Below, one piece after another: positions 1 through 64,000 of a DNA stretch of 64,000 bases; the first letter of the stretch is position 1; each line of letters opens with the position of its first letter. The notes beneath the pieces are model-generated. The model was not told where the DNA came from, did no database searches, and worked only from the letters and a program-made list of their open reading frames with translations. The position numbers and the translations under genes are program-made. The stretch covers positions 442,225 through 506,224 of the forward strand of contig NZ_CP013118.1 of assembly GCF_001443605.1 (NCBI RefSeq), given 5' to 3'. Source of the stretch: Salinivirga cyanobacteriivorans (GTDB lineage: Bacteria > Bacteroidota > Bacteroidia > Bacteroidales > Salinivirgaceae).

Positions 1-691
1 GGAATACATCTTCGGTAGCTGGATTTACAGTAAAATTCACATTCAAAGGAACACTGAAAGTATTTGTAAATGCTATATTTTTAGTCAGTTCCACCCCTGC
101 ACTTGTAATGGCAGCTTCATTATGGTACATGCTTTCATAAGGCGTACCACCAACAAAGAGCCGAACAAAACTATCATCTAAATCAATGGTATAAGAAGCA
201 GAAAGCCACGTGGAATACAGGTTATTTCCTTTCTCATCGAGGTCGTAGCCATATAAAAAGGTTCCTGCTGTAAGCTTTAAAGGTATTTTATCAGAAAATT
301 GATAGGCAATCAAAGCTTCCAGTGCATGATTGGTTTTAGAATCTTTCCAGTTAAAATAATCGAATTCAGCAAGATTGTCTTCGTTTTCGGTAAAATAGTC
401 GTTAAGTGTAAAAGTAAAATTTTTTACAGCATACGATAAATAGAGATCAACCTCTGCAAAACTGCCGTCTGTGGCATAAGATCCCCAGGCTCCTATTGAA
501 AAATGCTTATAAGTTAAATCAGCCCAGGGTTGAAATTGTGCAGCATTATCCAGCATCATACCCCGCCAGATATAACGAGTAGATAGGTCGAGGCCAATAG
601 CTGGTTCGATCTTAAGCGAATCGTTATTCGAACTGGAAAAGAGATAAGTTGGTAAAAGCGTGGCTAAGAGGCAGAGTTTTATTAGTTTCAT
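1..691 (-). CDS. Putative outer-membrane beta-barrel protein (partial, C-terminus beyond window)
   Basis: The reading frame is open from an ATG at 691 to the window edge, so about 230 N-terminal residues are visible. It begins MKLIKLCLLATLLPTYLFSS, a clear signal peptide. The mature part has alternating hydrophobic/aromatic strands and a stretch reading DLSTRYIWRGMML followed by FSIGAWGSYA. That pattern resembles TorF/Gcw_chp-type putative porins (family knowledge; no conserved catalytic motif is involved). It should lie in the outer membrane. It is monocistronic as far as visible and transcribed away from alr. The exact family is uncertain; any 10-12-strand barrel is possible. Confidence 0.6.
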   Translation of the reverse strand, partial: MKLIKLCLLATLLPTYLFSSSNNDSLKIEPAIGLDLSTRYIWRGMMLDNAAQFQPWADLTYKHFSIGAWGSYATDGSFAEVDLYLSYAVKNFTFTLNDYFTENEDNLAEFDYFNWKDSKTNHALEALIAYQFSDKIPLKLTAGTFLYGYDLDEKGNNLYSTWLSASYTIDLDDSFVRLFVGGTPYESMYHNEAAITSAGVELTKNIAFTNTFSVPLNVNFTVNPATEDVF

Positions 692-774
692 GGCATATTT
701 TGGTTTATCAAAAATACCAAAGATTTCGCAATTAACTTACAAAAAACTGAAAAGCCGGTTTAAAAAAACCAACG

Positions 775-1926
775 TTAGTCAACTTCATACCGGGGAATAG
801 CTGCAGGAAGGCGTGTTAAAAGCTCATAATTCATACTATTGTTCATGTCGCTAAATGAGCTTATTGTAATGCTTTTATCGCCCTGTTTCCCAATCATAAC
901 CACTTCATCGCCCACTTTCACAATGGGTAAATCAGTCACATCCACTACCATCATATTCATGTTGACTGCTCCAACCACTGGTACGCGTTTCTCATTAATT
1001 AAAACGTGTCCCATATTACTTAAATTGCGGCTAAAACCATAACCATAACCTACCGGAACAGTAGCAATTTTGCTTTCACGGTTAGTCCTGTAGCTTGTAC
1101 CATAGCTCACGTACTCATCCTCGGCCACTGGATTTACACTCATGACCTTACTTTTCCACGAAAGCACCTGTTGCAGTGGATCTTCGGGAATCTGACCATT
1201 GCGTATGTGTAGAATTTTTGTTTCGTTGTTGGGCCAAAAACCATAATTGGCAATACCTACACGCACAAGATCCATTGAAGCTTCGGGAAAATTCAACACG
1301 CCTGCGGAACAGGAAAGATGTTTATATTTCGGTTGTAATCCTTTATCATGAAACCAGCTGCAGCGCCTGTGAAAGGTTCCAATTTGATTATAAATACGAT
1401 CAAAATTGCTCAGACTCTCTGCCCCGGCAAAATGGGTGCACAAACCTTCAAGTTCAATATCCCCGGCATTTTCCTGCAGCTTTTGGGCTACGTACTCCAG
1501 ATCATCTTTCACAAAACCGGTACGGTGCATACCGGTCTCCAGTTCGATGTGAATTCTGGCAGGAAGCGAAGTTTGCTTCGCAATCTTGCATACAGCATCA
1601 AGGCGCTCCTTGGTAAAAACAAAAAAGGAGATATTATTTTCAATGGCCCATTCAAGATGATCATCATCAACGAAACCCATTATCATCAAATCGCAATAAT
1701 CATTCTTCACTTTTAATGCCCTTCTTGCCTCTTCCACACTAAAAACGGAGAAGTGATCTATACCGCAAGATTCCACTAGTGGAAGCAAATCCTCAATTCC
1801 ATGACCATAGGCATTTGCTTTTATCACCATTGAATAGCGAGGGCTATCGCCTGCCATCTTTTTCATAAACTGAATATTATTGTTCAATGCACTTTTGCTA
1901 AGCTCTATATATGATGTAAAAAGCAT
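775..1926 (-). CDS. alr: Alanine racemase
   Basis: PLP-dependent interconversion of L- and D-alanine, supplying D-Ala for peptidoglycan in the cytoplasm. The PLP-lysine motif VIKANAYGHG is near residue 36, and the catalytic tyrosine lies in the conserved segment YVSYGTSYR in the C-terminal half, followed by TVPVGYGYGF. The length of 383 residues is normal. An upstream TTG (1947) would add seven residues, but the ATG at 1926 (MLFTSYIELS) aligns with the family start, so I use that. The neighbouring DUF427 gene starts beyond it on the same strand. A second fold-III racemase-like gene (30025-31095) is present in the window but is divergent in sequence. Confidence 0.95.
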   Translation of the reverse strand: MLFTSYIELSKSALNNNIQFMKKMAGDSPRYSMVIKANAYGHGIEDLLPLVESCGIDHFSVFSVEEARRALKVKNDYCDLMIMGFVDDDHLEWAIENNISFFVFTKERLDAVCKIAKQTSLPARIHIELETGMHRTGFVKDDLEYVAQKLQENAGDIELEGLCTHFAGAESLSNFDRIYNQIGTFHRRCSWFHDKGLQPKYKHLSCSAGVLNFPEASMDLVRVGIANYGFWPNNETKILHIRNGQIPEDPLQQVLSWKSKVMSVNPVAEDEYVSYGTSYRTNRESKIATVPVGYGYGFSRNLSNMGHVLINEKRVPVVGAVNMNMMVVDVTDLPIVKVGDEVVMIGKQGDKSITISSFSDMNNSMNYELLTRLPAAIPRYEVD

Positions 1927-1979
1927 AAAATAAATTTTTGCAGACAATTAAACATGTGGTTTTCCCGCAGGATAACCAT

Positions 1980-2267
1980 TTAAATATCTTCGATTTTAAC
2001 TACAGATTTGTCAAAAGCCACATGGTTCTTAATGTTGCTGGCTGCAGCTTTGGGTTCGGGATAATACCAGGCTGCGGCTTCATCTTTATCTTCACCGTGA
2101 ACCAGGTTATAGTAAGAGGCTTTACCTTTCCATGGACAAAAAGTCTCTTTGTTGTTTTGCTCAAAAAAGCTTTGATGAATCGATTCCGGTGGAAAATAGT
2201 AATTGTTTTCCACAACTATGGTTTTGTCGCTTTCTGCAACCAACTGATTGTTCCAAATAACTCGCAT
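1980..2267 (-). CDS. DUF427 domain protein
   Basis: A 95-residue protein starting MRVIWNNQLVAESDKT with the DUF427 hallmarks: YYFPPESI, then CPWKGKASYYN, and AAWYYPEPKAAA near the C-terminus. The frame is open further upstream (to 2387) but that stretch runs through an intergenic repeat, so the ATG at 2267 is preferred. DUF427 proteins are small cytoplasmic beta proteins without established function. It lies 53 bp upstream of alr on the same strand and could be co-transcribed. Confidence 0.88.
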   Translation of the reverse strand: MRVIWNNQLVAESDKTIVVENNYYFPPESIHQSFFEQNNKETFCPWKGKASYYNLVHGEDKDEAAAWYYPEPKAAASNIKNHVAFDKSVVKIEDI

Positions 2268-2354
2268 AATTTGTTGTTTAATGTTTACGTAAATTATAAA
2301 CAACCTGCTGAGTATTGAGTTTAAAAATATTTCAGTAAAAAACAACCGATGAAA

Positions 2355-2519
2355 GAGACTTTCCAAAAAGTCAAACATTGCCGTCATCGCACGGAACGAC
2401 TTCCGTCGTAGTAGAGCGAAAGTGAGAGCGACAAAGCGATCTGTTTGATTTTTTCAAGTTTTTAAAAGATAGCTTCGTTTCACTCGCCATAACGTCTTCG
2501 AACCTTTTTGGACAGCCTC
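2355..2519. repeat. 165-bp MITE-like element with 16-bp terminal inverted repeats
   Basis: The left end GAGACTTTCCAAAAAG (2355-2370) and the reverse complement of the right end, GAGGCTGTCCAAAAAG (2504-2519), match at 14 of 16 positions. There is no coding capacity inside. It sits between the DUF427 and ferritin-like genes. The size, the paired ends and the intergenic position suggest a non-autonomous transposable element. No matching transposase ends were recognised in this window. Confidence 0.5.
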
Positions 2520-2542
2520 TTGTAGTTCATCTGCAATAATTT

Positions 2543-2998
2543 TTAATTTTCACGCAGGATATGCTCATCATATTCCAGTTCGAAACGGAGTTTATGTTTT
2601 GATTCTTCCATGGCAAGCGCCTCGAAAAGCTCTTTCATAGCATTATTCGGAGCTCTTTTTGCCAGGTTTGAATAAAGCCTGAAAGCAGCTTTCTCTTTTT
2701 GCATGGCCACCACCAGGGCATCCTGATAATCCATGTCGGGTTTTGGTTTTACTTTTACGGTATAGTCTGCAATTTGCAAATCGGCTACTTTTTCATCAGC
2801 AACCTCAAAACTGCCATTGGTTTTAATCTCTTTTAAGCGCGCCTTATGGCTGACTTCTTCCTGCGCAAATTGCTCAAATATTTCCTGCATATCTTTTGTC
2901 TTTGCCTGGGCGGCCATTTTACTGTAAAAATCTACGGCTTCCTGCTCGCTCTGCATGGCAAAATCCAAAATTTCATCGATATTTTTAAAGTGCTTCAT
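2543..2998 (-). CDS. Ferritin-like di-iron protein (rubrerythrin family, no rubredoxin domain)
   Basis: A 151-residue four-helix protein with two similar halves: helix 1 SEQEAVDFYSKMA, helix 2 EEVSHKARLKEI, helix 3 MQKEKAAFRLYS, helix 4 MEESKHKLRFELEY. The paired E and ExxH residues form the rubrerythrin-type di-iron site. The C-terminal rubredoxin (CxxC) domain of full-length rubrerythrin is absent. The likely role is peroxide or oxygen detoxification in the cytoplasm. It follows the large flavin/Fe-S oxidoreductase gene after 28 bp on the same strand, so it is probably the last gene of that operon and protects oxygen-sensitive clusters (inference). Confidence 0.85.
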   Translation of the reverse strand: MKHFKNIDEILDFAMQSEQEAVDFYSKMAAQAKTKDMQEIFEQFAQEEVSHKARLKEIKTNGSFEVADEKVADLQIADYTVKVKPKPDMDYQDALVVAMQKEKAAFRLYSNLAKRAPNNAMKELFEALAMEESKHKLRFELEYDEHILREN

Positions 2999-3026
2999 GG
3001 TTGTATGTTTAAGCGTTTTATTCCCT

Positions 3027-6000
3027 TTAACCGTATATGCTGGCTTCCACTTCTACCCGTTTTCCTGTAAATGCCTTTTCAAACATTTCATCAAACTTTT
3101 TATTTATAAAATCGGCTCCATTATTAAACATGGCTTTATCACCAGCACGCTCTGTTACTATAAAATTTAACTTATTGTCCACTTCGCCAGGTAAATCACG
3201 TGCTATATCGTCCATCACATAAGCGGCATCTTTTTTTGTTTCAATGCCAAATTGCTCCAATAATGCAACCAGTTGATGAAATGTTGTTTTTTCAGTCTTT
3301 GTGCTAAAATGCTGGGTATATTGCTGAATAAAACGGTTGGTATTGGTATAGCTACCGCTTGATTCTATTGTAAATGATGCAGGTAAAATAACGTCTGCCT
3401 GTTTAGCTGTTTCTGTCATAAAAGCGTCCTGAACAACTATAAATGAAGCATTATCTATCAATTTGGCAATATCTTGCTGATTTTTCGCTGTACCAACGGG
3501 ATCTTCGCCCAAAATCATGATGTTTTTAAATGCCCCTTCCTGCACTTTCATCTTCAGGGTATCATCTGTTTTTTCTGGTTTCATACCGCCAATTTTGAGT
3601 GATGGTGCAATACCCATATCTAACAATCCCTGCGAATTATTTTTTTCTTTAAGTACCACAACACCCATGGCTGTTTTCCCCAGCTTCCCGGTTATCATTG
3701 CCAGATTCAGTACTTCCTGGGAAGTTGCAGGGTCAACCTCTTTTTCAGAAAAAATCATGATGGCGTTTGGCTCAAGATTGTAGGCATCTGCCAGCTTTTC
3801 AACTGCGTTTTCCGATATTCCACTTTGTTTTACCAGCTCCTTATAATCGCTGCTCAAAAGATTCGATTTATATTTTTCATAATCTGCACATTGTGCATCG
3901 ATAAACATCCGATTCTCTTTTCCATTATTCACCAAATAGTGGTTCATAGCTTTTACCAGGTGGTAATATGATTTTACATGAATGTTTTCATCGGCCTTGT
4001 ACGACATGGCAGATTGTTCTTTTTCTGTAATTACCACCAAAGGTTTTTCATTTTCAACAACTTGCTGTTGAACCATAAAACCGGCCACTGCATTATCTTT
4101 ATTAATTTCTGATCCCAGGAGGAAAAATTTTCCACCATCTTTAAGCTGGTCGAAGGGTACACTATGCCTGTTATTATTCACATAACCATATTCACGACCT
4201 AAATAATGGAAACTACCGATATTTTCTGTTTTCATACCTTTGCGGGCCAACTTGCCTGCCAGGTAGAGTTCCTCGTTAGATAAACGCGCTCCGGCAAAAA
4301 GTGCATTATGTGCTCCCTCTCCTTCACTGAACTGCTTTTTAATATGAGCAAACACTTCAGTAAATTCCACAGGTCTAAATTTTCCGTTCTCTTTGATCAA
4401 CGGTTTAGTAATACGCTCTTTATCGTTCAGGTAATGGTATCCGAAACGGGCATAGCGGCATATATTGCCATCTTTATTAACTGTACCCTTTGCTCCTTCA
4501 ACGGTTGTTACAAAGCCATTTTTATGATGAATCTCCAACTCACAGCCTATACTACAATAGTTGCAGAGGGTTTTTGAAACTTCTGTTTTGACCGGAAGTG
4601 GCTTAAACAGTACGTTTTCTGTAATAGCACCTGTCGGACATGCGGAAATACACATACCGCAGGATTCGCAGTTGGTTTCGTTAAGAGAATTGCCCATACT
4701 AGGTGCAATGTAAGTTTCAAATCCACGTTCCACAAGGCCGAGGGCATTGGCTCCAACTACATTTTTACAAATGCGCACACATCGGGTACACAATATACAT
4801 TTATTATTGTCTATCTCTATAAACGGATGGCTGTGGTCGGTTTCAAAATCATTGAACTCGCCTTCAAAAGCCATTTGTTCTGCCTGATATTCTGTGGCAT
4901 ATGCTTTTAAATCGCAGGTATGTAAAGCAGAGCATCCGCACTCCAAACAGCGGCCAGTTTCGCGCTTTGCCACCGCTTCGCCGGCATAGCCAAGTTCCAC
5001 TTCATTGAAATTAACCCGTTCGCTTTCAGGCAACGTTGGCATCTCTTCACGCTGTTGATTCTGATACCTCTCCAGGTAGTCTTTCTTTTCCTGTTTCTTA
5101 AAATTTGCTTTACGGCTGAAAAACTCCCTGGGTTCGGGCTTAATCTCTTCTCCTATTAAAAACTGATGGCAACTGTGTGCAGCAGTTTTAGCCTGAGCTA
5201 CAGCCTCTATAATCGTGGCAGGACCTGTAACGCCATCACCTGCTGCAAAAACGGAAGGAATGGAGGTTTGCAGGGTTTGTTCATCAGCATCAATGTCTCC
5301 CCAGCGATTGGCTAGCAGTTCGCCATTGGAACTGTGATTGTTGATATCATCCAAAAAGTTGATATCGGTCTTTTGCCCAATGGCCGCAAGGATGTAATCA
5401 AATTCTTCATCGTACTCCGATCCCTCTATGGGTTTTGGTCTGCGTCGCCCGCTTTCATCGGGTTCTCCCAGTTCCATTTTTATGAGGGTCATGCTTTTAA
5501 CACGTCCCTGCTCATCTTTATTCACTTTCACGGGGTTTGTCAACAGATTATAATCCACGCCTTCCAGTTTCGATTCATGAATCTCAATGGGATTGGCAGG
5601 CATTTCTTTCTCTGTACGGCGATAAATTACTTTCACATCGGTTGAGCCACAGCGGATGGCAGTTCGGCAGCAGTCCATTGCTGTATTTCCTCCACCCACT
5701 ACAGCCACCTTTTTGCCTTTAAAGTCGTATCGCTGCCCGGTCATTTCCATATTACGGAGAAAATCGATTCCGGAAAATACATTTTCAGCATCTTCACCCT
5801 CAGCCCGCAGTAAAGTACCTCTTTGGGAACCGATGGTTAGAATGGTAGCATCATAATCCTTATCCAATTGCGCATAACTAAGATTGTCACCCAGTTTTTG
5901 GTTATAGTGAATATTCACACCCAACTCGGTGATGCGCTCCACTTCTTTATCGAGGATATCGTTGGGTAAACGGTACTCCGGAATACCATAACGCAGCCAA

Positions 6001-6704
6001 CCTCCGGCATGTGGTTGTGCTTCGTAAATATCGCACTGATGGCCCTTTTGCTGTAGAAACCATGCAGCAGAAAGACCGCCCGGGCCAGCACCGATAATAG
6101 CGACTTTTTTACCAGTCGTTTCAGCTACCTCAGGGCTGTAGTAATTCTCTGATGCAAAATCCTGATCGGCAGCAAAACGTTTTAGGTAATCGATGCCAAC
6201 TGCATTATCTTCGTCCAACAAATTACGCCTACATGCCACCTCGCAAGGGCGCACACAAACACGCCCGCAAATGGCCGGTAGCGGGTTGGTTTCTTTAATC
6301 AACCCGATAGCATCGCTGTAACGTTCTTTTTCAATAAGCGAAATATATCCCTGTACATCGACACCAGCCGGACACTCCTCCTTACATGGCCCCACGCAAT
6401 CGGCATAATGGTTACTAAGCATGAGTTCGAGGGCAGTTTTCCGCGATTTTTTTACTGCTTCGTTGGATGTATTGATATGCATACCTTCATTCACAAATGT
6501 GGAACAAGAGGGCTGCATTGATTTCTTACCATTTTGCTCCACTTCCACCACGCATACGTAACATGAAGAGTTAGGTTTTAAACGCTCATCGAAGCAAAGC
6601 GTCGGGATTTGAATATCATGTTGCTTTGCCATCTCCAGTATGGTTTCATCGGCATTGGCAGTAGTATGTTTTCCGTTTAATATGATGTTGACTTTATCAC
6701 TCAT
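3027..6704 (-). CDS. Giant GltD-like / molybdopterin-oxidoreductase-like Fe-S flavoprotein (StnC-like)
   Basis: 1225 residues with stacked redox modules. There is an N-terminal [2Fe-2S] ferredoxin domain (about 1-95, CYVC core). Next come GltD-type Fe-S motifs (CKEECPAG, CGRVCVRPCEVACRR), then an FAD/NAD(P) module (GAGPGG near 205; GGGNTAMD near 340). These are followed by two 4Fe-4S motifs (CILCTRCVRIC and CESCGMCISACP, about 640-710), a molybdopterin-type Fe4S4 motif (CNYCSIGCE) and a molybdopterin-fold domain. No Cys or Sec is visible at the metal-ligand position of formate dehydrogenases, so I doubt an active molybdenum site. It is second downstream of NuoE- and NuoF-like genes. The set matches Stn/Hnd-type NAD(P)-ferredoxin oxidoreductases. 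Direct bifurcation between NADPH, NADH and ferredoxin is inferred. Databases would probably label it formate dehydrogenase alpha. Confidence 0.8.
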   Translation of the reverse strand: MSDKVNIILNGKHTTANADETILEMAKQHDIQIPTLCFDERLKPNSSCYVCVVEVEQNGKKSMQPSCSTFVNEGMHINTSNEAVKKSRKTALELMLSNHYADCVGPCKEECPAGVDVQGYISLIEKERYSDAIGLIKETNPLPAICGRVCVRPCEVACRRNLLDEDNAVGIDYLKRFAADQDFASENYYSPEVAETTGKKVAIIGAGPGGLSAAWFLQQKGHQCDIYEAQPHAGGWLRYGIPEYRLPNDILDKEVERITELGVNIHYNQKLGDNLSYAQLDKDYDATILTIGSQRGTLLRAEGEDAENVFSGIDFLRNMEMTGQRYDFKGKKVAVVGGGNTAMDCCRTAIRCGSTDVKVIYRRTEKEMPANPIEIHESKLEGVDYNLLTNPVKVNKDEQGRVKSMTLIKMELGEPDESGRRRPKPIEGSEYDEEFDYILAAIGQKTDINFLDDINNHSSNGELLANRWGDIDADEQTLQTSIPSVFAAGDGVTGPATIIEAVAQAKTAAHSCHQFLIGEEIKPEPREFFSRKANFKKQEKKDYLERYQNQQREEMPTLPESERVNFNEVELGYAGEAVAKRETGRCLECGCSALHTCDLKAYATEYQAEQMAFEGEFNDFETDHSHPFIEIDNNKCILCTRCVRICKNVVGANALGLVERGFETYIAPSMGNSLNETNCESCGMCISACPTGAITENVLFKPLPVKTEVSKTLCNYCSIGCELEIHHKNGFVTTVEGAKGTVNKDGNICRYARFGYHYLNDKERITKPLIKENGKFRPVEFTEVFAHIKKQFSEGEGAHNALFAGARLSNEELYLAGKLARKGMKTENIGSFHYLGREYGYVNNNRHSVPFDQLKDGGKFFLLGSEINKDNAVAGFMVQQQVVENEKPLVVITEKEQSAMSYKADENIHVKSYYHLVKAMNHYLVNNGKENRMFIDAQCADYEKYKSNLLSSDYKELVKQSGISENAVEKLADAYNLEPNAIMIFSEKEVDPATSQEVLNLAMITGKLGKTAMGVVVLKEKNNSQGLLDMGIAPSLKIGGMKPEKTDDTLKMKVQEGAFKNIMILGEDPVGTAKNQQDIAKLIDNASFIVVQDAFMTETAKQADVILPASFTIESSGSYTNTNRFIQQYTQHFSTKTEKTTFHQLVALLEQFGIETKKDAAYVMDDIARDLPGEVDNKLNFIVTERAGDKAMFNNGADFINKKFDEMFEKAFTGKRVEVEASIYG

Positions 6705-6723
6705 AGGTCTGAATTTGTCGGAT

Positions 6724-8502
6724 TTATGAAACTAAAACAGCATCGAATTTACACTTACTGAAGCACTCTCCACAGCGAATACATTTGTCCTGATCTATAA
6801 TATGGACTCCTTTTCGCTCACCGGAAATGGCTTCTGTGGGGCAAGCCTTAGCACATACGGTGCAGCCTGTACATTTTTCCGGATCAATTTCATAATGCAA
6901 TAACTTTTTGCACACAGCAGCAGGACATTTCTTGTCGTTAATGTGTGCTTCATATTCATCTTTAAAATAGCGTATGGTTGTTAATACCGGATTTGGAGCT
7001 GTTTGCCCCAAGCCACAGAGTGAATTTTTCTTAACCTCCCCGCCAAGTTCTAGCAGCTTATCAATATCTTCTGGTTTTCCGTCGCCTTCGGTAATGCGCG
7101 TTAAAATTTCGAGCATACGTTTGGTTCCAATGCGGCAGAATGTACACTTCCCGCAGGATTCTTTTCGTGTAAAATCCAGGAAAAACCTGGCAACATCAAC
7201 CATACACGTCGTTTCATCCATCACTACGAGGCCACCGGACCCCATAATGGCGCCTGTTGCTGTTACTGATTCATAATCGACTTTGGTATCGAGTAAATGA
7301 GCAGGAATGCATCCCCCTGAGGGTCCGCCCAACTGAACAGCTTTTAGTTTTTTGTTACCGGGTATTCCACCACCCAGTTTATACACCACATCTTCGATGG
7401 AAATTCCCATTGGCACCTCCACAAGGCCACCGCGAATAATTTTCCCGGCCAGTGCAAATACCTTTGTTCCTTTACTTTTTTCAGTGCCGTAAGTAGCATA
7501 CTTTTCCGGGCCGTTGCTTATGATCCAGGGTATGTTGGCCAGTGTTTCGACATTGTTTATATTCGAGGGCTTTTCCCACAAACCTGATACAGCCGGAAAA
7601 GGTGGTCGCTTGCGTGGCATCCCCCGCTTACCTTCAATTGAAGCAATCAGTGCGGTTTCTTCTCCACAAACAAATGCACCTGCGCCCTCTTTTACATAAA
7701 TATCGAAATCGAAACCCTCGATACCAAAACTGTTCTTTCCTAAATAGCCTTGATCATGCGCCTGCTGAATGGCCTTATTGAGCCGTTTAATGGCAAGTGG
7801 ATACTCTGCCCGGCAATAAATTACGCCACCGGTGGCCTGCATTGCATAAGCGCCAATTATCATTCCTTCCAATACAGCATGCGGGTCACCTTCAAGCAAT
7901 GAACGATCCATGAAAGCTCCGGGATCGCCCTCATCGGCATTGCAAATTATGTATTTTTCTTCTGACTTACTGTTAAAAGCAAATTTCCATTTTAATCCTG
8001 TAGGGAAACCACCTCCTCCGCGCCCACGCAAACCGGAATCTATGATGGTTTGTATTACTTTAGCAGGTTCAACGTTATTGTTAAAAAGATGCTTAATGGC
8101 CTGATAGCCACCTTGCGCTTCATATTCTTCAATTCTTTCGGGATCAATAACTCCACAATGCCGCAAAGCTATTCGCGTTTGATCATTCATAAAACCATTA
8201 TGCGGAGTATCGAAGTTGGCTGTGTGCACCACGTATTTTTCTAACGGCACATTAAGTTTCAGATGACTGTGCAAAACATCTTCTATCAAGTCGGGTGTCA
8301 TATCGCCGTAGAGATAAGTGCCGTCGGCATCTTTAACTTCTACAAGAGGCTCTTTATAGCACATACCAATACCACTTGTTTGCTGCAGATCAATTGGCAG
8401 CTGGTCTTGTTTTATAATGTTCTGAAGGTGTGTATGCACCTTACCAGCTCCGGCTGCTATTCCGGAACTACCTACATCAACTGTAACCTTAAGATTTTCC
8501 AT
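6724..8502 (-). CDS. NuoF/HydB-like NADH-binding Fe-S flavoprotein
   Basis: 592 residues. A thioredoxin-like N-terminal domain (1-90) is followed by the NADH/FMN domain (GRGGGGFPTGLKW near 160; CNADEGDPGAFMDRSLLEGD near 190). Then comes the 4Fe-4S binding segment (ESCGKCTFCRIGTKR and SLCGLGQ), and a C-terminal pair of ferredoxin clusters (CTGCTVCAKACP, CIRCGECFSKCK). This is the NADH-oxidising subunit of HydABC/Hnd/Stn-type complexes rather than respiratory NuoF, which lacks the C-terminal ferredoxin. The N-terminal 2Fe-2S site is degenerate: it has GSSGIAAGA where the family has GSCGIAAGA, and TSGIGMC instead of TGCIGMC. The gap to the downstream gene is 19 bp. Confidence 0.88.
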   Translation of the reverse strand: MENLKVTVDVGSSGIAAGAGKVHTHLQNIIKQDQLPIDLQQTSGIGMCYKEPLVEVKDADGTYLYGDMTPDLIEDVLHSHLKLNVPLEKYVVHTANFDTPHNGFMNDQTRIALRHCGVIDPERIEEYEAQGGYQAIKHLFNNNVEPAKVIQTIIDSGLRGRGGGGFPTGLKWKFAFNSKSEEKYIICNADEGDPGAFMDRSLLEGDPHAVLEGMIIGAYAMQATGGVIYCRAEYPLAIKRLNKAIQQAHDQGYLGKNSFGIEGFDFDIYVKEGAGAFVCGEETALIASIEGKRGMPRKRPPFPAVSGLWEKPSNINNVETLANIPWIISNGPEKYATYGTEKSKGTKVFALAGKIIRGGLVEVPMGISIEDVVYKLGGGIPGNKKLKAVQLGGPSGGCIPAHLLDTKVDYESVTATGAIMGSGGLVVMDETTCMVDVARFFLDFTRKESCGKCTFCRIGTKRMLEILTRITEGDGKPEDIDKLLELGGEVKKNSLCGLGQTAPNPVLTTIRYFKDEYEAHINDKKCPAAVCKKLLHYEIDPEKCTGCTVCAKACPTEAISGERKGVHIIDQDKCIRCGECFSKCKFDAVLVS

Positions 8503-8538
8503 AAATAAGTGGGGCTTTATATCAGATAAATGCTTATG

Positions 8539-9060
8539 TTAATTTTGCTCGCTTCGACGAATATCTTTTACAATTCTGGAAGCTTTTTTGCCATCAAGGT
8601 TGCCATAGGTTTCATCACCAATCATCATTACAGGAGCCAGGGAGCAACAGCCAAGACATGCTACTGATTCAAGTGTAAATAACATATCGTCGGTAGTTTC
8701 CCCGTCTTTTACACCCAGGGTTTCTTCCAGTGATTCGGTGATTTTCGTTGCATTCTGCACATGACAAGCTGTTCCGTGACAAACTTTGACAATATTTTTG
8801 CCCACAGGCTTCAGTCTAAACTGAGCATAGAAGGTTGCAACACCAAACATATCGTTCAATTGCAAACCAGTTTCATGTGCAATTTTTTCAAATGCAGCAC
8901 GTGGCAAATAGCCGTAAATATCCTGTGTGCCCTGGAGCAAAGGAATCATATTGCCTTTTTTGTTTTTATATTTATCGATTAGTGGATCCAGTAAATTCAG
9001 ATCGACCTGCTCTGAAGGTCCAGTTTGAGCAAGTTTTTGTGGGAGCCGTTGTACACGCAT
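8539..9060 (-). CDS. NuoE/HydC-like [2Fe-2S] thioredoxin-fold subunit
   Basis: 173 residues with a helical N-terminal part (YLPRAAFEKIAHETGL) and the four cysteine ligands in VCHGTACHVQNA and ACLGCCSLAPV, the classical NuoE pattern. It transfers electrons from the FMN subunit. The ATG at 9060 gives family length. It is the first gene of the redox operon, 36 bp before the NuoF-like gene. Together with the next two genes it forms a complete soluble NAD(H)-linked oxidoreductase; there is no H-cluster hydrogenase gene next to it. Confidence 0.9.
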   Translation of the reverse strand: MRVQRLPQKLAQTGPSEQVDLNLLDPLIDKYKNKKGNMIPLLQGTQDIYGYLPRAAFEKIAHETGLQLNDMFGVATFYAQFRLKPVGKNIVKVCHGTACHVQNATKITESLEETLGVKDGETTDDMLFTLESVACLGCCSLAPVMMIGDETYGNLDGKKASRIVKDIRRSEQN

Positions 9061-9224
9061 AGTTAGCTAACTTTAAAATCAAAAAAACCAATAACCAAAA
9101 TTTCGCAATGTGAATTTAGGCAATGCCGATGATCTAAAAAACGACATAGATGTGTTTTTTCGCGAAATACGCTAATTTGAAAAGGTTTTAAATTACCGGA
9201 CGAAAAACCGCTCTGCGATCGCCA

Positions 9225-9375
9225 ATCCCTTCAACGAACGTAAAACCCTTCAAGTGGTCGCAGACCCTTGAAGCGGGTGGGTTTGTAAACCGGAAAGCGG
9301 TTGCTTTTTTTCACCATTCGTTACTTCATAACCGCTCGAAGGGTTTCAGCTGCGATAGCGCCGGTTCGAGGGTTA
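9225..9375. repeat. REP-type palindrome cluster
   Basis: The intergenic stretch upstream of the NuoE-like gene carries CCCTTCAACGAACG, then CCCTTCAAGTGGTCG, then ACCCTTGAAGCGGGTGGGTT and, inverted, AACCGCTCGAAGGGTTT. The same modules, in the same order, recur on both sides of the RAYT transposase at 14353-14937. It occupies most of the gap between the redox operon and the hybrid kinase and could form stable hairpins, acting as a terminator or mRNA stabiliser for the convergent region (inference). Confidence 0.75.
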
Positions 9376-9379
9376 AATC

Positions 9380-12300
9380 TCATTCCTTCGAAATAGTGAT
9401 AAATTTGTTTACGGTTTGCTTTAATACCTCTTCAGTAATTGGTTTCGCCAGGTAAGCGTCGAATATATCCGAAAACCGATCAATATCGTGTTCCTGAACG
9501 TAGGCAGATTGGGCTACAATTGGTAAACTGGGTTTTAATTGCTTTATTATTTTGGCTGCTTCATCGCCGGTTATTTTCGGCATTTTAATGTCCATTAAAA
9601 CTAAGTTGATATCCGGATTTTTTTTGCAAATATCTACGGTTTCCTGGCCATCTTTGGCATGAATGAGGTTTACGTTAAGTGTAGTCAAATATTCTTCGAT
9701 GAGAACAAAATTCAATTCTTCGTCCTCGGCTACTAAAATGGTTCCTGGGCCTGCATTTTGTACTGAACTGGACGTTGCTTTATCCGTTTTGTTAACCGGT
9801 TTAAACGGTATGGTAAAATAAAAGGTTGACCCTTTATTGGGTTTTGACTCCACCCAGATTTTTCCACCCATCATTTCTGCAAAACCTTTAGAAATAGAGA
9901 GCCCCAACCCAGTGCCTCCATAAAGTTTATTGATTGATTTATGTGCCTGCTGAAACCGTTCAAATATTATTTTTTGCTGATTAGGAGTCATACCAATTCC
10001 GGAATCTTTCACATAAAATTCTATTTCGGCGGGCTCACTGTCTGTTTTTACAGCATAACCCATTAAAACAGAACCTTCGTGGGTAAATTTGAGTGCGTTG
10101 GACAGTAAATTTGTAAATATCTGTGTGATCTTTGTTTTATCCGTATAAATAACTGACTGACCATTGCTTAATGGTTTTTTTGTTTTTAATGCAATATTTT
10201 GCTTTTCTGCCCCGGGTTTAAAAATCGAAAAGAGTTCCTCTATAACGTCGTTTATGTTAACCTTCGATATATTTAATTTTTCTTGTTTGGTATCAAGTGC
10301 AGAAATGGTAAGAATATCGCTAATAATGGCCACCAACTGCCTGCTGCTGTTTTGAATGATGGAAACAAATTTCTGCCGTTTTACATCATTCAATTCTGGT
10401 TTGTTCAACATACCAGAAAACCCTGATATGGCATTGAGCGGTGTTCTTATTTCATGCGACATATTTTGCAAAAAAGCTGTTTTCAGTCGGTCGCTCTCTT
10501 CGGCCTTTTCTTTGGCCTCTAGCAGCTCTTCATTTGCCTGCCTTAATTCTTCGTTAATCGCCTCATAATCTTTATTTTGTGCTCTAATTCTTTCATTGCG
10601 CTCGTGCAATAGTTTTTCTACCTTTTTTTGTCCGGTAATATTCTCTTTAATGGCTACAAAATTTGTGACAATTCCAGCATTATTCTCAACGGGTGAGATA
10701 ACCGCTTTTTCCCAGTATGAATCTCCGTTTTTCTTTTTATTCAATATTTCGCCTTCCCAGTTTTTGCCTGAAAGAATGGTATCCCATAGCTCCTTGTAAA
10801 AGGCTGTATTATGATGGCCTGATTTTAATATATTGGGGTTCTTACCCATTGCCTCTTCAAAACTATAACCTGTTAATTCTGTAAAAAATGGATTTACATA
10901 TTCAATAGCTCCTTCCCTGTTGGTTATCACTACCGAAACCGAGCTTTGCTCAACGGCTCTGGAAAGTTTAGTTACTTCATCTTCGCTCCTTTGACGATCG
11001 ATAAACATACTTAATTCATGGGCAACCAATTCCATAATTTCAACGCTCGATTGATCGTAAACAGCAGTATTATCATAATTTTGAACGACAACAGCACCCA
11101 AAATTCGCTCCTCGATTTTTAATGGCACGCCTAGCCAGGTTTCAGCAGTAGTTCCAATAAGATCAATGGTCCCTGCTTCATGCAAGCGCAAAATTTCATC
11201 CTTTTGCAGAAGCACAGTTCTGTTTTCCTGTATTACATAGCCCGTAAGTGATTTTTCGGCAGGCCAGGATGGTATTTCATCCTTCTCATCTTTCTCCACG
11301 TTGGCGCTTAACATCCCGGTTTCTTTATTATAGAAAGCAATCACAAAATTCCGGGCATCAATAATACTATTCAATTCATTTTGAATGGATACAAACAGCT
11401 CATCCAGTTTTTTTGTGGTAATGGTTGCCCGGGTAATGTTATATTGCAGCTGCCTAATCATCTCGGCTCTTTTGCGATCGGTAATATCTATATCAAGGCA
11501 AAACAATTCGGGTTCATGTCCTTTTCGCTGCACAATAGTATGGCTCGAAATAACCGAAACCCGGGAACCGTTTTTACGCATCAGCGACAATTCAGCCGAA
11601 GGTACAGGCTTTAAGGTTTCATGCATTTGCTTCACCTCGCCGAGTACAATTTCGCGCATTTCAGGCGGAATAATAAGCTCATACAAACTACCTCCCATTG
11701 CTTCCTCAGCCTTATAACCGTATAAATTTTCCGATGCCTTGTTCCAATAAATAACCGTACCGTCAAATCGGTACCCTTGCACTGCAATCCACGGGATATC
11801 GCGTAATACATAGCGAAATCTTTCTTCACTTTCCTTTAGTGCTCCTTCAGCCTTTTTGCGATCTGTTATATCCAAAGCAGTAAATGTTACGCCTTTGGAA
11901 TGATCGTTTTGATCAATGGGTGTAGAAGCCAATAAAACATTTATAATTGTCCCATCCTTTTTTCGCCAAAGGGTTTCCACTTTACCTGTGCCTTTTTTGC
12001 GAATTTGTTCGTATTTTTCTTTTCCTACAAAATCATATTCCTTTCTGGAGGGATAAAGAATTTGGGCATTTTTGTTAATAAGTTCTTCTCTGCTATATCC
12101 TGTCATATGGCAAACACGCGGGTTTACCTCTTTAAGCTCCCGATTGACGACTACACCAATTCCTGTGGGGGCTACGCGATAGATACTGCGCATTTTTTCT
12201 TCACTTTCCCGTAATGCTTTTTCCGCTTTTTTACGTTCGGAAATATCCTGAAAAGCACCCTGTACTTTAACAACTTTACCGGTTTCATCTTTTATTGCTT

Positions 12301-13942
12301 TGCCATTTGCACGCACCCACAGGCGATTTCCTTTTGCCGTGATAATTTCCATTTCTTCATCGTACGGAATGCCTTTTTGGGCGCAATTGTTGAAAACCTG
12401 TGTTATTTTATCGCGCCATTCAGGGGCATAGAAATTGATGGCATCTTCTACCGGTGGCGCATATCCGTGCGGTACCTCATGAATATCTGCCACCGCATCG
12501 GACCAGGTGGCAGTGTTGCTCTCAAGATTTACGCTCCATCCGCCGAAACGTGCTGTTTCACCGGCAATTTGCAACAGCGCATAATTTGATTTCAGGGTTT
12601 CTTCAGCCTGTTTGCTATCAGTTATGTCGCGCACCCACTCCATGAACATTTCAACGTTATTGTTTTCATCAAGGATCGGAATGACTCGAATATCATACCA
12701 TTTTCCGTCGGGCAACCGTACCTCATCATGAACAGGTTTTCGTGTTTCAAAAACGGTTTTTGCATGACAGTCAGGACATATATGATTCAGGTTCCGGTAA
12801 GTTTTATAGCATTTTGTCTTTAAAATTTGTTTGCGTTTCTCAACAGCTGCAAACCCTTTCCAATTGCTGTAAAGTATATCCATTTCAGGGTTCTGAATCG
12901 AAACCATATCAGGAACCACACCCAGCATTTTTTGAAAGCGGGTTTCGCTTTCGCGAAGAGCTTCATCTGCTTTTTTACGCTCAGTAATGTCTCGCGAATT
13001 AAAAAGAAGTTGCTCCGGCTTACCTTCTTCATCTTTTAAAACAGACCCTATGGATTCAAACCATAAATAATCGCCGTTACTGCATTTATGCCGGTATTCA
13101 ACTTTTCGATTTTCTCCGGTTTGTAAAAATCGAGTGAATTTTTTGCTAATAGTATCAGTCTCATCGGGATGAACAAAATCCAAAATGTTTTTTCCAATCA
13201 AATAATTGTTGCTATATCCAAGTATTTCATAGGATTTACCGACCAAGGTGAAATATCCTTTCAAATCTGAGAGTGCAATTAAATCGAAACTACTATCTAA
13301 TACCTTTTCTAAAAGCTCGTTCTTTTTACGTAATTTTTCCTCACTTATTTCGGCTCTTTGTTTGGCGTGAAGCAACTCCTCATTGGTTTGTTGGAGTTCT
13401 TCATTTGTTGTCAGGTATTCTTCATTGCTGCTTAATAAATTCTCTATTATTTCTTTTTGGTTACTGTTTTTCTCCAGCTCTAATCCGGATATTAAAGCCA
13501 AATCGAGTTCTATGGTATTTTTAAATTGATTTAGTAGTTTTTCTTCTTGAGCCGAAAAAGGCCTCTCTTTGTTATCAAGAACGCAAATTGTACCAAAAGG
13601 TGTTTTATCGGGGTAATTAATGGGAAAACCCAGGTAAGCTATCATACCCAATTTAATGTCAGGATTCTTATCCCAGTCCTTATCTTTCAATGCATTGGGA
13701 ATATTGAGTTTTTTTTGTGTTTTAATCACCGTTTCGCAATATAAGCTGTGCCAGTGTTTTTTATCACCAATGTTGTATGGGTTATTTTCTGTATTGCTTG
13801 AAGTAAAAACCTCCATAAACTCGTTTTCTGCTTTCATAATTAGCGCAGCGGGCACTTGAATGATAGTGGCTAACAGATCAGCAATTTCCTGCCATTTTTT
13901 TAAGAAACTATCGGGTATATTTTCGAATGAGCATTGTTGCAT
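9380..13942 (-). CDS. Hybrid multi-PAS/GAF sensor histidine kinase with receiver domain
   Basis: 1520 residues, no signal peptide or transmembrane segment, so cytoplasmic. Order: GAF (about 20-160), coiled coil rich in NEELQQTNEELL, five PAS domains (about 215-840), a second GAF (850-985), a sixth PAS (1000-1110), another NEELRQANEELL coiled coil, HisKA with MSHEIRTPLNA, HATPase_c (DSGIGM and GGTGLGLSI), and a C-terminal receiver (phospho-acceptor in LVLMDIKMP, conserved Lys in AYLAKP). It should autophosphorylate and pass phosphate to its own receiver and perhaps a separate phosphotransfer protein. The second PAS holds a CPDC motif that could bind metal or sense redox. The signal is unknown. 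No partner regulator lies adjacent. Confidence 0.93.
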   Translation of the reverse strand: MQQCSFENIPDSFLKKWQEIADLLATIIQVPAALIMKAENEFMEVFTSSNTENNPYNIGDKKHWHSLYCETVIKTQKKLNIPNALKDKDWDKNPDIKLGMIAYLGFPINYPDKTPFGTICVLDNKERPFSAQEEKLLNQFKNTIELDLALISGLELEKNSNQKEIIENLLSSNEEYLTTNEELQQTNEELLHAKQRAEISEEKLRKKNELLEKVLDSSFDLIALSDLKGYFTLVGKSYEILGYSNNYLIGKNILDFVHPDETDTISKKFTRFLQTGENRKVEYRHKCSNGDYLWFESIGSVLKDEEGKPEQLLFNSRDITERKKADEALRESETRFQKMLGVVPDMVSIQNPEMDILYSNWKGFAAVEKRKQILKTKCYKTYRNLNHICPDCHAKTVFETRKPVHDEVRLPDGKWYDIRVIPILDENNNVEMFMEWVRDITDSKQAEETLKSNYALLQIAGETARFGGWSVNLESNTATWSDAVADIHEVPHGYAPPVEDAINFYAPEWRDKITQVFNNCAQKGIPYDEEMEIITAKGNRLWVRANGKAIKDETGKVVKVQGAFQDISERKKAEKALRESEEKMRSIYRVAPTGIGVVVNRELKEVNPRVCHMTGYSREELINKNAQILYPSRKEYDFVGKEKYEQIRKKGTGKVETLWRKKDGTIINVLLASTPIDQNDHSKGVTFTALDITDRKKAEGALKESEERFRYVLRDIPWIAVQGYRFDGTVIYWNKASENLYGYKAEEAMGGSLYELIIPPEMREIVLGEVKQMHETLKPVPSAELSLMRKNGSRVSVISSHTIVQRKGHEPELFCLDIDITDRKRAEMIRQLQYNITRATITTKKLDELFVSIQNELNSIIDARNFVIAFYNKETGMLSANVEKDEKDEIPSWPAEKSLTGYVIQENRTVLLQKDEILRLHEAGTIDLIGTTAETWLGVPLKIEERILGAVVVQNYDNTAVYDQSSVEIMELVAHELSMFIDRQRSEDEVTKLSRAVEQSSVSVVITNREGAIEYVNPFFTELTGYSFEEAMGKNPNILKSGHHNTAFYKELWDTILSGKNWEGEILNKKKNGDSYWEKAVISPVENNAGIVTNFVAIKENITGQKKVEKLLHERNERIRAQNKDYEAINEELRQANEELLEAKEKAEESDRLKTAFLQNMSHEIRTPLNAISGFSGMLNKPELNDVKRQKFVSIIQNSSRQLVAIISDILTISALDTKQEKLNISKVNINDVIEELFSIFKPGAEKQNIALKTKKPLSNGQSVIYTDKTKITQIFTNLLSNALKFTHEGSVLMGYAVKTDSEPAEIEFYVKDSGIGMTPNQQKIIFERFQQAHKSINKLYGGTGLGLSISKGFAEMMGGKIWVESKPNKGSTFYFTIPFKPVNKTDKATSSSVQNAGPGTILVAEDEELNFVLIEEYLTTLNVNLIHAKDGQETVDICKKNPDINLVLMDIKMPKITGDEAAKIIKQLKPSLPIVAQSAYVQEHDIDRFSDIFDAYLAKPITEEVLKQTVNKFITISKE

Positions 13943-14090
13943 GGGTTATGGGTTTATCGTTTATGATTGTTTTATGCTTTTCAAGCATATTAAACTTACA
14001 AGATACGATTTTTAGTTTAATGTGAATATGGATACTTCGAAAAAGTTACTTTTGACAGATTTTTTTGATGCGGTTGTTTTTACTTCGAGG

Positions 14091-14350
14091 ATTTGGAGCT
14101 AAACCCTTCAACGAACGCTAAGCCCTTCAAGCGGTCGAAGACCCTTGAAGCGGTTGGGTTTACTGTACTGTACTGTACTGCAAAAATTTCAACCGCTCGA
14201 AGGGTTTCCGCTGCGCTCCAACCGCTTCAAGGGTTGGGTTCGCTCGAAGGGTTTCTGCTGCGCTTCAACCGCTTCAAGGGTTGGGTTCTGCTGCACTCCA
14301 ACCGCTTCGAGGGTTGGTTGGTTTCCATCACGCTTCAAACGCTTCGAGGA
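14091..14350. repeat. REP cluster, left flank of the RAYT gene
   Basis: At least six copies of a core close to CCGCTTCAAGGGTTGGGTT or its inverse (CCCTTGAAGCGG) occur in both orientations, for example 14121-14159, 14190-14208, 14220-14240 and 14266-14287. A TACTG pentamer is repeated four times at 14161-14180. Translatable frames across it are fortuitous. It abuts the stop codon of the RAYT transposase. Confidence 0.85.
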
Positions 14351-14352
14351 TT

Positions 14353-14937
14353 TTATAAATTAAACGGTCGCAGGTGTACAAATTTAAAATTCTCAATATC
14401 TCCAAAATACTCAATTACAGTTGCCTTACTAATAAATTTATCCGAATTTGAAAAAAAGGAATTGTACGATGAATGCTCCCAATGCTCAATTCTTTCTACA
14501 AAACCATCTGTTACCGGATTCAAATGAATGTAATGAACTAGCTTGACAAAATATTTTTCGGTTTTTACAGGTTTTCGCTTAAACGTACTTTTAAACAAAT
14601 TACCAATTCTGTGATATTTTTTGTTGAACGATTGGGTATAACTATTGAAACAATGAGCTAATCGATAACTAATTGTTTTACTGTCAACTGTATTTGTTTC
14701 TTGATTTGTTTTAAGAGTTTTAATTAGTTCATTTTCCGGTTTAATCTGAACAAAGAAATGAAAATGATTTGGCATCAGACAATATGCAAACGTATTACAA
14801 ATTGGGACAATATATTTTACATAGCGGTTAAGAAAAATCTGATAATCATTTTTATCTTTAAAAAAATCATCTTGCCCATTGGCGTGATTATAGATATGGT
14901 AATAAAGCCCTTCTTCTAATGGAATTCTGTTTTGCAT
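14353..14937 (-). CDS. REP-associated tyrosine transposase (RAYT, IS200-like Y1 family)
   Basis: 194 residues beginning MQNRIPLEEGLYYHIYNH. The HUH motif is MPNHFHFFVQIKP (His-hydrophobic-His). The Y1 tyrosine is probably in the segment SYTQSFNKKYHRIGNLF, followed by VHYIHLNP. Family members nick and join single-stranded DNA at REP hairpins and are domesticated rather than self-mobile. Both flanks here carry REP palindromes of one family, as expected for a RAYT and its REP substrates. A single ATG start at 14937. Confidence 0.93.
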   Translation of the reverse strand: MQNRIPLEEGLYYHIYNHANGQDDFFKDKNDYQIFLNRYVKYIVPICNTFAYCLMPNHFHFFVQIKPENELIKTLKTNQETNTVDSKTISYRLAHCFNSYTQSFNKKYHRIGNLFKSTFKRKPVKTEKYFVKLVHYIHLNPVTDGFVERIEHWEHSSYNSFFSNSDKFISKATVIEYFGDIENFKFVHLRPFNL

Positions 14938-14994
14938 GCCTCTTGATTATTGCTTATTGTTTTAATTTTTATCAAATATAGTAATAATTTGCAC

Positions 14995-15142
14995 CATTCG
15001 AAGAGTTTCCATCCGCTTCGAGGGTTTTGGGCTAAACCCTTCATCGGACGGTAAACCCTTCAAGCGGTCGAAGACCCTTGAAGCGGTTGGGTTTACTGTA
15101 CTGTACTGCGAAAATTTCAACCGCTCGAAGGGTTTCCGCTGC
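14995..15142. repeat. REP cluster, right flank of the RAYT gene
   Basis: This repeats the left-flank modules in the same order: an ATTCGAAGAGTTTCC/CCGCTTCGAGGGTTTTGG pair, AAACCCTTCATCGGACG, CCCTTCAAGCGGTCGAAG, ACCCTTGAAGCGGTTGGGTT, three TACTG units (15094-15108) and AACCGCTCGAAGGGTTTCCG. The left copy has four TACTG units, so the pentamer tract varies in length. Confidence 0.85.
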
Positions 15143-15184
15143 CCCTCCTAAATCATACAGTATTTTTATATAAATTCTATTAAC

Positions 15185-16219
15185 CTAAGGAGAGTTCGAC
15201 GTAAGAAAACAGTAATTTTATTTGAATAAAAAGAGATTTTGATTATGTTTAAGTAACTAATAATCAAATACTTAGAACCAAAGCTCCCTTCAAGTGATAG
15301 ATAAAATTACTGAAATATTCTGTTTAATCTATGATTTTTGCAAAGAATATTACAAAGCCGAGGAGGGACATATCCTTGATGAAAAAGGCGCTAAAAAACC
15401 TCGTAAACACAAATTTAAGATGGATGACAGCGAGGTGATTACGATACTTGTAATATTCCATTTAAACAATACAGAAATCTTAAGCATTTCTATATCAACT
15501 ATGTACAAAAGCACATGAAAAAGGAATTTCCCGAAACAGTCTCTTATAACAGATTTATCGAACTTCAGAAAAAAGCTTTCTTACCAATGTGCGTTTTTCT
15601 TCAAACATGCTGCCTGGGTGAATATCCAGGGGTTTCCTTTATTGATTCTACTCCCCTGAGAGTCTGTCATATAAAAAGAGAAAAGCAACATAAAGTATTT
15701 GATGGGTATGCTACAAAAGGCCATTGTTCAATGGGTTGGTTCTTTGGTTTCAAGCTTCATATCGTTATCAATGACAAAGGAGAGATTATCGATTTTTTGT
15801 TTACCCAAGGTAATATTGACGATAGAGAACCATTGAAAAACGAGAACTTCCTAGAAAAAGTATTTGGGAAGCTTTTCGGAGATAAAAGGTATATCAGTCA
15901 AACATTGTTCGAAAAGCTCTTTATTGACGGTATACACCTGGTCACTAAAATACGTAAAAGCATGAAAAACAGTCTCATGCAAACATCCGATAAGGTTTTG
16001 TTACGTAAGAGGGCTCTTGTTGAAACGGTAAACGATGAATTGAAAAATACTTACCAGATCGAACACACAAGACATAGAAGCGTTGATAACCTCCTGTCAA
16101 ATTTGATTTCTGGCCTAATTGCCTATCACTTTTTACCCAAAAAACCATCCCTTAATTCAGAAGTCGTTGACGAAAAAAGGGTTAGGAAAGCTGCTTTGAT
16201 CGAACTCACGTTAATCTAA
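15185..16219 (+). mobile_element. IS982-family insertion sequence, transposase frameshifted
   Basis: The element surrounds a 15294-16219 transposase. Candidate ends share GAGTTCGA: GGAGAGTTCGACGTAAG on the left (about 15191-15207) and the inverse CGAACTCACGTTAA on the right (about 16201-16214), where the stop codon lies inside or next to the inverted repeat. Exact boundaries and a target duplication could not be fixed by eye. Confidence 0.65.
15294..16219 (+). pseudogene. IS982-family transposase, broken by a -1 frameshift
   Basis: Two frames together give one IS982 transposase. The first (15294-15518) supplies the N-terminus with KFKMDDSEVITILVIFH. The second continues with KQYRNLKHFYINYVQKHMKK and holds the DDE region: IDSTPLRVCH, KGHCSMGWFFGFKLH, TQGNIDDREP, and ALVETVNDELKN. 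The frames meet at 15461-15467 (TTTAAAC), where one missing A would restore FHLKQYRN. IS982 transposases are normally read from a single frame, so this is more likely a disabling deletion than programmed frameshifting. Cut-and-paste function is probably lost. Confidence 0.88.
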
Positions 16220-16317
16220 ATTACCTTGCTTGGAAAAACTATTGCACGAATTTCAAAATCCAACAAGCGCAGATAGCTTGCAGCTCTTTTCCAGAAAGAA
16301 ATTATGTCCGAAAAAAT

Positions 16318-17178
16318 TCATTCAGGAGCTGGTAGTGTTTTTACATCTGAATTAAAGGAAGCAAAAATGCCAACTGCATTTTCCAGGTTCGTAAATATCT
16401 GAAATGGCTGAGCAATGGGTATGTTTAATTCCACATTCTCAATTGGGAACTCATGTATATTATGCTGAGTATTAATCGACTGAAAATAAAAATATGCTTC
16501 GGGTGAAAGACTTTGCAAATGAATGCTTACACTATCCTCAGAATTAAAAAAGTAATCGATTACTATTGTATATTTTTGCCCATCAATAATCTCATCACTA
16601 AATACGATATAATCCTTATCAACAAGATCCCATTGCAATAAAGGATCATCACTATAAAAATGATTATATGAACCACCAATGGTATAGAAAAAGTAGAAGT
16701 TTTCTTCATTGGGAGGATCAGAAAATGTGATCTCATATCTTTCCAATTCTCTATAATCTACTGTTACGGGGTAGTGTCGTATGGAATCAATTTTTATTTT
16801 TGAGGGAATTCTTGTGCGAGCGAAAACAGAATCATACCCCGGTACTTTTACCTTTAAATCATACACTTCGCCGGGCAATATATTCATATAATTAACAGGT
16901 ACATATGACCTTATGGAATCATTGTATGAAAACTCCTGTGTATGACCATATTGATCATTTAGTTTTACTACAGCATTTGTTATTTCCTCAGTGTCTCCTC
17001 CAACCCCTGAGTTGTATGGAAAAGATAATTCTAGGTTAATTTCAGCTTGTACTCCAGGTGATAAAAATCCATGTGCAACGATCTTCTGCTCTCCTTCTTC
17101 TAGTTCCAAATCAACGGGTTTCTGGCAAGAATAAAGTGTGGATGCAGCAATTGTAAATAAAAGAATAAACCTAATCAT
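16318..17178 (-). CDS. DUF4249 family lipoprotein
   Basis: 286 residues with a lipoprotein signal peptide ending LYSC (Cys about 18). Then come the DUF4249 features: DLELEEGEQKIVAHGFLSPG, a TNAVVKLND segment and PGEVYDLKVKVPGYD. It is anchored to the outer-membrane region and follows the TonB-receptor gene with a 2-bp gap, the usual pairing in Bacteroidota. The likely role is an accessory partner of the receptor; the ligand is unknown. A homologous pair is at 58086-61260. Confidence 0.88.
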   Translation of the reverse strand: MIRFILLFTIAASTLYSCQKPVDLELEEGEQKIVAHGFLSPGVQAEINLELSFPYNSGVGGDTEEITNAVVKLNDQYGHTQEFSYNDSIRSYVPVNYMNILPGEVYDLKVKVPGYDSVFARTRIPSKIKIDSIRHYPVTVDYRELERYEITFSDPPNEENFYFFYTIGGSYNHFYSDDPLLQWDLVDKDYIVFSDEIIDGQKYTIVIDYFFNSEDSVSIHLQSLSPEAYFYFQSINTQHNIHEFPIENVELNIPIAQPFQIFTNLENAVGIFASFNSDVKTLPAPE

Positions 17179-17180
17179 AA

Positions 17181-19511
17181 CTAAAATTTAAAATAATAAC
17201 TAATAAAAGGTAGAATAGGAAATATGCCAATCTTGTTAAATCTATTCATTGAAGAATCATACTCTACGATAAAAGGGTTGACTTGAGAATAGGCATTATA
17301 AAGGCCAATTTTCCAGGTTCGTACACCCCGCTTTTTTTCTTTCTCCAGCATCAATGATAAGTCCAATCGGTGGTAATTAGGATATTGTAAATTATTCATT
17401 TGGCCGTAGTAATCCACAGTTTCATTTCCAGTAGGAAAAGGTGAGTAAGGCATATAGCTATTGGTTTCAAAAGTAGCAAACCTGCCACTACGAAAAACCC
17501 AATAAGCATTAAGCTTAATATGATCATTGAATTCGTGGGTTAAATTGACATTGAAAATATGCCGTCGATCGTACACATATGGGAAAGGTTTTCCTTGATT
17601 AAGCTCTTCGAAAGTACGAGTTGATTTTGAAAGCGTATAGCTAAGCCATGCATTCGTTTTTTGCCCACTTTTCTCCAGCAAAATTTCTATACCGTAAGAT
17701 TTTCCATTACCACTAACTAGTTTATTTTGCCAATCTTTTTGGTCTTCTTCTAGCAAGTATTCCATACGGTATTCGGTAACATTATGCATACTTTTATAAT
17801 AAGCATCCATGTTAAGGTGCACTTTGGGGAGAATTTGCCAGCTAATGCCTAAAGAAGGCTGGGATACGCTAACAGGTGGAATACGTTTTGTTGAAGGAAC
17901 CCATAGATCTGTTGGCATACCCAAACCTGAATTGGTGACCAAATGAAGGTATTGATGAAGGTAGTTATAACTTCCCATCAGAGCAACTTTTTCAGCTATT
18001 TGCCAATTTATGGCTAATCTTGGTTCCAAATAGTTGTATGAAACACTGTCTGTATAAAAACCATTAATATTCAACCCAATGGAAGCCTTTATTTCACCAG
18101 TAACTTCCCATTCATCTTCAATATAGACAGCGTACTGCAGGGCAGTTACTTTTGCATTTGAAACAGTAGAATTCAGTTCAATGTCATTTTGATAATTATA
18201 ATGCATACTTTCTATACCGGGATTAAAACGTCTACCCCTTAGCTTTATGCCAAATCGTAAGTAGTGATCGTGTGCAAGGAAGTAATCAAAATCCATTGCC
18301 GTGGCAAGTTCCTCAATACCTGAGCTGTAATTATTATCTATTTTTTTATCACCATCAGAAGTATTTTCGCTTGTAAGGTTGCTATTATCAAAGTCAAAAT
18401 GGCTTACCGAAAAAGTAAAGTTCGAGAAAAGCTGATTTGAATAAATATAGTTCCAGCGCATAACACCGGTAATATTTCCCCATCCAAGATCTGATTTCTG
18501 ATTAATTACATAATCTACATCATCAGTTTGGACACTTTCTTTGTTTTTCATAAAAAAAGCATCTTTTCCAATATAAGTACTCAGATAGAGCCTGCTTTTG
18601 GGTGAAAAAACATAATTAACTTTGGCATTTAAGTCGTGAAAAAAGTATCCCACACTTACATTACTTCCAGTTGCAGCAGCCAGTGGTCTCGTGAACAAAT
18701 CTAAATAGGTTCGTCTGTAGGCAAATAAGAAAGAGGCTGTATCTTTTTTTATTGGACCCTCAATATTAATCTTAGACGAAATAAGGCCTATAGCTATTCC
18801 ACCTGTATATTTCTGCAAATTACCTTCTCTTAAGCGTACATCTAGCACAGATGATACTCCTCCTCTATAACGAGCAGGAATGTTGCTTTTATAAAGTGTA
18901 GCACTTTTGATAACCCCGGGGTGAAATACTGAAAACAAGCCAAAAAAATGGTTAATATTATAAACAGGCACACCATCGAGTAAAATAAGATTTTGGTCAT
19001 GGCTGCCTCCTCGCACATGCATACCTGAAAAACCTTCATGACCACCCTGTACACCTGGCATTTGTTGAGCATATTTGATCAAATCTGCTTCACCAAAAAT
19101 AATAGCAGACTCTTCAATCAACTGTGGATTGAGTCTTATTGCACCTAATTCGGCCACAAGCCTACTATTCTGATTGGCTGTGACTTCTACTGTTTGAAGT
19201 AACTCCCCTGGCTTTAATGCTATATTAATTATCGTATCTGTCTGTAAATCTATTGCTTTCAAAATCTCTCCATACCCTACAAAAGAGTAGGATAGTTGAT
19301 GTTTACCCTTTGGCAAGATAAGACTATAATAACCATAATCATTCGTATAAATACCTTTATTACTATCGTGACTATGTACTGTTACATTAATTAAAGGTTC
19401 ATGGCTCTCAAAATCAACTACTTTACCTGAAATTGAGTATGTTTGCGCTAAAGTATTGAGTTTAAAAAATATTAGCAATGAGAGCAACAATAGCTGTTTA
19501 ATTGAATTCAT
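17181..19511 (-). CDS. TonB-dependent receptor with carboxypeptidase-regulatory-like N-terminal domain
   Basis: 776 residues: signal peptide to about 22 (ending NTLAQ), CarboxypepD_reg-like domain (SISGKVVDFESHEPL to about 107), plug (about 125-225, with HVRGGSHDQNLILLDGVPVYN), then a 22-strand-type barrel ending ILPFISYYFKF, with the terminal aromatic typical of outer-membrane proteins. It imports an unknown substrate by TonB energy. Paired with the DUF4249 lipoprotein downstream. It shares motif order with the receptor at 58086-60413, so the two are paralogues. Confidence 0.92.
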   Translation of the reverse strand: MNSIKQLLLLSLLIFFKLNTLAQTYSISGKVVDFESHEPLINVTVHSHDSNKGIYTNDYGYYSLILPKGKHQLSYSFVGYGEILKAIDLQTDTIINIALKPGELLQTVEVTANQNSRLVAELGAIRLNPQLIEESAIIFGEADLIKYAQQMPGVQGGHEGFSGMHVRGGSHDQNLILLDGVPVYNINHFFGLFSVFHPGVIKSATLYKSNIPARYRGGVSSVLDVRLREGNLQKYTGGIAIGLISSKINIEGPIKKDTASFLFAYRRTYLDLFTRPLAAATGSNVSVGYFFHDLNAKVNYVFSPKSRLYLSTYIGKDAFFMKNKESVQTDDVDYVINQKSDLGWGNITGVMRWNYIYSNQLFSNFTFSVSHFDFDNSNLTSENTSDGDKKIDNNYSSGIEELATAMDFDYFLAHDHYLRFGIKLRGRRFNPGIESMHYNYQNDIELNSTVSNAKVTALQYAVYIEDEWEVTGEIKASIGLNINGFYTDSVSYNYLEPRLAINWQIAEKVALMGSYNYLHQYLHLVTNSGLGMPTDLWVPSTKRIPPVSVSQPSLGISWQILPKVHLNMDAYYKSMHNVTEYRMEYLLEEDQKDWQNKLVSGNGKSYGIEILLEKSGQKTNAWLSYTLSKSTRTFEELNQGKPFPYVYDRRHIFNVNLTHEFNDHIKLNAYWVFRSGRFATFETNSYMPYSPFPTGNETVDYYGQMNNLQYPNYHRLDLSLMLEKEKKRGVRTWKIGLYNAYSQVNPFIVEYDSSMNRFNKIGIFPILPFISYYFKF

Positions 19512-19639
19512 TATAAAATTTTTACTTTAAAAGCACTATTCATTTATAACAAAACTACAAAACAAATATCATAGTTTCGTTCAATAAAGAATTTGAAATG
19601 AAAGGCTGCATTCTCAAGTGAATACAACCTTTTAATTTA

Positions 19640-19966
19640 CTATTGTTGATTAATCCAAAAATTCAATATGCCTGTTGAGTACATATACCCCTCGCCGTCA
19701 GTATCATCTATATACTCAACATATGACTCGCCTGCTTCATCATCATTTGATTTTCCTTCTACTTCAAAATCAATATCAAATTGACCTCCGCCTTCAAAAT
19801 CATTGGAATAATTAACAGTGAATGTTTGATTATTGGTTCCCCAATCCTGCTCAAGCCAGTGTATTTTGTATCTATTGCCAAACTCATCTCTATTGTAAGT
19901 AAATAATTCCATATCACATTCATCCGAAACTTTTCGCAAAATAATGTAACAAAAGTTACACTCCAC
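19640..19966 (-). pseudogene. C-terminal remnant of an unknown acidic protein
   Basis: The last ~95 codons read as a plausible acidic, aromatic-rich domain (ELFTYNRDEFGNRYKIHW through VEYIDDTDGEGYMYSTG, ending FWINQQ). The first ~14 codons overlap the decayed 3' end of an IS4-type transposase on the same strand in another frame. No signal peptide is present. I read it as the surviving 3' end of a gene cut by that transposon. The family was not recognised. Confidence 0.45.
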
Positions 19967-20326
19967 GATCTATAGGATGTAATTTTAAATTTGCCAGAAA
20001 AAAAGTAGTTGTGATTGTCAGAATAAAGCACCCTGCCTGTTAAACTCAATAGTTTTTGAATTGGACCGGCTCTTTGCGCCTTAGGTTTAATTTGATTAAC
20101 TACATAATCTAAGGATAAGTAAAAAGCTAAACAAATTCTTATTTTCTCAACAAAATTTGAGAAACCTGGCTCTTCTTTAGCAGTTACTCTCCTTAGTAGT
20201 TCCAATAATAGATAGACGATAAGCGCGACAAATATTTGTGATTTGACTGCATTTGGAGACGTTCCAACAAATGTTTTTACATTCAAGTTTTGTTTGAGAA
20301 GTTTAAAAAAGGCTTCAATATCCCAC

Positions 20327-20457
20327 CTTCGGTGGCAATATGCGGATGCCGGGATTTCGAAGCTCCAACTTGTCAAACCGTTACAATTTTGAGTAAATGT
20401 ACAAAAGTTTAATTTACCAACATCCCCCGGCTTACGTATATTGCGTGTTGTGCGTTC
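20327..20457 (-). other. attC-like recombination site of the solitary cassette
   Basis: 131 bp, the same length class as attC sites 1-3 in the main array (134-141 bp). On the minus strand: inverse core GCACAAC, stem AACACGCAATATACG (sharing AACACGCAATATA with attC1), unpaired centre, returning stem CCCGGCATCCGCATATTGC, and the final G at 20327. Confidence 0.75.
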
Positions 20458-20478
20458 GTGATATTTTTCGATGTTTCA

Positions 20479-21270
20479 TCATCTCTTGCTATTATCCATT
20501 TTTATAAAATTAATTACTTCGGTATCAAATTTTTCAGGAACTACCAAATTGGATGGGTCGCTTCCTCCTTTAATCACTTTCAATTTCGAGTCCTTAATTG
20601 CTTCATGCGTTTTCTTAGCCATTTTTAAAGCAAATTTTCCGAATCCGTCTCCAACCAAAACTAAGACAGGAATTTTTATTTTATCTAGTAGCTTCGTTAT
20701 GTTAAATCTATTGAGCGCTTTCCTTGCATTTAATAGTTGCTTTTTATCAATACGAGCATAGGATTTCTTAAAATAGTTTCGAACTTCAGCTTTATCATCT
20801 CCTTTGTAGGCAGAGTCGAGTGATTTGCTTAATAATGATGGAGCTATTTTTATTGTCAACCATTGCATCCAACCAGCCAATTTTTCAGTAAGAGACGACA
20901 CCTCACTGAAACTATCTGTAATTATTAATCTAGAAGTCTTTTCAGGATAGTCACAAGCAAATTGTTGGGCAATAACACCTCCCATGCTCACTCCAATAAT
21001 ATTCGCAGTTTTAATATCAAGGTGCCCCAGTAATTCACTAATATCCCTTGCACAATGACTGATACGGAAAGAATTTACTTTTGAGCTACTTCCATGACCG
21101 CGCATGTCAGGGACGATTAAAAAAAATCCTTTTTCAGGGTAGTTTTCGATTTGCGGTTTCCACATTTTATGGTCAGCTCCAAGTCCATGAATCAATACAA
21201 CTGGTTCTTGCGCTTTGTCGCCATAGGTCATGTAAAATAAATCAACTTTATCAGATGTTTTAAATTTCAT
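20479..21270 (-). CDS. Alpha/beta hydrolase, catalytic His apparently replaced by Asp
   Basis: 263 residues. The nucleophile elbow is GVSMGG (Ser about 94), preceded by [13 protein letters not shown] and [10 protein letters not shown]; the acid is in VLVGDGFGK. Where the family has the histidine (usually GxxH near the end before a PExF segment) this protein reads [15 protein letters not shown], so a GAC codon stands where CAC is expected. It may be inactive, a non-enzymatic family member, or use another residue. The start is set at ATG 21270 because GGAGG lies 5 bp upstream (21276-21280); a TTG further up is not needed. It is the sole gene of the solitary cassette. Confidence 0.85.
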
Positions 21271-21581
21271 ATAAACCTCCAATTTTTATTATTCCGACTT
21301 ACATTAAGTTAAGTTTTTAATTATGAATCATATATATTCGTCAAAGCTATCAAATTTCATTAATATCCATAATAAATCTTGTAGGCATCTTTTTTGAACG
21401 GTCATCATGACGCACAACTCCGATATAATTCTACAATTGTGGAAGCCTTCCATTCTAGATTGTTTGAAATGATTTCAATCGTAGTATTCTCTGCTTCATG
21501 GTAAGCAACCACTCTACGTAATTTTTCTTTTCCCAGTCCAGCCTCAAAAGCTTTTTTACTGGTAAGGGTTATAATTTCATC

Positions 21582-21698
21582 TGTTTATAATTATGATTTT
21601 AGTGGTCAGATGGAACCCCCTTTGTCTGACATTCAGTGTTTTACCTTAAGTGTCCCAAATAATCATGCGCGTGTGTGATAAAAGCTTTATCATGGAGG
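21582..21698. repeat. Dispersed 117-bp element, copy 1, flanked by TTTCATC direct repeats
   Basis: TTTCATC occurs at 21575-21581 and 21699-21705 on either side of a block that interrupts the IS4 relic frame. The block begins TGTTTATAATTATGATTTT followed by AGTGGTCA and includes CCAAATAATCATGC and ATGGAGG. A second copy (34962-35103) lies between the zinc-finger gene and the tyrosine recombinase. It has internal hairpins (GTCAGA...TCTGAC; GATAAAAGCTTTATC) but no terminal inverted repeats. Confidence 0.7.
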
Positions 21699-22490
21699 TT
21701 TCATCAATTAAAATATGTTGGTACTCGTCATCAGGAAGGTCTAATTCTTCTACAACTTCGTATACTGTGTTTTCTTTTATTCGGGTCACCAATTCATTTT
21801 CGGCCTTTATGCGTGCCTTAATTATGCTAAAATCCCAATATTCTTTGTCTTCAATAATTATTGTGTTTTAGGAAATACTGTCTGTCCAAAACCTTTCCTA
21901 TCATGGGTTGCAGCCTCTCCTATATTAATCAAATTGGGCATCATAATAGCTTCGTCCCCTTGTGTATGAATTTTGATCCCTCCTTTAGCTGTCCGAAACT
22001 TTGCCCAGCTAAAAAGGCCAAGACAGAGGCTAATTGTGCTACTATCCCGGATTAATAATGTTTTGTTTTATATCTCATCAATTGTTTTCCTGTATGAATG
22101 CTTTTTTAATAAGTGGCTATAATAACTCAATAGGTTCATATACAGACTTTCGAATACTTTATAATCACGTTTTCTATTGCCATCACTCATCGTTGATTTG
22201 GCCGGACTCTGCTCTAAACCTAAATCTCTTATAAAGGTTTTAGAGGCTCCGATACCAACAGAAATGTCTTCTAATGTACTACATCTAAACAGCTGTTCGA
22301 ACATTAAAGCTACAAGTTGATCGTAAGTCTTGTATTTATGGCAATATTTATCAGTTTGGTGAGTTTGAATAACCCGCTGCAATAAATGAATTGGAATTAA
22401 GTCAATAATTTGACGAATTACAGGCTTATTTGTATTTTTGTCTCTTCGGAACAGTCCCATATGATTTGGTTTTGGTGGTACTTAATCAGA

Positions 22491-22688
22491 AGTATGGGTT
22501 CTGTTCCTTTTTTCAAAGTTTCGGATAGTTGTGGCTATGGCAGTAATGCCTATTTTTGGACTGCCGATACCAATAAATTTTACAAAGGTTGGGGACAAAT
22601 GGCTTACATGTACTATTTTTCATCAAGGGTTATGATTAATACTATTGAAAAGCGTTTAGGAATGTCGGTAAGGTGTATTAAAATTTAA
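22491..22688 (+). pseudogene. C-terminal fragment of a FISUMP (Fib_succ_major) domain protein
   Basis: About 66 codons ending GMSVRCIKI preceded by SNAYFWTADTNKFY and MAYMYYFSSRV, the C-terminal signature of Bacteroidota surface proteins of the Fib_succ_major family. No start or signal sequence precedes it; homology stops near the 5' end of the IS4 relic, so the gene was truncated there. Confidence 0.7.
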
Positions 22689-22693
22689 GTAAT

Positions 22694-23380
22694 ATGAAGT
22701 TTGTCGAAGGAAATTTATCGTATGGACAATTCCGATTTGAATATTTCAATGAGGAGAATTCATTTATTGAATCGCAAAGGCATATTGCAAATAGTTTTTT
22801 TGCTTTTGCGGATAATTATATAAAGCCCTATGCGATTGAACTTTGTTTCAAGCAGTTCGATTCATCGACAGAATTACCCATGGCAAAAAAGGACTATCAT
22901 GCGTTTTTGCTTAAAATTGAAAATCCAAAGTTGAGTTTCATGCCTATTTGGTCCAATACGCAGGAGATTTATGTGTCGCAAATCAATAGAGATACTGTTT
23001 TTCAATTTGTTCTTGAACAGAATGTTGGAAATATACAGAACGAACCTTTAACCGGAATGTCCCATTTTTCGTTTCAAACAGGACTGTTTCGCTTACCAAC
23101 AAAAATCGACGCTAGAAAATTCTATCTTGAAAAAGAAAACCAGGTTCATACGGCTATGGAGTATCCATGCATTTCAGACACATGGTTCGAAGCTCCTTTG
23201 AACCATATTTTTTTATTTCCACCAATCGAGCTAAATTTTAGTCGTGAACCATACAGCAAAGCATGGTCGCTGCTCATTGTGTTGAACTGGAACATGTATT
23301 CCCATCAAAACGAAGATGGCTTTAAACTACTATCTCACAAATTTGAAGTTTTAGAAAAATTGGGTTGGCAAATTGTGTAA
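22694..23380 (+). CDS. Hypothetical protein
   Basis: 228 residues from an ATG at 22694, six bases after the FISUMP fragment ends. No signal peptide, no transmembrane helix, no motif I recognise. It is rich in aromatic residues (FRFEYFNEENSF, YPCISDTWFEAPLNH, WSLLIVLNWNMYSH). The even composition and lack of stops over 687 bp support a real gene. It lies among transposon relics, so it may itself be cargo. Function unknown. Confidence 0.6.
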   Translation: MKFVEGNLSYGQFRFEYFNEENSFIESQRHIANSFFAFADNYIKPYAIELCFKQFDSSTELPMAKKDYHAFLLKIENPKLSFMPIWSNTQEIYVSQINRDTVFQFVLEQNVGNIQNEPLTGMSHFSFQTGLFRLPTKIDARKFYLEKENQVHTAMEYPCISDTWFEAPLNHIFLFPPIELNFSREPYSKAWSLLIVLNWNMYSHQNEDGFKLLSHKFEVLEKLGWQIV

Positions 23381-23494
23381 TTATTTCAAAGGATCAAAAG
23401 CAATTAGTCATCAACCATTTACTACACCTCGTGGATACACTGTTGTGCTGACAATATATTACGAATAGCGCTTTTCCTGATTGTGCGGTGGGGT

Positions 23495-23794
23495 TTAATA
23501 TTGAAGTTTACCCGGATCTTTTCGGTTGTCCCAAAATGAATAAAGTTCTATAATGCTGTCTTCTTCATTGACATTATAGAATAAACTGTTGTGTTTCGTT
23601 ACAAGGGCTTTGCGCACATTTTCAACGGCTGAAGCTTTAAATTGATATGGGTTTTTCTGTATTTGTTCTATTACTTTGTTAGTTTTCTGAGCAAAATTGC
23701 GAGCTTCTTTTTCTGTCCATTTATTTTCAAGGTATTCTATTACAGCATCAAAGGTTTCTTCTGCTTCTTCTGTCCATTTTATTTTTAAAGCCAT
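23495..23794 (-). CDS. RelE/ParE-superfamily toxin (module 1)
   Basis: 99 residues with the ParE/RelE fold pattern: IKWTEEAEETFDAVIEYLENKW, then ARNFAQKTNKVIEQIQKNP, ALVTKHNSLFYNV and a basic/aromatic end ELYSFWDNRKDP. Toxins of this fold poison gyrase or cleave ribosome-bound mRNA; which applies cannot be told from sequence. It overlaps the antitoxin gene by 10 bp, the usual antitoxin-first order. ATG at 23794. Confidence 0.87.
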   Translation of the reverse strand: MALKIKWTEEAEETFDAVIEYLENKWTEKEARNFAQKTNKVIEQIQKNPYQFKASAVENVRKALVTKHNSLFYNVNEEDSIIELYSFWDNRKDPGKLQY

Positions 23795-24018
23795 TTCTCA
23801 TGCTTTTTCATCACTTCACTATGATCTTTAGTTTGCCCGTTTTTAGCTTGTGACATTCCTCTTTTTACAGATTCCTGAACATTTACAGGCAAATCATTCC
23901 AAAAATCAGTATCGCTTACCTGTTTAGCCAGGATTGCTCTAATCGCATTTAGTATAGTTGCATCATTGACCTTATCAATCAAGTTATGTAAGTCTGATTT
24001 TAATTCAGTCGAGTTCAT
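23785..24018 (-). CDS. Cognate antitoxin (module 1)
   Basis: 77 residues: MNSTELKSDLHNLIDKV, a helical middle and a basic tail GMSQAKNGQTKDHSEVMKKH. It matches the small Bacteroidota antitoxins that precede RelE/ParE toxins. The toxin start lies inside its last codons. The leader upstream is duplicated at module 2. Autoregulation is typical of such systems, but no operator was identified with certainty. Confidence 0.8.
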   Translation of the reverse strand: MNSTELKSDLHNLIDKVNDATILNAIRAILAKQVSDTDFWNDLPVNVQESVKRGMSQAKNGQTKDHSEVMKKHEKWL

Positions 24019-24262
24019 AATTTCCAGTGTTTTATTCTCCTACAAATTTAACGATTAATATTGACTTTTAGTTTCAGAATAAAGGTTGTAACTTCTCTAA
24101 TTTACCTTTCAGGTTGTCCAGGCTGTTGATTTTGTTCCGTTCGTTTCGATTCCCTCATTCCCTCCCGCAATGCTACTAAACGAACTAGCGGAGGCCATTG
24201 AGTGGCTAGTGTGCTGGCTGGTGGAAATCGAAATGGCGATGTCGCACACTGAATACATATTA
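24019..24262. promoter_or_regulatory. TA leader copy A (palindrome-rich, duplicated)
   Basis: About 225 bp nearly identical to 24817-25047, including TACAAATTTAACGATTAAT, CTTTTAGTTTCAGAATAAAG and the inverted arms GTTTCGATTCCC/GGAAATCGAAAT. A run of ten G (24271-24280) lies just beyond. It should carry the promoter of module 1 and end module 2. Confidence 0.7.
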
Positions 24263-24313
24263 GCGTGATCGGGGGGGGGGAGTTGCACTATGATGACAGG
24301 TCGTGCGGTGGGG

Positions 24314-24631
24314 TTATTTATTTTTATTCGGATTCTGACGTGTGTCAAAGACTCTGTTAATATAGACAGTATTGCTGTTGTCGCTTGTTCTGTAAGTGAT
24401 TTTTATATTGTGTTCGATTAGCTTTTTGTATGTCCTTTTTAAATGACTAAATTGTTCATCTACAGCACCAATTTCAACAAATTTACTGTCTGATAAAATA
24501 TCAACTTGATTTACTAAAGATTGGATTATTTCAAAAGCCTTATCTTCTCCAATTTGCTCTGTGTAAAAGTTATATATCTTTCGCAGGTCTTTTACAGCTC
24601 TCGAGGTCCAACTTATTTTGTAGTCTTCCAA
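24314..24631 (-). CDS. RelE/ParE-superfamily toxin (module 2)
   Basis: 105 residues: KISWTSRAVKDLRKIYNFYTEQIG, then LIEHNIKITYRTSDNSNTVYINRVFDTRQNP, which is the ParE/RelE C-terminal strand pattern ending in R-x-x-x-x-P. The frame begins with TTG at 24631. An AGGAG lies eight bases upstream and no suitable ATG exists, so a TTG start is likely. It overlaps the antitoxin end by 19 bp. Confidence 0.85.
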   Translation of the reverse strand: MEDYKISWTSRAVKDLRKIYNFYTEQIGEDKAFEIIQSLVNQVDILSDSKFVEIGAVDEQFSHLKRTYKKLIEHNIKITYRTSDNSNTVYINRVFDTRQNPNKNK

Positions 24632-24816
24632 TTTGATATCTCCTGTTTTAATGATTCGTGACCGATTAAATTTCCATTTACAATATCTTCTTCTGATTCT
24701 TCAATTAAAGTTTCATTGAAAAGGGATATCATTTTGGCGTAAATTTCATTTAGAACAGGTTCTTCTAACTGATGCAAATACCTGTGTATAAAGTCTCTTT
24801 TTTCAACTACGTTCAT
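24613..24816 (-). CDS. Cognate antitoxin (module 2)
   Basis: 67 residues, MNVVEKRDFIHRYLHQLEEP then EDIVNGNLIGHESLKQEI. An in-frame ATG at 24825 would add three residues. I prefer 24816 because it corresponds to the start of module 1 in the duplicated leader (GTTCATAATTTCC in both). It is unlike the module 1 antitoxin in sequence, so the two modules share leaders but not genes. Confidence 0.78.
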   Translation of the reverse strand: MNVVEKRDFIHRYLHQLEEPVLNEIYAKMISLFNETLIEESEEDIVNGNLIGHESLKQEISNWKTTK

Positions 24817-25047
24817 AATTTCCATTATTTTATTATCCTACAAATTTAACGATTAATATTGACTTTTAGTTTCAGAATAAAGGGTGTAACTTCTCTAATT
24901 TACCTTTCAGATTGGCCAGGCTATTGGTTTTGTTCCGTTCGTTTCGATTCCCGCTCTCTTACCCCGCAAGCTACTCAACAGACTAGCGTAGGCTATTGAG
25001 TGGGTAGTGTGCTGGCTGGTGGGAATCGAAATGGCGATGTCGCGCTC
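24817..25047. promoter_or_regulatory. TA leader copy B (palindrome-rich, duplicated)
   Basis: Second copy of the module leader. Inverted arms GTTTCGATTCCC (24943-24954) and GGGAATCGAAAT (25020-25032) enclose a smaller hairpin CTACTCAA...TTGAGTGGGTAG. The rest, to 25113, shows no gene. Confidence 0.68.
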
Positions 25048-25113
25048 TTATTGCAAATTAAGGTTAGCAAAGATGTTTTTTAAATCAACCTCTGAAAAAC
25101 AATCCATACCCAC

Positions 25114-25141
25114 AAAAAAAGCCCCCGTTTCCGGAGGCTTT
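25114..25141 (-). terminator. Rho-independent terminator of ppdK
   Basis: On the minus strand, AAGCCTCCGG-AAA-CGGGGGCTTTTTTT just after the ppdK stop: a GC-rich hairpin followed by seven T. Confidence 0.88.
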
Positions 25142-25166
25142 AGAATTATCTCGAATAAAATCGATA

Positions 25167-27884
25167 TTAGCGAATGTTGGCCTGAGCAGCTGCCAAACGT
25201 GCGATTGGTACGCGGAATGGTGAACATGAAACATAGTTCATACCCACTCTGTGGCAGAATTCTACTGAGCTTGGTTCTCCGCCGTGCTCACCGCAAATAC
25301 CTACTTTGAGGTCTTTCTTTGCGCTGCGACCTTTTTCTGTTCCCATTTCAACCAACTGGCCAACGCCTGTTTGGTCTAATACCTGGAATGGATCGTTTTT
25401 CAACAAGCCTTTTTCAAGGTATATTGGAAGGAATTTTCCGGCATCGTCACGAGAGTAACCGAAAGTCATCTGGGTGAGGTCATTGGTACCGAAAGAGAAA
25501 AATTCAGCTACTTCAGCAACCTCGTCTGCAGTAAGTGCAGCGCGTGGAATCTCAATCATTGTTCCTACAAGATAATCTACCTCAACGCCTTTTTCCTTGA
25601 ATACATCGGCTGCAACATTACGGATAATTTCTTCCTGCATTTTCAATTCGCCTACAGTACCAATCAACGGAACCATAATCTCTGGTTTTGGATTAAGTCC
25701 CTGTGATTTAAGGTTACAGGCAGCCTCGATGATGGCGCGTGCCTGCATTTCTGTAATTTCAGGATAAGTGTTTCCGAGGCGACAACCACGGTGACCCAAC
25801 ATTGGGTTGAATTCGTGCAATGATTCTACCTTGGCTTTCACCTCATCAGCAGGAATTCCAAGTTCTTTGGCCATTTGCTCCTGTGATTTTTCATCGTTTG
25901 GAGTAAACTCGTGCAATGGTGGATCGAGCAAGCGAATGGTTACGCCGTATCCGTCCATTGCTTTAAGAATACCTTCAAAATCTTCGCGCTGCCATGGCAA
26001 CAATTTTTCAAGCGCTTTACGACGACCACTTTCATCGTTTGCCAAAATCATTTCGCGTACAGCTTTAATACGATCGCCTTCGAAGAACATGTGCTCTGTA
26101 CGGCAAAGTCCGATACCTTTTGCACCAAAGTTGAATGCAGTTTCTGCATCGTGGGGTGTATCGGCATTTGTACGTACATCCATGCGGGTATATTTCTCGG
26201 CAAGTTCCATAATCTGACCAAAGTTTCCGGCCAATTCGGGATCTATTGTAGCTACTTTACCATCATAAATCTCACCTGTAGAACCATTCAATGAAATCCA
26301 ATCGCCTTCTTTATATGCTTTACCATCAACGGTAAACTCTTTTTTGGCATAATTTACGACCACATCACCGGCACCTGATACACAGCATTTACCCATACCA
26401 CGAGCAACAACTGCAGCGTGTGATGTCATTCCACCACGTGAAGTTAAAATACCTTCTGATACGTTCATACCGCTAAGGTCTTCGGGAGAAGTTTCGGTAC
26501 GTACCAAAACAACTTTCTCGCCACGACCTTTCCACTCTTCAGCTTCGTCGGCATCGAATACTACACGGCCGGTAGCTGCACCTGGAGATGCTGGCAAACC
26601 TTTGGCAATTGTATGTGCATCTTTGATGGCTTCTTTGTCAAATACCGGGTGCAATAATTCATCAAGTCTATTAGGTTCGACACGCAACATGGCTGTTTTT
26701 TCATCAATCATACCTTCCTCCATCATGTCAACGGCCATTTTCACCATTGCAGCACCTGTACGTTTTCCGTTACGTGTTTGCAACATCCATAGTTTACCAT
26801 CCTGGATAGTAAACTCGAGATCCTGCATATCTTTGTAATGGTCTTCCAGTTTTTGCTGAACTTCATCCAGTTCTTTATAAACTACTGGCATAGCTTCTTC
26901 CAGTGAAGGAAATTCGGCTTTACGCTGCTCTTCAGAAATACCAGCACGCTTTGCCCAACGCAAAGAACCTTCTTTTGTAATTTCCTGTGGTGTACGAATA
27001 CCTGCTACAACATCCTCTCCCTGGGCATCGATCAGATATTCTCCGTTGAAAATATCTTCACCTGTTGCTGCGTCACGGGTAAATGCTACACCTGTTGCAG
27101 AATTTTTACCCATGTTACCGTAAACCATAGCCTGCACGTTTACTGCAGTTCCCCACTCATCAGGAATTTGGTGCATACGACGGTAATAAATTGCGCGTTT
27201 GTTGTTCCAGCTACCAAATACAGCAGCTACAGAACCCCAAAGTTGCTCCCATGGATCATTTGGAAATGCTTTACCAGTTTTATCTTTTATCACCTTTTTG
27301 AAGGCCTCAACCAATTTTTTAAGGTCTTCGGGTGTAAATTCAGTATCAAGTTTATAGCCTTTTTCTTCTTTAATTTTTTCAATTTCAATTTCAAAAGGAT
27401 CGCTTTCACCTTTTTCAGCTTCAACACCCATCACCACATCACCATACATTTGGATGAAACGACGGTATGAATCCCAGGCAAAACGTTCATTACCTGATTT
27501 TTCAGCAACGATTTTCACGGTATCATCATTCATACCCAGGTTCAAAACAGTGTCCATCATACCTGGCATAGACACACGTGCACCCGAACGTACTGAAAGC
27601 AGCAATGGAAACTCATCACTTTGCGAGCCAAATTTTGCATTCATGGCTTTTTCTGTTGCTCTTACTGCATCTTCTACTTCGCCTTTAATGGCTGCAAAAG
27701 TGGCTTCTTCGCCTTCCTGGTTATATTTTGTACAAACTTCGGTAGTAATTGTAAAACCTGCAGGAACCGGAACACCAATAAGGTTCATTTCAGCCAGGTT
27801 TGCACCTTTACCACCCAACAAATTTTTCATTTCTGTTTTTCCTTCAGCCTTACCATCGCCAAAGGTGTAAACGTGTTTAGTCAT
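25167..27884 (-). CDS. ppdK: Pyruvate, phosphate dikinase
   Basis: 905 residues, the normal length. It catalyses pyruvate + ATP + Pi to and from PEP + AMP + PPi. Visible: N-terminal ATP-grasp part (GGKGANLAEMNLIGVPVPAGF), the phosphohistidine swivel site GGMTSHAAVVARGMGK, and the PEP/pyruvate TIM barrel with GLCRTEHMFFEGDR, FNPMLGHRGCRLG and the C-terminal GICGEHGGEPSSVEF. Cytoplasmic; it works in glycolysis or gluconeogenesis, often in place of pyruvate kinase in anaerobes. Monocistronic, with its own terminator. The ATG at 27884 is preceded by about 200 bp of leader without a gene. Confidence 0.97.
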   Translation of the reverse strand: MTKHVYTFGDGKAEGKTEMKNLLGGKGANLAEMNLIGVPVPAGFTITTEVCTKYNQEGEEATFAAIKGEVEDAVRATEKAMNAKFGSQSDEFPLLLSVRSGARVSMPGMMDTVLNLGMNDDTVKIVAEKSGNERFAWDSYRRFIQMYGDVVMGVEAEKGESDPFEIEIEKIKEEKGYKLDTEFTPEDLKKLVEAFKKVIKDKTGKAFPNDPWEQLWGSVAAVFGSWNNKRAIYYRRMHQIPDEWGTAVNVQAMVYGNMGKNSATGVAFTRDAATGEDIFNGEYLIDAQGEDVVAGIRTPQEITKEGSLRWAKRAGISEEQRKAEFPSLEEAMPVVYKELDEVQQKLEDHYKDMQDLEFTIQDGKLWMLQTRNGKRTGAAMVKMAVDMMEEGMIDEKTAMLRVEPNRLDELLHPVFDKEAIKDAHTIAKGLPASPGAATGRVVFDADEAEEWKGRGEKVVLVRTETSPEDLSGMNVSEGILTSRGGMTSHAAVVARGMGKCCVSGAGDVVVNYAKKEFTVDGKAYKEGDWISLNGSTGEIYDGKVATIDPELAGNFGQIMELAEKYTRMDVRTNADTPHDAETAFNFGAKGIGLCRTEHMFFEGDRIKAVREMILANDESGRRKALEKLLPWQREDFEGILKAMDGYGVTIRLLDPPLHEFTPNDEKSQEQMAKELGIPADEVKAKVESLHEFNPMLGHRGCRLGNTYPEITEMQARAIIEAACNLKSQGLNPKPEIMVPLIGTVGELKMQEEIIRNVAADVFKEKGVEVDYLVGTMIEIPRAALTADEVAEVAEFFSFGTNDLTQMTFGYSRDDAGKFLPIYLEKGLLKNDPFQVLDQTGVGQLVEMGTEKGRSAKKDLKVGICGEHGGEPSSVEFCHRVGMNYVSCSPFRVPIARLAAAQANIR

Positions 27885-28100
27885 AATTAAATGGTTTTTA
27901 TGTTTGATTAAAACTTGTAGAAATTCAATTCAGATCCAGCATACAAAAATAATATTTTATTTTGGATTTGCTCTATATGGCACTAAAGAATTAACCTTTT
28001 GATATTCAACACAAAGCATATAGAAAACGTTTGCATAATTCAATAAAAAGATGTTAAATTATCGTTAATTCCACGCTACTAAGTGTTTAGGGAGAGAAAT

Positions 28101-29378
28101 TTATTGCCCCAGGGCTTTTAAAATATTCTGTGCTTTATGCAAAGTTTCTTCGTATTCATCTTGTGGATCAGATAATAGCGTAATACCTCCACCCACATTA
28201 AAAGTTAGTGTTTGGTTTTGAATAAAAACGGTTCGAATCAAAATATTAAAATCCATTTCACCAGCTCCGTTGATATATCCAAAGCTGCCGGTGTATGGTC
28301 CCCTGCCCTTTTGTTCTAGCTCTTCAATTATTTGACATGCCCTGATTTTAGGGCAGCCGGTTATTGAGCCACCCGGAAACAAGGCTTTCATAATGGCAGA
28401 GAAATCCGAAACCGCCAATTCCCCCTCAACATCAGCCACCAAATGAAAAACATTTTTGAGTGTCTTAAGTATTGGAAACTCCTTTACTTTCACAGTTCCG
28501 GGTCTACAGATTTTTGAGATATCATTGCGTAATAAATCAGTGATCATAGCCAGTTCGCGCAGATTTTTTGTATCATTTAATAATTGATTACTGACCATAT
28601 CATCATCGCCGTTGCGGCCGGCAGTGCCTTTAATCGGAGAAGTGAGGATTTTGCCATTTGCGGTTTTAAAAAACCGTTCAGGGCTGGTAGAGACAAGGTA
28701 CCTGCCCTCTGATTTATAAAAAACGCCAAATTCTATACGATTAGACTCCAGTAGTGATTTCGCAGCAGCAGCAGTATCTCCGGTAAAATCTGCTGTAATT
28801 TTCCGGGTCAGGTTCACCTGGTAAACATCTCCCGCCCGAATATACTTTTGTATACTTTTCACACCTTGCATAAAACTATCCTCATCAGGATGCGATTGGT
28901 AATTGGAAACAGAAAAACCATCTGAACCCTTTTTGGAATAATTAAAAACCTCATCAATCGATAATGCAAAAGTGCTTTCATTGTTTAGTTCAATTTGGTA
29001 ACCATTTTTAAGTTTCCATTGTTGGTTAAAAATGAACACAAACTCGTACACGTGAAAACTGTATAACGGAAAATCTGTATCACGGAGATTACTATAAATA
29101 CCATTCTCTTCGACGAGGTGCTTAGCATCATAACCCATGTAACCAAAAATCCACGGAAAATCGAAGTGATGTTGGTTTTGCAAATAATCAATGCTTTCCA
29201 GAGATTGATCTTCAGTTATAGTTTTAAGTGGATTAAAAGCCAAAACAATGTTGTTTGAGCCATCTACATCACGGCTTGTATAAAGCAAAGTTCCATTCCA
29301 TTGTTCTACAAGATTAATCGCTTCTTGCAGTCCAATATCGTAATTTATTGAAACCGGATGTGCGCTAAACTTCAACAT
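28101..29378 (-). CDS. pabB: Aminodeoxychorismate synthase component I
   Basis: 425 residues of the chorismate-binding family. PIKGTAGRNGDDD carries the PIKGT signature; its lysine distinguishes ADC synthase from anthranilate synthase (PIAGT). Also visible: ELAMITDLLRNDI and PGGSITGCPKIRACQIIEE. It makes 4-amino-4-deoxychorismate for folate from chorismate and PabA-derived ammonia. Its start overlaps the end of the amidotransferase gene by 14 bp, showing translational coupling. Confidence 0.93.
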   Translation of the reverse strand: MLKFSAHPVSINYDIGLQEAINLVEQWNGTLLYTSRDVDGSNNIVLAFNPLKTITEDQSLESIDYLQNQHHFDFPWIFGYMGYDAKHLVEENGIYSNLRDTDFPLYSFHVYEFVFIFNQQWKLKNGYQIELNNESTFALSIDEVFNYSKKGSDGFSVSNYQSHPDEDSFMQGVKSIQKYIRAGDVYQVNLTRKITADFTGDTAAAAKSLLESNRIEFGVFYKSEGRYLVSTSPERFFKTANGKILTSPIKGTAGRNGDDDMVSNQLLNDTKNLRELAMITDLLRNDISKICRPGTVKVKEFPILKTLKNVFHLVADVEGELAVSDFSAIMKALFPGGSITGCPKIRACQIIEELEQKGRGPYTGSFGYINGAGEMDFNILIRTVFIQNQTLTFNVGGGITLLSDPQDEYEETLHKAQNILKALGQ

Positions 29379-29961
29379 ATTGGTTAAAAAAATTATCAGT
29401 GACTAATGCGCCTTGAGTAGTAAGAAAGCTCTCGGGATGAAACTGTACCCCGACCCAGGGTTTGTGTTTATGTCTGAGTGCCATTACAGCGTTATTCTCA
29501 TGTGCAACAGCGAGCACTTTAAATGTTTCAGACGGTAAAAACTGGCGTTCCTGAATTTCGAGCGAATTGTACCTGGCCCCCTCAAAACTGGGACTTACAC
29601 CTTTAAAAATGTCATTTTGATGATGTTTTACGATGGTTGCTGCGCCATGGGCCGGCAAGGTTGAGCGCGTTACTTTTACACCTTCGCGCCAGGCCAAAAA
29701 CTGCATTCCAAGACATACACCAAAAACAGGAATATGCTTTTTTTCAACCACACGTTCAAAATATTCTTGAAGCAAACCGGTCTCGGCCGGCGTCATAGGG
29801 CCAGGGCCAATTATCAGGGCGAGAGGTACTTCCTGCAGAATTGTGCGATCTCTGTTCCTGAAAACATCGAACCTATAACCAGGCCGCACTGTTTTTAAAA
29901 GATGGAGCAGGTTGTAGGTAAAAGAATCGTAGTTATCGAATAATATAACTTGCTTTGTCAT
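29365..29961 (-). CDS. pabA: Glutamine amidotransferase, ADC/anthranilate synthase component II
   Basis: 198 residues, class-I glutamine amidotransferase. LFDNYDSFTYNL at the N-terminus, IIGPGPMTP, the nucleophile in GVCLGMQFLAW (Met replaces the common His after Gly) and the His-Glu pair in VQFHPESF. It supplies ammonia to the downstream PabB. It begins 64 bp after the racemase-like gene ends, with a strong terminator in between, so pabA-pabB should have their own promoter. Confidence 0.92.
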   Translation of the reverse strand: MTKQVILFDNYDSFTYNLLHLLKTVRPGYRFDVFRNRDRTILQEVPLALIIGPGPMTPAETGLLQEYFERVVEKKHIPVFGVCLGMQFLAWREGVKVTRSTLPAHGAATIVKHHQNDIFKGVSPSFEGARYNSLEIQERQFLPSETFKVLAVAHENNAVMALRHKHKPWVGVQFHPESFLTTQGALVTDNFFNQYVEV

Positions 29962-29972
29962 GGGCAGAGCAC

Positions 29973-30004
29973 AAAAATTCCCGGGGTGCTGGTCCCCGGG
30001 AATG
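29973..30004 (-). terminator. Rho-independent terminator of the racemase-like gene
   Basis: Near-perfect hairpin ATTCCCGGGG-loop-CCCCGGGAAT, followed on the minus strand by TTTTTG. It lies between the racemase-like stop (30025) and the pabA start. Confidence 0.88.
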
Positions 30005-30024
30005 GCAAAAATAAGAAATAAATT

Positions 30025-31095
30025 TTATACGATACGTTTTTCAATATAATTGGAATTCATCACGCCCAATGCTCCCATGTAAGTCATCCGTAAACGAATC
30101 AAATCACCAACCTTATACCTGGGTTGTTCTGAACCCAGGTCAATGACAATCATATCAGATGAAGCTCCTGCAATCTCCACATCAGGATCAAAGGGTTCGA
30201 TATGGCGTGGGTCAATATCGAGCAAACCAATATCGAGTAATCCCCGGTAAGCAGTTTTTCCTACATCTTTAGGATCGATCTCTGCTTTTTGGCCATCGAC
30301 ATTCTCTCCAAGGTCACCTTCAGGAACAATCGGTTTCTCTGTTAATTCAATTAGCTCTGCATAAAGGGTAAGCGCATTTTGCTTCATGCCCTTAATGGGT
30401 TTGTCATTAATTAAATTATTTCCCAAATATAGGGTTTCACCAAGGCGGTAATGGTTTATTCCCGGAGGGAGCATACCTTGTAACAACATGGGCAGTGTAA
30501 CGGATGTACCACCCGAAACATAAGGAACATTGCGACTAAAACGGGCCTCAATGAGCTGTTCATATAAACTAAGCTGAATCAACTTATCTGGACTTGGCAT
30601 TACACCACTCATGCAACTTAAATTGGTACCGATGCCTACCACCTCAATATTGGGCATTTCGAATACTTTTTCATAAAAGTCTATAAAATCCTCACGCATA
30701 ACACCTTCGCGCAGATCGCCCATTTCAATCATAATGATAATTTTATGGACTTTATCCTGTCGTTGGGCTTCTTCAGAAAGCAAGTTAATGGTGTATGATT
30801 CGGTATTTAAACTAATATCGGCATAGGCTACAATGCTTTTAATACTTCGTTTTGCAGGTGGTTTGATATAAACAGTTTCGACTTCGGAGTTGATGTTTTT
30901 TATCTTTTTAAGGTTACTTATTCGGGAATCGCATACCTGTTCAACACCAAGGTTGATCACTTCTTTTAAATATGCATTGTGCCCACAAAGCAGTTTGGTT
31001 ACGATACCGAATTCGATGTTGTTTTTATCGAACGTTCGCTTTAGAAATTGATAATTGTGATGTAATTTTTCTCGATCTAGTTCTATAAAAGCCAT
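30025..31095 (-). CDS. Ornithine racemase-like fold-III PLP enzyme
   Basis: 356 residues of the alanine racemase N-terminal fold. The PLP lysine should be in GIVTKLLCGH. Further conserved blocks are VCDSRISNLKKI, IMIEMGDLREGVM, VGIGTNLSC and YVSGGTSVTLPML, which fit the alanine/ornithine racemase family rather than Alr itself (no Alr tyrosine motif). It probably racemises ornithine or another basic or neutral amino acid; the substrate cannot be fixed. The MarR gene upstream on the same strand (47 bp) may regulate it. Confidence 0.82.
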   Translation of the reverse strand: MAFIELDREKLHHNYQFLKRTFDKNNIEFGIVTKLLCGHNAYLKEVINLGVEQVCDSRISNLKKIKNINSEVETVYIKPPAKRSIKSIVAYADISLNTESYTINLLSEEAQRQDKVHKIIIMIEMGDLREGVMREDFIDFYEKVFEMPNIEVVGIGTNLSCMSGVMPSPDKLIQLSLYEQLIEARFSRNVPYVSGGTSVTLPMLLQGMLPPGINHYRLGETLYLGNNLINDKPIKGMKQNALTLYAELIELTEKPIVPEGDLGENVDGQKAEIDPKDVGKTAYRGLLDIGLLDIDPRHIEPFDPDVEIAGASSDMIVIDLGSEQPRYKVGDLIRLRMTYMGALGVMNSNYIEKRIV

Positions 31096-31142
31096 ATATT
31101 CTTAATTAATTATTTTAAACGTGTTGTACAGAATACAAATTC

Positions 31143-31658
31143 TCATGTATTCGATTGTTTGGGATTATCCGCATGACCATTGGTCTTAAAGTCATCTGCC
31201 ACAAGCACGGGCGATGCTTCCATATCCTGAATTTCAAGCAGCGAAATAATTTTATCAAGCGAGTCACTAATAACTTCAATTGATTCTGCAGAAACATTAT
31301 CGAGTTTATCACTTAAACGGGTATGCAGCAATTGTGGTGAGTTTTTAAGCATCTGCTCCCCTGTCGAAGTAAGAGCAATGTAGGTTGTGCGTTTATCTTG
31401 CTGCTTGGGCAACCTGGCAACTAACCCTTTCTTTTGTAACCGGTTGATAATTCCTGTAACCGTACTGCTGTTGAGTTCAAGATATCTGGTAATAGCTTTA
31501 TGTGTTGCCTGAAAATTGTCAGATTCGTGTAAAAACTGTAAACATAAAAGTTGAGGTATGCTGATTCCGTATTTTTTCTGAATTTGCTTCGATTCCAAAT
31601 TTATAGACCTCACAATCTTGCGAATCCTGATTAAAATTTGTGTTGAGTCCATTTCCAT
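31143..31658 (-). CDS. MarR-family transcriptional regulator
   Basis: 171 residues with a winged-helix core: ISIPQLLCLQFLHE, ITRYLELNSSTVTGIINRLQKKGLVAR (recognition helix) and DKRTTYIALTSTGEQML (wing with the DxR motif). The open frame reaches a TTG at 31676, but ATGs at 31658 and 31652 are more likely starts. It probably represses its own operon with the racemase-like gene, responding to an unknown small molecule. It is divergent from the TlpA-like lipoprotein gene at 31788, whose promoter shares the 130-bp gap. Confidence 0.9.
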   Translation of the reverse strand: MEMDSTQILIRIRKIVRSINLESKQIQKKYGISIPQLLCLQFLHESDNFQATHKAITRYLELNSSTVTGIINRLQKKGLVARLPKQQDKRTTYIALTSTGEQMLKNSPQLLHTRLSDKLDNVSAESIEVISDSLDKIISLLEIQDMEASPVLVADDFKTNGHADNPKQSNT

Positions 31659-31787
31659 TTCGTTTGTGCACGACAAATATATATTTTTTAATTTGATTTA
31701 AGAAATTTCAAATTAGGACTAAAAAGTATTTTTTCCTGGTTTTTGTTTTGCTATTTTTACATCGAACTTTAAACAAAACCACCTCAT

Positions 31788-32879
31788 ATGAAGAAAATAA
31801 TTGTAATTATCGCAGCATTAGCCTTAATGACAGCATGCTCTGAGAAAGAAGGTTATGATGTTCACATAAAAACTGTTGAAAAAGAAGCCGACTGGGCTTA
31901 TCTTTTGAATGTGCAGAACAATCAGCTGGTACCTTTTGATTCAGCCCAATGGAAAGATGGATACCAATTTACCGGTTCAGTAGAACGTCCGGAATTGGTG
32001 TTTTTTAATTTAAAAGGTACAAACAAACGGGAACCGCTTTTTCTTGAAAATACAAGCATAACCGTTACTCCGGCAGAGGGTAATCCGGGCAGTTTCAATT
32101 ACGAAGGTTCGAAACTGAATGATATATTTGAGCAATATAACGACAGCGCCAACTATTATAGCCAGGAAAACCAAAGGTTATATAGTGAGTATCAAAAAGC
32201 CCGTCAGGATGCAAACAAAACCAGGGAAGACTCAATCAGAGGCCTGGTAGAAGGGCTTTATGATAAGGAACAAGCTTATTCTGAATCTTTTGCCCTGGAA
32301 AATTTAGATAACCTTGTGGGTTTATACATTGTGCGTCGCAAACTGGTCTATTCTATGGATTACGAGAAATTGAAAGATGTTTTAGGAAAAGTACCTGAAG
32401 ACAATCAAAACAATGCTTACTACGAATATTTAGAAAAACATTTGGCGAAACTCGAAAAAACACGTATTGGGAAAGAAGCTCCAACATTCACAATGAAAGA
32501 TACTGCCGGCAATGAGGTTGCATTGAAAGATTTTCGAGGTAACTACACACTTGTTGACTTTTGGGCAGCCTGGTGTGGGCCTTGTCGCAGAGCTAACCCG
32601 CACGTAGTTGAAATTTATGAAGAATACCACCCGAAGGGGTTCCAGGTACTTGGCGTATCATTTGACCAATCGCGTGAAGCCTGGATTAAAGCAATACATG
32701 AAGATAATTTGCCGTGGACGCAGGTTTCTGACCTGAAAGGTTGGAAAAATGAGGCCGGACAGCTTTATGGTGTAAACAGCATTCCACATACTGTTTTAAT
32801 TGATCCGGAAGGAAAAATTGTAGCCAACAGGTTCTCGCACGAAGAGCTGAGAGAAAAGCTCGAAGAGATTTATCAATAA
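31788..32879 (+). CDS. TlpA/ResA-like thioredoxin-fold lipoprotein with DUF4369-like N-terminal domain
   Basis: 363 residues. Lipoprotein signal MKKIIVIIAALALMTAC, an N-terminal beta domain like DUF4369 (to about 110), a helical linker, and a C-terminal AhpC/TSA-thioredoxin domain with redox motif WCGPC and cis-Pro in SIPHTVLID. Bacteroidota carry many such periplasm-facing thiol oxidoreductases. They probably reduce disulfides or help cytochrome maturation. Terminator follows. Confidence 0.92.
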   Translation: MKKIIVIIAALALMTACSEKEGYDVHIKTVEKEADWAYLLNVQNNQLVPFDSAQWKDGYQFTGSVERPELVFFNLKGTNKREPLFLENTSITVTPAEGNPGSFNYEGSKLNDIFEQYNDSANYYSQENQRLYSEYQKARQDANKTREDSIRGLVEGLYDKEQAYSESFALENLDNLVGLYIVRRKLVYSMDYEKLKDVLGKVPEDNQNNAYYEYLEKHLAKLEKTRIGKEAPTFTMKDTAGNEVALKDFRGNYTLVDFWAAWCGPCRRANPHVVEIYEEYHPKGFQVLGVSFDQSREAWIKAIHEDNLPWTQVSDLKGWKNEAGQLYGVNSIPHTVLIDPEGKIVANRFSHEELREKLEEIYQ

Positions 32880-32896
32880 AGTTTTAAATAGATATA

Positions 32897-32930
32897 AAAG
32901 GCTGATTCATTATAGAATCGGCCTTTTTTT
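32897..32930 (+). terminator. Rho-independent terminator
   Basis: AAAGGCTGATTC-ATTATA-GAATCGGCCTTTTTTT directly after the TlpA-like gene: 11-bp stem with one G-T pair and a T run. Confidence 0.93.
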
Positions 32931-32964
32931 ATGCAAGGAATCCGGTTTTATTTCTACATGTACT

Positions 32965-34466
32965 GACATACCGTCCAAAAAAGTGTGTCTAAAACACATG
33001 GTTCCCAACTATTATTAGTTTTGCAATGAATTAAAAAGTAAAACAATAAAAGTCAGAAACCATGATGTTTACAAAGAAACAAACAGAAGAAGTATTAAGC
33101 AAGTTTATTTCACGAGAAAATGGTCTTCATGATGTAATGGAGATGGTCTTAGATGCAATGATGTATTCAGAACGGGAAGCCTTTCTGTCAGGAGCAAAAA
33201 GCAACAAGGGAAATGGTTACAGACCCCTAAGTGCCTTAGGTCATGGACACCAACTTGAGCTGCAAGTCCCTAGAGATCGCTTAAGTCAATTTACTCCAAA
33301 AATATTAGCTATATTTCGAGAACAAGAATCTTACTTAAAAGAAGTCTCCTTTAAGCTATATTCAAAAGGTTTAACCACGCGTGATATATCCTCAGTCATG
33401 GATACCATTTATGGCGGACATTATAGTAAAAGTAAGATTAGTGATATTAGTACCAGTTTTTATGATCAAATGCAAGCATGGAGAAACAGAGAACTGGACT
33501 CCCATTATCTTGCACTTTATATTGACGGCCTTCATGTAAAATTAAAAAGAGGAAATAAATATGAAACAGAATGTTTTTATATCATTCTTGGCTTGCGTGA
33601 AGATTTTAAGCGAGAAGTCATATCTATCGTTAATTTTCCCGTAGAATCAGCTAATTCATGGGAAATAATATTTGATCAAATCAAAGCAAGAGGAATAGAG
33701 ACTGTTGGTATTATAATATCAGACGCTCTAAGCGGTATTGATAAGAGCATAGCAAAAAAATTTAGTTGCCCGCATCAGAAATGCATTTTACACTTGCAAC
33801 GTAACCTATTAAGTTATGTCCGCATGAGTGATAAAAAAGAGGTTGCTAATGACTTTAGAGAAGTTCTCAGTGCTGCTGATCCGCACCATAACAAAGCTAT
33901 AGCTGTGTCAAAATTTAAAGAATTTAAAGAAAAATGGCGAAAGAAATACAGGTCTTTTGGGCAATATCTTGATAACCTGGATATTTACCCATATTTAACC
34001 TTTTTAGATTACGATGTCAGAATACGTCGTATGCTTTATACGACCAACTGGATAGAGCGATTTAATAAAAGCGCCAGAAGAACATTGAAAATAAGAGGTG
34101 CATTACCATCTGAAGAGGCAGTTCTATCACTGATAACAAGTGTGGCAAAAGAACAAACAGAGGGTCATTACTCATATCCTATTTATAATTTTAGATATGA
34201 AGAAAAACTATTAGCAAACAAATATTAACCTGGATTTGATTTATTATCTCAAATGCAAAATTAATTTGACTAGGAAAGTTGTCAAGAGCAAGACAAGTGG
34301 CCCCACATGCCACTACACAACACCTAAGCCACTATTGACAACATCCTTCGTCAAATTTTAAAAGCATTTAGAACAAATAAATCAACGAAAAAAATATAAG
34401 TTTGTATTGAAAGAATGCATTACTAATAATAGGTCAACCCAGACACACTAATCTGGACACTACCCC
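32965..34466 (+). mobile_element. IS256-family insertion sequence
   Basis: The transposase at 33062 is enclosed by imperfect inverted ends. The left end has ACCGTCCAAAAAAGTGTGTC (about 32970-32989); the right end, reverse complement, has GTGTCCAGATTAGTGTGTCT (about 34461-34442). The 230 bp after the transposase gene holds no gene. It marks the left edge of the mobile island. Confidence 0.75.
33062..34228 (+). CDS. IS256-family (Mutator-like) transposase
   Basis: 388 residues. Conserved Mutator features: RDRLSQFTPKIL, YSKGLTTRDISSVMDTIYG, the first Asp in LALYIDGLHVKLKRG, the second in GIIISDALSGIDK, the C/H pair CILHLQRNLL and the Glu in TTNWIERFNKSARR. Full length with intact catalytic residues, so the element may be active. 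The two adjacent ATGs (33062, 33065) cannot be separated. Confidence 0.94.
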   Translation: MMFTKKQTEEVLSKFISRENGLHDVMEMVLDAMMYSEREAFLSGAKSNKGNGYRPLSALGHGHQLELQVPRDRLSQFTPKILAIFREQESYLKEVSFKLYSKGLTTRDISSVMDTIYGGHYSKSKISDISTSFYDQMQAWRNRELDSHYLALYIDGLHVKLKRGNKYETECFYIILGLREDFKREVISIVNFPVESANSWEIIFDQIKARGIETVGIIISDALSGIDKSIAKKFSCPHQKCILHLQRNLLSYVRMSDKKEVANDFREVLSAADPHHNKAIAVSKFKEFKEKWRKKYRSFGQYLDNLDIYPYLTFLDYDVRIRRMLYTTNWIERFNKSARRTLKIRGALPSEEAVLSLITSVAKEQTEGHYSYPIYNFRYEEKLLANKY

Positions 34467-34571
34467 TGGGTTTGATGCTGGTTGCCCCTTCGGGGCGTGG
34501 AAGGGATTGGTAGGTTGGGTGAGGTGAGAGCGTGAGGTGATTGGTTGATTGGCAGAAACTGCTTTATATTG

Positions 34572-34961
34572 CTATCCTGTTTTTGTATGATTATCCATAT
34601 AATCTTGTTTTTGGATGATTAGCACTTTTTTAGGGTCATCAATTTGCATGTAGCCATAGTCATAACAGAAGAAATAGAGGTTGTTGTTTTCTGTGCGCCA
34701 GGTGTGTGTAAGGTGCTTAAAATCCATGCCCATTTGTTTTAAAAATTCTTTGCGTACGGTGGCTTTACCCCATGGACAGGCTTTTTTGAGTGCCGACCGA
34801 TTTTTGCGCAGTTGTTTGTTGATGGCTTTTATGTAATCTTCTTGTATGTTTGTTCTTTGGTTGTGATATGCACTTTTGCAATCGGGGCTACAAAATTTCT
34901 TATCACTCCTACCCTTCAATATATCATTACAATAAAGGCACTTACGTTTATTTGATTTCAT
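34572..34961 (-). CDS. Zinc-ribbon protein (DUF2116-like)
   Basis: 129 residues. N-terminal zinc finger KCLYCNDILKGRSDKKFCSPDCKSAYHNQR (CxxC...CxxxC), then a basic helical region (NKQLRKNRSALKKACP) and an aromatic C-terminal segment YFFCYDYGYMQIDDPKKVL. Such proteins are widespread in Bacteroidota and unexplained. The finger suggests nucleic-acid binding. It is divergent from the tyrosine recombinase, and its start codon abuts the dispersed repeat copy at 34962-35103. Confidence 0.8.
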   Translation of the reverse strand: MKSNKRKCLYCNDILKGRSDKKFCSPDCKSAYHNQRTNIQEDYIKAINKQLRKNRSALKKACPWGKATVRKEFLKQMGMDFKHLTHTWRTENNNLYFFCYDYGYMQIDDPKKVLIIQKQDYMDNHTKTG

Positions 34962-35103
34962 ATGTTTATAATTTTGATTTTAGTGGTCATTACCTGTCCC
35001 GATGCCAATCGGGATGGAACCTCCTATTACCTGTTTTACAGCTTTTTAACTGTAATACTCCAAATAATCATGCTCGTGTGTGTTTAATGGTCAAACATGG
35101 AGG
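34962..35103. repeat. Dispersed element, copy 2, between zinc-finger and recombinase genes
   Basis: Matches 21582-21698 in order: TGTTTATAATTTTGATTTTAGTGGTCA, GGAACCTCC, CCAAATAATCATGC, GTGTGTTTAA and ATGGAGG, with TTTCAT on both sides (34956-34961 and 35104-35109). An extra hairpin TCCCGATGCCAATCGGGA lies inside. It would also contain the zinc-finger gene's promoter region. Confidence 0.7.
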
Positions 35104-35246
35104 TTTCATCATTTTTGTTTACTTATGCGTTTATATTCGATTATATTCGTTTAAAAATACGCATTATTTTTGATTTGACCATAGTTTTGTTCAAAAACAT
35201 TAACCATTTTATGATTATTCACGCTTATATTACCTCGATAGCAGAA

Positions 35247-35260
35247 TGGCAACTAGTTGC
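35247..35260. promoter_or_regulatory. Perfect 14-bp palindrome upstream of the recombinase
   Basis: GGCAACTAGTTGCC lies 63 bp before the recombinase ATG. TTGGCAAC/GTTGCC is also the core at the first cassette junction (36852-36860). It may be an operator or a second recombinase-binding site. The rest of 35104-35322 shows no gene. Confidence 0.4.
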
Positions 35261-35322
35261 CGACACCCCCACGGTACGGTTGTCATTTTGCTTTTCTATC
35301 GAATCTTAAAATAAATTTGCCT

Positions 35323-36768
35323 ATGAAACCAATTGTGTATTTGAACAAGCGATCGCATCCGGGCAATAAAAAAAATTATATTGCTTTGATTTATAAAACG
35401 AATGAAACAGTTAATACGTTGATAAAACAGAATGACTGGATTCGTTTTAGCGAGCAAATTGGCCACTATGTGGTGAAATTTACTGAATCGAATTTGGCGC
35501 TGCTAAGGGATTTATTTGCTGGCTTTGCTGTGGTTAATACTCAGTATTTAGAGGCTGCTTCTGCTGTAACAGCCGACAACATAGAGATTCGTTCAGATGT
35601 GAGCTTTCGGAATCCGCTCTCTGTGGCTAAAAAATTGGGTTCTGTGCTAATCATCAACAAAAGAATCAGGAACAAAAGCTTTTTCCTTATTCGTTTTAAA
35701 TATAATTCTGAAATAAAAAATTTATTAAAAAAAAGCGACTGGTTAAGGTTCAACGAGGAACTAAAGCTATTTTATTTTGATGCTACGCGGCGACAGTTGC
35801 ATAGGTTTATCAAGGAGTTTTCTGGAAAACTAAAGATCAGCATTCACCAAAAAGTTCTTATACGCGATGTGGCTATTATTCAACTTTTAATGGAACAATC
35901 TTACGCAAAGGGATCACGATTTAAAGGTTGTCCGACTGATTATTTAAAATATATGATTTCGCGCAGTTATTCGCAAAACACCATTGCCACATATCATTAT
36001 TATTTTTTACGATTCATAAATTCATATCCCTGGTTGAATTTAAAGACGATTGAAAAATTTGGTGCGAAGGAAATCAATAGATTTCATGAGGATCTCAAAT
36101 CAACCGAAGGTGGCAGTACCAATAAGATACATCACAGTATAAATGCTATAAAATTATATTACCGAGAAATTGTTCGTACAGAGCTTGAATTGAATAGTAT
36201 TGTAAGGCCTAAAAAAGAGAAAATGTTGCCAAAAGTATGGAGTTTAGAGGAAGTTAGCAAGATTATCAGGCATATTGATAATTTGAAGCATAAAGCGATT
36301 ATTACTATAATGTATTCGGCCGGGTTACGTGTTAGTGAGGTGGTAAAGTTAAAGCCTGAGGATATTCACAGAGATCGCATGCAATTGAGAATACGATGTG
36401 CCAAGGGTAAAAAAGATCGGTATACTATTTTGGGTGCTAAAACACTTGAATTGATAGAGGCGTATTACAAGGCTTACCGGCCAAAAGAGTTTTTATTTGA
36501 GGGACAGTTTGGTGGAGCATATTCTGCTTCAAGTGTGCGTATGGTTTTAAATAATGCAGTAAAAAAATCGCGTGTAAAGCCTTATAGCGGCACGCATACA
36601 TTGCGTCACTCATTTGCCACACATTTATTGGAAGCGGGCACTGATTTGCGATATATACAGGGTTTGCTTGGGCACAACAACTCCAAGACGACTGAGATTT
36701 ATACGCACATAAGCAATGCACATTTACGTACAATTAAAAGTCCGGTAGATGGATTGGATATTTCATAA
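35323..36768 (+). CDS. Tyrosine recombinase adjacent to the cassette array (candidate non-canonical integron integrase)
   Basis: 481 residues from ATG 35323 (MKPIVYLNKR); the longer frame needs a TTG. The N-terminal ~180 residues are two copies of one module: NKRS...KQNDWIRFSEQ and NKRI...KKSDWLRFNEE. A SAM-like core-binding domain (about 195-290) and a full catalytic domain follow: SAGLRVSEVV (Arg), KGKKDRYT (Lys), HTLRHSFATHLLEAG (His-Arg), LGHNN (His) and IYTHIS (Tyr). The ~20-residue insertion characteristic of IntI is missing, so it is Xer-like by sequence. The first cassette begins 84 bp after its stop, in the same direction. Confidence 0.88.
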   Translation: MKPIVYLNKRSHPGNKKNYIALIYKTNETVNTLIKQNDWIRFSEQIGHYVVKFTESNLALLRDLFAGFAVVNTQYLEAASAVTADNIEIRSDVSFRNPLSVAKKLGSVLIINKRIRNKSFFLIRFKYNSEIKNLLKKSDWLRFNEELKLFYFDATRRQLHRFIKEFSGKLKISIHQKVLIRDVAIIQLLMEQSYAKGSRFKGCPTDYLKYMISRSYSQNTIATYHYYFLRFINSYPWLNLKTIEKFGAKEINRFHEDLKSTEGGSTNKIHHSINAIKLYYREIVRTELELNSIVRPKKEKMLPKVWSLEEVSKIIRHIDNLKHKAIITIMYSAGLRVSEVVKLKPEDIHRDRMQLRIRCAKGKKDRYTILGAKTLELIEAYYKAYRPKEFLFEGQFGGAYSASSVRMVLNNAVKKSRVKPYSGTHTLRHSFATHLLEAGTDLRYIQGLLGHNNSKTTEIYTHISNAHLRTIKSPVDGLDIS

Positions 36769-36860
36769 TAATGTTTAATTTTGGATAAAAAAAAAGCCGC
36801 TGGGTAATGACATAATGTATATAAATGCAATTCACATGCGCTTATCCAGTAGTTGGCAAC
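36769..36860 (+). other. Candidate attI and first cassette junction
   Basis: Between the recombinase stop and cassette 1. The junction is CAGTAG^TTGGCAACAACTG (G at 36852). GTTGGCAAC (36852-36860) is the exact reverse complement of the inverse core GTTGCCAAC at the start of attC1 (38256-38264), which places the first crossover here. The stretch also holds A-rich DNA (AAAAAAAAAGCCGCTGGG). Confidence 0.62.
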
Positions 36861-36912
36861 AACTGTCAGAGACCACATGCATCATAGAAACTAATAAGAT
36901 AGAAAAATAGAA

Positions 36913-37854
36913 ATGGCAATATTTGAGATAGATAAAGGAAAAGCAAAACGAGTTCGATTAAGTGAATTTAAACTTGAAAAAGACCTTCAAAGACTTGTTG
37001 AAGAGAATATTGAAACAATCTTTAATTGCCGTTTTATTGCAACAGAATTTTCTACAGGGAATATTCATTCTGGACGAATTGACTCTTTAGCAATTTCCGA
37101 AGACAATAATCCAGTAATTATTGAATATAAGAAAGTTGCATCGTCTGATTTAATAAATCAAAGTCTTTATTACTTGCACTGGATTAGAGACCATAAAGGA
37201 GACTTTCAAGTTGCAGTAAATAGAAAGTTCGGAAAAGAAATTGAAGTTGACTGGTCAGACATCAGAGTAATTTGCCTTGCCCCTGAATATAAAAAATATG
37301 ACTTGCATGCTGTTCAAGTTATGGGAGCAAATATTGAATTATGGCAGTATAAAATTTACGAAAATGGCATTTTAAGCATTGACGAGGTATATAAAAGAAC
37401 AAGCAGTTCCAATCATCAAGAAACTGAAGAATATTCCGAGAAAAATCCTATTATGGTGGAAGCTGGAAAAAAGGCTGCACTAACAAGAAAAACAGCAACC
37501 TATACACTGGAACAACATTTTGAAAATCTCGATGACAACATACTGGAATTGTTTAATGCGACAAGAGATTATATTATTTCATTGGACAGCACTATTGAAG
37601 AAACACCAAAGAAAAACTATGTGGCATATAAAACGAGCCAAAATTTTGTGTGCATGCAGACTTATAGAAAGAAAATAACTCTATATTTAAAACTCAATGC
37701 TGACGAAATTGAAACAATGCCAAAACAAGGACGCGATGTTAAAAACATTGGACATTTTGGAACAGGTGATTTTGAATTGACAATTAAAGATTTAAAAGAC
37801 CTTGAAGAAACTAAGTATTTAATTAATGAAGCATATAAAAATATTGGTGGATAA
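36913..37854 (+). CDS. PD-(D/E)XK nuclease-like protein with C-terminal DUF5655 (cassette 1)
   Basis: 313 residues. The N-terminal half resembles COG3586/NucS-DUF91 proteins: SGRIDSLAISEDNNPVIIEYKK contains the Asp and the E-x-K of a PD-(D/E)XK site. The C-terminal half (about 195-313, YTLEQHFENLDDNILELF to the end) resembles DUF5655. No signal or membrane segment. It probably cuts or binds nucleic acid; a phage-defence role is inferred from fold and context. First gene of the array, 53 bp after the candidate attI, followed after 2 bp by a small gene. Confidence 0.78.
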   Translation: MAIFEIDKGKAKRVRLSEFKLEKDLQRLVEENIETIFNCRFIATEFSTGNIHSGRIDSLAISEDNNPVIIEYKKVASSDLINQSLYYLHWIRDHKGDFQVAVNRKFGKEIEVDWSDIRVICLAPEYKKYDLHAVQVMGANIELWQYKIYENGILSIDEVYKRTSSSNHQETEEYSEKNPIMVEAGKKAALTRKTATYTLEQHFENLDDNILELFNATRDYIISLDSTIEETPKKNYVAYKTSQNFVCMQTYRKKITLYLKLNADEIETMPKQGRDVKNIGHFGTGDFELTIKDLKDLEETKYLINEAYKNIGG

Positions 37855-37856
37855 AC

Positions 37857-38246
37857 ATGAAAATAAAGTGTATCGAAATATCAATAAATGACGAAGATTT
37901 AGGCTGTCAAGTGACTTTTTCTGAGAAGAAAGATTTAGGAGAAGAAACTGCAAATATGACGGTGCAAGAAATAATTGATTCAATTGGCAGATACTTATTA
38001 ATCCAAAGGTCATATCCAGAATTTGAAGATGAAAGTGATTACATATACTTTGAAACTCATGATGAAGAATTTGCTGGTGAGTTAAGTGATTATGAAATGG
38101 TTTTATCAAGAGAACTGTTTGAACTGAAACTATTTGATGGGAAAATTGAAGTTTTAATAAATCCGACTGACAAGGAATATTCAGAGTTAAAAAAAATATT
38201 GCCGATTTTGACAAATAAAACAGGGAAACTGACTATAAATGACTGA
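37857..38246 (+). CDS. Hypothetical acidic protein (cassette 1)
   Basis: 129 residues, start ATG at 37857 two bases after the nuclease stop, so co-translated. Acidic (EDESDYIYFETHDEEFAGEL); no motif recognised. It ends eight bases before the attC1 inverse core. It could be an inhibitor or partner of the nuclease-like protein (inference from pairing only). Confidence 0.7.
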   Translation: MKIKCIEISINDEDLGCQVTFSEKKDLGEETANMTVQEIIDSIGRYLLIQRSYPEFEDESDYIYFETHDEEFAGELSDYEMVLSRELFELKLFDGKIEVLINPTDKEYSELKKILPILTNKTGKLTIND

Positions 38247-38253
38247 AAAACAG

Positions 38254-38390
38254 CAGTTGCCAACACGCAATATAGCAAAAAGCGGTGAAGTGCGTAATTG
38301 GGGCGTCTTTAGCCCGTTTCAACTTCATCTCGGTTTGATAGCGAATCACTCGCAATCCGCTTCATGCCATATTGCAAAACGTTACCGCTC
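38254..38390 (+). other. attC1
   Basis: 137 bp. Inverse core GTTGCCAAC, stem ACACGCAATATAGCA, returning stem TGCCATATTGCAAAACG and crossover G^TT at 38381. The centre carries a secondary arm (TAGCCCGTTTCAACTTCATC). Confidence 0.85.
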
Positions 38391-38478
38391 ATTTGGGGAA
38401 TGCTGCTAATTTGATAAGGATGAGAAATAATTTTACTTTTATAGTCATTTATAAAATTGAAATATTTAACCTCAGAAA

Positions 38479-38811
38479 ATGGATATTAAAGAACAATATG
38501 AAAGTTTAACTGTGGAGTTGAAAAAGACTATTCCATTTAAAGTCTTTCCCATTAGAGAACTAGTTCAGGAATTACGAAACAAAGGACATGAAATTACATT
38601 GAAAACTGAATTAATAGTAAAAGACGTTTATAACAGTGGAGATATAACAGGAATTGTCTGTATGATTGAAGAAAAAGAAGACGAAGCTTTAGCCTGTGCA
38701 TTGACACACCTTGAAATTCCAAGGAGTCATCCATTGTCAAAAGAGATTATTGCATATCAGAAAAAAAGAAATAAAAGGATTCAGAAATTGAATCAAAAAA
38801 ACTGGAATTGA
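38479..38811 (+). CDS. Hypothetical protein (cassette 2)
   Basis: 110 residues, [20 protein letters not shown], with helix-strand alternation and no known motif; basic C-terminus [15 protein letters not shown]. It is followed by the SWIM/SEC-C gene with start codons at its very end. Probably translated as a pair within one cassette. Confidence 0.68.
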
Positions 38812-38819
38812 TTGAGAAT

Positions 38820-39125
38820 ATGGGAAAACTTGGCACATCTGGAAATCCTATAAGACTTAGGGTTCAAAATGAAAGTAGAATGGAAGAGGTAGTAGCGATT
38901 TGCGAAAGAAATAACTGGATATTCGTATGTGGAATTGAGCCAGACTACCCTGAAGATATTTGTGAACTTGAATATATGCTTAATCCAAAGCAATTTAAAG
39001 GGAAAAGACCCAAAATGAAATTAATTGAAAATGCAACGATAATTAAAACCGAACCTGTAATCGGAAGGAATGATTTATGTCCATGTGGAAGCGGCAAAAA
39101 ATATAAAAAGTGTTGTTTGAATTAA
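38820..39125 (+). CDS. SWIM/SEC-C metal-binding protein, PBPRA1643-like (cassette 2)
   Basis: 101 residues: [38 protein letters not shown] and a C-terminal SEC-C motif [18 protein letters not shown] (CxCx8CC) that binds zinc. It fits the PBPRA1643 family of small SWIM/SEC-C proteins named from Photobacterium. A TTG at 38808 overlapping the previous stop is an alternative start. Function unknown. Confidence 0.82.
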
Positions 39126-39153
39126 TGACAAATACTGACTAAAAGAGAAAAAC

Positions 39154-39294
39154 GAGCGGTAACACGCGGTCATAAAACATTGGGGGCGAAGCGGTTAATT
39201 GAGCCTCGGTTCTCGCATCAAAATTCACTTCACCTTGATAGTTAAGTAACTCCGAAACCCCCAACGTTTTATACCGCCAACCGTTGTGCGGCAT
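39154..39294 (+). other. attC2
   Basis: 141 bp. Inverse core GAGCGGTAAC is the exact reverse complement of the cassette 2 start GTTACCGCTC (38381-38390). Stem ATAAAACATTGGGGG pairs with CCCCCAACGTTTTATA; crossover G^TT at 39283. Confidence 0.9.
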
Positions 39295-39399
39295 ACAAAA
39301 AAGCCAACCCACGGTCAAGCACATTTGGTTTTTTGCCAACACGCAAACCCAACGCTGAAAACCCAAAAGAGCTTGCCCTTTCCCAAACCACGACAGAAC

Positions 39400-39452
39400 A
39401 GCGAATAATATCATTGTATAAAAGCGAATATTTTCACTACAATACAGCGAAT
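39400..39452 (+). promoter_or_regulatory. Three AGCGAAT direct repeats at exact 23-bp spacing (operator)
   Basis: AGCGAAT at 39400, 39423 and 39446, directly upstream of the HTH gene at 39489. The regular spacing suggests repressor binding along one face of the helix and control of the restriction-modification operon by the HTH protein. The earlier part of the gap (39295-39399) shows no gene. Confidence 0.65.
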
Positions 39453-39488
39453 TTTACTATTTTAGTGCCAAATTAAATAGGTTTGAAA

Positions 39489-39698
39489 ATGAACCGAATT
39501 AAAGAAATCCTGAAAGCCAAAGGAATAACACAGACTTGGCTTGCTGAGAAAATGAATAAAAGCTACACGACAATAAACGAGTATGCTCGAAATGTGAGAC
39601 AGCCAAGTGTTGAGGATTTATATGAAATAGCTGACATTTTACAAGTACAGGCAACTGACTTGTTAGTAAATAAAAAGAATAACAATGATAGAAACTAA
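39489..39698 (+). CDS. XRE-type HTH controller protein (cassette 3)
   Basis: 69 residues, one HTH_3 domain: RIKEILKAKGITQTWLAEKMNKSYTTINEYARN (helix-turn-helix) and VEDLYEIADILQVQATDLLV. The size and place in front of a restriction-modification operon match C (controller) proteins that delay restriction until methylation is done. ATG at 39489 (a TTG two codons earlier is unneeded). Its end overlaps the methylase start by 14 bp. Likely ligand DNA: the AGCGAAT repeats just upstream. Confidence 0.88.
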   Translation: MNRIKEILKAKGITQTWLAEKMNKSYTTINEYARNVRQPSVEDLYEIADILQVQATDLLVNKKNNNDRN

Positions 39699-41709
39699 GG
39701 TTATCATTTCAATTCCCGAAGGAAAACTAAGGGACTACATTGACGGAACTATTCGAGTTGACACACCCGAAGAATACGTTAGACAGACCGTTGAGAAAAG
39801 ATTGATAAATGAACACAAATACTCAAAGGAGCAAATCAAAATTGAGTATGGAGTTCAAATGGGTTCAGGAAAGAAACGAGCTGATATTGTAATTTTTCCA
39901 AAAGACTCAACGGCTGAAGAAATGAAAGACCAAGACAACATTTGGTTAGTCATTGAGTGCAAAAAAGAAGCCGTAAAGCCGACCGACAAAAACAACGGAG
40001 TTGAGCAAATGAAATCTTACATGGCTGCTTGTGGAAACTGTGAGTGGGGAATGTGGACAAACGGAATGCACAAAGAAGTTTGGCGGAGAGTTCGGAATGA
40101 ACAAGGAAAATATATTTATGAAGAGTTTAATGACATTCCTTCTGCTGACGGAACAACTGACGAACACGAAAGACCAAATCGAAATACTTTAATAAAGGCT
40201 TACGAAGATAATTTGCTCTTTACTTTCAAAACTTGCCATAACATTATTTACGTTAATGAAGGTTTGCAAAAGCAACCTGCATTTTTTGAATTTCTTAAAA
40301 TCATTTTCTGCAAAATTCATGACGAACGTAACTTACTTGAACCAGTAGAATTTTTCACAACTTCAAAAGAGAGAAATTACAAAGACGGACAAGCCAGTGT
40401 TTACAAGAGGATTTCTAAAATATTTGAGGACGTTAAAAAGCGACACGGACAAATATTTGATAAAAGTGACGAAATAAAATTAGCACCAAGAACCGTAACA
40501 TATTTGGTTGCTGAACTTCAAAAATATGCTCTTCTAACTACAAATATTGACATTAAAGGAAAAGCCTACGAGGAGATTGTTGGTGCTAACCTAAGAGGTG
40601 ACAGAGGCGAATTTTTCACGCCAAGAAATGTGATGAAAATGGCAGTCGCCATGATTAACCCCAAAGAAACAGAACGAGTTTTGGACAGCAGTTGCGGAAC
40701 GGGTGGTTTTGTCGTTACAGCAATGACAGCGGTAATTGATTCTTTGCGTGAAAGAATGGAAAGCCAATATGGCGAAGAAGAAGGTTGGAACGCAGACGTA
40801 AGAAAAGCATTTAACGACAAAATTTCTGAAATCGCTTCTGAAAATTATTTTGGTTTTGACATAAATCCAGACTTGGTAAAAGCAACCAAAATGAACATGG
40901 TAATGAATAATGACGGAAGCGGAAATATTCTGCAACTCAATTCACTTTTACCACCCCAAGAATGGGAAGAAGAAACCAAAAAGAAACTTGCAAAAGCATT
41001 GGGAATTTCAGCGAGTGACATTCGCAATCACAAAAGTTTGGCTCATTTCGATATTATCGTAACCAACCCACCTTTTGGCTCAAAAATACCAATCAAAGAC
41101 CAACAAATATTAGAGCAGTTTGACATAGCCTACATTTGGAATAAAGACGAAAACGGAAATTGGTTTAAAACTGACCGTTTACAATCGAGTGTTCCACCAG
41201 AACAACTTTTTATAGAACGAATTATTCAACTTTTAAAAGAAGGTGGTAGAACAGCAATCGTTTTACCTGATTCAATTTTAGGTGCACCAGGTCTTGAATA
41301 CATTCGTCATTGGTTGATTAAAAACACCAAAATTATTGCAAGTGTTGATTTACATGCAGACGCATTCCAACCAAGAAACGGAACACAATGTTCTATCCTA
41401 TTCCTACAAAAGAAAACCAAAGCAGAAATTGCAGACGAAGAAAAATCAAGACAAATAATTGATTACGATATTTTCATGACTATGATTGACCACATTGGAC
41501 ATGATAAAAGAGGTGGCAAAATCTTCAAAAGAGACGAAAAGGGAAATATCGTAATGATAGAAGTTGAGGAACTTGTAAAAGAAAAAGATGCGGACGGCAA
41601 TTTAATTGCTCGTAAAGAAATTACGCAGGAAAAAATTGTAAATGACCAAACTATCCATGTTGCAGATGTTTTCAGCAAATGGAAAGCAAAACAAGGAATA
41701 GCATGGTAG
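39685..41709 (+). CDS. BcgI-like fused nuclease-N6-adenine methylase subunit (cassette 3)
   Basis: 674 residues. The N-terminal HsdR_N-like nuclease domain (about 1-160) shows KRADIVIF and WLVIECKKE, the D...ExK set of PD-(D/E)XK enzymes. The central/C-terminal HsdM-type methylase has the AdoMet motif LDSSCGTGGFVV and catalytic NPPF in IIVTNPPFGSK. With a separate specificity gene after it and no hsdR, this is the layout of type IIB (BcgI-like) systems. One protein would then cut and methylate when joined to the S subunit. A plain type I methylase that has lost HsdR is the alternative. Confidence 0.85.
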   Translation: MIETKVIISIPEGKLRDYIDGTIRVDTPEEYVRQTVEKRLINEHKYSKEQIKIEYGVQMGSGKKRADIVIFPKDSTAEEMKDQDNIWLVIECKKEAVKPTDKNNGVEQMKSYMAACGNCEWGMWTNGMHKEVWRRVRNEQGKYIYEEFNDIPSADGTTDEHERPNRNTLIKAYEDNLLFTFKTCHNIIYVNEGLQKQPAFFEFLKIIFCKIHDERNLLEPVEFFTTSKERNYKDGQASVYKRISKIFEDVKKRHGQIFDKSDEIKLAPRTVTYLVAELQKYALLTTNIDIKGKAYEEIVGANLRGDRGEFFTPRNVMKMAVAMINPKETERVLDSSCGTGGFVVTAMTAVIDSLRERMESQYGEEEGWNADVRKAFNDKISEIASENYFGFDINPDLVKATKMNMVMNNDGSGNILQLNSLLPPQEWEEETKKKLAKALGISASDIRNHKSLAHFDIIVTNPPFGSKIPIKDQQILEQFDIAYIWNKDENGNWFKTDRLQSSVPPEQLFIERIIQLLKEGGRTAIVLPDSILGAPGLEYIRHWLIKNTKIIASVDLHADAFQPRNGTQCSILFLQKKTKAEIADEEKSRQIIDYDIFMTMIDHIGHDKRGGKIFKRDEKGNIVMIEVEELVKEKDADGNLIARKEITQEKIVNDQTIHVADVFSKWKAKQGIAW

Positions 41710-43184
41710 ATAAAAGCAATTTAGCGTATAAATTTCAAGAAGTTGAAAAGGAAATAGATTACACATTTTTACCTGACCAACTCAAATACACTTCTGTTTC
41801 GCTAACTGAAGTTTTTACCAACAAACTACGTTTGGAAGCTAACGCCTTTAATTTGGAGGCAAAAGTTGCTAAAGAGAAAGTCATTAGCAGTAAATATGGA
41901 TTTATAAATCTTTGGTCAAGCAATGGTTTAGTTTCTAATGCTTTTTATCCCGGAAGATTTAAAAGAATCTATGTTTCAAAAAAGGATGGTAAACCGTTCT
42001 TTTTGCCTTCTCAAATGACTGAAATTAAGCCAAAGGCAACTAAATATATTTCACCGAAAACATATAAAACACTTGAAGGTGTTGAATTAGTGGCTAACAA
42101 TCTTTTAATGTCACGTTCAGGAACAATCGGTAAGTGTACGATAACTTCAAAATCAAATATTGGCAAATTATATTCAGATGATATAATCAGAGTCAGTTTT
42201 AAAAACGAATTTGATTTGGGTTATACTTATGCGTTTTTTCAAACTACGGTTGGTCAAATAATCCTACAAACCAATAATTATGGCGCTGTTGTTAAGCACA
42301 TAGAACCTGAACATTTAGAGAGCATTATTATTCCAAATGCACCTGAATTACTAAAAAAAGAAATTCACGAACTTGTAATAGAATCTTACGATTTACGAGA
42401 CGAATCAAACGACTTAATTGATAAAGCGGAATCAATTTTATACGAAGAACTTCAACTTAAACCAATTGAGGAGCTAAAAACAGAATACTTTGACAATTCT
42501 GTTGAGTTAAGAAATTACACCACAAAACTGAGTGATTTAAGATTGCGTTTAGACGGTTCATATCACATTCCAATTGTTCAGTTAGTAGAGCAGGAAATTA
42601 AACGTAATGCAAAAGAAATTTCCACAATCGGGCAACTATCAAAAGACGTAATTCTTGCAGGTGTTTTCAAAAGAACTTATGTTGACCGAGAAAATGGAGT
42701 GCCATTTCTTGGAGGTAGAGATATAACTCAATTAAATCCACAAGTAGAAAAATTCTTATCGAAAACTGTTCACGCTTCAAGAATCAAAAAGGAATTAGAA
42801 GTATTTGAGAACTACGTTTTAATTTCAGACAGAGGAACAATCGGAAAAGTTCAAATCGTGCCAAAACATTGGAATGGTTGGGCAGTTAGTCAAAACATTA
42901 TTAAGGTAATTGCAAACTCAAATGACATTGCAGGTTATTTGTTTTGCTTCTTTAATTCTGACTATGGACAAATTCTAATTAAACGAGAAACTTACGGTTC
43001 AGTGGTTGATATGATTGACGACAAGAATGTTAGCGGAATCCACGTTCCACTTCTAAAGAACGAGAAAAAACAAAAAGAAATAAATGATTTGGTTTTACAA
43101 GCTAATGAATTGAGATACCAAGCACACCTGAAAGAACAGGAAGCTATTAAGAAAATGGAAAATATAATAAACGACACGAAATAA
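41703..43184 (+). CDS. Type I/IIB specificity subunit (cassette 3)
   Basis: 493 residues from the ATG at 41703, which overlaps the methylase stop (ATGGTAG); an ATG 24 bases earlier is possible. Two target-recognition domains (about 50-205 and 310-470), each followed by conserved helices (KKEIHELVIESYDLRDESNDLIDKA and KKQKEINDLVLQANELRYQ). Both TRDs carry LxSRGTIGK-type strands (LMSRSGTIGKC; LISDRGTIGKV). It selects a bipartite DNA site for cutting and methylation by the upstream protein. Confidence 0.9.
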   Translation: MVDKSNLAYKFQEVEKEIDYTFLPDQLKYTSVSLTEVFTNKLRLEANAFNLEAKVAKEKVISSKYGFINLWSSNGLVSNAFYPGRFKRIYVSKKDGKPFFLPSQMTEIKPKATKYISPKTYKTLEGVELVANNLLMSRSGTIGKCTITSKSNIGKLYSDDIIRVSFKNEFDLGYTYAFFQTTVGQIILQTNNYGAVVKHIEPEHLESIIIPNAPELLKKEIHELVIESYDLRDESNDLIDKAESILYEELQLKPIEELKTEYFDNSVELRNYTTKLSDLRLRLDGSYHIPIVQLVEQEIKRNAKEISTIGQLSKDVILAGVFKRTYVDRENGVPFLGGRDITQLNPQVEKFLSKTVHASRIKKELEVFENYVLISDRGTIGKVQIVPKHWNGWAVSQNIIKVIANSNDIAGYLFCFFNSDYGQILIKRETYGSVVDMIDDKNVSGIHVPLLKNEKKQKEINDLVLQANELRYQAHLKEQEAIKKMENIINDTK

Positions 43185-43299
43185 TGCCAACGCTTAAAGC
43201 CATACACATTTGCAATTCGCACAAGCCAACGCTACAACCAAAAATTGCAAAAGAGTATGTCTTTGCCAACGCTGACGGACAGAAAATGAAAAAGTACGA

Positions 43300-43433
43300 C
43301 CGCACAACATTGTGTATAAGCAATAGCGGGTTCAGTGCTATTTTGAAACATAAAACTATAATCAAAGGTCGGTGCAATCTGAAAGTATAGTGGCTTAAAA
43401 CCGCTACTGCTCATACACAAACCGTTACTGCAC
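43300..43433 (+). other. attC3
   Basis: 134 bp. Inverse core CCGCACAAC is the exact reverse complement of the cassette 3 start GTTGTGCGG (39283-39291). Stem TTGTGTATAAGCAATAGCGG pairs with CCGCTACTGCTCATACACAA; crossover G^TT at 43424. A small reading frame across it is fortuitous. Confidence 0.88.
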
Positions 43434-43439
43434 ATTCCC

Positions 43440-43758
43440 CATATATGAACTTCCGAAGTAGATTTTAGCTAATTTATCTACTCCTCCAGCTCAGATTAAG
43501 TCCTTCTGCTAACGTATAAGTACCTCCGAAATAGATTTCTATTATATTTGAACCGACTCTTTGTGTGACCGATTTTTAACTGGTGCTTTTTAAAGCCCGT
43601 GGCGCATTCTGGTCGAAATGTAAAAAGCCCCTGAAGATGCATTTCAGAGGCCTGTTGATAAATCCAGTGGTGGTGCTGTTTAGCAACCCCGTTCAGAATA
43701 TTTCTCGATTCAAAGATACATTTCCTTAGAGTCATTATAAAACTTAAAAAAGAAAATT
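43440..43758 (+). ncRNA. IS110 5' region, candidate bridge RNA
   Basis: About 320 bp between attC3 and the IS110 transposase with no gene. It includes the hairpin GCCCCTGAAGATGCATTTCAGAGGC (about 43627-43651) and further short inverted repeats. IS110-group elements encode a bridge RNA in a long 5' non-coding end that picks target and donor; I infer one here. The IS left boundary is not fixed. Confidence 0.45.
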
Positions 43759-45138
43759 ATGGCAAGGAAAAAGAAAATTAAAATGGAGATTATAAATTAC
43801 AATGCAGCAGGAATTGATGTTGGTAGTAAATCTCATTTTGTAGCAGTCGGACAATCTTTAGAAGATGTTAAAGAATTCGGAGTATATGCCGAAGATTTAG
43901 TTAAATTATGCGAATGGCTATTATCTTATGGCATTACTTCTGTTGCAATGGAATCAACAGGCGATTACTGGCAAAATTTATATGTGGAATTGCAAAAGCA
44001 TGGAATTGAAGTTGTTTTATGTAATGGAAAGTTTACAAAAAATGCAAAAGGAAAAAAGACAGATGTAAAAGATAGTCGGTGGATTCAAAAGCTTCATTCT
44101 TTAGGTTTGTTGACAAGTAGTTTTTTACCTGATGAGAATACAGAAATATTACGAACTTATTGTCGTCAAAGAACAAACTGGCTGGAATTAGCAGCAAGTG
44201 CATCTCGAAAAATGCAGAAGTATCTTAAATTTTTAAATTTTCGTTTAGATGTAGTTGTAAATGATGTATGTGGTCTCACAGGACTTAAAATCATAGAAGA
44301 TATTTGTAATGGAAATCTTGATCCTTATTCATTAGCAGAACATAGACATTATAATTGTAGAAAACCCAAAGAAGAAATAGCTAAAGCTTTACATGGCAAC
44401 AACAGGGTAGATTATTTATTTGGGTTAAAGCAAGAGTATGATAGTTATAAATTCTTTCAAAGAAAAATTAAGGAATGCGATAAGGAAATAGAGAAATTAA
44501 TAAAAAATGAAATACAAAAGCATCCAGTAAAACAAAAGCTAAAGACAACAGCAAAACCACACAAAAGAATTAATAAAAATGCTATTGATATAAAGAACTT
44601 TAATCAAATAGCTTACCAATACTTTGGGGGTGTTGACCTTATGGCTATTGAGGGGGTGAGTCATGCAACAGTTATGTCAATTATGAGTGAAATAGGTATA
44701 GATGGCTTTAAAAAATTTAAAACAGCCAAAGAGTTTTGTTCTTGGTTACGACTAGCTCCTAATAATAAAATCTCCGGAGGAAAAATTCTTAGTAATAAAA
44801 TACCCAAAGGAAGTAATCGTTTAAAAATAGCACTGCGACATTCAGCAAATGCAATTGGAAATCTAAAAGATACACATATGTCAGACTTCTTTAAGCGCAT
44901 CGCTTATCGAAAAGGACGACAAGCGGCAGTAAGCGCAACAGCAAGAAAACTTGCAACAGTAATATGGACAATGGTCGTAAAACAAGTTCCCTATGATCCA
45001 CCAACAGCATATTTATTCCTTGACCAAAAAAGAAAATTAGGATTAGTAAAAAGAATTAAAAAACAAATGGCTAAATTTGACATAAAGACTGAAGATATTA
45101 ATTTGGGTAACTCGCTGAGCCCCAATTACAATTTTTAA
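43759..45138 (+). CDS. IS110-family DEDD transposase
   Basis: 459 residues. N-terminal RuvC-like DEDD domain: GIDVGSKSHFVAVG (Asp), MESTGDYWQNL (Glu), KTDVKDSRWIQKL (Asp-Asp). C-terminal Transposase_20 domain: LMAIEGVSHATVMSIMSEIG and SGGKILSNKIPKGSNRLKIAL with the catalytic Ser region. Intact, so potentially active. It sits inside cassette 4, between that cassette's start (43425) and its HigBA genes, and points in the array direction. Confidence 0.93.
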   Translation: MARKKKIKMEIINYNAAGIDVGSKSHFVAVGQSLEDVKEFGVYAEDLVKLCEWLLSYGITSVAMESTGDYWQNLYVELQKHGIEVVLCNGKFTKNAKGKKTDVKDSRWIQKLHSLGLLTSSFLPDENTEILRTYCRQRTNWLELAASASRKMQKYLKFLNFRLDVVVNDVCGLTGLKIIEDICNGNLDPYSLAEHRHYNCRKPKEEIAKALHGNNRVDYLFGLKQEYDSYKFFQRKIKECDKEIEKLIKNEIQKHPVKQKLKTTAKPHKRINKNAIDIKNFNQIAYQYFGGVDLMAIEGVSHATVMSIMSEIGIDGFKKFKTAKEFCSWLRLAPNNKISGGKILSNKIPKGSNRLKIALRHSANAIGNLKDTHMSDFFKRIAYRKGRQAAVSATARKLATVIWTMVVKQVPYDPPTAYLFLDQKRKLGLVKRIKKQMAKFDIKTEDINLGNSLSPNYNF

Positions 45139-45217
45139 CGTTAGTCAGAATTTAAAAAACTTTTTGCCGTCCGTAACTTTTTACCTATCTTTGGCGTTAC
45201 TAATTTAAGAGATAAGT

Positions 45218-45502
45218 ATGATTGTATCGTTTCGAACAAAGTCGACTGAAAAGATTTGGAATGGTGAACGGGTGAAAAAAATCCCGATTGAAATTCAGCA
45301 AATTGGCCGACGAAAACTGAGAATGTTGAATAACTCACAAAATTTAGCTGATTTGCGGATTCCGCCATCGAATCGACTAGAAAAACTAAAAGGATCGACA
45401 AACGATTTTTACAGCATTCGGATTAACGATCAATGGAGGATTGTTTTTCGTTGGGACAGCAATCGCGCACATGACGTTGATATTTTGGATTATCACAAAT
45501 AA
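45218..45502 (+). CDS. higB: HigB-family mRNA interferase toxin (cassette 4)
   Basis: 94 residues, RelE fold of the HigB type: MIVSFRTKSTEKIWNGE, QIGRRKLRMLNNSQNLADLRIPPSNRLEKLKG and INDQWRIVFRWD. These proteins cleave mRNA in translating ribosomes. Toxin-first order with HigA 11 bp downstream is standard for higBA. The genes stabilise the cassette or act in abortive defence. Confidence 0.92.
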   Translation: MIVSFRTKSTEKIWNGERVKKIPIEIQQIGRRKLRMLNNSQNLADLRIPPSNRLEKLKGSTNDFYSIRINDQWRIVFRWDSNRAHDVDILDYHK

Positions 45503-45513
45503 ACGAATTGATT

Positions 45514-45819
45514 ATGGACACTTTAGCAAACATACATCCTGGAGAAATATTATTGGAGGAATTTCTGAAACCAATGAGGATTTCAGCGTATCGACTGTCA
45601 AAGGACACCGAGATTCCACAAACACGGATTTCGATGATTTTAAAAGGACGACGACGAATAACTGCTGACACAGCGCTTCGACTGAGCTCGTATTTCGGGA
45701 CGACTGCAAAATTTTGGCTCGGACTACAAGACGATTATGACATTGAAGAAGTGAGCAAAGGAAAATCCAATCTTTTCAAGAGGATAAAATCAAAAACACA
45801 CCAGAACAGCGGTGAATAA
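45514..45819 (+). CDS. higA: HigA-family antitoxin (cassette 4)
   Basis: 101 residues from ATG 45514 (a TTG two codons upstream is less likely). HTH_3 domain: IHPGEILLEEFLKPMRISAYRLSKDTEIPQTRISMILKGRR, then LSSYFGTTAKFWLGLQDDYDI, the HigA C-terminal signature. It neutralises HigB and represses the pair. Confidence 0.93.
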   Translation: MDTLANIHPGEILLEEFLKPMRISAYRLSKDTEIPQTRISMILKGRRRITADTALRLSSYFGTTAKFWLGLQDDYDIEEVSKGKSNLFKRIKSKTHQNSGE

Positions 45820-45825
45820 AGCAAA

Positions 45826-45991
45826 GGCAGCACGTGCGTTTTCGTGGGTTCGGAGTTTAATTTTAACACCGCCAAAACTTCGTTTTGACGTTTAAAGATG
45901 TAAATTTGTAAAACAAAGTTTTGGCTCTGTGAAGTTCGATCGGTCTTTTCAAGTAAGGCCTTCGCTTCATAACCGCGTACGTTGTGCGTCA
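45826..45991 (+). other. attC4 (damaged inverse core)
   Basis: About 166 bp, crossover G^TT at 45981. The start reads GGCAGCACGTGCG where GTGCAGTAACACGTGCG is expected from the cassette 4 start GTTACTGCAC. A missing TAA would explain it. The loop (GAGTTTAATTTTAACACCGCC... TTTTGGCTCTGTGAAG) resembles that of attC6. Confidence 0.68.
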
Positions 45992-46049
45992 TTCTAAGTA
46001 GCGGCAGTGCATGCATTAAGTAATTAATAAATAGATAAAAGAACAGTAA

Positions 46050-47971
46050 ATGAATTTTTGGCATATGCAACTTCATCCTAACAATAGAGATGAAGTAAAT
46101 AGAGAAGAAGTCATAAAAATTATTACCGTAAAAAAATTATTGGTTTAGGTGCTGAATGGGAAAACGATAGAGGTCAGCCACAGAAATTTAAAAACGAAGT
46201 CAAGACTGGTGACATTGTATTAATTAGAAGTGATGGCCCTGTTGCTTTAGTAAAGGTGACTGGAAAATGCATCGAAAATGACAAAAATGATGTATGGTTT
46301 GAATTGATTAGAGAAATCGAGGTCATTTCACTTGAAGGTGAATTATTTAAAAAGGAATTCAAAAAGAACTTCACAAAAAATTGGAATGACTCTTTATATT
46401 TACCAACAACCATTGAAGGGGCTAATAACTCACCTTTCATACAATTTTGGTATCGAACAGTAAAAGATAGAATAATTATGGAAGATAGTATTGCATTACT
46501 CAAATACAAAAACCAAATCATTTTACAAGGTCCGCCCGGGACAGGTAAAACAAGACAGGCGAAATTAATAGCAGAGGAATTAACCAAACCGAGAACCGTT
46601 GGTAATCCTGAAAGGATTATAGATGATTTGGTTAAAAACTTCAATCCTAATGATGACACTATAAAAGCATCAAGGGATAAAAAGGAAAAATTACTTTCAA
46701 AATTTTATGAGTTATTTCCAAAAGAAAGTCTGAATAAACTCACATTGGAAAGCTATTGCGCCGGCAAAGGCGATAGAGATAATTTTTGCTGGTGGATTGA
46801 AACAGGTTTGAAGCCTTTAGGTTCTTATTCTCCAGGAAGTGCGAGGTCCTACCTTATTTACTGGAAAAAGGATATTGAGGACTACAGTAAACATGGTTTC
46901 GTAAAAGATATTGAAGATAACCAAGAGGCAATGAAAAAAGTTTCTGAATTAATTTATGATGTTGTTCAAAATAAAAATACATATAATTCCTCTCAATATT
47001 TTGGTAACAGTTTCTTGTTAAAACTACTTAATACATACTATCCAGATGAATATTTTCCGATAAATAGTGAAAGAATGATTGATAATGCTTTGAAAATATT
47101 CAAAGTGGATTTTCAAAATTTAAATGTATTTGAAAAGAACCAAAAGTTGAATCAAATATATATTGAAAAGAAAAATAAACTTAATAGTCAGATAAATAGT
47201 TTTGAATTTGGTAAATTATTGTGGGACAACTTCAATTTAAAAACAGGTGAGGATATAAGCGTAAATGATGAAGCGATAGCAACCGGAGCATATGAAATTA
47301 TCCAATTTCATCCAGGATACTCATATGAAGACTTTGTAAGGGGAATAGTTGCAGAAACAACTGAAAATGGAAATATAACGTACTCAGTTGTAAATAAAAT
47401 ATTAGCAGATTTTTCTCAAAAAGCAACCGATAACCCAAACGGAAACTATGTTCTAATTATAGATGAAATAAATAGAGCTAATCTACCTTCAGTTTTAGGC
47501 GAACTTATTTACGCTTTAGAATACAGAAACTCATCCGTAGTTTCTATGTACGAATATGAAGGTGAAAGAGAAATTACATTACCTAAAAACCTATATATTA
47601 TAGGTACTATGAATACGGCAGACCGTTCTGTTGGTCACATTGATTATGCGTTGAGAAGAAGGTTTGCCTTTTTTGATGTTTTGCCCGACGAAAACGTTAT
47701 TCAAAATCCAACTGCAAAAAAACTATTCCATGAAATTGAAACATTGTTCAGTAGTGACTTTCTATCACCCGACTTCAAAGCAAACGATGTGAAGATTGGA
47801 CACAGTTATTTTTTAATTCATGACCAGGAGAGAAAACGGTTGAATTTGTCTGATAATGAAATAATCAAAATAAAATTGGAGTATGAAATAAAACCAATTC
47901 TCAGAGAATATTTAAAAGATGGTGTTTTCTTAGAAACAGTAGATGAAAAAATTGAAGAATTAAATGTCTAA
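46050..47971 (+). pseudogene. mcrB: McrB-like GTPase/AAA restriction subunit with an N-terminal frameshift (cassette 5)
   Basis: ATG 46050 opens an N-terminal domain (MNFWHMQLHPNNRDEVN to ITVKK) that breaks in a run of seven A (about 46130-46136). One more A would give KKIIGLGAEWENDRGQ and continue into the long frame (TGDIVLIRSDGPVALVKV). The long frame holds the AAA core: GPPGTGKTRQAKL (Walker A), LIIDEINRANLPSVLGELIYALE (Walker B) and GTMNTADRSVGHIDYALRRRF (NTADRS/sensor). If translation starts at GTG 46256, only the N-terminal DNA-recognition domain is lost. It forms the motor of a modification-dependent McrBC nuclease and overlaps mcrC by 8 bp. Confidence 0.82.
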
Positions 47972-49238
47972 ATTACTATTCAATCGAGCGTTTTCAGAAC
48001 ACACTATTGGTGTAGATGTTTCATCAATAGATGGGCTTTCAAGTTCATCCATTCTTTTCAAACAAAAAGATGGTTGTGTTTGCATTGAAATTACTGAAGA
48101 TACCACAAGCAAAAAATTGAATTCAAATTATTATATAGGAACAGATTGGTTAAATAAAAACAAAACTGCAGTTTATGTAGCTCCAAAAATTAATGACGAA
48201 GCACAACAAACAGATTATCTCAGGATGCTTTTTTCCTGTCTGCGTCATTCTGATGTAGCAAGTTTCACTAATGATTTATATGAAATTAAATTTGAAGAGC
48301 CGTTTATCGAAATTGAACAAAAACAGGACTTGATTACACCGCTTTTGATAATTCAATTCTTGCAAATTTTAAAAAGTATTGTCAAAAAGGGATTGAAAAA
48401 ATCATATTACAAAATTGAACAAAACTTAAATTCAAAAATAAAAGGTAAAGTCTTAGTTGCTCAAACGTTAAAACATAATATAATAAAAAATCAACCAACA
48501 AAAACTTACTGCCAATACAATGAGTTTGGTTTAAACTGTATTGAAAACAGAATACTTAAAAAGACACTAAATTTTGTTCAAAGATATCTTGCGTTATTTC
48601 CCGAATATTCAAAACTGGTTGCATCAGTTATAAATTATTGCTCTCCAGCTTTTCAAAATGTTGACGCGAATGTTGATTTAAGAACATTGAAGAGCATTAC
48701 TCATAACTCATTCTTTAAAGAATACAAAGAGGCTATTTATTTATCAAACCTAATTTTAAAAAGGTTTGGCTACAACATAAAGGAAGTTGAAACATTAAAT
48801 AACGAGACGGTTAAAGTCCCACCCTTTTGGATTGATATGCCAAAACTTTTCGAATTATATGTCTTAGGATTACTAAAAGATAAATATTATAATGATATTA
48901 AATTCCAAATTCAAGGAACATATGGTCAACCCGATTTTGCTCTTGTATCTGAAAATCATAAAATGATAATAGACACAAAATATAAACGAAAATATCAGCA
49001 AGAAAAATATCAAGTAGAAGACATAAGACAATTAAGCGGATATGCAAGAGACAAAAAAGTATTATCAAAGTTAGGATACAAAACTGAACAAGAGCAAGGT
49101 AGAATAATTGATTGCTTAATAATTTATCCTGACCAATTAGCTTCAGAAAGGTTGAATGCCAACTTGAAAGAAATTCCGATTAGTGGTTTTACAAGATTTT
49201 ATAAAATGCCAATCAAATTACCAATTATTAATGACTAA
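47964..49238 (+). CDS. mcrC: McrC-like nuclease subunit (cassette 5)
   Basis: 424 residues. Conserved McrC features: YQYNEFGLN-type segment (TYCQYNEFGLNCIENRILKKTL), PPFWIDMPKLFELYV and the PD-(D/E)XK nuclease GQPDFALVSENHKMIIDTKYK followed by QLSGYARDKK. With McrB it cleaves DNA carrying modified cytosine or similar phage modifications. Start overlaps mcrB. Confidence 0.92.
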   Translation: MSKLLFNRAFSEHTIGVDVSSIDGLSSSSILFKQKDGCVCIEITEDTTSKKLNSNYYIGTDWLNKNKTAVYVAPKINDEAQQTDYLRMLFSCLRHSDVASFTNDLYEIKFEEPFIEIEQKQDLITPLLIIQFLQILKSIVKKGLKKSYYKIEQNLNSKIKGKVLVAQTLKHNIIKNQPTKTYCQYNEFGLNCIENRILKKTLNFVQRYLALFPEYSKLVASVINYCSPAFQNVDANVDLRTLKSITHNSFFKEYKEAIYLSNLILKRFGYNIKEVETLNNETVKVPPFWIDMPKLFELYVLGLLKDKYYNDIKFQIQGTYGQPDFALVSENHKMIIDTKYKRKYQQEKYQVEDIRQLSGYARDKKVLSKLGYKTEQEQGRIIDCLIIYPDQLASERLNANLKEIPISGFTRFYKMPIKLPIIND

Positions 49239-49275
49239 AATAGCCAGAAAACTGAATGACAAAGAAAAAGAACGA

Positions 49276-49411
49276 ACGCACAACATCGTATATAAAACAT
49301 TTGGCAGTCAGTGCGTTAACGAGTATTTCAGCTCGTATCAAAAGCACTTGTAACTTGACAGTGATGTGCTTCGAAATGCCAAACGTTTCATATACGTAAC
49401 CGTTACCACCT
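49276..49411 (+). other. attC5
   Basis: 136 bp. Inverse core ACGCACAAC is the exact reverse complement of the cassette 5 start GTTGTGCGT (45981-45989). Stem ATCGTATATAAAACATTTGGC pairs with GCCAAACGTTTCATATACG; crossover G^TT at 49402. Confidence 0.9.
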
Positions 49412-49541
49412 ATAGCGTAGATTCAACCGTCCGAATAAAAATATTATCTTTGAAAAGTGAAAGCAACAAAAAACCCGGCTTCATCACCAGCATAAGGACT
49501 GGGAGAGGAATCACCGGGACGACATTACAAAGATACAAAAA

Positions 49542-50195
49542 ATGGACCGAAAAACAATAGAACGAATTTTTTCTCCCGATAGATTAGCCCCTTATCTTCG
49601 AAAACACGATAATAATTTTGATAAAGCAATAGAACATTATAAGGCAAACATTGAGGTATCAGAAACTTTTTATCCTCTTTTGGCGATTTTAGAAGTTGGA
49701 CTCCGCAATCAAATGGATTATCAGTTACAAAGAAAATTTAATACGGATTCCTGGTATGATAATAACGATTTCATAAAGATTGTTTCCAGATTTCAAATTG
49801 ATAGGATAACTGATGCAAGAAATAGCATTTTGCGAGAAAAGAAAATAGTTACATCAGGTAAAGTAATTTCAGAACTTTCATTTGGATTTTGGACTTCTCT
49901 ATTAGATTCAAAATTCGAACGGACTTTGTGGAAAAAACTTCGGTTAGCTTTTCCAAATTGCCCTAAAACGATTCGACAACGCAAGACTATGAGTTCAAAG
50001 TTCAATGGAATTCGCAAATTACGGAATCGAATTTTTCACCATGAACCTGTGACATGGAATATCGATGTGATTAGAAATTATCGTGATGAAATAATTGAAG
50101 CGATTGATTGGCTTGATAAAGGTTTATTGGATTGGAGTAACGATATAATTAGAATTGACGAAGTAATTGATAAAAGACAATCGATAATCAAATAG
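49542..50195 (+). CDS. Abi-like HEPN protein (cassette 6)
   Basis: 217 residues, resembling the Abi_2 family of abortive-infection proteins: SPDRLAPYLRKHDNNFDKAIEHY near the N-terminus, FYPLLAILEVGLRNQMD, SFGFWTSLLD and the HEPN RNase motif in LRNRIFHHEPV (R-x4-H). It is expected to act as a nuclease triggered on phage infection; the trigger is unknown. Sole gene of cassette 6, ending five bases before the attC6 stem. Confidence 0.87.
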   Translation: MDRKTIERIFSPDRLAPYLRKHDNNFDKAIEHYKANIEVSETFYPLLAILEVGLRNQMDYQLQRKFNTDSWYDNNDFIKIVSRFQIDRITDARNSILREKKIVTSGKVISELSFGFWTSLLDSKFERTLWKKLRLAFPNCPKTIRQRKTMSSKFNGIRKLRNRIFHHEPVTWNIDVIRNYRDEIIEAIDWLDKGLLDWSNDIIRIDEVIDKRQSIIK

Positions 50196-50200
50196 CTACA

Positions 50201-50392
50201 GGTGGTAACACCTGCGAGTGAGCATAAGGCGCATGTGGCAGGTTTTTGAGCCCCGAGGAGTTTAATTCCCTCCGCCAAATCTTACGATTTGACGGGTTGA
50301 ATGTAAATTATAAATCATAAATTTGGCTCAGTGGAGCTTGAAAGGACTTAATAAGTAAACCTTTCGCTCACTAGCAGGAGACGTTACCAACA
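50201..50392 (+). other. attC6 (last site of the array)
   Basis: About 192 bp. GGTGGTAAC (50201-50209) is the exact reverse complement of the cassette 6 start GTTACCACC (49402-49410); the match extends to 14 of 15 with GCTACA/TATAGC. Crossover G^TT at 50383. The next stretch (50384-50700) starts like a cassette, TTACCAACAAGCC, but has no attC of its own and no gene longer than 12 codons (MATYETVKRYHY at 50657). Confidence 0.85.
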
Positions 50393-50701
50393 AGCCTAAG
50401 AAAGAAACGATAGTGGTAATTTTGCAGTGAGAAAATAAGAAAAATGAAACAGCCACCCCACAAAACAGCACATTTGCAAACCCCTGCAAGCCGACCCACA
50501 AACCAAAGTTTACAAAAAAGCTGTTTTTGCCCACACCACCTGTACCTATTTGACGGGCTGTTTGCTATCTGTAAAATGTTTTTTTACTAAAAAATCGCAA
50601 CTCTGCCGTATTATGGCATTATAAATTTGTTACTTTGATTTCAAAAAAACAGAATCATGGCAACCTACGAAACAGTAAAACGATATCATTATTGATAGGA
50701 C

Positions 50702-50928
50702 TTAACCCAAATTATTCATGTCATTAGCTTTGTGCAGATGCAAGGCATCTAAACCTGCAGATATAGTAATTTATTTCAAGGGTTTAGTAACGAAGCAGAT
50801 GTGCAAAGATAATGGCAAACATTACCCAAAAATGGGCTATTTGTTTTTCAATACACCATACAGTAAACACTTGTCTATTAATAACATAGAGATGGTTGCT
50901 AAAGTTTGTGGTGAATAATTCGGGTTAA
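50702..50928. repeat. 227-bp MITE with 17-bp terminal inverted repeats
   Basis: Left TTAACCCAAATTATTCA (50702-50718); right, reverse complement, TTAACCCGAATTATTCA (50928-50912): 16 of 17 match. It interrupts sequence right after a short frame starting at 50657. An internal 66-codon frame has no recognisable product. Confidence 0.8.
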
Positions 50929-50975
50929 TTATGCCACAAGAAAAGTAATGTATATCTTATAGAAAACTTTTTGAT

Positions 50976-51899
50976 GTGAATCTAATCAATTTTATAGAAC
51001 AGTTTCCTGATGAACATAGCTGTAAACGGCATTTCAAGCAGGTAAGAGAAAATCAAGGAATCATTTGTAAGAAATGTGGCAGTACCAAACATTACTGGTT
51101 AAAATCAAAGTATCAATGGCAATGTGCTGAATGTCGATTTCGAACCACGCTACGAAGTGGAACAATGTTTGAAAATTCAAACCTGCCGTTTAAAAAGTGG
51201 TATTTAGCTATGGCATTTATGAGTTTTAGTAAGAAAGGGATTTCAGCAGCAGAGCTACAGAGACAGCTTAATCACAGTAGATACAGAACTGTATGGTCTA
51301 TGATGCATCGAATACGTGAGGCGATGGGTAAAAGAGATGATTTATACAAACTTGAAGGGATGATTGAATTTGATGAAGGCTATTTTTCTACAGAAACTAA
51401 AGCAAAAGATAAGCAGAAACTTAAGCGTGGGCGTGGTAGTCAAAAGAAAACAAATGTATCAGTAATGGCAGAGTCTACTCCATTAGAAGATATTGAATCA
51501 GGAAAAACAAGTAAACATTGTCGCTATTTCAAGATGAAAGTTATGGATTCGCATCTATCTGATGAAATCAAAACAATAACTGAGGAAAACTTTGATAGTA
51601 AGAGTATTATATTCAGCGACAAAAGCACAAGTTACGTAGATATTGCAAATTATGTTGATGTCCATGTAAGTGAAAAATCAAGCAAAGAAACAACCGTAAA
51701 AATCTTACCATGGGTCCACATCGCAATTAGTAATGCAAAACGAAATCTTTTGGGAATTTACCATAAGATTAAAGGAAAGTATTTACAATTATATTTAGAT
51801 GAATTTTGCTATAAGCTAAATCGTAGATACTTTGGTGATAGGCTTTTCGACAGACTGACTATAGCAATGGCAGATAATTACTGGTACAATAAGGACTAA
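50976..51899 (+). CDS. IS1595-family (ISXO2-like) transposase
   Basis: 307 residues, GTG start. N-terminal zinc ribbon CKKCGSTKHYW...CAECRF, then TTLRSGTMFENSNLPFKKWYLAMAFMSFSKKGISAAELQRQL and the DDE domain with IEFDEGYFS, IIFSDKSTSYVDI and VHIAISNAKRNLLGIYHKIKGKYLQLYLDEFCYKLNRR. It looks complete. The element's own ends were not found; the MITE just upstream could be related but shares no right end here. Confidence 0.9.
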   Translation: MNLINFIEQFPDEHSCKRHFKQVRENQGIICKKCGSTKHYWLKSKYQWQCAECRFRTTLRSGTMFENSNLPFKKWYLAMAFMSFSKKGISAAELQRQLNHSRYRTVWSMMHRIREAMGKRDDLYKLEGMIEFDEGYFSTETKAKDKQKLKRGRGSQKKTNVSVMAESTPLEDIESGKTSKHCRYFKMKVMDSHLSDEIKTITEENFDSKSIIFSDKSTSYVDIANYVDVHVSEKSSKETTVKILPWVHIAISNAKRNLLGIYHKIKGKYLQLYLDEFCYKLNRRYFGDRLFDRLTIAMADNYWYNKD

Positions 51900-52702
51900 T
51901 CAAATTGTTTTAAGACTGAAAGTGGCTATGCAAATGTATAAACGAAAACACACCAGATATTTCCGGCACAGACAGTACCCCAGACTCTGTGTATTTTGGA
52001 AACATACTGAATTTTATCGTCTCCGAACATCGGTTTATACAGCCAGTGAGGGTTTCGCTCCAAGCGAAGCTCTCACTAAAAAACCGACTCTGCAGAGACG
52101 CACACGGCATAGCGGCTTTGGTCCGCATAGCCGATGGCATTAGCCTGCATAACTATGCTGATAATTTGTTTTTATTGTAAAATGATGGTTTGCTTTTACG
52201 AAAATTTGTTGGTTTTAAAATTGTAACTTTCACACTATTCACTGAATTTTCACAAATTTGGTGATTACATTCTCTAATTATAGACCTAAAAAGTCAAAAT
52301 AATTCTCTTTATTGATTATATGAAATTCAGCTCCTGGATAAGTTTCCATAAAAATGATTGAGATTTCTGGCCTGTGTTTATTTTTTCACACTCTGATTGA
52401 TATAAGCCTTTCTTCTTTGAGGGAATAATGATGCAAGTGTTTTTTTATGAACCTACAACCACCGACGCGCCTTGTGCTGAAGCTTGTCGAAGTATCACTG
52501 CCAGCGCATGCGAAGCAGTCTCTTTCAATCTTTATCAATGGGAAATTGGAATTGTCTCCAGTCTCGGAGTGTCTTGGAGACACGCAGAGAATCACCGTTA
52601 CAAGCTGCACCTGAACCTGTTATATCATAAAAACACATCAGTTTTTTCAGTTATACTAAAATCTATTGTATATTTGTACAAATATGGAGTTTTAGTTCAA
52701 AT
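51900..52702. other. 800-bp stretch without a recognisable gene
   Basis: It holds a long imperfect hairpin (52018-52090: CCAGTGAGGGTTTCGCT ... AGCGAAGCTCTCACT inside ATCGGTTT/AAACCGACT) and a second one (CGGCATAGCGGCTTTGGTCCGCATAGCCG, about 52105-52133). GC content is higher there than nearby. No attC core pair was found. The promoter of the ATPase gene should be near 52640-52690 (TATATTTGTACAAATATGG). Confidence 0.5.
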
Positions 52703-53878
52703 ATGTACAAAATGATTATATCAAGACAAATTGAGGCTGAAATAAAGAATGCATTAAGGAATTTTCCTGTTGTGATTATTACAGGCGCCAGGCAAACCGG
52801 AAAAACAACTGTCGCGAAACAAGTGGTTCAAAAACCTTATTATAATTTGGAAAGCCCCGATACACGTGAATTGGCAATAAATGATCCACGAACGTTTTTA
52901 AACAAAATAAAAGATACGGGAGCCATAATCGATGAATTTCAACGTGCTCCTGACCTGGCTTCATATATACAGGAGATCGTTGATAAAAAGGGAGAGAACG
53001 GGATGTTTTTGCTCACAGGAAGTAACAATTTTCTCCTAATGGAAAAAGTTAGCCAATCGCTAGCGGGAAGAGCTGCCATATTAAAATTGATGCCTTTTTC
53101 ATATCCAGAAATTCAGCATTTTTATCCCCAAATAAATACTGATGAGTTAATTTACAAGGGGTTTTATCCAGCCATTCATTCAAAAAATCTAAACCCGACA
53201 AAAACCTATTCCTACTATTACCAAACATACATTGAGCGTGATGTAAGGCAATTAATTAATGTAAAAGACATTAACCTGTTTCAACGATTTATGAAGTTAT
53301 GTGCCGGTAGAACAGGGCAGTTATTAAACTACGACCAATTGGCCGGTGAAACCGGTGTGAGCAACAAGGTTGTGAAAAACTGGATTTCAGTTTTAGAAGC
53401 ATCATACATTCTGCATCTTCTCCCGCCATATTTTGAGAATATAAAAAAACGAATAATTAAATCACCAAAATTATATTTTTACGATGTGGGTTTTGCTGCC
53501 TATTTATTAAATATTGAAAATGTAAGCCACGTTGAAACACATCCGTTAAGAGGACAACTATTTGAAAATATAGTGATTAACGAATACCTGAAATATCGGT
53601 ATAATATTGGGATGGAAGCCAATGCGTTTTTTTACCGCGATAATCATAAGAATGAGGTAGATTTGTTAGTGCAGACCGGGAATAAACTTGGTCTTATTGA
53701 GATAAAATCAGCTGCAACCTACCATACAAATTTTCGAAAAAATGTTGACTGGCTTGAAAAACAGATAATTGACAAAGAGGTTAATAAGACAATTGTTTAT
53801 GATGGCGAACAAGAGTGGGAATCAGACGAACTGGCAATAATCAACTTCCGGTCATTTGCCCGGAAAATTTACCGATAA
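52703..53878 (+). CDS. AAA_14/DUF4143 ATPase
   Basis: 391 residues. Walker A GARQTGKTTVAKQ (about 33), Walker B GAIIDEFQRAP, LLTGSNNFLL (sensor), then the DUF4143 C-terminal half with a nuclease-like core (GQLFENIVINEYLKYR, NEVDLLVQ, LGLIEIKSA: D...ExK). Such proteins are frequent solitary genes in Bacteroidota mobile regions and are unexplained. Start MYKMII at 52703, or MIIS at 52712. Confidence 0.92.
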   Translation: MYKMIISRQIEAEIKNALRNFPVVIITGARQTGKTTVAKQVVQKPYYNLESPDTRELAINDPRTFLNKIKDTGAIIDEFQRAPDLASYIQEIVDKKGENGMFLLTGSNNFLLMEKVSQSLAGRAAILKLMPFSYPEIQHFYPQINTDELIYKGFYPAIHSKNLNPTKTYSYYYQTYIERDVRQLINVKDINLFQRFMKLCAGRTGQLLNYDQLAGETGVSNKVVKNWISVLEASYILHLLPPYFENIKKRIIKSPKLYFYDVGFAAYLLNIENVSHVETHPLRGQLFENIVINEYLKYRYNIGMEANAFFYRDNHKNEVDLLVQTGNKLGLIEIKSAATYHTNFRKNVDWLEKQIIDKEVNKTIVYDGEQEWESDELAIINFRSFARKIYR

Positions 53879-54165
53879 TTGACAACGTTGCGCTTGTTTT
53901 GCTTACGCGCTGCCCTGTGTCCCTAAAGGGAGCCAAACCCGCGTACTATTTACCTTTTTGATTATATTTCATTGTTTCGTTTTCAATCTATCTGAAACCG
54001 AGCGCTGGACACTACCTAATCGGGGGAGCGTTGCTGAATCGAAACCCTCACTTATCGCTTTTTGTAGTGCCGGTGATTTTTTGTGCAGCAGTGATTGCAA
54101 TAAAAGTATAAGTGAAACCCGGTGAGTGAGGGCTTCGCTATTAAGGTTTATCCGGCATAAACGGT

Positions 54166-54456
54166 ATGTTACATCTTCATATGTGGCTCTTGCAAACAGG
54201 TTTTTTGAAACCCAGAATTAGTTATGGCATTCCATTTTATTATGGCAACCGATGGGTATGTTTTCTGAATCCATTGAAAAAAGGTGGCGTTGAGTTGGCT
54301 TTCACCCGTGGAAATGAATTACAAGATGAACCTGGAATTTTGGATAATAAAGGCCGAAAACTTGTCTATGGAGTTGAGTTAGATTCCATAGAAACTATTC
54401 CCCATGAGGCTTTGGAAGAAGTGTTATTTGAAGCTTTGGATTTAGATAGAGCTTGA
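54166..54456 (+). pseudogene. C-terminal fragment of a DUF1801 protein
   Basis: Homology begins about WLLQTGFLKPRISYGIPFYYGN and runs through KKGGVELAFTRGNELQDEPG and GRKLVYGVELDSIE to the end, the C-terminal half of DUF1801. The N-terminal half is absent; upstream sequence is palindromic intergenic DNA. Truncated and probably dead. The 53879-54165 gap before it shows inverted repeats (CCCTCACTTAT/GTGAGTGAGGG) but no gene. Confidence 0.65.
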
Positions 54457-54570
54457 TTATGCTTATGCAAAAAATCTTTAGATAATTTGGATACTATGGT
54501 TTAGCCCCCTATAAATCGGACAATTTATTTTCAGGTTTCAAAAGTAACCATTTTTTTCCATAATATTGCA

Positions 54571-55677
54571 TTAGCAAGGGACGACCGAAGGTGACCTTTT
54601 TACCGATGGTTGTTTTGGTGTAACGGGCCCGTTCACCTTTCTATGTAAATCTGACGGCTCATCGAGAGCCGCCCGATTTAAGCAAGGGACTTCCCTCAGG
54701 CTCTCATTCCCCGATAGCTGGTAGTAGGGGATTTTGGAGTAAAACCTGACTTTTCGGTTTTTGTATTCTTTACGAATTATTAATCCTTTATCCCACATTT
54801 CCCAAAATAAACGAGGTGGAAGGTTTGCAATAGAGCCGTGTAGTCGGACGTTGTTGTATTTTTCATAAAATATTGTAAGTCGTTGTGTTAATTGCCCAAT
54901 ATCCCAAAAGTTATTATTGCCAAGCGATTTTGATAAAATGTTGTGAAAACTCTCCACATGACCATTTTCCTGTGGGGTATACGGGTGTGTAAAAACTTGA
55001 TTAAGATAATTTTCCTTAAAAAATGATTGGATGATTTTTGAGCCAAATTGTGGCCCATTATCATTACGGATCTCCACATGTACACCCTTAGTTAATATAT
55101 CAGCCGGCTGCAAATGATCAATAATTACTTGCTCCCATGCCTTTTTAACATCGCCTGATTTCATAGAAAATCCCACCCTCCAATGTAAAACAGCTCGTGT
55201 AAATGTGTCTATAATAGTCAAAATAAAAGCATACCTGCGTGCTTGGGTAATCCAAATATATTTGATGTCCATTTCGATTACTTCCAGGGGGCCTTTCGGG
55301 GTGACTATTCGATATCTGGCATATGTTTTTGGCTGTCGATTATACTTTGTTTTTAATAATTGAGACTCTTTCATCAGCCGATATACTTTTTTGTGGTTAA
55401 TTAAATATCCCAGCAACATTAAAGCTGTTGCCATCTTTCTGTAGCCATAATCTGTATCCGGATCAGACTGTATGTTTTTTATTTTTTTGATAACAACAGA
55501 GTTGTTTTTAATAATTTTTTGGCCATCCTCCAGTTTTTCTGTTGTACTGGTGGGTTTTCTGCCTGGCCGTTTGCCAAGAGATTTATAATAATATTGATGC
55601 TTGGTAACTCCGGCAATGGAAAGAGCAATGTCTCTGCGAAGTCCAAACCCAATATATTTACAAACTATTTCTTTTTT
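54571..55677 (-). CDS. IS3-family transposase OrfB (by -1 frameshift from OrfA)
   Basis: Frame open from the slippery site to 54571, about 368 codons, no usable ATG at its head. It reads KKEIVCKYIGFGLRRDIALSIAGVTK, then YGYRKMATALMLLGYLINHKKVYRLM and the rve domain with IEMDIKYIWI (D), RNDNGPQFGSK (D) and PQENGHVESFHNIL (E). It has a C-terminal basic tail ending VKRSPSVVPC. Produced as an OrfAB fusion. Confidence 0.9.
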   Translation of the reverse strand, partial: KKEIVCKYIGFGLRRDIALSIAGVTKHQYYYKSLGKRPGRKPTSTTEKLEDGQKIIKNNSVVIKKIKNIQSDPDTDYGYRKMATALMLLGYLINHKKVYRLMKESQLLKTKYNRQPKTYARYRIVTPKGPLEVIEMDIKYIWITQARRYAFILTIIDTFTRAVLHWRVGFSMKSGDVKKAWEQVIIDHLQPADILTKGVHVEIRNDNGPQFGSKIIQSFFKENYLNQVFTHPYTPQENGHVESFHNILSKSLGNNNFWDIGQLTQRLTIFYEKYNNVRLHGSIANLPPRLFWEMWDKGLIIRKEYKNRKVRFYSKIPYYQLSGNESLREVPCLNRAALDEPSDLHRKVNGPVTPKQPSVKRSPSVVPC

Positions 55678-55988
55678 CTCGCCCAGGCATACTTCTTTTT
55701 TAGCATATCATCTTTGAGCCGCCCTTCAAGTTCTTTTTCGGCTAAAAGCTTTTTCAGCGTTTCGTTTTCTTTTTCTAAACGCTTAATCTCTTTTAACTGA
55801 GCAGGGGTCATCCCATGGCGAAAGCCAGCTTCTCCCATGGTTTCGAATTTTTTCTTCCAACCATAATATGTGGCCGGATAAATTCCGTGTTTCTCAAGGG
55901 TTACGTTAACTCCTTGTTCTGTAGCTTCTTTTATAATCTGAAGCTTTTCCTCTTTGGTGAATTTTCTTTTTTTCATGTCTGTGTGCAT
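55665..55988 (-). CDS. IS3-family OrfA (HTH protein) with programmed frameshift site
   Basis: 107 residues: HTH_Tnp_1 motif KRKFTKEEKLQIIKEATEQGVNVTLEKHGIYPATYYGWKKKF and a leucine-zipper-like stretch LKEIKRLEKENETLKKLLAEKELEG. A slippery A AAA AAG (55677-55671) immediately precedes its stop, giving the -1 shift into OrfB typical of IS3. ATG 55988 or 55976. Confidence 0.9.
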   Translation of the reverse strand: MHTDMKKRKFTKEEKLQIIKEATEQGVNVTLEKHGIYPATYYGWKKKFETMGEAGFRHGMTPAQLKEIKRLEKENETLKKLLAEKELEGRLKDDMLKKKYAWARKKK

Positions 55989-56140
55989 AATTACTAATTT
56001 TTATTGATAATTATGTCAGACTTATTCGGGGGCTAATTCATACTAAAATTAGATATTATCTTGTTTAGTATTCTAAAACGTTAAGATATTTGTAAATTGA
56101 TCTAGGAATAATTCGTAGAAAATTAATTAAATAGTCAATT

Positions 56141-57220
56141 TTGAGAAACGATAAATTGAAAAAGAATCAGATGCGCCAATTATTGCGTATGGCGATGCTT
56201 ACGTCTCCATTAATTGGGATCTATACTATAATTCCGGTATTACTTTTTGCTGCTTCATTACCGCAAAGTGATGTGTATTTTATTTTTTGGGATCAAATTA
56301 GGGTTCTTTTAGCAGTGCTTGGAATTACTTTTATTGTTTTTGTACAATGGTTGATTAACATATGGCTCTTTAAAATTCTAGCCAATCGTATTAATAGTTC
56401 TTGGGGAAAAGCATTGAAGTATTTTATTTCATATGGCATAATGCTTTCAGTAGTTGCCTTTTTACATACGCTTAGATTAGAATCAAGTCCAATAAGCATT
56501 GGGACATTTATATATTATCCTTTTATTGGATCATTTGCAAATAATACTTTTATTTTCATAATATTTGGTTTAGTAACAAGCAGGTTTGAAAAGGCAAAAC
56601 TGGAAATTGATAAAGCCAAGTTGGAGTTGTCACAGTATGTCACACAACAAGAGCAACTTAAAAATAAGATACATCCTCATTTTTTGTTTAATACACTTAA
56701 TACACTAAAATTACTGATTAAGAAAGAACCTAAAATTGCTGAGGAGTTTTTAGTTAGACTTTCTGCCTATCTTAGGTTTTCTATTACTGAAACTTCAAAA
56801 GATGTTGCTGTTATAAAGGATGAAGTTGAGTTTTGCACTAACTATATAGAATTACAGAAAGTTCGATTTTCTAATTCTATTCATTTTGAGAATAATTTGC
56901 CGGATATTATTACAAATAATAAATATTTACCGGTTGTCACTTTCCAATCATTGGCTGAAAATGCAATTAAGCATAATGCGTTTACAAAATCAAATCCTTT
57001 GAAAATTAGTGTCAAATTAAACAGCGATGAAACTATTAGCTTTACAAATAATGTGATAAAGAAAAGAACGATTGAAAAATCTACTGGTACAGGTTTAAAA
57101 AATTTACATGAACGATTCAAACTATTAGGAAGTGATATGTTTATCATTGATAGTGATGAAGATAATAAACTATTTACAGTGACCTTTAAAGCTTTTGATA
57201 ATGAGAATAATAATTATTGA
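56141..57220 (+). CDS. LytS-like sensor histidine kinase
   Basis: 359 residues from a TTG at 56141; ATG 56171 (MRQLLRMAML) is the alternative start. Four transmembrane helices (about 20-150), a coiled coil KLEIDKAKLELSQYVTQQEQLKNK, and the His_kinase domain with HPHFLFNTLNTLK (phospho-His) and a C-terminal ATPase (LAENAIKHN, GTGLKNLHERF). It forms a two-component pair with the LytTR regulator, whose gene overlaps its end. Confidence 0.92.
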   Translation: MRNDKLKKNQMRQLLRMAMLTSPLIGIYTIIPVLLFAASLPQSDVYFIFWDQIRVLLAVLGITFIVFVQWLINIWLFKILANRINSSWGKALKYFISYGIMLSVVAFLHTLRLESSPISIGTFIYYPFIGSFANNTFIFIIFGLVTSRFEKAKLEIDKAKLELSQYVTQQEQLKNKIHPHFLFNTLNTLKLLIKKEPKIAEEFLVRLSAYLRFSITETSKDVAVIKDEVEFCTNYIELQKVRFSNSIHFENNLPDIITNNKYLPVVTFQSLAENAIKHNAFTKSNPLKISVKLNSDETISFTNNVIKKRTIEKSTGTGLKNLHERFKLLGSDMFIIDSDEDNKLFTVTFKAFDNENNNY

Positions 57221-57962
57221 AGATGAAGCCTTAATGGCTGAAGAGCTAGAAACTTTAATTCTAGAGTATAATAGTAATTATTCGATTGAAGCAAAGTTAG
57301 CGACAATTGATGAGGCTGTTGAATATTTGCAGAATAATCCAATGCCAGATCTGTTTTTTTCTGATATTCAACTTCCTGATGGACTTAGTTTTGAGATTTT
57401 TCAAGAGATCAAATGTAACGTACCTATAGTTTTTTGTACCGCATATGATGAATATGCACTTGAGGCATTTAAAGTTAATGGAATTGATTATATCCTAAAA
57501 CCGTTTGATAGTAAAATAATCTCTGATACGCTAGAGAAGGTTAATAAAATTTTAAATAAGCCCACTTTTAAACAAGGCGATTTTGAAAGTTTACTATCAG
57601 CTTTTCTTGATAATAAGGATTTAATTACTAAGAAAAATATATTGATTTTTAAGGGTGAAAGAATAATACCTATTGATACAAATGAGATCGCACTTGCGTA
57701 TTTAGATTCTGGAGTTACATATATATACACATTTGATTCTGAGAAGTTTGCTGCTGAACAAACTTTGGATAAGCTGGAGTCAAGTTTAGGGGTTGATTTT
57801 TACCGGATCAATAGACAGTTTCTTGTCAGAAGAAATGCAATTGAACATGTGTCAAAGTATTTTGCTCGCAAATTATTAGTGGCAACTAAAATTGATGTGT
57901 CAGAACAGATTATTGTAAGTAAAGCGAAAGCAAGTAGTTTTTTAAAATGGCTACAAGAATAA
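57201..57962 (+). CDS. LytTR-family response regulator
   Basis: 253 residues from ATG 57201 (MRIIIIEDEALMAEE), overlapping the kinase by 20 bp. Receiver: IIEDEA, Asp in DLFFSDIQLPDG, Lys in DYILKPFD. C-terminal LytTR DNA-binding domain (about 150-253, ILIFKGERIIPIDTNEIALAYLDSG and FYRINRQFLVRRNAIEHV). Probably activates the TonB-receptor operon that starts 123 bp downstream. Confidence 0.94.
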   Translation: MRIIIIEDEALMAEELETLILEYNSNYSIEAKLATIDEAVEYLQNNPMPDLFFSDIQLPDGLSFEIFQEIKCNVPIVFCTAYDEYALEAFKVNGIDYILKPFDSKIISDTLEKVNKILNKPTFKQGDFESLLSAFLDNKDLITKKNILIFKGERIIPIDTNEIALAYLDSGVTYIYTFDSEKFAAEQTLDKLESSLGVDFYRINRQFLVRRNAIEHVSKYFARKLLVATKIDVSEQIIVSKAKASSFLKWLQE

Positions 57963-58085
57963 CATTCTTATTTTGACTATTTCTTCAGATGCCTTTTTCA
58001 AGTTCATATTTGCCCGCTTAAACTAGTATTTAAATTTCTTAATCAACTCAAACCTTAATATTTGTACAAAACCAACTCGTTTTGT

Positions 58086-60413
58086 ATGAATATTAAATTT
58101 TTTTTAACCGTTGCCTTATTATTCTATTGCTTACAATTTCTTGGACAAAACAATAAGTTCATTGTAAGTGGTAATTTGAAAAGTTCTGAAGATGGCGAGG
58201 ATTTACCTTTTGCCACTGTATCAGTAAAGGAATTGCCTGGTGTGGGTGCAATTACAAATAACTATGGCTTTTACTCATTAACACTCCCAAAGGGTAATTA
58301 TACCCTAACTTATCAGTTTGTCGGATATGAAACCTTCTTAAAGCAAGTTAACCTTGAATCCAATAAAAACATTAATGTTGAATTAAATCCTATCGCAAAA
58401 AGCATTGATGAGATCGTGATTTCGGCCAGAAAGGCAAATGAAAACGTAACAAGAAATGATGGTAGTATATCTAAAATTGACGCAAGAGAAATAAAAGATT
58501 TGCCAACATTTGGAGGAGAGGTTGATATTATTAAAGTTTTACAAACCCAACCTGGAGTAAAAACAGCAGGCGAAGGCGGGTCTGGTTTCTATGTGAGAGG
58601 AGGTGGGCTAGACCAAAATTTAGTTTTGTTGGATGAGACTCCCGTTTATAATCCTTCGCATTTAATGGGTTTCTTTTCCGTATTTAATGGTGATGCCATT
58701 AAAGGAGCTACACTCTATAAAGGAGGAATGGCTCCGGAATATGGAGGGAGAACTTCTTCAGTTTTAGATATCCGGATGAAAGATGGAAATGCTAAAAATC
58801 TCAGTGTTTCTGGTGGAATCGGCACTATTGCCTCAAGATTGACAATTGAAGGGCCTATGGTGAAAGATAAAGGCTCATTTATGGTTTCTGGTAGGCGAAC
58901 ATATGCAGATCTGTTTTTAAAGCTATCCAAAGATGAAAGTTTAAATAAGTCCATACTTTATTTCTATGATTTGAACTTAAAGGCAAACTATCGAATATCA
59001 GATAAGGATAGAATCTTTTTGTCTGGATATTTCGGTCGAGATGAGTTTGGATTTGATGATGTAATGGGACTAAACTATGGTAATGCGACTGGAACATTGA
59101 GATGGAATCATGTTTTCTCAAACAAGCTATTTTCAAATGCTTCCATTGTGTATAGCGACTATGATTATGAATTTGGCTTTGGTGAAGATGATGATCGATT
59201 AGCACTGCAATCAGTAATAAAGGACATCAACTTTAAATACGATTTCTCATTATTTGCTTCAGCAAAACATACATTAAAGTTTGGAGTAAATTCAATTTAC
59301 CATACCATAGAGCCTGGTAACCTTTCAGCTGGCTCTAATACCGGTCTTAATTCTTCTAATTCTGAAGAGAAATATGGTTTAGAAAGTGCAATCTACATAC
59401 AGGATGATTTTAAGTTAAATGGAAGATTTTCATTGAGTTATGGGTTGAGGTATTCTTTCTTTCAACAAATCGGATCAGGAACTGAATACCAGTTTAACAG
59501 TGATGGCCAATATCTTGGTGAAAAGTATTACGGTTCAGGTAAGTTAATGAAAAACTACGGAGGATTTGAACCGAGGTTATCTGCTACCTACATTTTAGAT
59601 GAATACAGCTCTTTAAAGCTTGGATATAATCGAAATTACCAATATATGCACATGCTCACCAATTCCACAACATCCTCTCCAACGGATACGTGGATTATGA
59701 GTACTAACAATATAAAACCACAAATTGCCGATCAGGTATCTTTAGGTTACTTCAGAAATTTTAGGTCCAATATGTTCGAAACTTCCATTGAAGCCTACTA
59801 CAAAGATATGCAACGGGTTATTGATTATCGTACAGGTGCTAATGTGTTTTTGAATGATTTACTTGAAGGGGATTTAGTTTTTGGTGATGGGCGTGCATAT
59901 GGAGTTGAGTTTTTAATTAAGAAAAACGAAGGCCGCTTAACAGGCTGGTTAGGATATACTCTTTCACGCTCTGAGAAGCAATTTGATGAGATTAATAATG
60001 GAGAGTGGTTTGCTGCCCGGCAGGACCGTATTCATGATATAAACCTGGTGGCTATGTATGATTTAAATGAGAAGATTACCTTATCTGCTAATTTTATCTA
60101 TTATACAGGAGACGCCGTTACATTTCCTTCAGGACGCTATGTGGTGGATGGTAAAGTGGTCCCCTATTACACAGATCGTAATAGTTACCGAATGCCAGAT
60201 TACCATAGGCTGGATTTAGGTCTTACATGGCATACGAAAAAGACGAAAAAGTTTTCATCAAGTTGGAACTTTTCACTTTATAATGCTTACGGCAGAGAGA
60301 ATGCTTATTCTATTAGTTTCGAGCCAAAAGAGGACGATCCAAATCAGACACAGGCAGTTCAATTATCACTTTTTAAGTGGGTCCCTTCAATTACGTACAA
60401 TTTCAAATTTTAA
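58086..60413 (+). CDS. TonB-dependent receptor with carboxypeptidase-regulatory-like domain
   Basis: 775 residues from ATG 58086 (MNIKFFLTVALLF signal peptide); the longer frame needs a TTG. CarboxypepD_reg-like domain (about 25-110, KELPGVGAITNNYGFYSL), plug with YVRGGGLDQNLVLLDETPVYNPSH, barrel ending PSITYNFKF. Paralogue of 17181-19511. First gene of an envelope operon with a DUF4249 lipoprotein and a barrel protein. Confidence 0.93.
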   Translation: MNIKFFLTVALLFYCLQFLGQNNKFIVSGNLKSSEDGEDLPFATVSVKELPGVGAITNNYGFYSLTLPKGNYTLTYQFVGYETFLKQVNLESNKNINVELNPIAKSIDEIVISARKANENVTRNDGSISKIDAREIKDLPTFGGEVDIIKVLQTQPGVKTAGEGGSGFYVRGGGLDQNLVLLDETPVYNPSHLMGFFSVFNGDAIKGATLYKGGMAPEYGGRTSSVLDIRMKDGNAKNLSVSGGIGTIASRLTIEGPMVKDKGSFMVSGRRTYADLFLKLSKDESLNKSILYFYDLNLKANYRISDKDRIFLSGYFGRDEFGFDDVMGLNYGNATGTLRWNHVFSNKLFSNASIVYSDYDYEFGFGEDDDRLALQSVIKDINFKYDFSLFASAKHTLKFGVNSIYHTIEPGNLSAGSNTGLNSSNSEEKYGLESAIYIQDDFKLNGRFSLSYGLRYSFFQQIGSGTEYQFNSDGQYLGEKYYGSGKLMKNYGGFEPRLSATYILDEYSSLKLGYNRNYQYMHMLTNSTTSSPTDTWIMSTNNIKPQIADQVSLGYFRNFRSNMFETSIEAYYKDMQRVIDYRTGANVFLNDLLEGDLVFGDGRAYGVEFLIKKNEGRLTGWLGYTLSRSEKQFDEINNGEWFAARQDRIHDINLVAMYDLNEKITLSANFIYYTGDAVTFPSGRYVVDGKVVPYYTDRNSYRMPDYHRLDLGLTWHTKKTKKFSSSWNFSLYNAYGRENAYSISFEPKEDDPNQTQAVQLSLFKWVPSITYNFKF

Positions 60414-60417
60414 TTAA

Positions 60418-61260
60418 ATGAAAACCAAAATGAAATATTTATTAAAATCACTTTATTTCATATTGATAATATTAAGTGCTATTTCATGCGAAAAGGTTAT
60501 TGAGGTAGACCTTGACGATTCGGAACCAAAACTGGTTATTGAAGCAACATTGCTAGAGGGCGATAATGAGTGTAAGGTTGTAATTTCAAAATCTGCCCCA
60601 TATTTCGATAGCTCACCCATAGAGAAGATTGACAATGCTACTGTTACTTTATATTTCGAAGGAAATGAGTTAGTTATTCCGAATGTTGAACCTGGAGAAT
60701 ATCGGTTGCAAGTGGATGCTGAGGCCGATGTAGAGTATAAACTTGAGGTAGAAGTAGAAGGTAATCTGTATACCGCATTTTCCTATATGCCTCAATCAAT
60801 ACCAATAGACAGTATTTATGCCATCTATGAAGAAGGTTTTGGGCCTTTTGAATCTGGTTATACTGTATATGTAATGTTAAGTGATCCAGCCGGAATTGCT
60901 AACTACTATAGATTTACTCATTATCTGAATGGTGAGTACCAAAATGAAGCAGATGATTTACTAGTACTTGATGATAACTTAAATGATGGCTCGCAACCTA
61001 TGATTCCTTTAAGGCAGCAGGCTTTTGAAGAGGGCGATATGGTTGAGGTTAATTTGATACATTTCGATGAGGCCTCATATGATTATTTTAGAACTTTGGG
61101 CGATATAATTGGAAGTGGTATGGGCCCTAATAGTGGCAGTGCTGCTCCTGGTAATCCTATTTCGAATTGGTCAAATAATGCTTTAGGATATTTTTCTGCT
61201 TATAGTTACAGTTCAGCCAGTATTGAGATAAGTTCTGCTTCAAAAGAAATAGAGGATTAA
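60418..61260 (+). CDS. DUF4249 family lipoprotein
   Basis: 280 residues. Lipoprotein signal ending SAISC, then EKVIEVDLDDSEPKLVIEATL, IDNATVTLYFEGNE and GEYRLQVDAEADVEYKLEVE, and the C-terminal SNWSNNALGYFSAYS typical of DUF4249. Starts four bases after the receptor. Accessory to it; ligand unknown. Confidence 0.9.
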   Translation: MKTKMKYLLKSLYFILIILSAISCEKVIEVDLDDSEPKLVIEATLLEGDNECKVVISKSAPYFDSSPIEKIDNATVTLYFEGNELVIPNVEPGEYRLQVDAEADVEYKLEVEVEGNLYTAFSYMPQSIPIDSIYAIYEEGFGPFESGYTVYVMLSDPAGIANYYRFTHYLNGEYQNEADDLLVLDDNLNDGSQPMIPLRQQAFEEGDMVEVNLIHFDEASYDYFRTLGDIIGSGMGPNSGSAAPGNPISNWSNNALGYFSAYSYSSASIEISSASKEIED

Positions 61261-61263
61261 AGC

Positions 61264-62553
61264 ATGAGACAATTTGCTGATATTACGTTGCTTAGTAGAT
61301 CATGCTTACTTTTTGTATTTAGTTGTCTATTTATAAATGGAGCATATTCACAGACTGCACAAGACCATGTTTTTCTTAATAAGAATTCATACTCCAGCCC
61401 ATTGTACATATGCATTGTAAGTGATACATATTATCAGGATTTTTTAAGAAAAGCAGATTTTAATTTTAAGGAAACCAATTATTCATTTTACATAGTTAAT
61501 GGTTCAAAGATTGAGGCGCAGTCGGTAAAATCTGAATTGAATAAATTATTTAATGATAGGGATATTCGACTCAATAAGAGGAGGGTTTATCTGGGCATAA
61601 TTGGAAATAAAACATTTTTTGAGAAACATAATGTTTTTAAGAATGATTTCTTCCCAGATCAATTCTTTTTGAATACCGAGGGGGAGAATGTTGTAGCTGA
61701 GGCTTTTAAGGTATATAGCTATAGTGAGGTTGAATTGGAAGAGGTTTTAGAAACCATGATGATTAATTATTTATGGGAATCAGAAAAACTCAGTATTCAG
61801 GAGAATTATTTCTCAGAATATAATGCAACTAAAATTGAAAAGGGAATTGGATTTGGTGCTTCTCTGGGAGGAATTAATTATATCAGGAACAAGTCTGTAG
61901 GTAAGCCCTATATGCTTAATTATGGTTTTACAGGCTATCGTCGGTCAAGTAAGAATTGGAAATTGTATTGGAGCTTTTTCATGGGATTACGATTTCCAAA
62001 TATGAAAAAGAAGATGAAAAATGAAATCCAAGGACAGATTGATATGTCAGAAATGTCCTCTGGTGAGGATGTTACTGTTCATATTGATACCGACTTGAAA
62101 GCAAGGATATATGCTAATATGAATATTGAGCCTCGCCGCTATTTTTCATTGGAAAATCGAAAAATACGCCCCTTTGTTGGAACAGGATTGTCGTATACTT
62201 TCTTTTTGGATATGAAAGGCCGGCTTGATACAACCATTACTGTAAACTCTTCAAATATGCAAAGTGGTGGTGGATTATCAGGTGGCGGAAGTGGGTTTTC
62301 AAATATGAAAAAACTTGATAATCAAGATATGGATGTAATGGCTTTTCAGAGCTTAGGTGCTTTGTTTTCAACCGGGTTTGAGTACCCTTTAAATAGTCGA
62401 GTTCTGTTTAACTCAAAGCTCACATATCACTTGCCATTCAATACCTTCAATCAAAAAAAATCAACCATAAATAGCTTTGATATTCAATTCGGGTTGGTCT
62501 TTAAGTTAAAGAGAAAAAAGATAAAGTTCGTTGAGTATATAAGAACTAAATAG
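61264..62553 (+). CDS. Hypothetical outer-membrane protein with C-terminal barrel
   Basis: 429 residues. Signal peptide to about 29 (FINGAYSQ). An N-terminal domain of about 150 residues, possibly Rossmann-like (LYICIVSDTYYQDFL, RVYLGIIGNK), then from about 190 glycine-rich beta strands (GIGFGASLGGINYI, WKLYWSFFMGLRFP, IRPFVGTGLSYTFFL) ending FDIQFGLVFKLKRKK. It follows the DUF4249 gene by 3 bp. A glycine-serine loop SGGGLSGGGSGF is notable. Family not recognised. Confidence 0.7.
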   Translation: MRQFADITLLSRSCLLFVFSCLFINGAYSQTAQDHVFLNKNSYSSPLYICIVSDTYYQDFLRKADFNFKETNYSFYIVNGSKIEAQSVKSELNKLFNDRDIRLNKRRVYLGIIGNKTFFEKHNVFKNDFFPDQFFLNTEGENVVAEAFKVYSYSEVELEEVLETMMINYLWESEKLSIQENYFSEYNATKIEKGIGFGASLGGINYIRNKSVGKPYMLNYGFTGYRRSSKNWKLYWSFFMGLRFPNMKKKMKNEIQGQIDMSEMSSGEDVTVHIDTDLKARIYANMNIEPRRYFSLENRKIRPFVGTGLSYTFFLDMKGRLDTTITVNSSNMQSGGGLSGGGSGFSNMKKLDNQDMDVMAFQSLGALFSTGFEYPLNSRVLFNSKLTYHLPFNTFNQKKSTINSFDIQFGLVFKLKRKKIKFVEYIRTK

Positions 62554-62677
62554 ACCATGAAATTTTTCGAATTGCCCGCCTCAAAGTCCGGAGTGTCCGC
62601 TTCATGATATTTAATTGCCCTTTTCTCTTCTAAGACGTACATAATGATAGAAATAAAACAACTTAAAATTTATAATA

Positions 62678-63793
62678 ATGAAGAATTTAGTTTTCAATAA
62701 GGCTTTAGTTTTAGTGTTTTCTCTCTTAATCTTTTTTTTCATTTTCTCCGGATGCACAGACCAACGAGAAACTGAAGAGAAAACAGTTCAAAAAATCTAT
62801 AGTAGTTTCCTAACGCAAGAAGTAAAGAATAAATCTGTACAAAAGCAGATCCATCTAAGGGGCAAAGCCAATCCCCGCAAAAAAAAAGTAACCATAGTTA
62901 GCGAAGTGCAGGGTAAAGTTTTAACTCCCCAAAAACCGCTTAAAGAGGGAGTGTACTTCAATAGGGGCGAGCTTCTTTTACAGGTAGATAATACTGATAG
63001 TAAATTAAATCTTTATGCATCAAAGAGCAGATTTATTGCTGCTATAAATAAGGTTATGTCTACCATCAAACTTGATTATCCAACAGAATACGAGAAATGG
63101 GCAGAATATTTAGATAACTACAAAATAGAGGATGAATTAAAGAAGTTGCCAGAGGTTCAAATCACAGAGTTGCGTAACTATTTGACAGTTAATGGGATTT
63201 TTGATATGTACTATTCTGTTAAAGGCCTGGAAAACCAGTTGAGTAAGTATGATGTTATTGTCCCATTTAATGGAGTTATTACGAAAGCATACATTCAAGC
63301 TGGAGAAATGCTTTCCCCCAATAAACTAATCGCGGAATTAAATTCTACAGACGAGTTTGAGGTTGAAACTTCGGTTTCACTAAAAGACCTAAAGTACCTA
63401 AATGTTGGGAAGAAAATCAAACTGTATAATAGGGATTTGAATAAACATTATCAAGGGAAGATAAAACGTATCAACAGGAAATTGGATAATAATACCCAAA
63501 TGGCAACTGTATACCTCTCATTAAAAAATAGCTCATTAATGGAAGGGATGTTTTTGGAAGGCAATATTGAAACAGAAATAGAACAAAAAGGAGTGCCTAT
63601 TTCCAGAAAGCTCTTGAAACGTAACAATGAAGTATATGTGATCCGAGACTCCATTGTAAGTCTTGTGAAAGTTGACGTGCTCATAAATAGTGATAATGAA
63701 GTGTATGTGTCAGGACTTATGGACTATGATTTATTGATTAATGAAATAGTAAGTACCCCAATAAATGGAATTAAAGCTGTTTCAAAGAACTAA
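62678..63793 (+). CDS. RND efflux periplasmic adaptor (HlyD/MFP family) lipoprotein
   Basis: 371 residues. Lipoprotein signal ending FIFSGC, then biotinyl-lipoyl-like halves: VTIVSEVQGKVLTPQKPLKEGVYFNRGELLLQVDN and YDVIVPFNGVITKAYIQAGEMLSPNKLIAELN. The hairpin between them is short (about 90 residues). A beta-barrel domain follows (VGKKIKLYNRDLNKHYQGKIKRI). It bridges an inner-membrane RND pump to an outer-membrane channel; the pump begins 17 bp downstream. Confidence 0.92.
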   Translation: MKNLVFNKALVLVFSLLIFFFIFSGCTDQRETEEKTVQKIYSSFLTQEVKNKSVQKQIHLRGKANPRKKKVTIVSEVQGKVLTPQKPLKEGVYFNRGELLLQVDNTDSKLNLYASKSRFIAAINKVMSTIKLDYPTEYEKWAEYLDNYKIEDELKKLPEVQITELRNYLTVNGIFDMYYSVKGLENQLSKYDVIVPFNGVITKAYIQAGEMLSPNKLIAELNSTDEFEVETSVSLKDLKYLNVGKKIKLYNRDLNKHYQGKIKRINRKLDNNTQMATVYLSLKNSSLMEGMFLEGNIETEIEQKGVPISRKLLKRNNEVYVIRDSIVSLVKVDVLINSDNEVYVSGLMDYDLLINEIVSTPINGIKAVSKN

Positions 63794-63810
63794 TCTCAAA
63801 ATAAGTAACT

Positions 63811-64000
63811 ATGAAGAATGCAATACGATATTTTATAAAAAATCCGGTAGTTGTCAATCTGGTTCTTATACTGATTATTACTATTGGTTTAATGAGTGGT
63901 TCTACAATTAGGTCTACAACAAACCCTGTAACTAAGGATCGCAACATTAGCATAACATCTATTTATTTAGGCGCTTCGCCTCAGGAGGTTGAGAATGGAA
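63811..64000 (+). CDS. RND efflux pump permease (AcrB/MMPL-type), N-terminus only
   Basis: 63 codons visible, running off the window: MKNAIRYFIKNPVVVNLVLILIITIGLMSG (first transmembrane helix) followed by NISITSIYLGASPQEVENG, the usual start of AcrB-type pumps (SxxYPGASPxxVE). Translationally close to its adaptor. Confidence 0.9.
   Translation, partial: MKNAIRYFIKNPVVVNLVLILIITIGLMSGSTIRSTTNPVTKDRNISITSIYLGASPQEVENG

What the first reader, a model, noticed from the sequence alone, without database searches (positions are those of the whole stretch)
35323..50392. Complete integron-like cassette array with a non-IntI tyrosine recombinase in the same direction as the cassettes
Seen: a recombinase gene, then six back-to-back cassettes each ending in a 134-192-bp palindromic attC-like site. 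For cassettes 1, 2, 3, 5 and 6 the first 9-10 bases are the exact reverse complement of the inverse core of that cassette's own attC (GTTGGCAAC/GTTGCCAAC; GTTACCGCTC/GAGCGGTAAC; GTTGTGCGG/CCGCACAAC; GTTGTGCGT/ACGCACAAC; GTTACCACC/GGTGGTAAC). Neighbouring cassettes differ, so this is not one repeated sequence; it is the footprint of excised circles. Known: classical intI is divergent from its array. A reversed arrangement has been reported for Treponema denticola. Inferred: this recombinase, which lacks the IntI insertion and carries a duplicated N-terminal module, drives the array. That would be a distinct integron class in Bacteroidota.
Basis: partly seen in the sequence, partly recalled or inferred. 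Interest (0 to 1): 0.95.

Follow-up and report, generated by a model that had tools for sequence, protein, structure and literature searches.

The report
Bacteroidota integrons with a non-IntI recombinase
A chromosome that likely belongs to the Bacteroidota carries a row of gene cassettes, many with predicted phage-defence genes, beside an enzyme that likely captures and swaps them and lacks a hallmark of the known integron enzymes; such cassette sites occur in over half of the 61 related genomes searched, and the immunity-gene arrays of two gut bacteria bear the same footprint.

Summary
Beside a 481-aa Xer-like tyrosine recombinase lie an attI-like site and cassettes ending in attC-like hairpins. 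In 5 of 6 cassettes the first 9-10 bases are the exact complement of that cassette's own attC end; the array runs past the window to at least nine cassettes, 8 of 9 with this footprint. A model of these attC sites matches 38 of 61 genomes of the phylum, own genome included. Sites found by stem alone match their own cassette's start in 53 of 99 cases, permutation maximum 26. The bottom strand is predicted to fold better in 130 of 166 sites. One Lnu(H)-like cassette, 97.5% identical end to end, sits behind two recombinases 41% alike. The recombinase lacks the ~42-residue IntI insertion. New pattern: long recombinases (340 aa or more) mostly have the array downstream, co-oriented (33 of 39); short ones upstream, divergent (18 of 19 searched). 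rAID-like immunity arrays carry the footprint, and a recombinase fragment beside tet(X3) belongs to this family. Catalysis is inferred; separate origin from IntI is not shown (AU p 0.088).

The parts
35323..36768 (+). Xer-like tyrosine recombinase, 481 aa (P0001); catalytic R336, K361, H425, R428, H451, Y460
35332..35538 (+). first copy of the N-terminal module (residues 4-72)
   Evidence: predicted structure
35638..35844 (+). second copy of the N-terminal module (residues 106-174)
   Evidence: predicted structure
36769..36854 (+). attI-like region ending in the core GTT (36852-36854); TTATCCARTAGTTGGCA shared with a Rufibacter plasmid array
36853..38381 (+). cassette 1: PDC-S18/DUF5655 candidate defence protein (36913-37854) and a small ORF (37857-38246)
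38262..38383 (+). attC1, 122 nt
38382..39283 (+). cassette 2: two small ORFs, the second with a SEC-C motif
39161..39285 (+). attC2, 125 nt
39284..43424 (+). cassette 3: N6 DNA methyltransferase (39685-41709) and specificity subunit (41679-43184)
43306..43426 (+). attC3, 121 nt
43425..45981 (+). cassette 4, damaged: IS110 transposase (43759-45138), YoeB-like ORF under its cut-off (45218-45502), HigA-family antitoxin (45508-45819); own attC lacks its 5' arm
45828..45983 (+). attC4 remnant
45982..49402 (+). cassette 5: McrB-like AAA ATPase (46256-47971) and McrBC-component protein (47964-49238)
49282..49404 (+). attC5, 123 nt
49403..50383 (+). cassette 6: Abi-like protein (49542-50195)
50207..50385 (+). 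attC6, 179 nt
50384..64000 (+). cassette 7 up to the window's end (full extent 50384 to about 66249, holding transposase genes); its attC at 66076-66251 matches its start over 9 bases

Best explanation
This is an integron-type cassette array of likely Bacteroidota origin, in which a co-oriented Xer-like tyrosine recombinase that lacks the IntI insertion likely captures, excises and reorders gene cassettes at an adjacent attI-like site. Shown by sequence: an attI-like site just 3' of the gene, cassettes that begin with the complement of their own attC end (8 of 9), and, in relatives, one cassette present with exact ends in two different integrons. Predicted: attC hairpins better folded on the bottom strand. 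Inferred: that the bottom strand of attC, single-stranded or extruded, is cut before TT of GTT and joined to attI, with the second strand resolved by replication as in classical integrons; and that the N-terminal module helps to recognise DNA. The system is widespread in the phylum, exists in a co-oriented form (long recombinase) and a divergent form (short recombinase), and likely also builds rAID immunity arrays.
For: Own-cassette footprint, 8 of 9 cassettes counting those past the window. 24 of 61 loci with at least 1.5 kb of 3' DNA beat all 183 shuffles. Stem-only sites in 24 loci: 53 of 99 match own cassette start at 5 or 6 of 6 bases, 4 of 99 for the same linear site, 23 of 388 for other pairs, permutation mean 14.6, maximum 26 of 2000. 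Bottom strand more stable in 130, top in 34, equal in 2 of 166 sites; control hairpins 32 against 39 of 72. Same cassette, 97.5% over 1061 bp from GTT to GTT, behind recombinases 41% alike (two genomes of one genus), flanks without match except 104 bp of the recombinase gene and 125 bp elsewhere. Model R1: sites on the expected side in 33 of 39 long-recombinase and 18 of 19 searched short-recombinase loci; 0 of 38 loci from other phyla, counted by me from titles. rAID-like arrays: chain 42 against at most 8.5, and 36 against at most 15.5, in 15 shuffles each. No TIGR02249 match over cut-off in the genome.
Against: No experiment; recombinase action on attC is inferred from adjacency. The own genome has attC clusters far from the only such recombinase, so adjacency is not required, as with classical CALINs. 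37 of 61 loci did not beat the shuffles, among them L012 (18) and L046 (21), which are arrays by eye. In the genome contigs set 22 of 39 long and 39 of 41 short loci have no R1 match, in part from contig ends or other phyla. R1 was trained on 38 sites of loci that are then counted, so the co-oriented counts are partly by construction. Exceptions to the orientation rule: L134 and L144 (long, divergent), L051, L088 and L121 (short or broken, co-oriented), L096 (neither). Chain scores of 40 (L189, Bacilli) and shuffles up to 42 occur. The ATT core for rAID was chosen after reading L046. Cassette 4 and the tet(X3) 3' site fail the footprint test.
Confidence: 0.88

Rival explanations
1. The cassettes are moved by a different enzyme, such as chromosomal XerC/XerD or an IntI elsewhere, and the neighbouring recombinase merely marks an old insertion.
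For: The genome encodes 13 other tyrosine recombinase matches, and attC clusters lie far from the array recombinase.
Against: Arrays lie on a predictable side of, and next to, the recombinase in most phylum-sample loci with a site; 0 of 38 loci from other phyla match R1; no IntI over cut-off in the genome.
Confidence: 0.07
2. The palindromes are REP-like or terminator-like repeats spread by copying, and the complementarity is a by-product of palindromy.
For: Sites are palindromic, similar in length and numerous.
Against: The match is to the start of the same cassette, hundreds to thousands of bases away, not within the same palindrome: 53 of 99 against 4 of 99; one cassette shared with exact ends by two integrons.
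Confidence: 0.02
3. An IntI integron whose integrase has lost the insertion and gained a module, so a derived member of the IntI clade.
For: AU test does not reject IntI plus the Bacteroidota recombinases as one clade, p 0.088; top fold match is IntI4, with archaeal XerA next.
Against: In the careful tree of 51 rows IntI groups with archaeal and Patescibacteria XerA-like enzymes, support 95/87, without any Bacteroidota array recombinase; GLR to HxLRH distance is 91-92 residues in most family members (83-98 overall) against 133 in the two IntI measured.
Confidence: 0.3

Closest known systems
Classical integrons (IntI1, Vibrio IntIA/IntI4 sedentary integrons)
   Same: Recombinase next to attI, attC hairpins with asymmetric arms, predicted bottom-strand bias, cassettes whose start complements their own attC end, CALIN-like clusters elsewhere (classical features recalled)
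   Different: Recombinase lacks the ~42-residue IntI insertion, has extra N-terminal modules, scores under the TIGR02249 cut-off, and is co-oriented with the cassettes; attC lengths group near 59, 124 and 189 nt; the window's cores do not all fit the classical GTTRRRY
Treponema integrons (PMC3607928, passages seen)
   Same: intI transcribed toward attI, in the direction of the cassettes
   Different: Described there as intI; the enzyme here lacks the IntI insertion
rAID, recombinase-associated acquired interbacterial defence of gut Bacteroidales (PMC12247911, passages seen; 2019 founding paper not held, recalled only)
   Same: Tyrosine recombinase followed by co-oriented small genes and intergenic motifs; two rAID-like plasmid loci (my identification) show the own-cassette footprint here
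   Different: rAID is defined by orphan immunity genes; the window holds predicted phage-defence genes. Core ATTA in place of GTTA, sites 43-46 nt. The paper calls how a rAID gains second gene copies not yet clear and its biogenesis an area of active research
Homology-independent insertion of aph(3')-IVb, with lnu(H) and blaRATA named as parallels, in Riemerella anatipestifer (PMC13148043, passages seen)
   Same: A 140-bp 3' segment is likened to attC there; a Lnu(H)-family gene is a cassette with attC in two integrons here
   Different: No recombinase was named in the passages seen; Riemerella DNA was not examined here

Membership tests
Integron (functional definition) | tyrosine recombinase gene adjacent to an attI site | tested here: met
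   attI inferred from position and likeness, not by recombination
Integron (functional definition) | array of cassettes ending in palindromic attC sites of unlike sequence | tested here: met
Integron (functional definition) | cassette start complements own attC end (circle footprint) | tested here: met
Integron (functional definition) | bottom strand of attC is the substrate | tested here: inconclusive
   predicted folding energy bias 130 to 34; no recombination assay
Integron (functional definition) | cassettes move as exact units | tested here: met
   one shared cassette with exact ends in two related loci; not shown for the window's own cassettes
IntI integron integrase | NCBIfam TIGR02249 cut-off 265 bits | tested here: not met
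   189 bits
IntI integron integrase | IntI-specific insertion in the catalytic domain | tested here: not met
IntI integron integrase | falls inside the IntI clade | tested here: inconclusive
   outside in trees, common clade not rejected, p 0.088
NF040815 site-specific tyrosine recombinase/integron integrase | curated cut-off 220 bits | tested here: not met
   196.6 bits
rAID | rAID-type recombinase with co-oriented orphan immunity genes | tested here: not met
   recombinase related (L046, L195) but the window's cassettes show no immunity-protein families

The most novel reading that the evidence does not exclude
Bacteroidota hold a second, phylum-wide kind of integron in which folded single-stranded cassette capture arose with a separate Xer lineage; gain of an N-terminal DNA-binding module moved attI from the front of the recombinase gene to its end, and this one system underlies rAID immunity arrays, the homology-free spread of Lnu(H)-type genes and the origin of mobile tet(X).
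Probability: 0.35. Interest if true: 0.95.

Novelty: new variant of a known kind. Interest (0 to 1): 0.86.

Why it matters
[quoted passage not shown] Here a model of these attC sites matches 38 of 61 sampled genomes of the phylum, beside recombinases that score under IntI cut-offs. This offers a testable mechanism for how gut bacteria assemble rAID immunity arrays, and for resistance genes reported to enter Riemerella without homology. The link between recombinase length and array side is a natural experiment on how an integrase tells attI from attC.
Full report
What is there. The window lies in a single-contig genome of 4,812,386 bases; named relatives of the recombinase are Bacteroidota such as Plebeiibacterium, Labilibaculum and Carboxylicivirga, so the host is likely a member of that phylum, and I call the 'same phylum' genomes of later calls Bacteroidota on that ground. 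The gene at 35323-36768 encodes a 481-aa tyrosine recombinase with PF13495 and PF00589 domains and the catalytic set R336, K361, H425, R428, H451, Y460. NCBIfam places it nearest to NF040815 (196.6 bits, cut-off 220) and TIGR02249 integron integrase (189 bits, cut-off 265, in two stretches). Against IntI4 the alignment jumps from chain residue 211 to 254 while the query moves from 410 to 412; the distance from the GLR motif to HxLRH is 91-92 residues in most family members (range 83-98) and 133 in the two IntI proteins measured. So the IntI insertion is absent.

The array. attI-like DNA follows the stop codon, with the core GTT at 36852. Cassette boundaries and attC sites are in the parts list. 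The first 9, 10, 9, 9 and 10 bases of cassettes 1, 2, 3, 5 and 6 are the exact complement of the outer end of their own attC; cassette 4, which holds an IS110 element and a HigA-family antitoxin gene, has lost the 5' arm of its attC. Past attC6 the next start, GTTACCAAC, is matched by an attC at 66076-66251 (extended window coordinates), and two further cassettes end at 67233 and 68047, each with a 9-base match; one other stem-only site, 58045-58112, matches no start and was left out. So the array has at least nine cassettes, 8 of 9 with the footprint, over about 31 kb. Predicted contents of the six in the window include a PDC-S18 candidate defence protein, a methyltransferase with specificity subunit, an McrBC pair and an Abi-like protein; the MAD2 and MAD5 matches of the methyltransferase pair are under their cut-offs.

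Is it more than chance, and does it recur. In 395 genomes of the phylum, own included, 112 hold a relative of the recombinase at E at most 1e-40; few candidates per genome were scored, so this is a lower bound. From those hits I fetched 60 loci, not all, with about 8 kb of 3' DNA where the contig allowed; with the window and seven plasmid loci that makes 68, of which 61 had at least 1.5 kb downstream. A chain test (GTT near the stop, stem, own-cassette 6-mer) put 24 of 61 above the maximum of 183 shuffles. It misses short sites: L012, an array by eye, scores 18. To free the footprint from circularity I then took sites by stem alone: in 24 loci with three or more such sites, 53 of 99 match the start of their own cassette at 5 or 6 of 6 bases, against 4 of 99 for the other end of the same palindrome and 23 of 388 for other pairs; 2000 permutations gave mean 14.6 and maximum 26. 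attC lengths are grouped: of 112 sites in the high-scoring loci 77 lie at 121-127 nt, 6 at 58-59, 9 at 182-192 and 20 elsewhere.

Strand bias and spacers. Over 166 attC sites from 38 loci the bottom strand is predicted to be more stable in 130, the top in 34, with 2 equal; hairpins of like score in and upstream of the recombinase genes show 32 against 39 of 72. The commonest unpaired spacers are 1-3 nt on the 5' side and 5-6 nt on the 3' side. Both fit the single-strand, bottom-strand mechanism of classical integrons (recalled for IntI), which is here inferred. One of the 38 loci, L189, is from a Bacilli MAG and may be a chance chain.

A cassette that moved. Between L047 and L065, from two genomes of one genus, a stretch of 1061 bp is 97.5% identical and begins and ends at the GTT cores; the recombinases beside it are 41% alike, and the flanks compared share only a 104-bp match in the recombinase gene and one 125-bp match elsewhere. 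Its gene is of the Lnu(H) family (452.6 bits, cut-off 540). A 2026 paper reports homology-free insertion of an aph(3')-IVb gene with a 140-bp attC-like 3' segment in Riemerella and names lnu(H) as a parallel (PMC13148043, passages seen).

Two layouts. A covariance model (R1, 38 sites of about 124 nt) matches 38 of 61 genomes at E at most 0.001, own included. Judged by recombinase length, which stands in for the N-terminal module, 33 of 39 long proteins (340 aa or more) have sites downstream on the same strand, 1 another place and 5 none; of 21 short ones, with only 2 kb of 5' DNA fetched, 9 have sites upstream on the other strand, 2 downstream and 10 none. Refetching the 5' side of 20 short-recombinase loci (one had only 875 bases) and searching 19 gave 18 with divergent sites; in the chain test 10 of 19 pass the maximum of 57 shuffles, 24, and the best scores 87.5. 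In 80 named loci from genome contigs long ones are 15 co-oriented, 2 divergent, 22 without; short ones 1, 1 and 39. By my reading of titles 38 of the 80 are from other phyla and none of these has a site. In the chain test on these, 8 of 55 loci pass the maximum of 110 shuffles, 42, downstream; upstream only L180 does, a Calditrichia protein of the IntI clade, with 45. R1 was trained on loci that are then counted, so the co-oriented counts are partly by construction; the divergent ones are not.

Own genome. R1 gives 20 sites at E below 0.01: five in the window, counting a lone one at 20324-20449 on the other strand (two of the five were training sites), and 15 outside; only 150 of 3918 candidates were scored. 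Of eight fetched regions five show own-cassette links that shuffles rarely give; one of the five is this array's continuation. So cassettes also sit in clusters without a neighbouring recombinase of this kind, like CALINs. No TIGR02249 match reaches the cut-off.

Links to known loci. In plasmids of Parabacteroides distasonis and Bacteroides ovatus a related recombinase leads an array of genes annotated as immunity proteins, which I take for rAID. I read the L046 sites by eye, relaxed the core to ATT or GTT, and then scored: L195 reaches 42 against a shuffle maximum of 8.5, with all five links at 6 of 6, and L046 36 against 15.5; with the first core L046 had scored 21. The 2025 rAID paper calls rAID biogenesis an area of active research (PMC12247911, passages seen). 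The recombinase gene next to tet(X3) in Acinetobacter plasmids is a fragment 54.5% identical to residues 270-480 of the window's enzyme and groups with L047 and L126.

Phylogeny. In a careful tree of 51 rows (chosen from 81; long or odd rows dropped) IntI forms one clade with L180 and L191 and groups with archaeal and Patescibacteria XerA-like proteins at 95/87, without any Bacteroidota array recombinase; the latter do not form one clade either. A common clade of IntI and the Bacteroidota enzymes is not rejected (AU p 0.088). Separate origin is thus open.

Verdict. It works like an integron and meets the testable parts of the functional definition; it does not meet the two sequence criteria for IntI. 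Filed as a new variant of a known kind, widespread in the phylum and with two layouts.

Noticed in passing
window 43424-45175 and L011 14910-16580: An IS110-family element seems to begin at the same place, about 10 nt after the core GTT of a cassette, in two arrays (ATTCCCC after GTTNNNNNNN), and both copies are followed by AACGTTAGTCAG; IS110 genes also lie in the L012 and L043 arrays. This recalls the habit of some IS110/IS1111 elements of targeting attC (recalled).
   Followed up: partly
window 20324-20449, - strand: A lone attC-like site far upstream of the recombinase, E 1.5e-4 with model R1; no own-cassette link found in the 4 kb fetched.
   Followed up: partly
genome G000:C1 109878-303189 (outside the window): Eleven similar 310-316-aa tyrosine recombinase genes on the minus strand within 200 kb, an unusual cluster.
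   Followed up: no
attC sites across loci: attC lengths cluster near 59, 124 and 189 nt, steps of about 65 nt, as if a hairpin module were added in units.
   Followed up: partly
L013 and L194, 5' of tet(X3): An attI-like inverted repeat TATACGCC..GGCGTATA ends shortly before GTTATGTGCC, directly 5' of tet(X3) and 3' of the recombinase fragment.
   Followed up: partly
window 50976-55988: The very long cassette 7 holds transposase-like ORFs (50976-51899 on +, 54571-55434 and 55665-55988 on -) and an ATPase-like ORF (52703-53878), named by eye from the translations.
   Followed up: no
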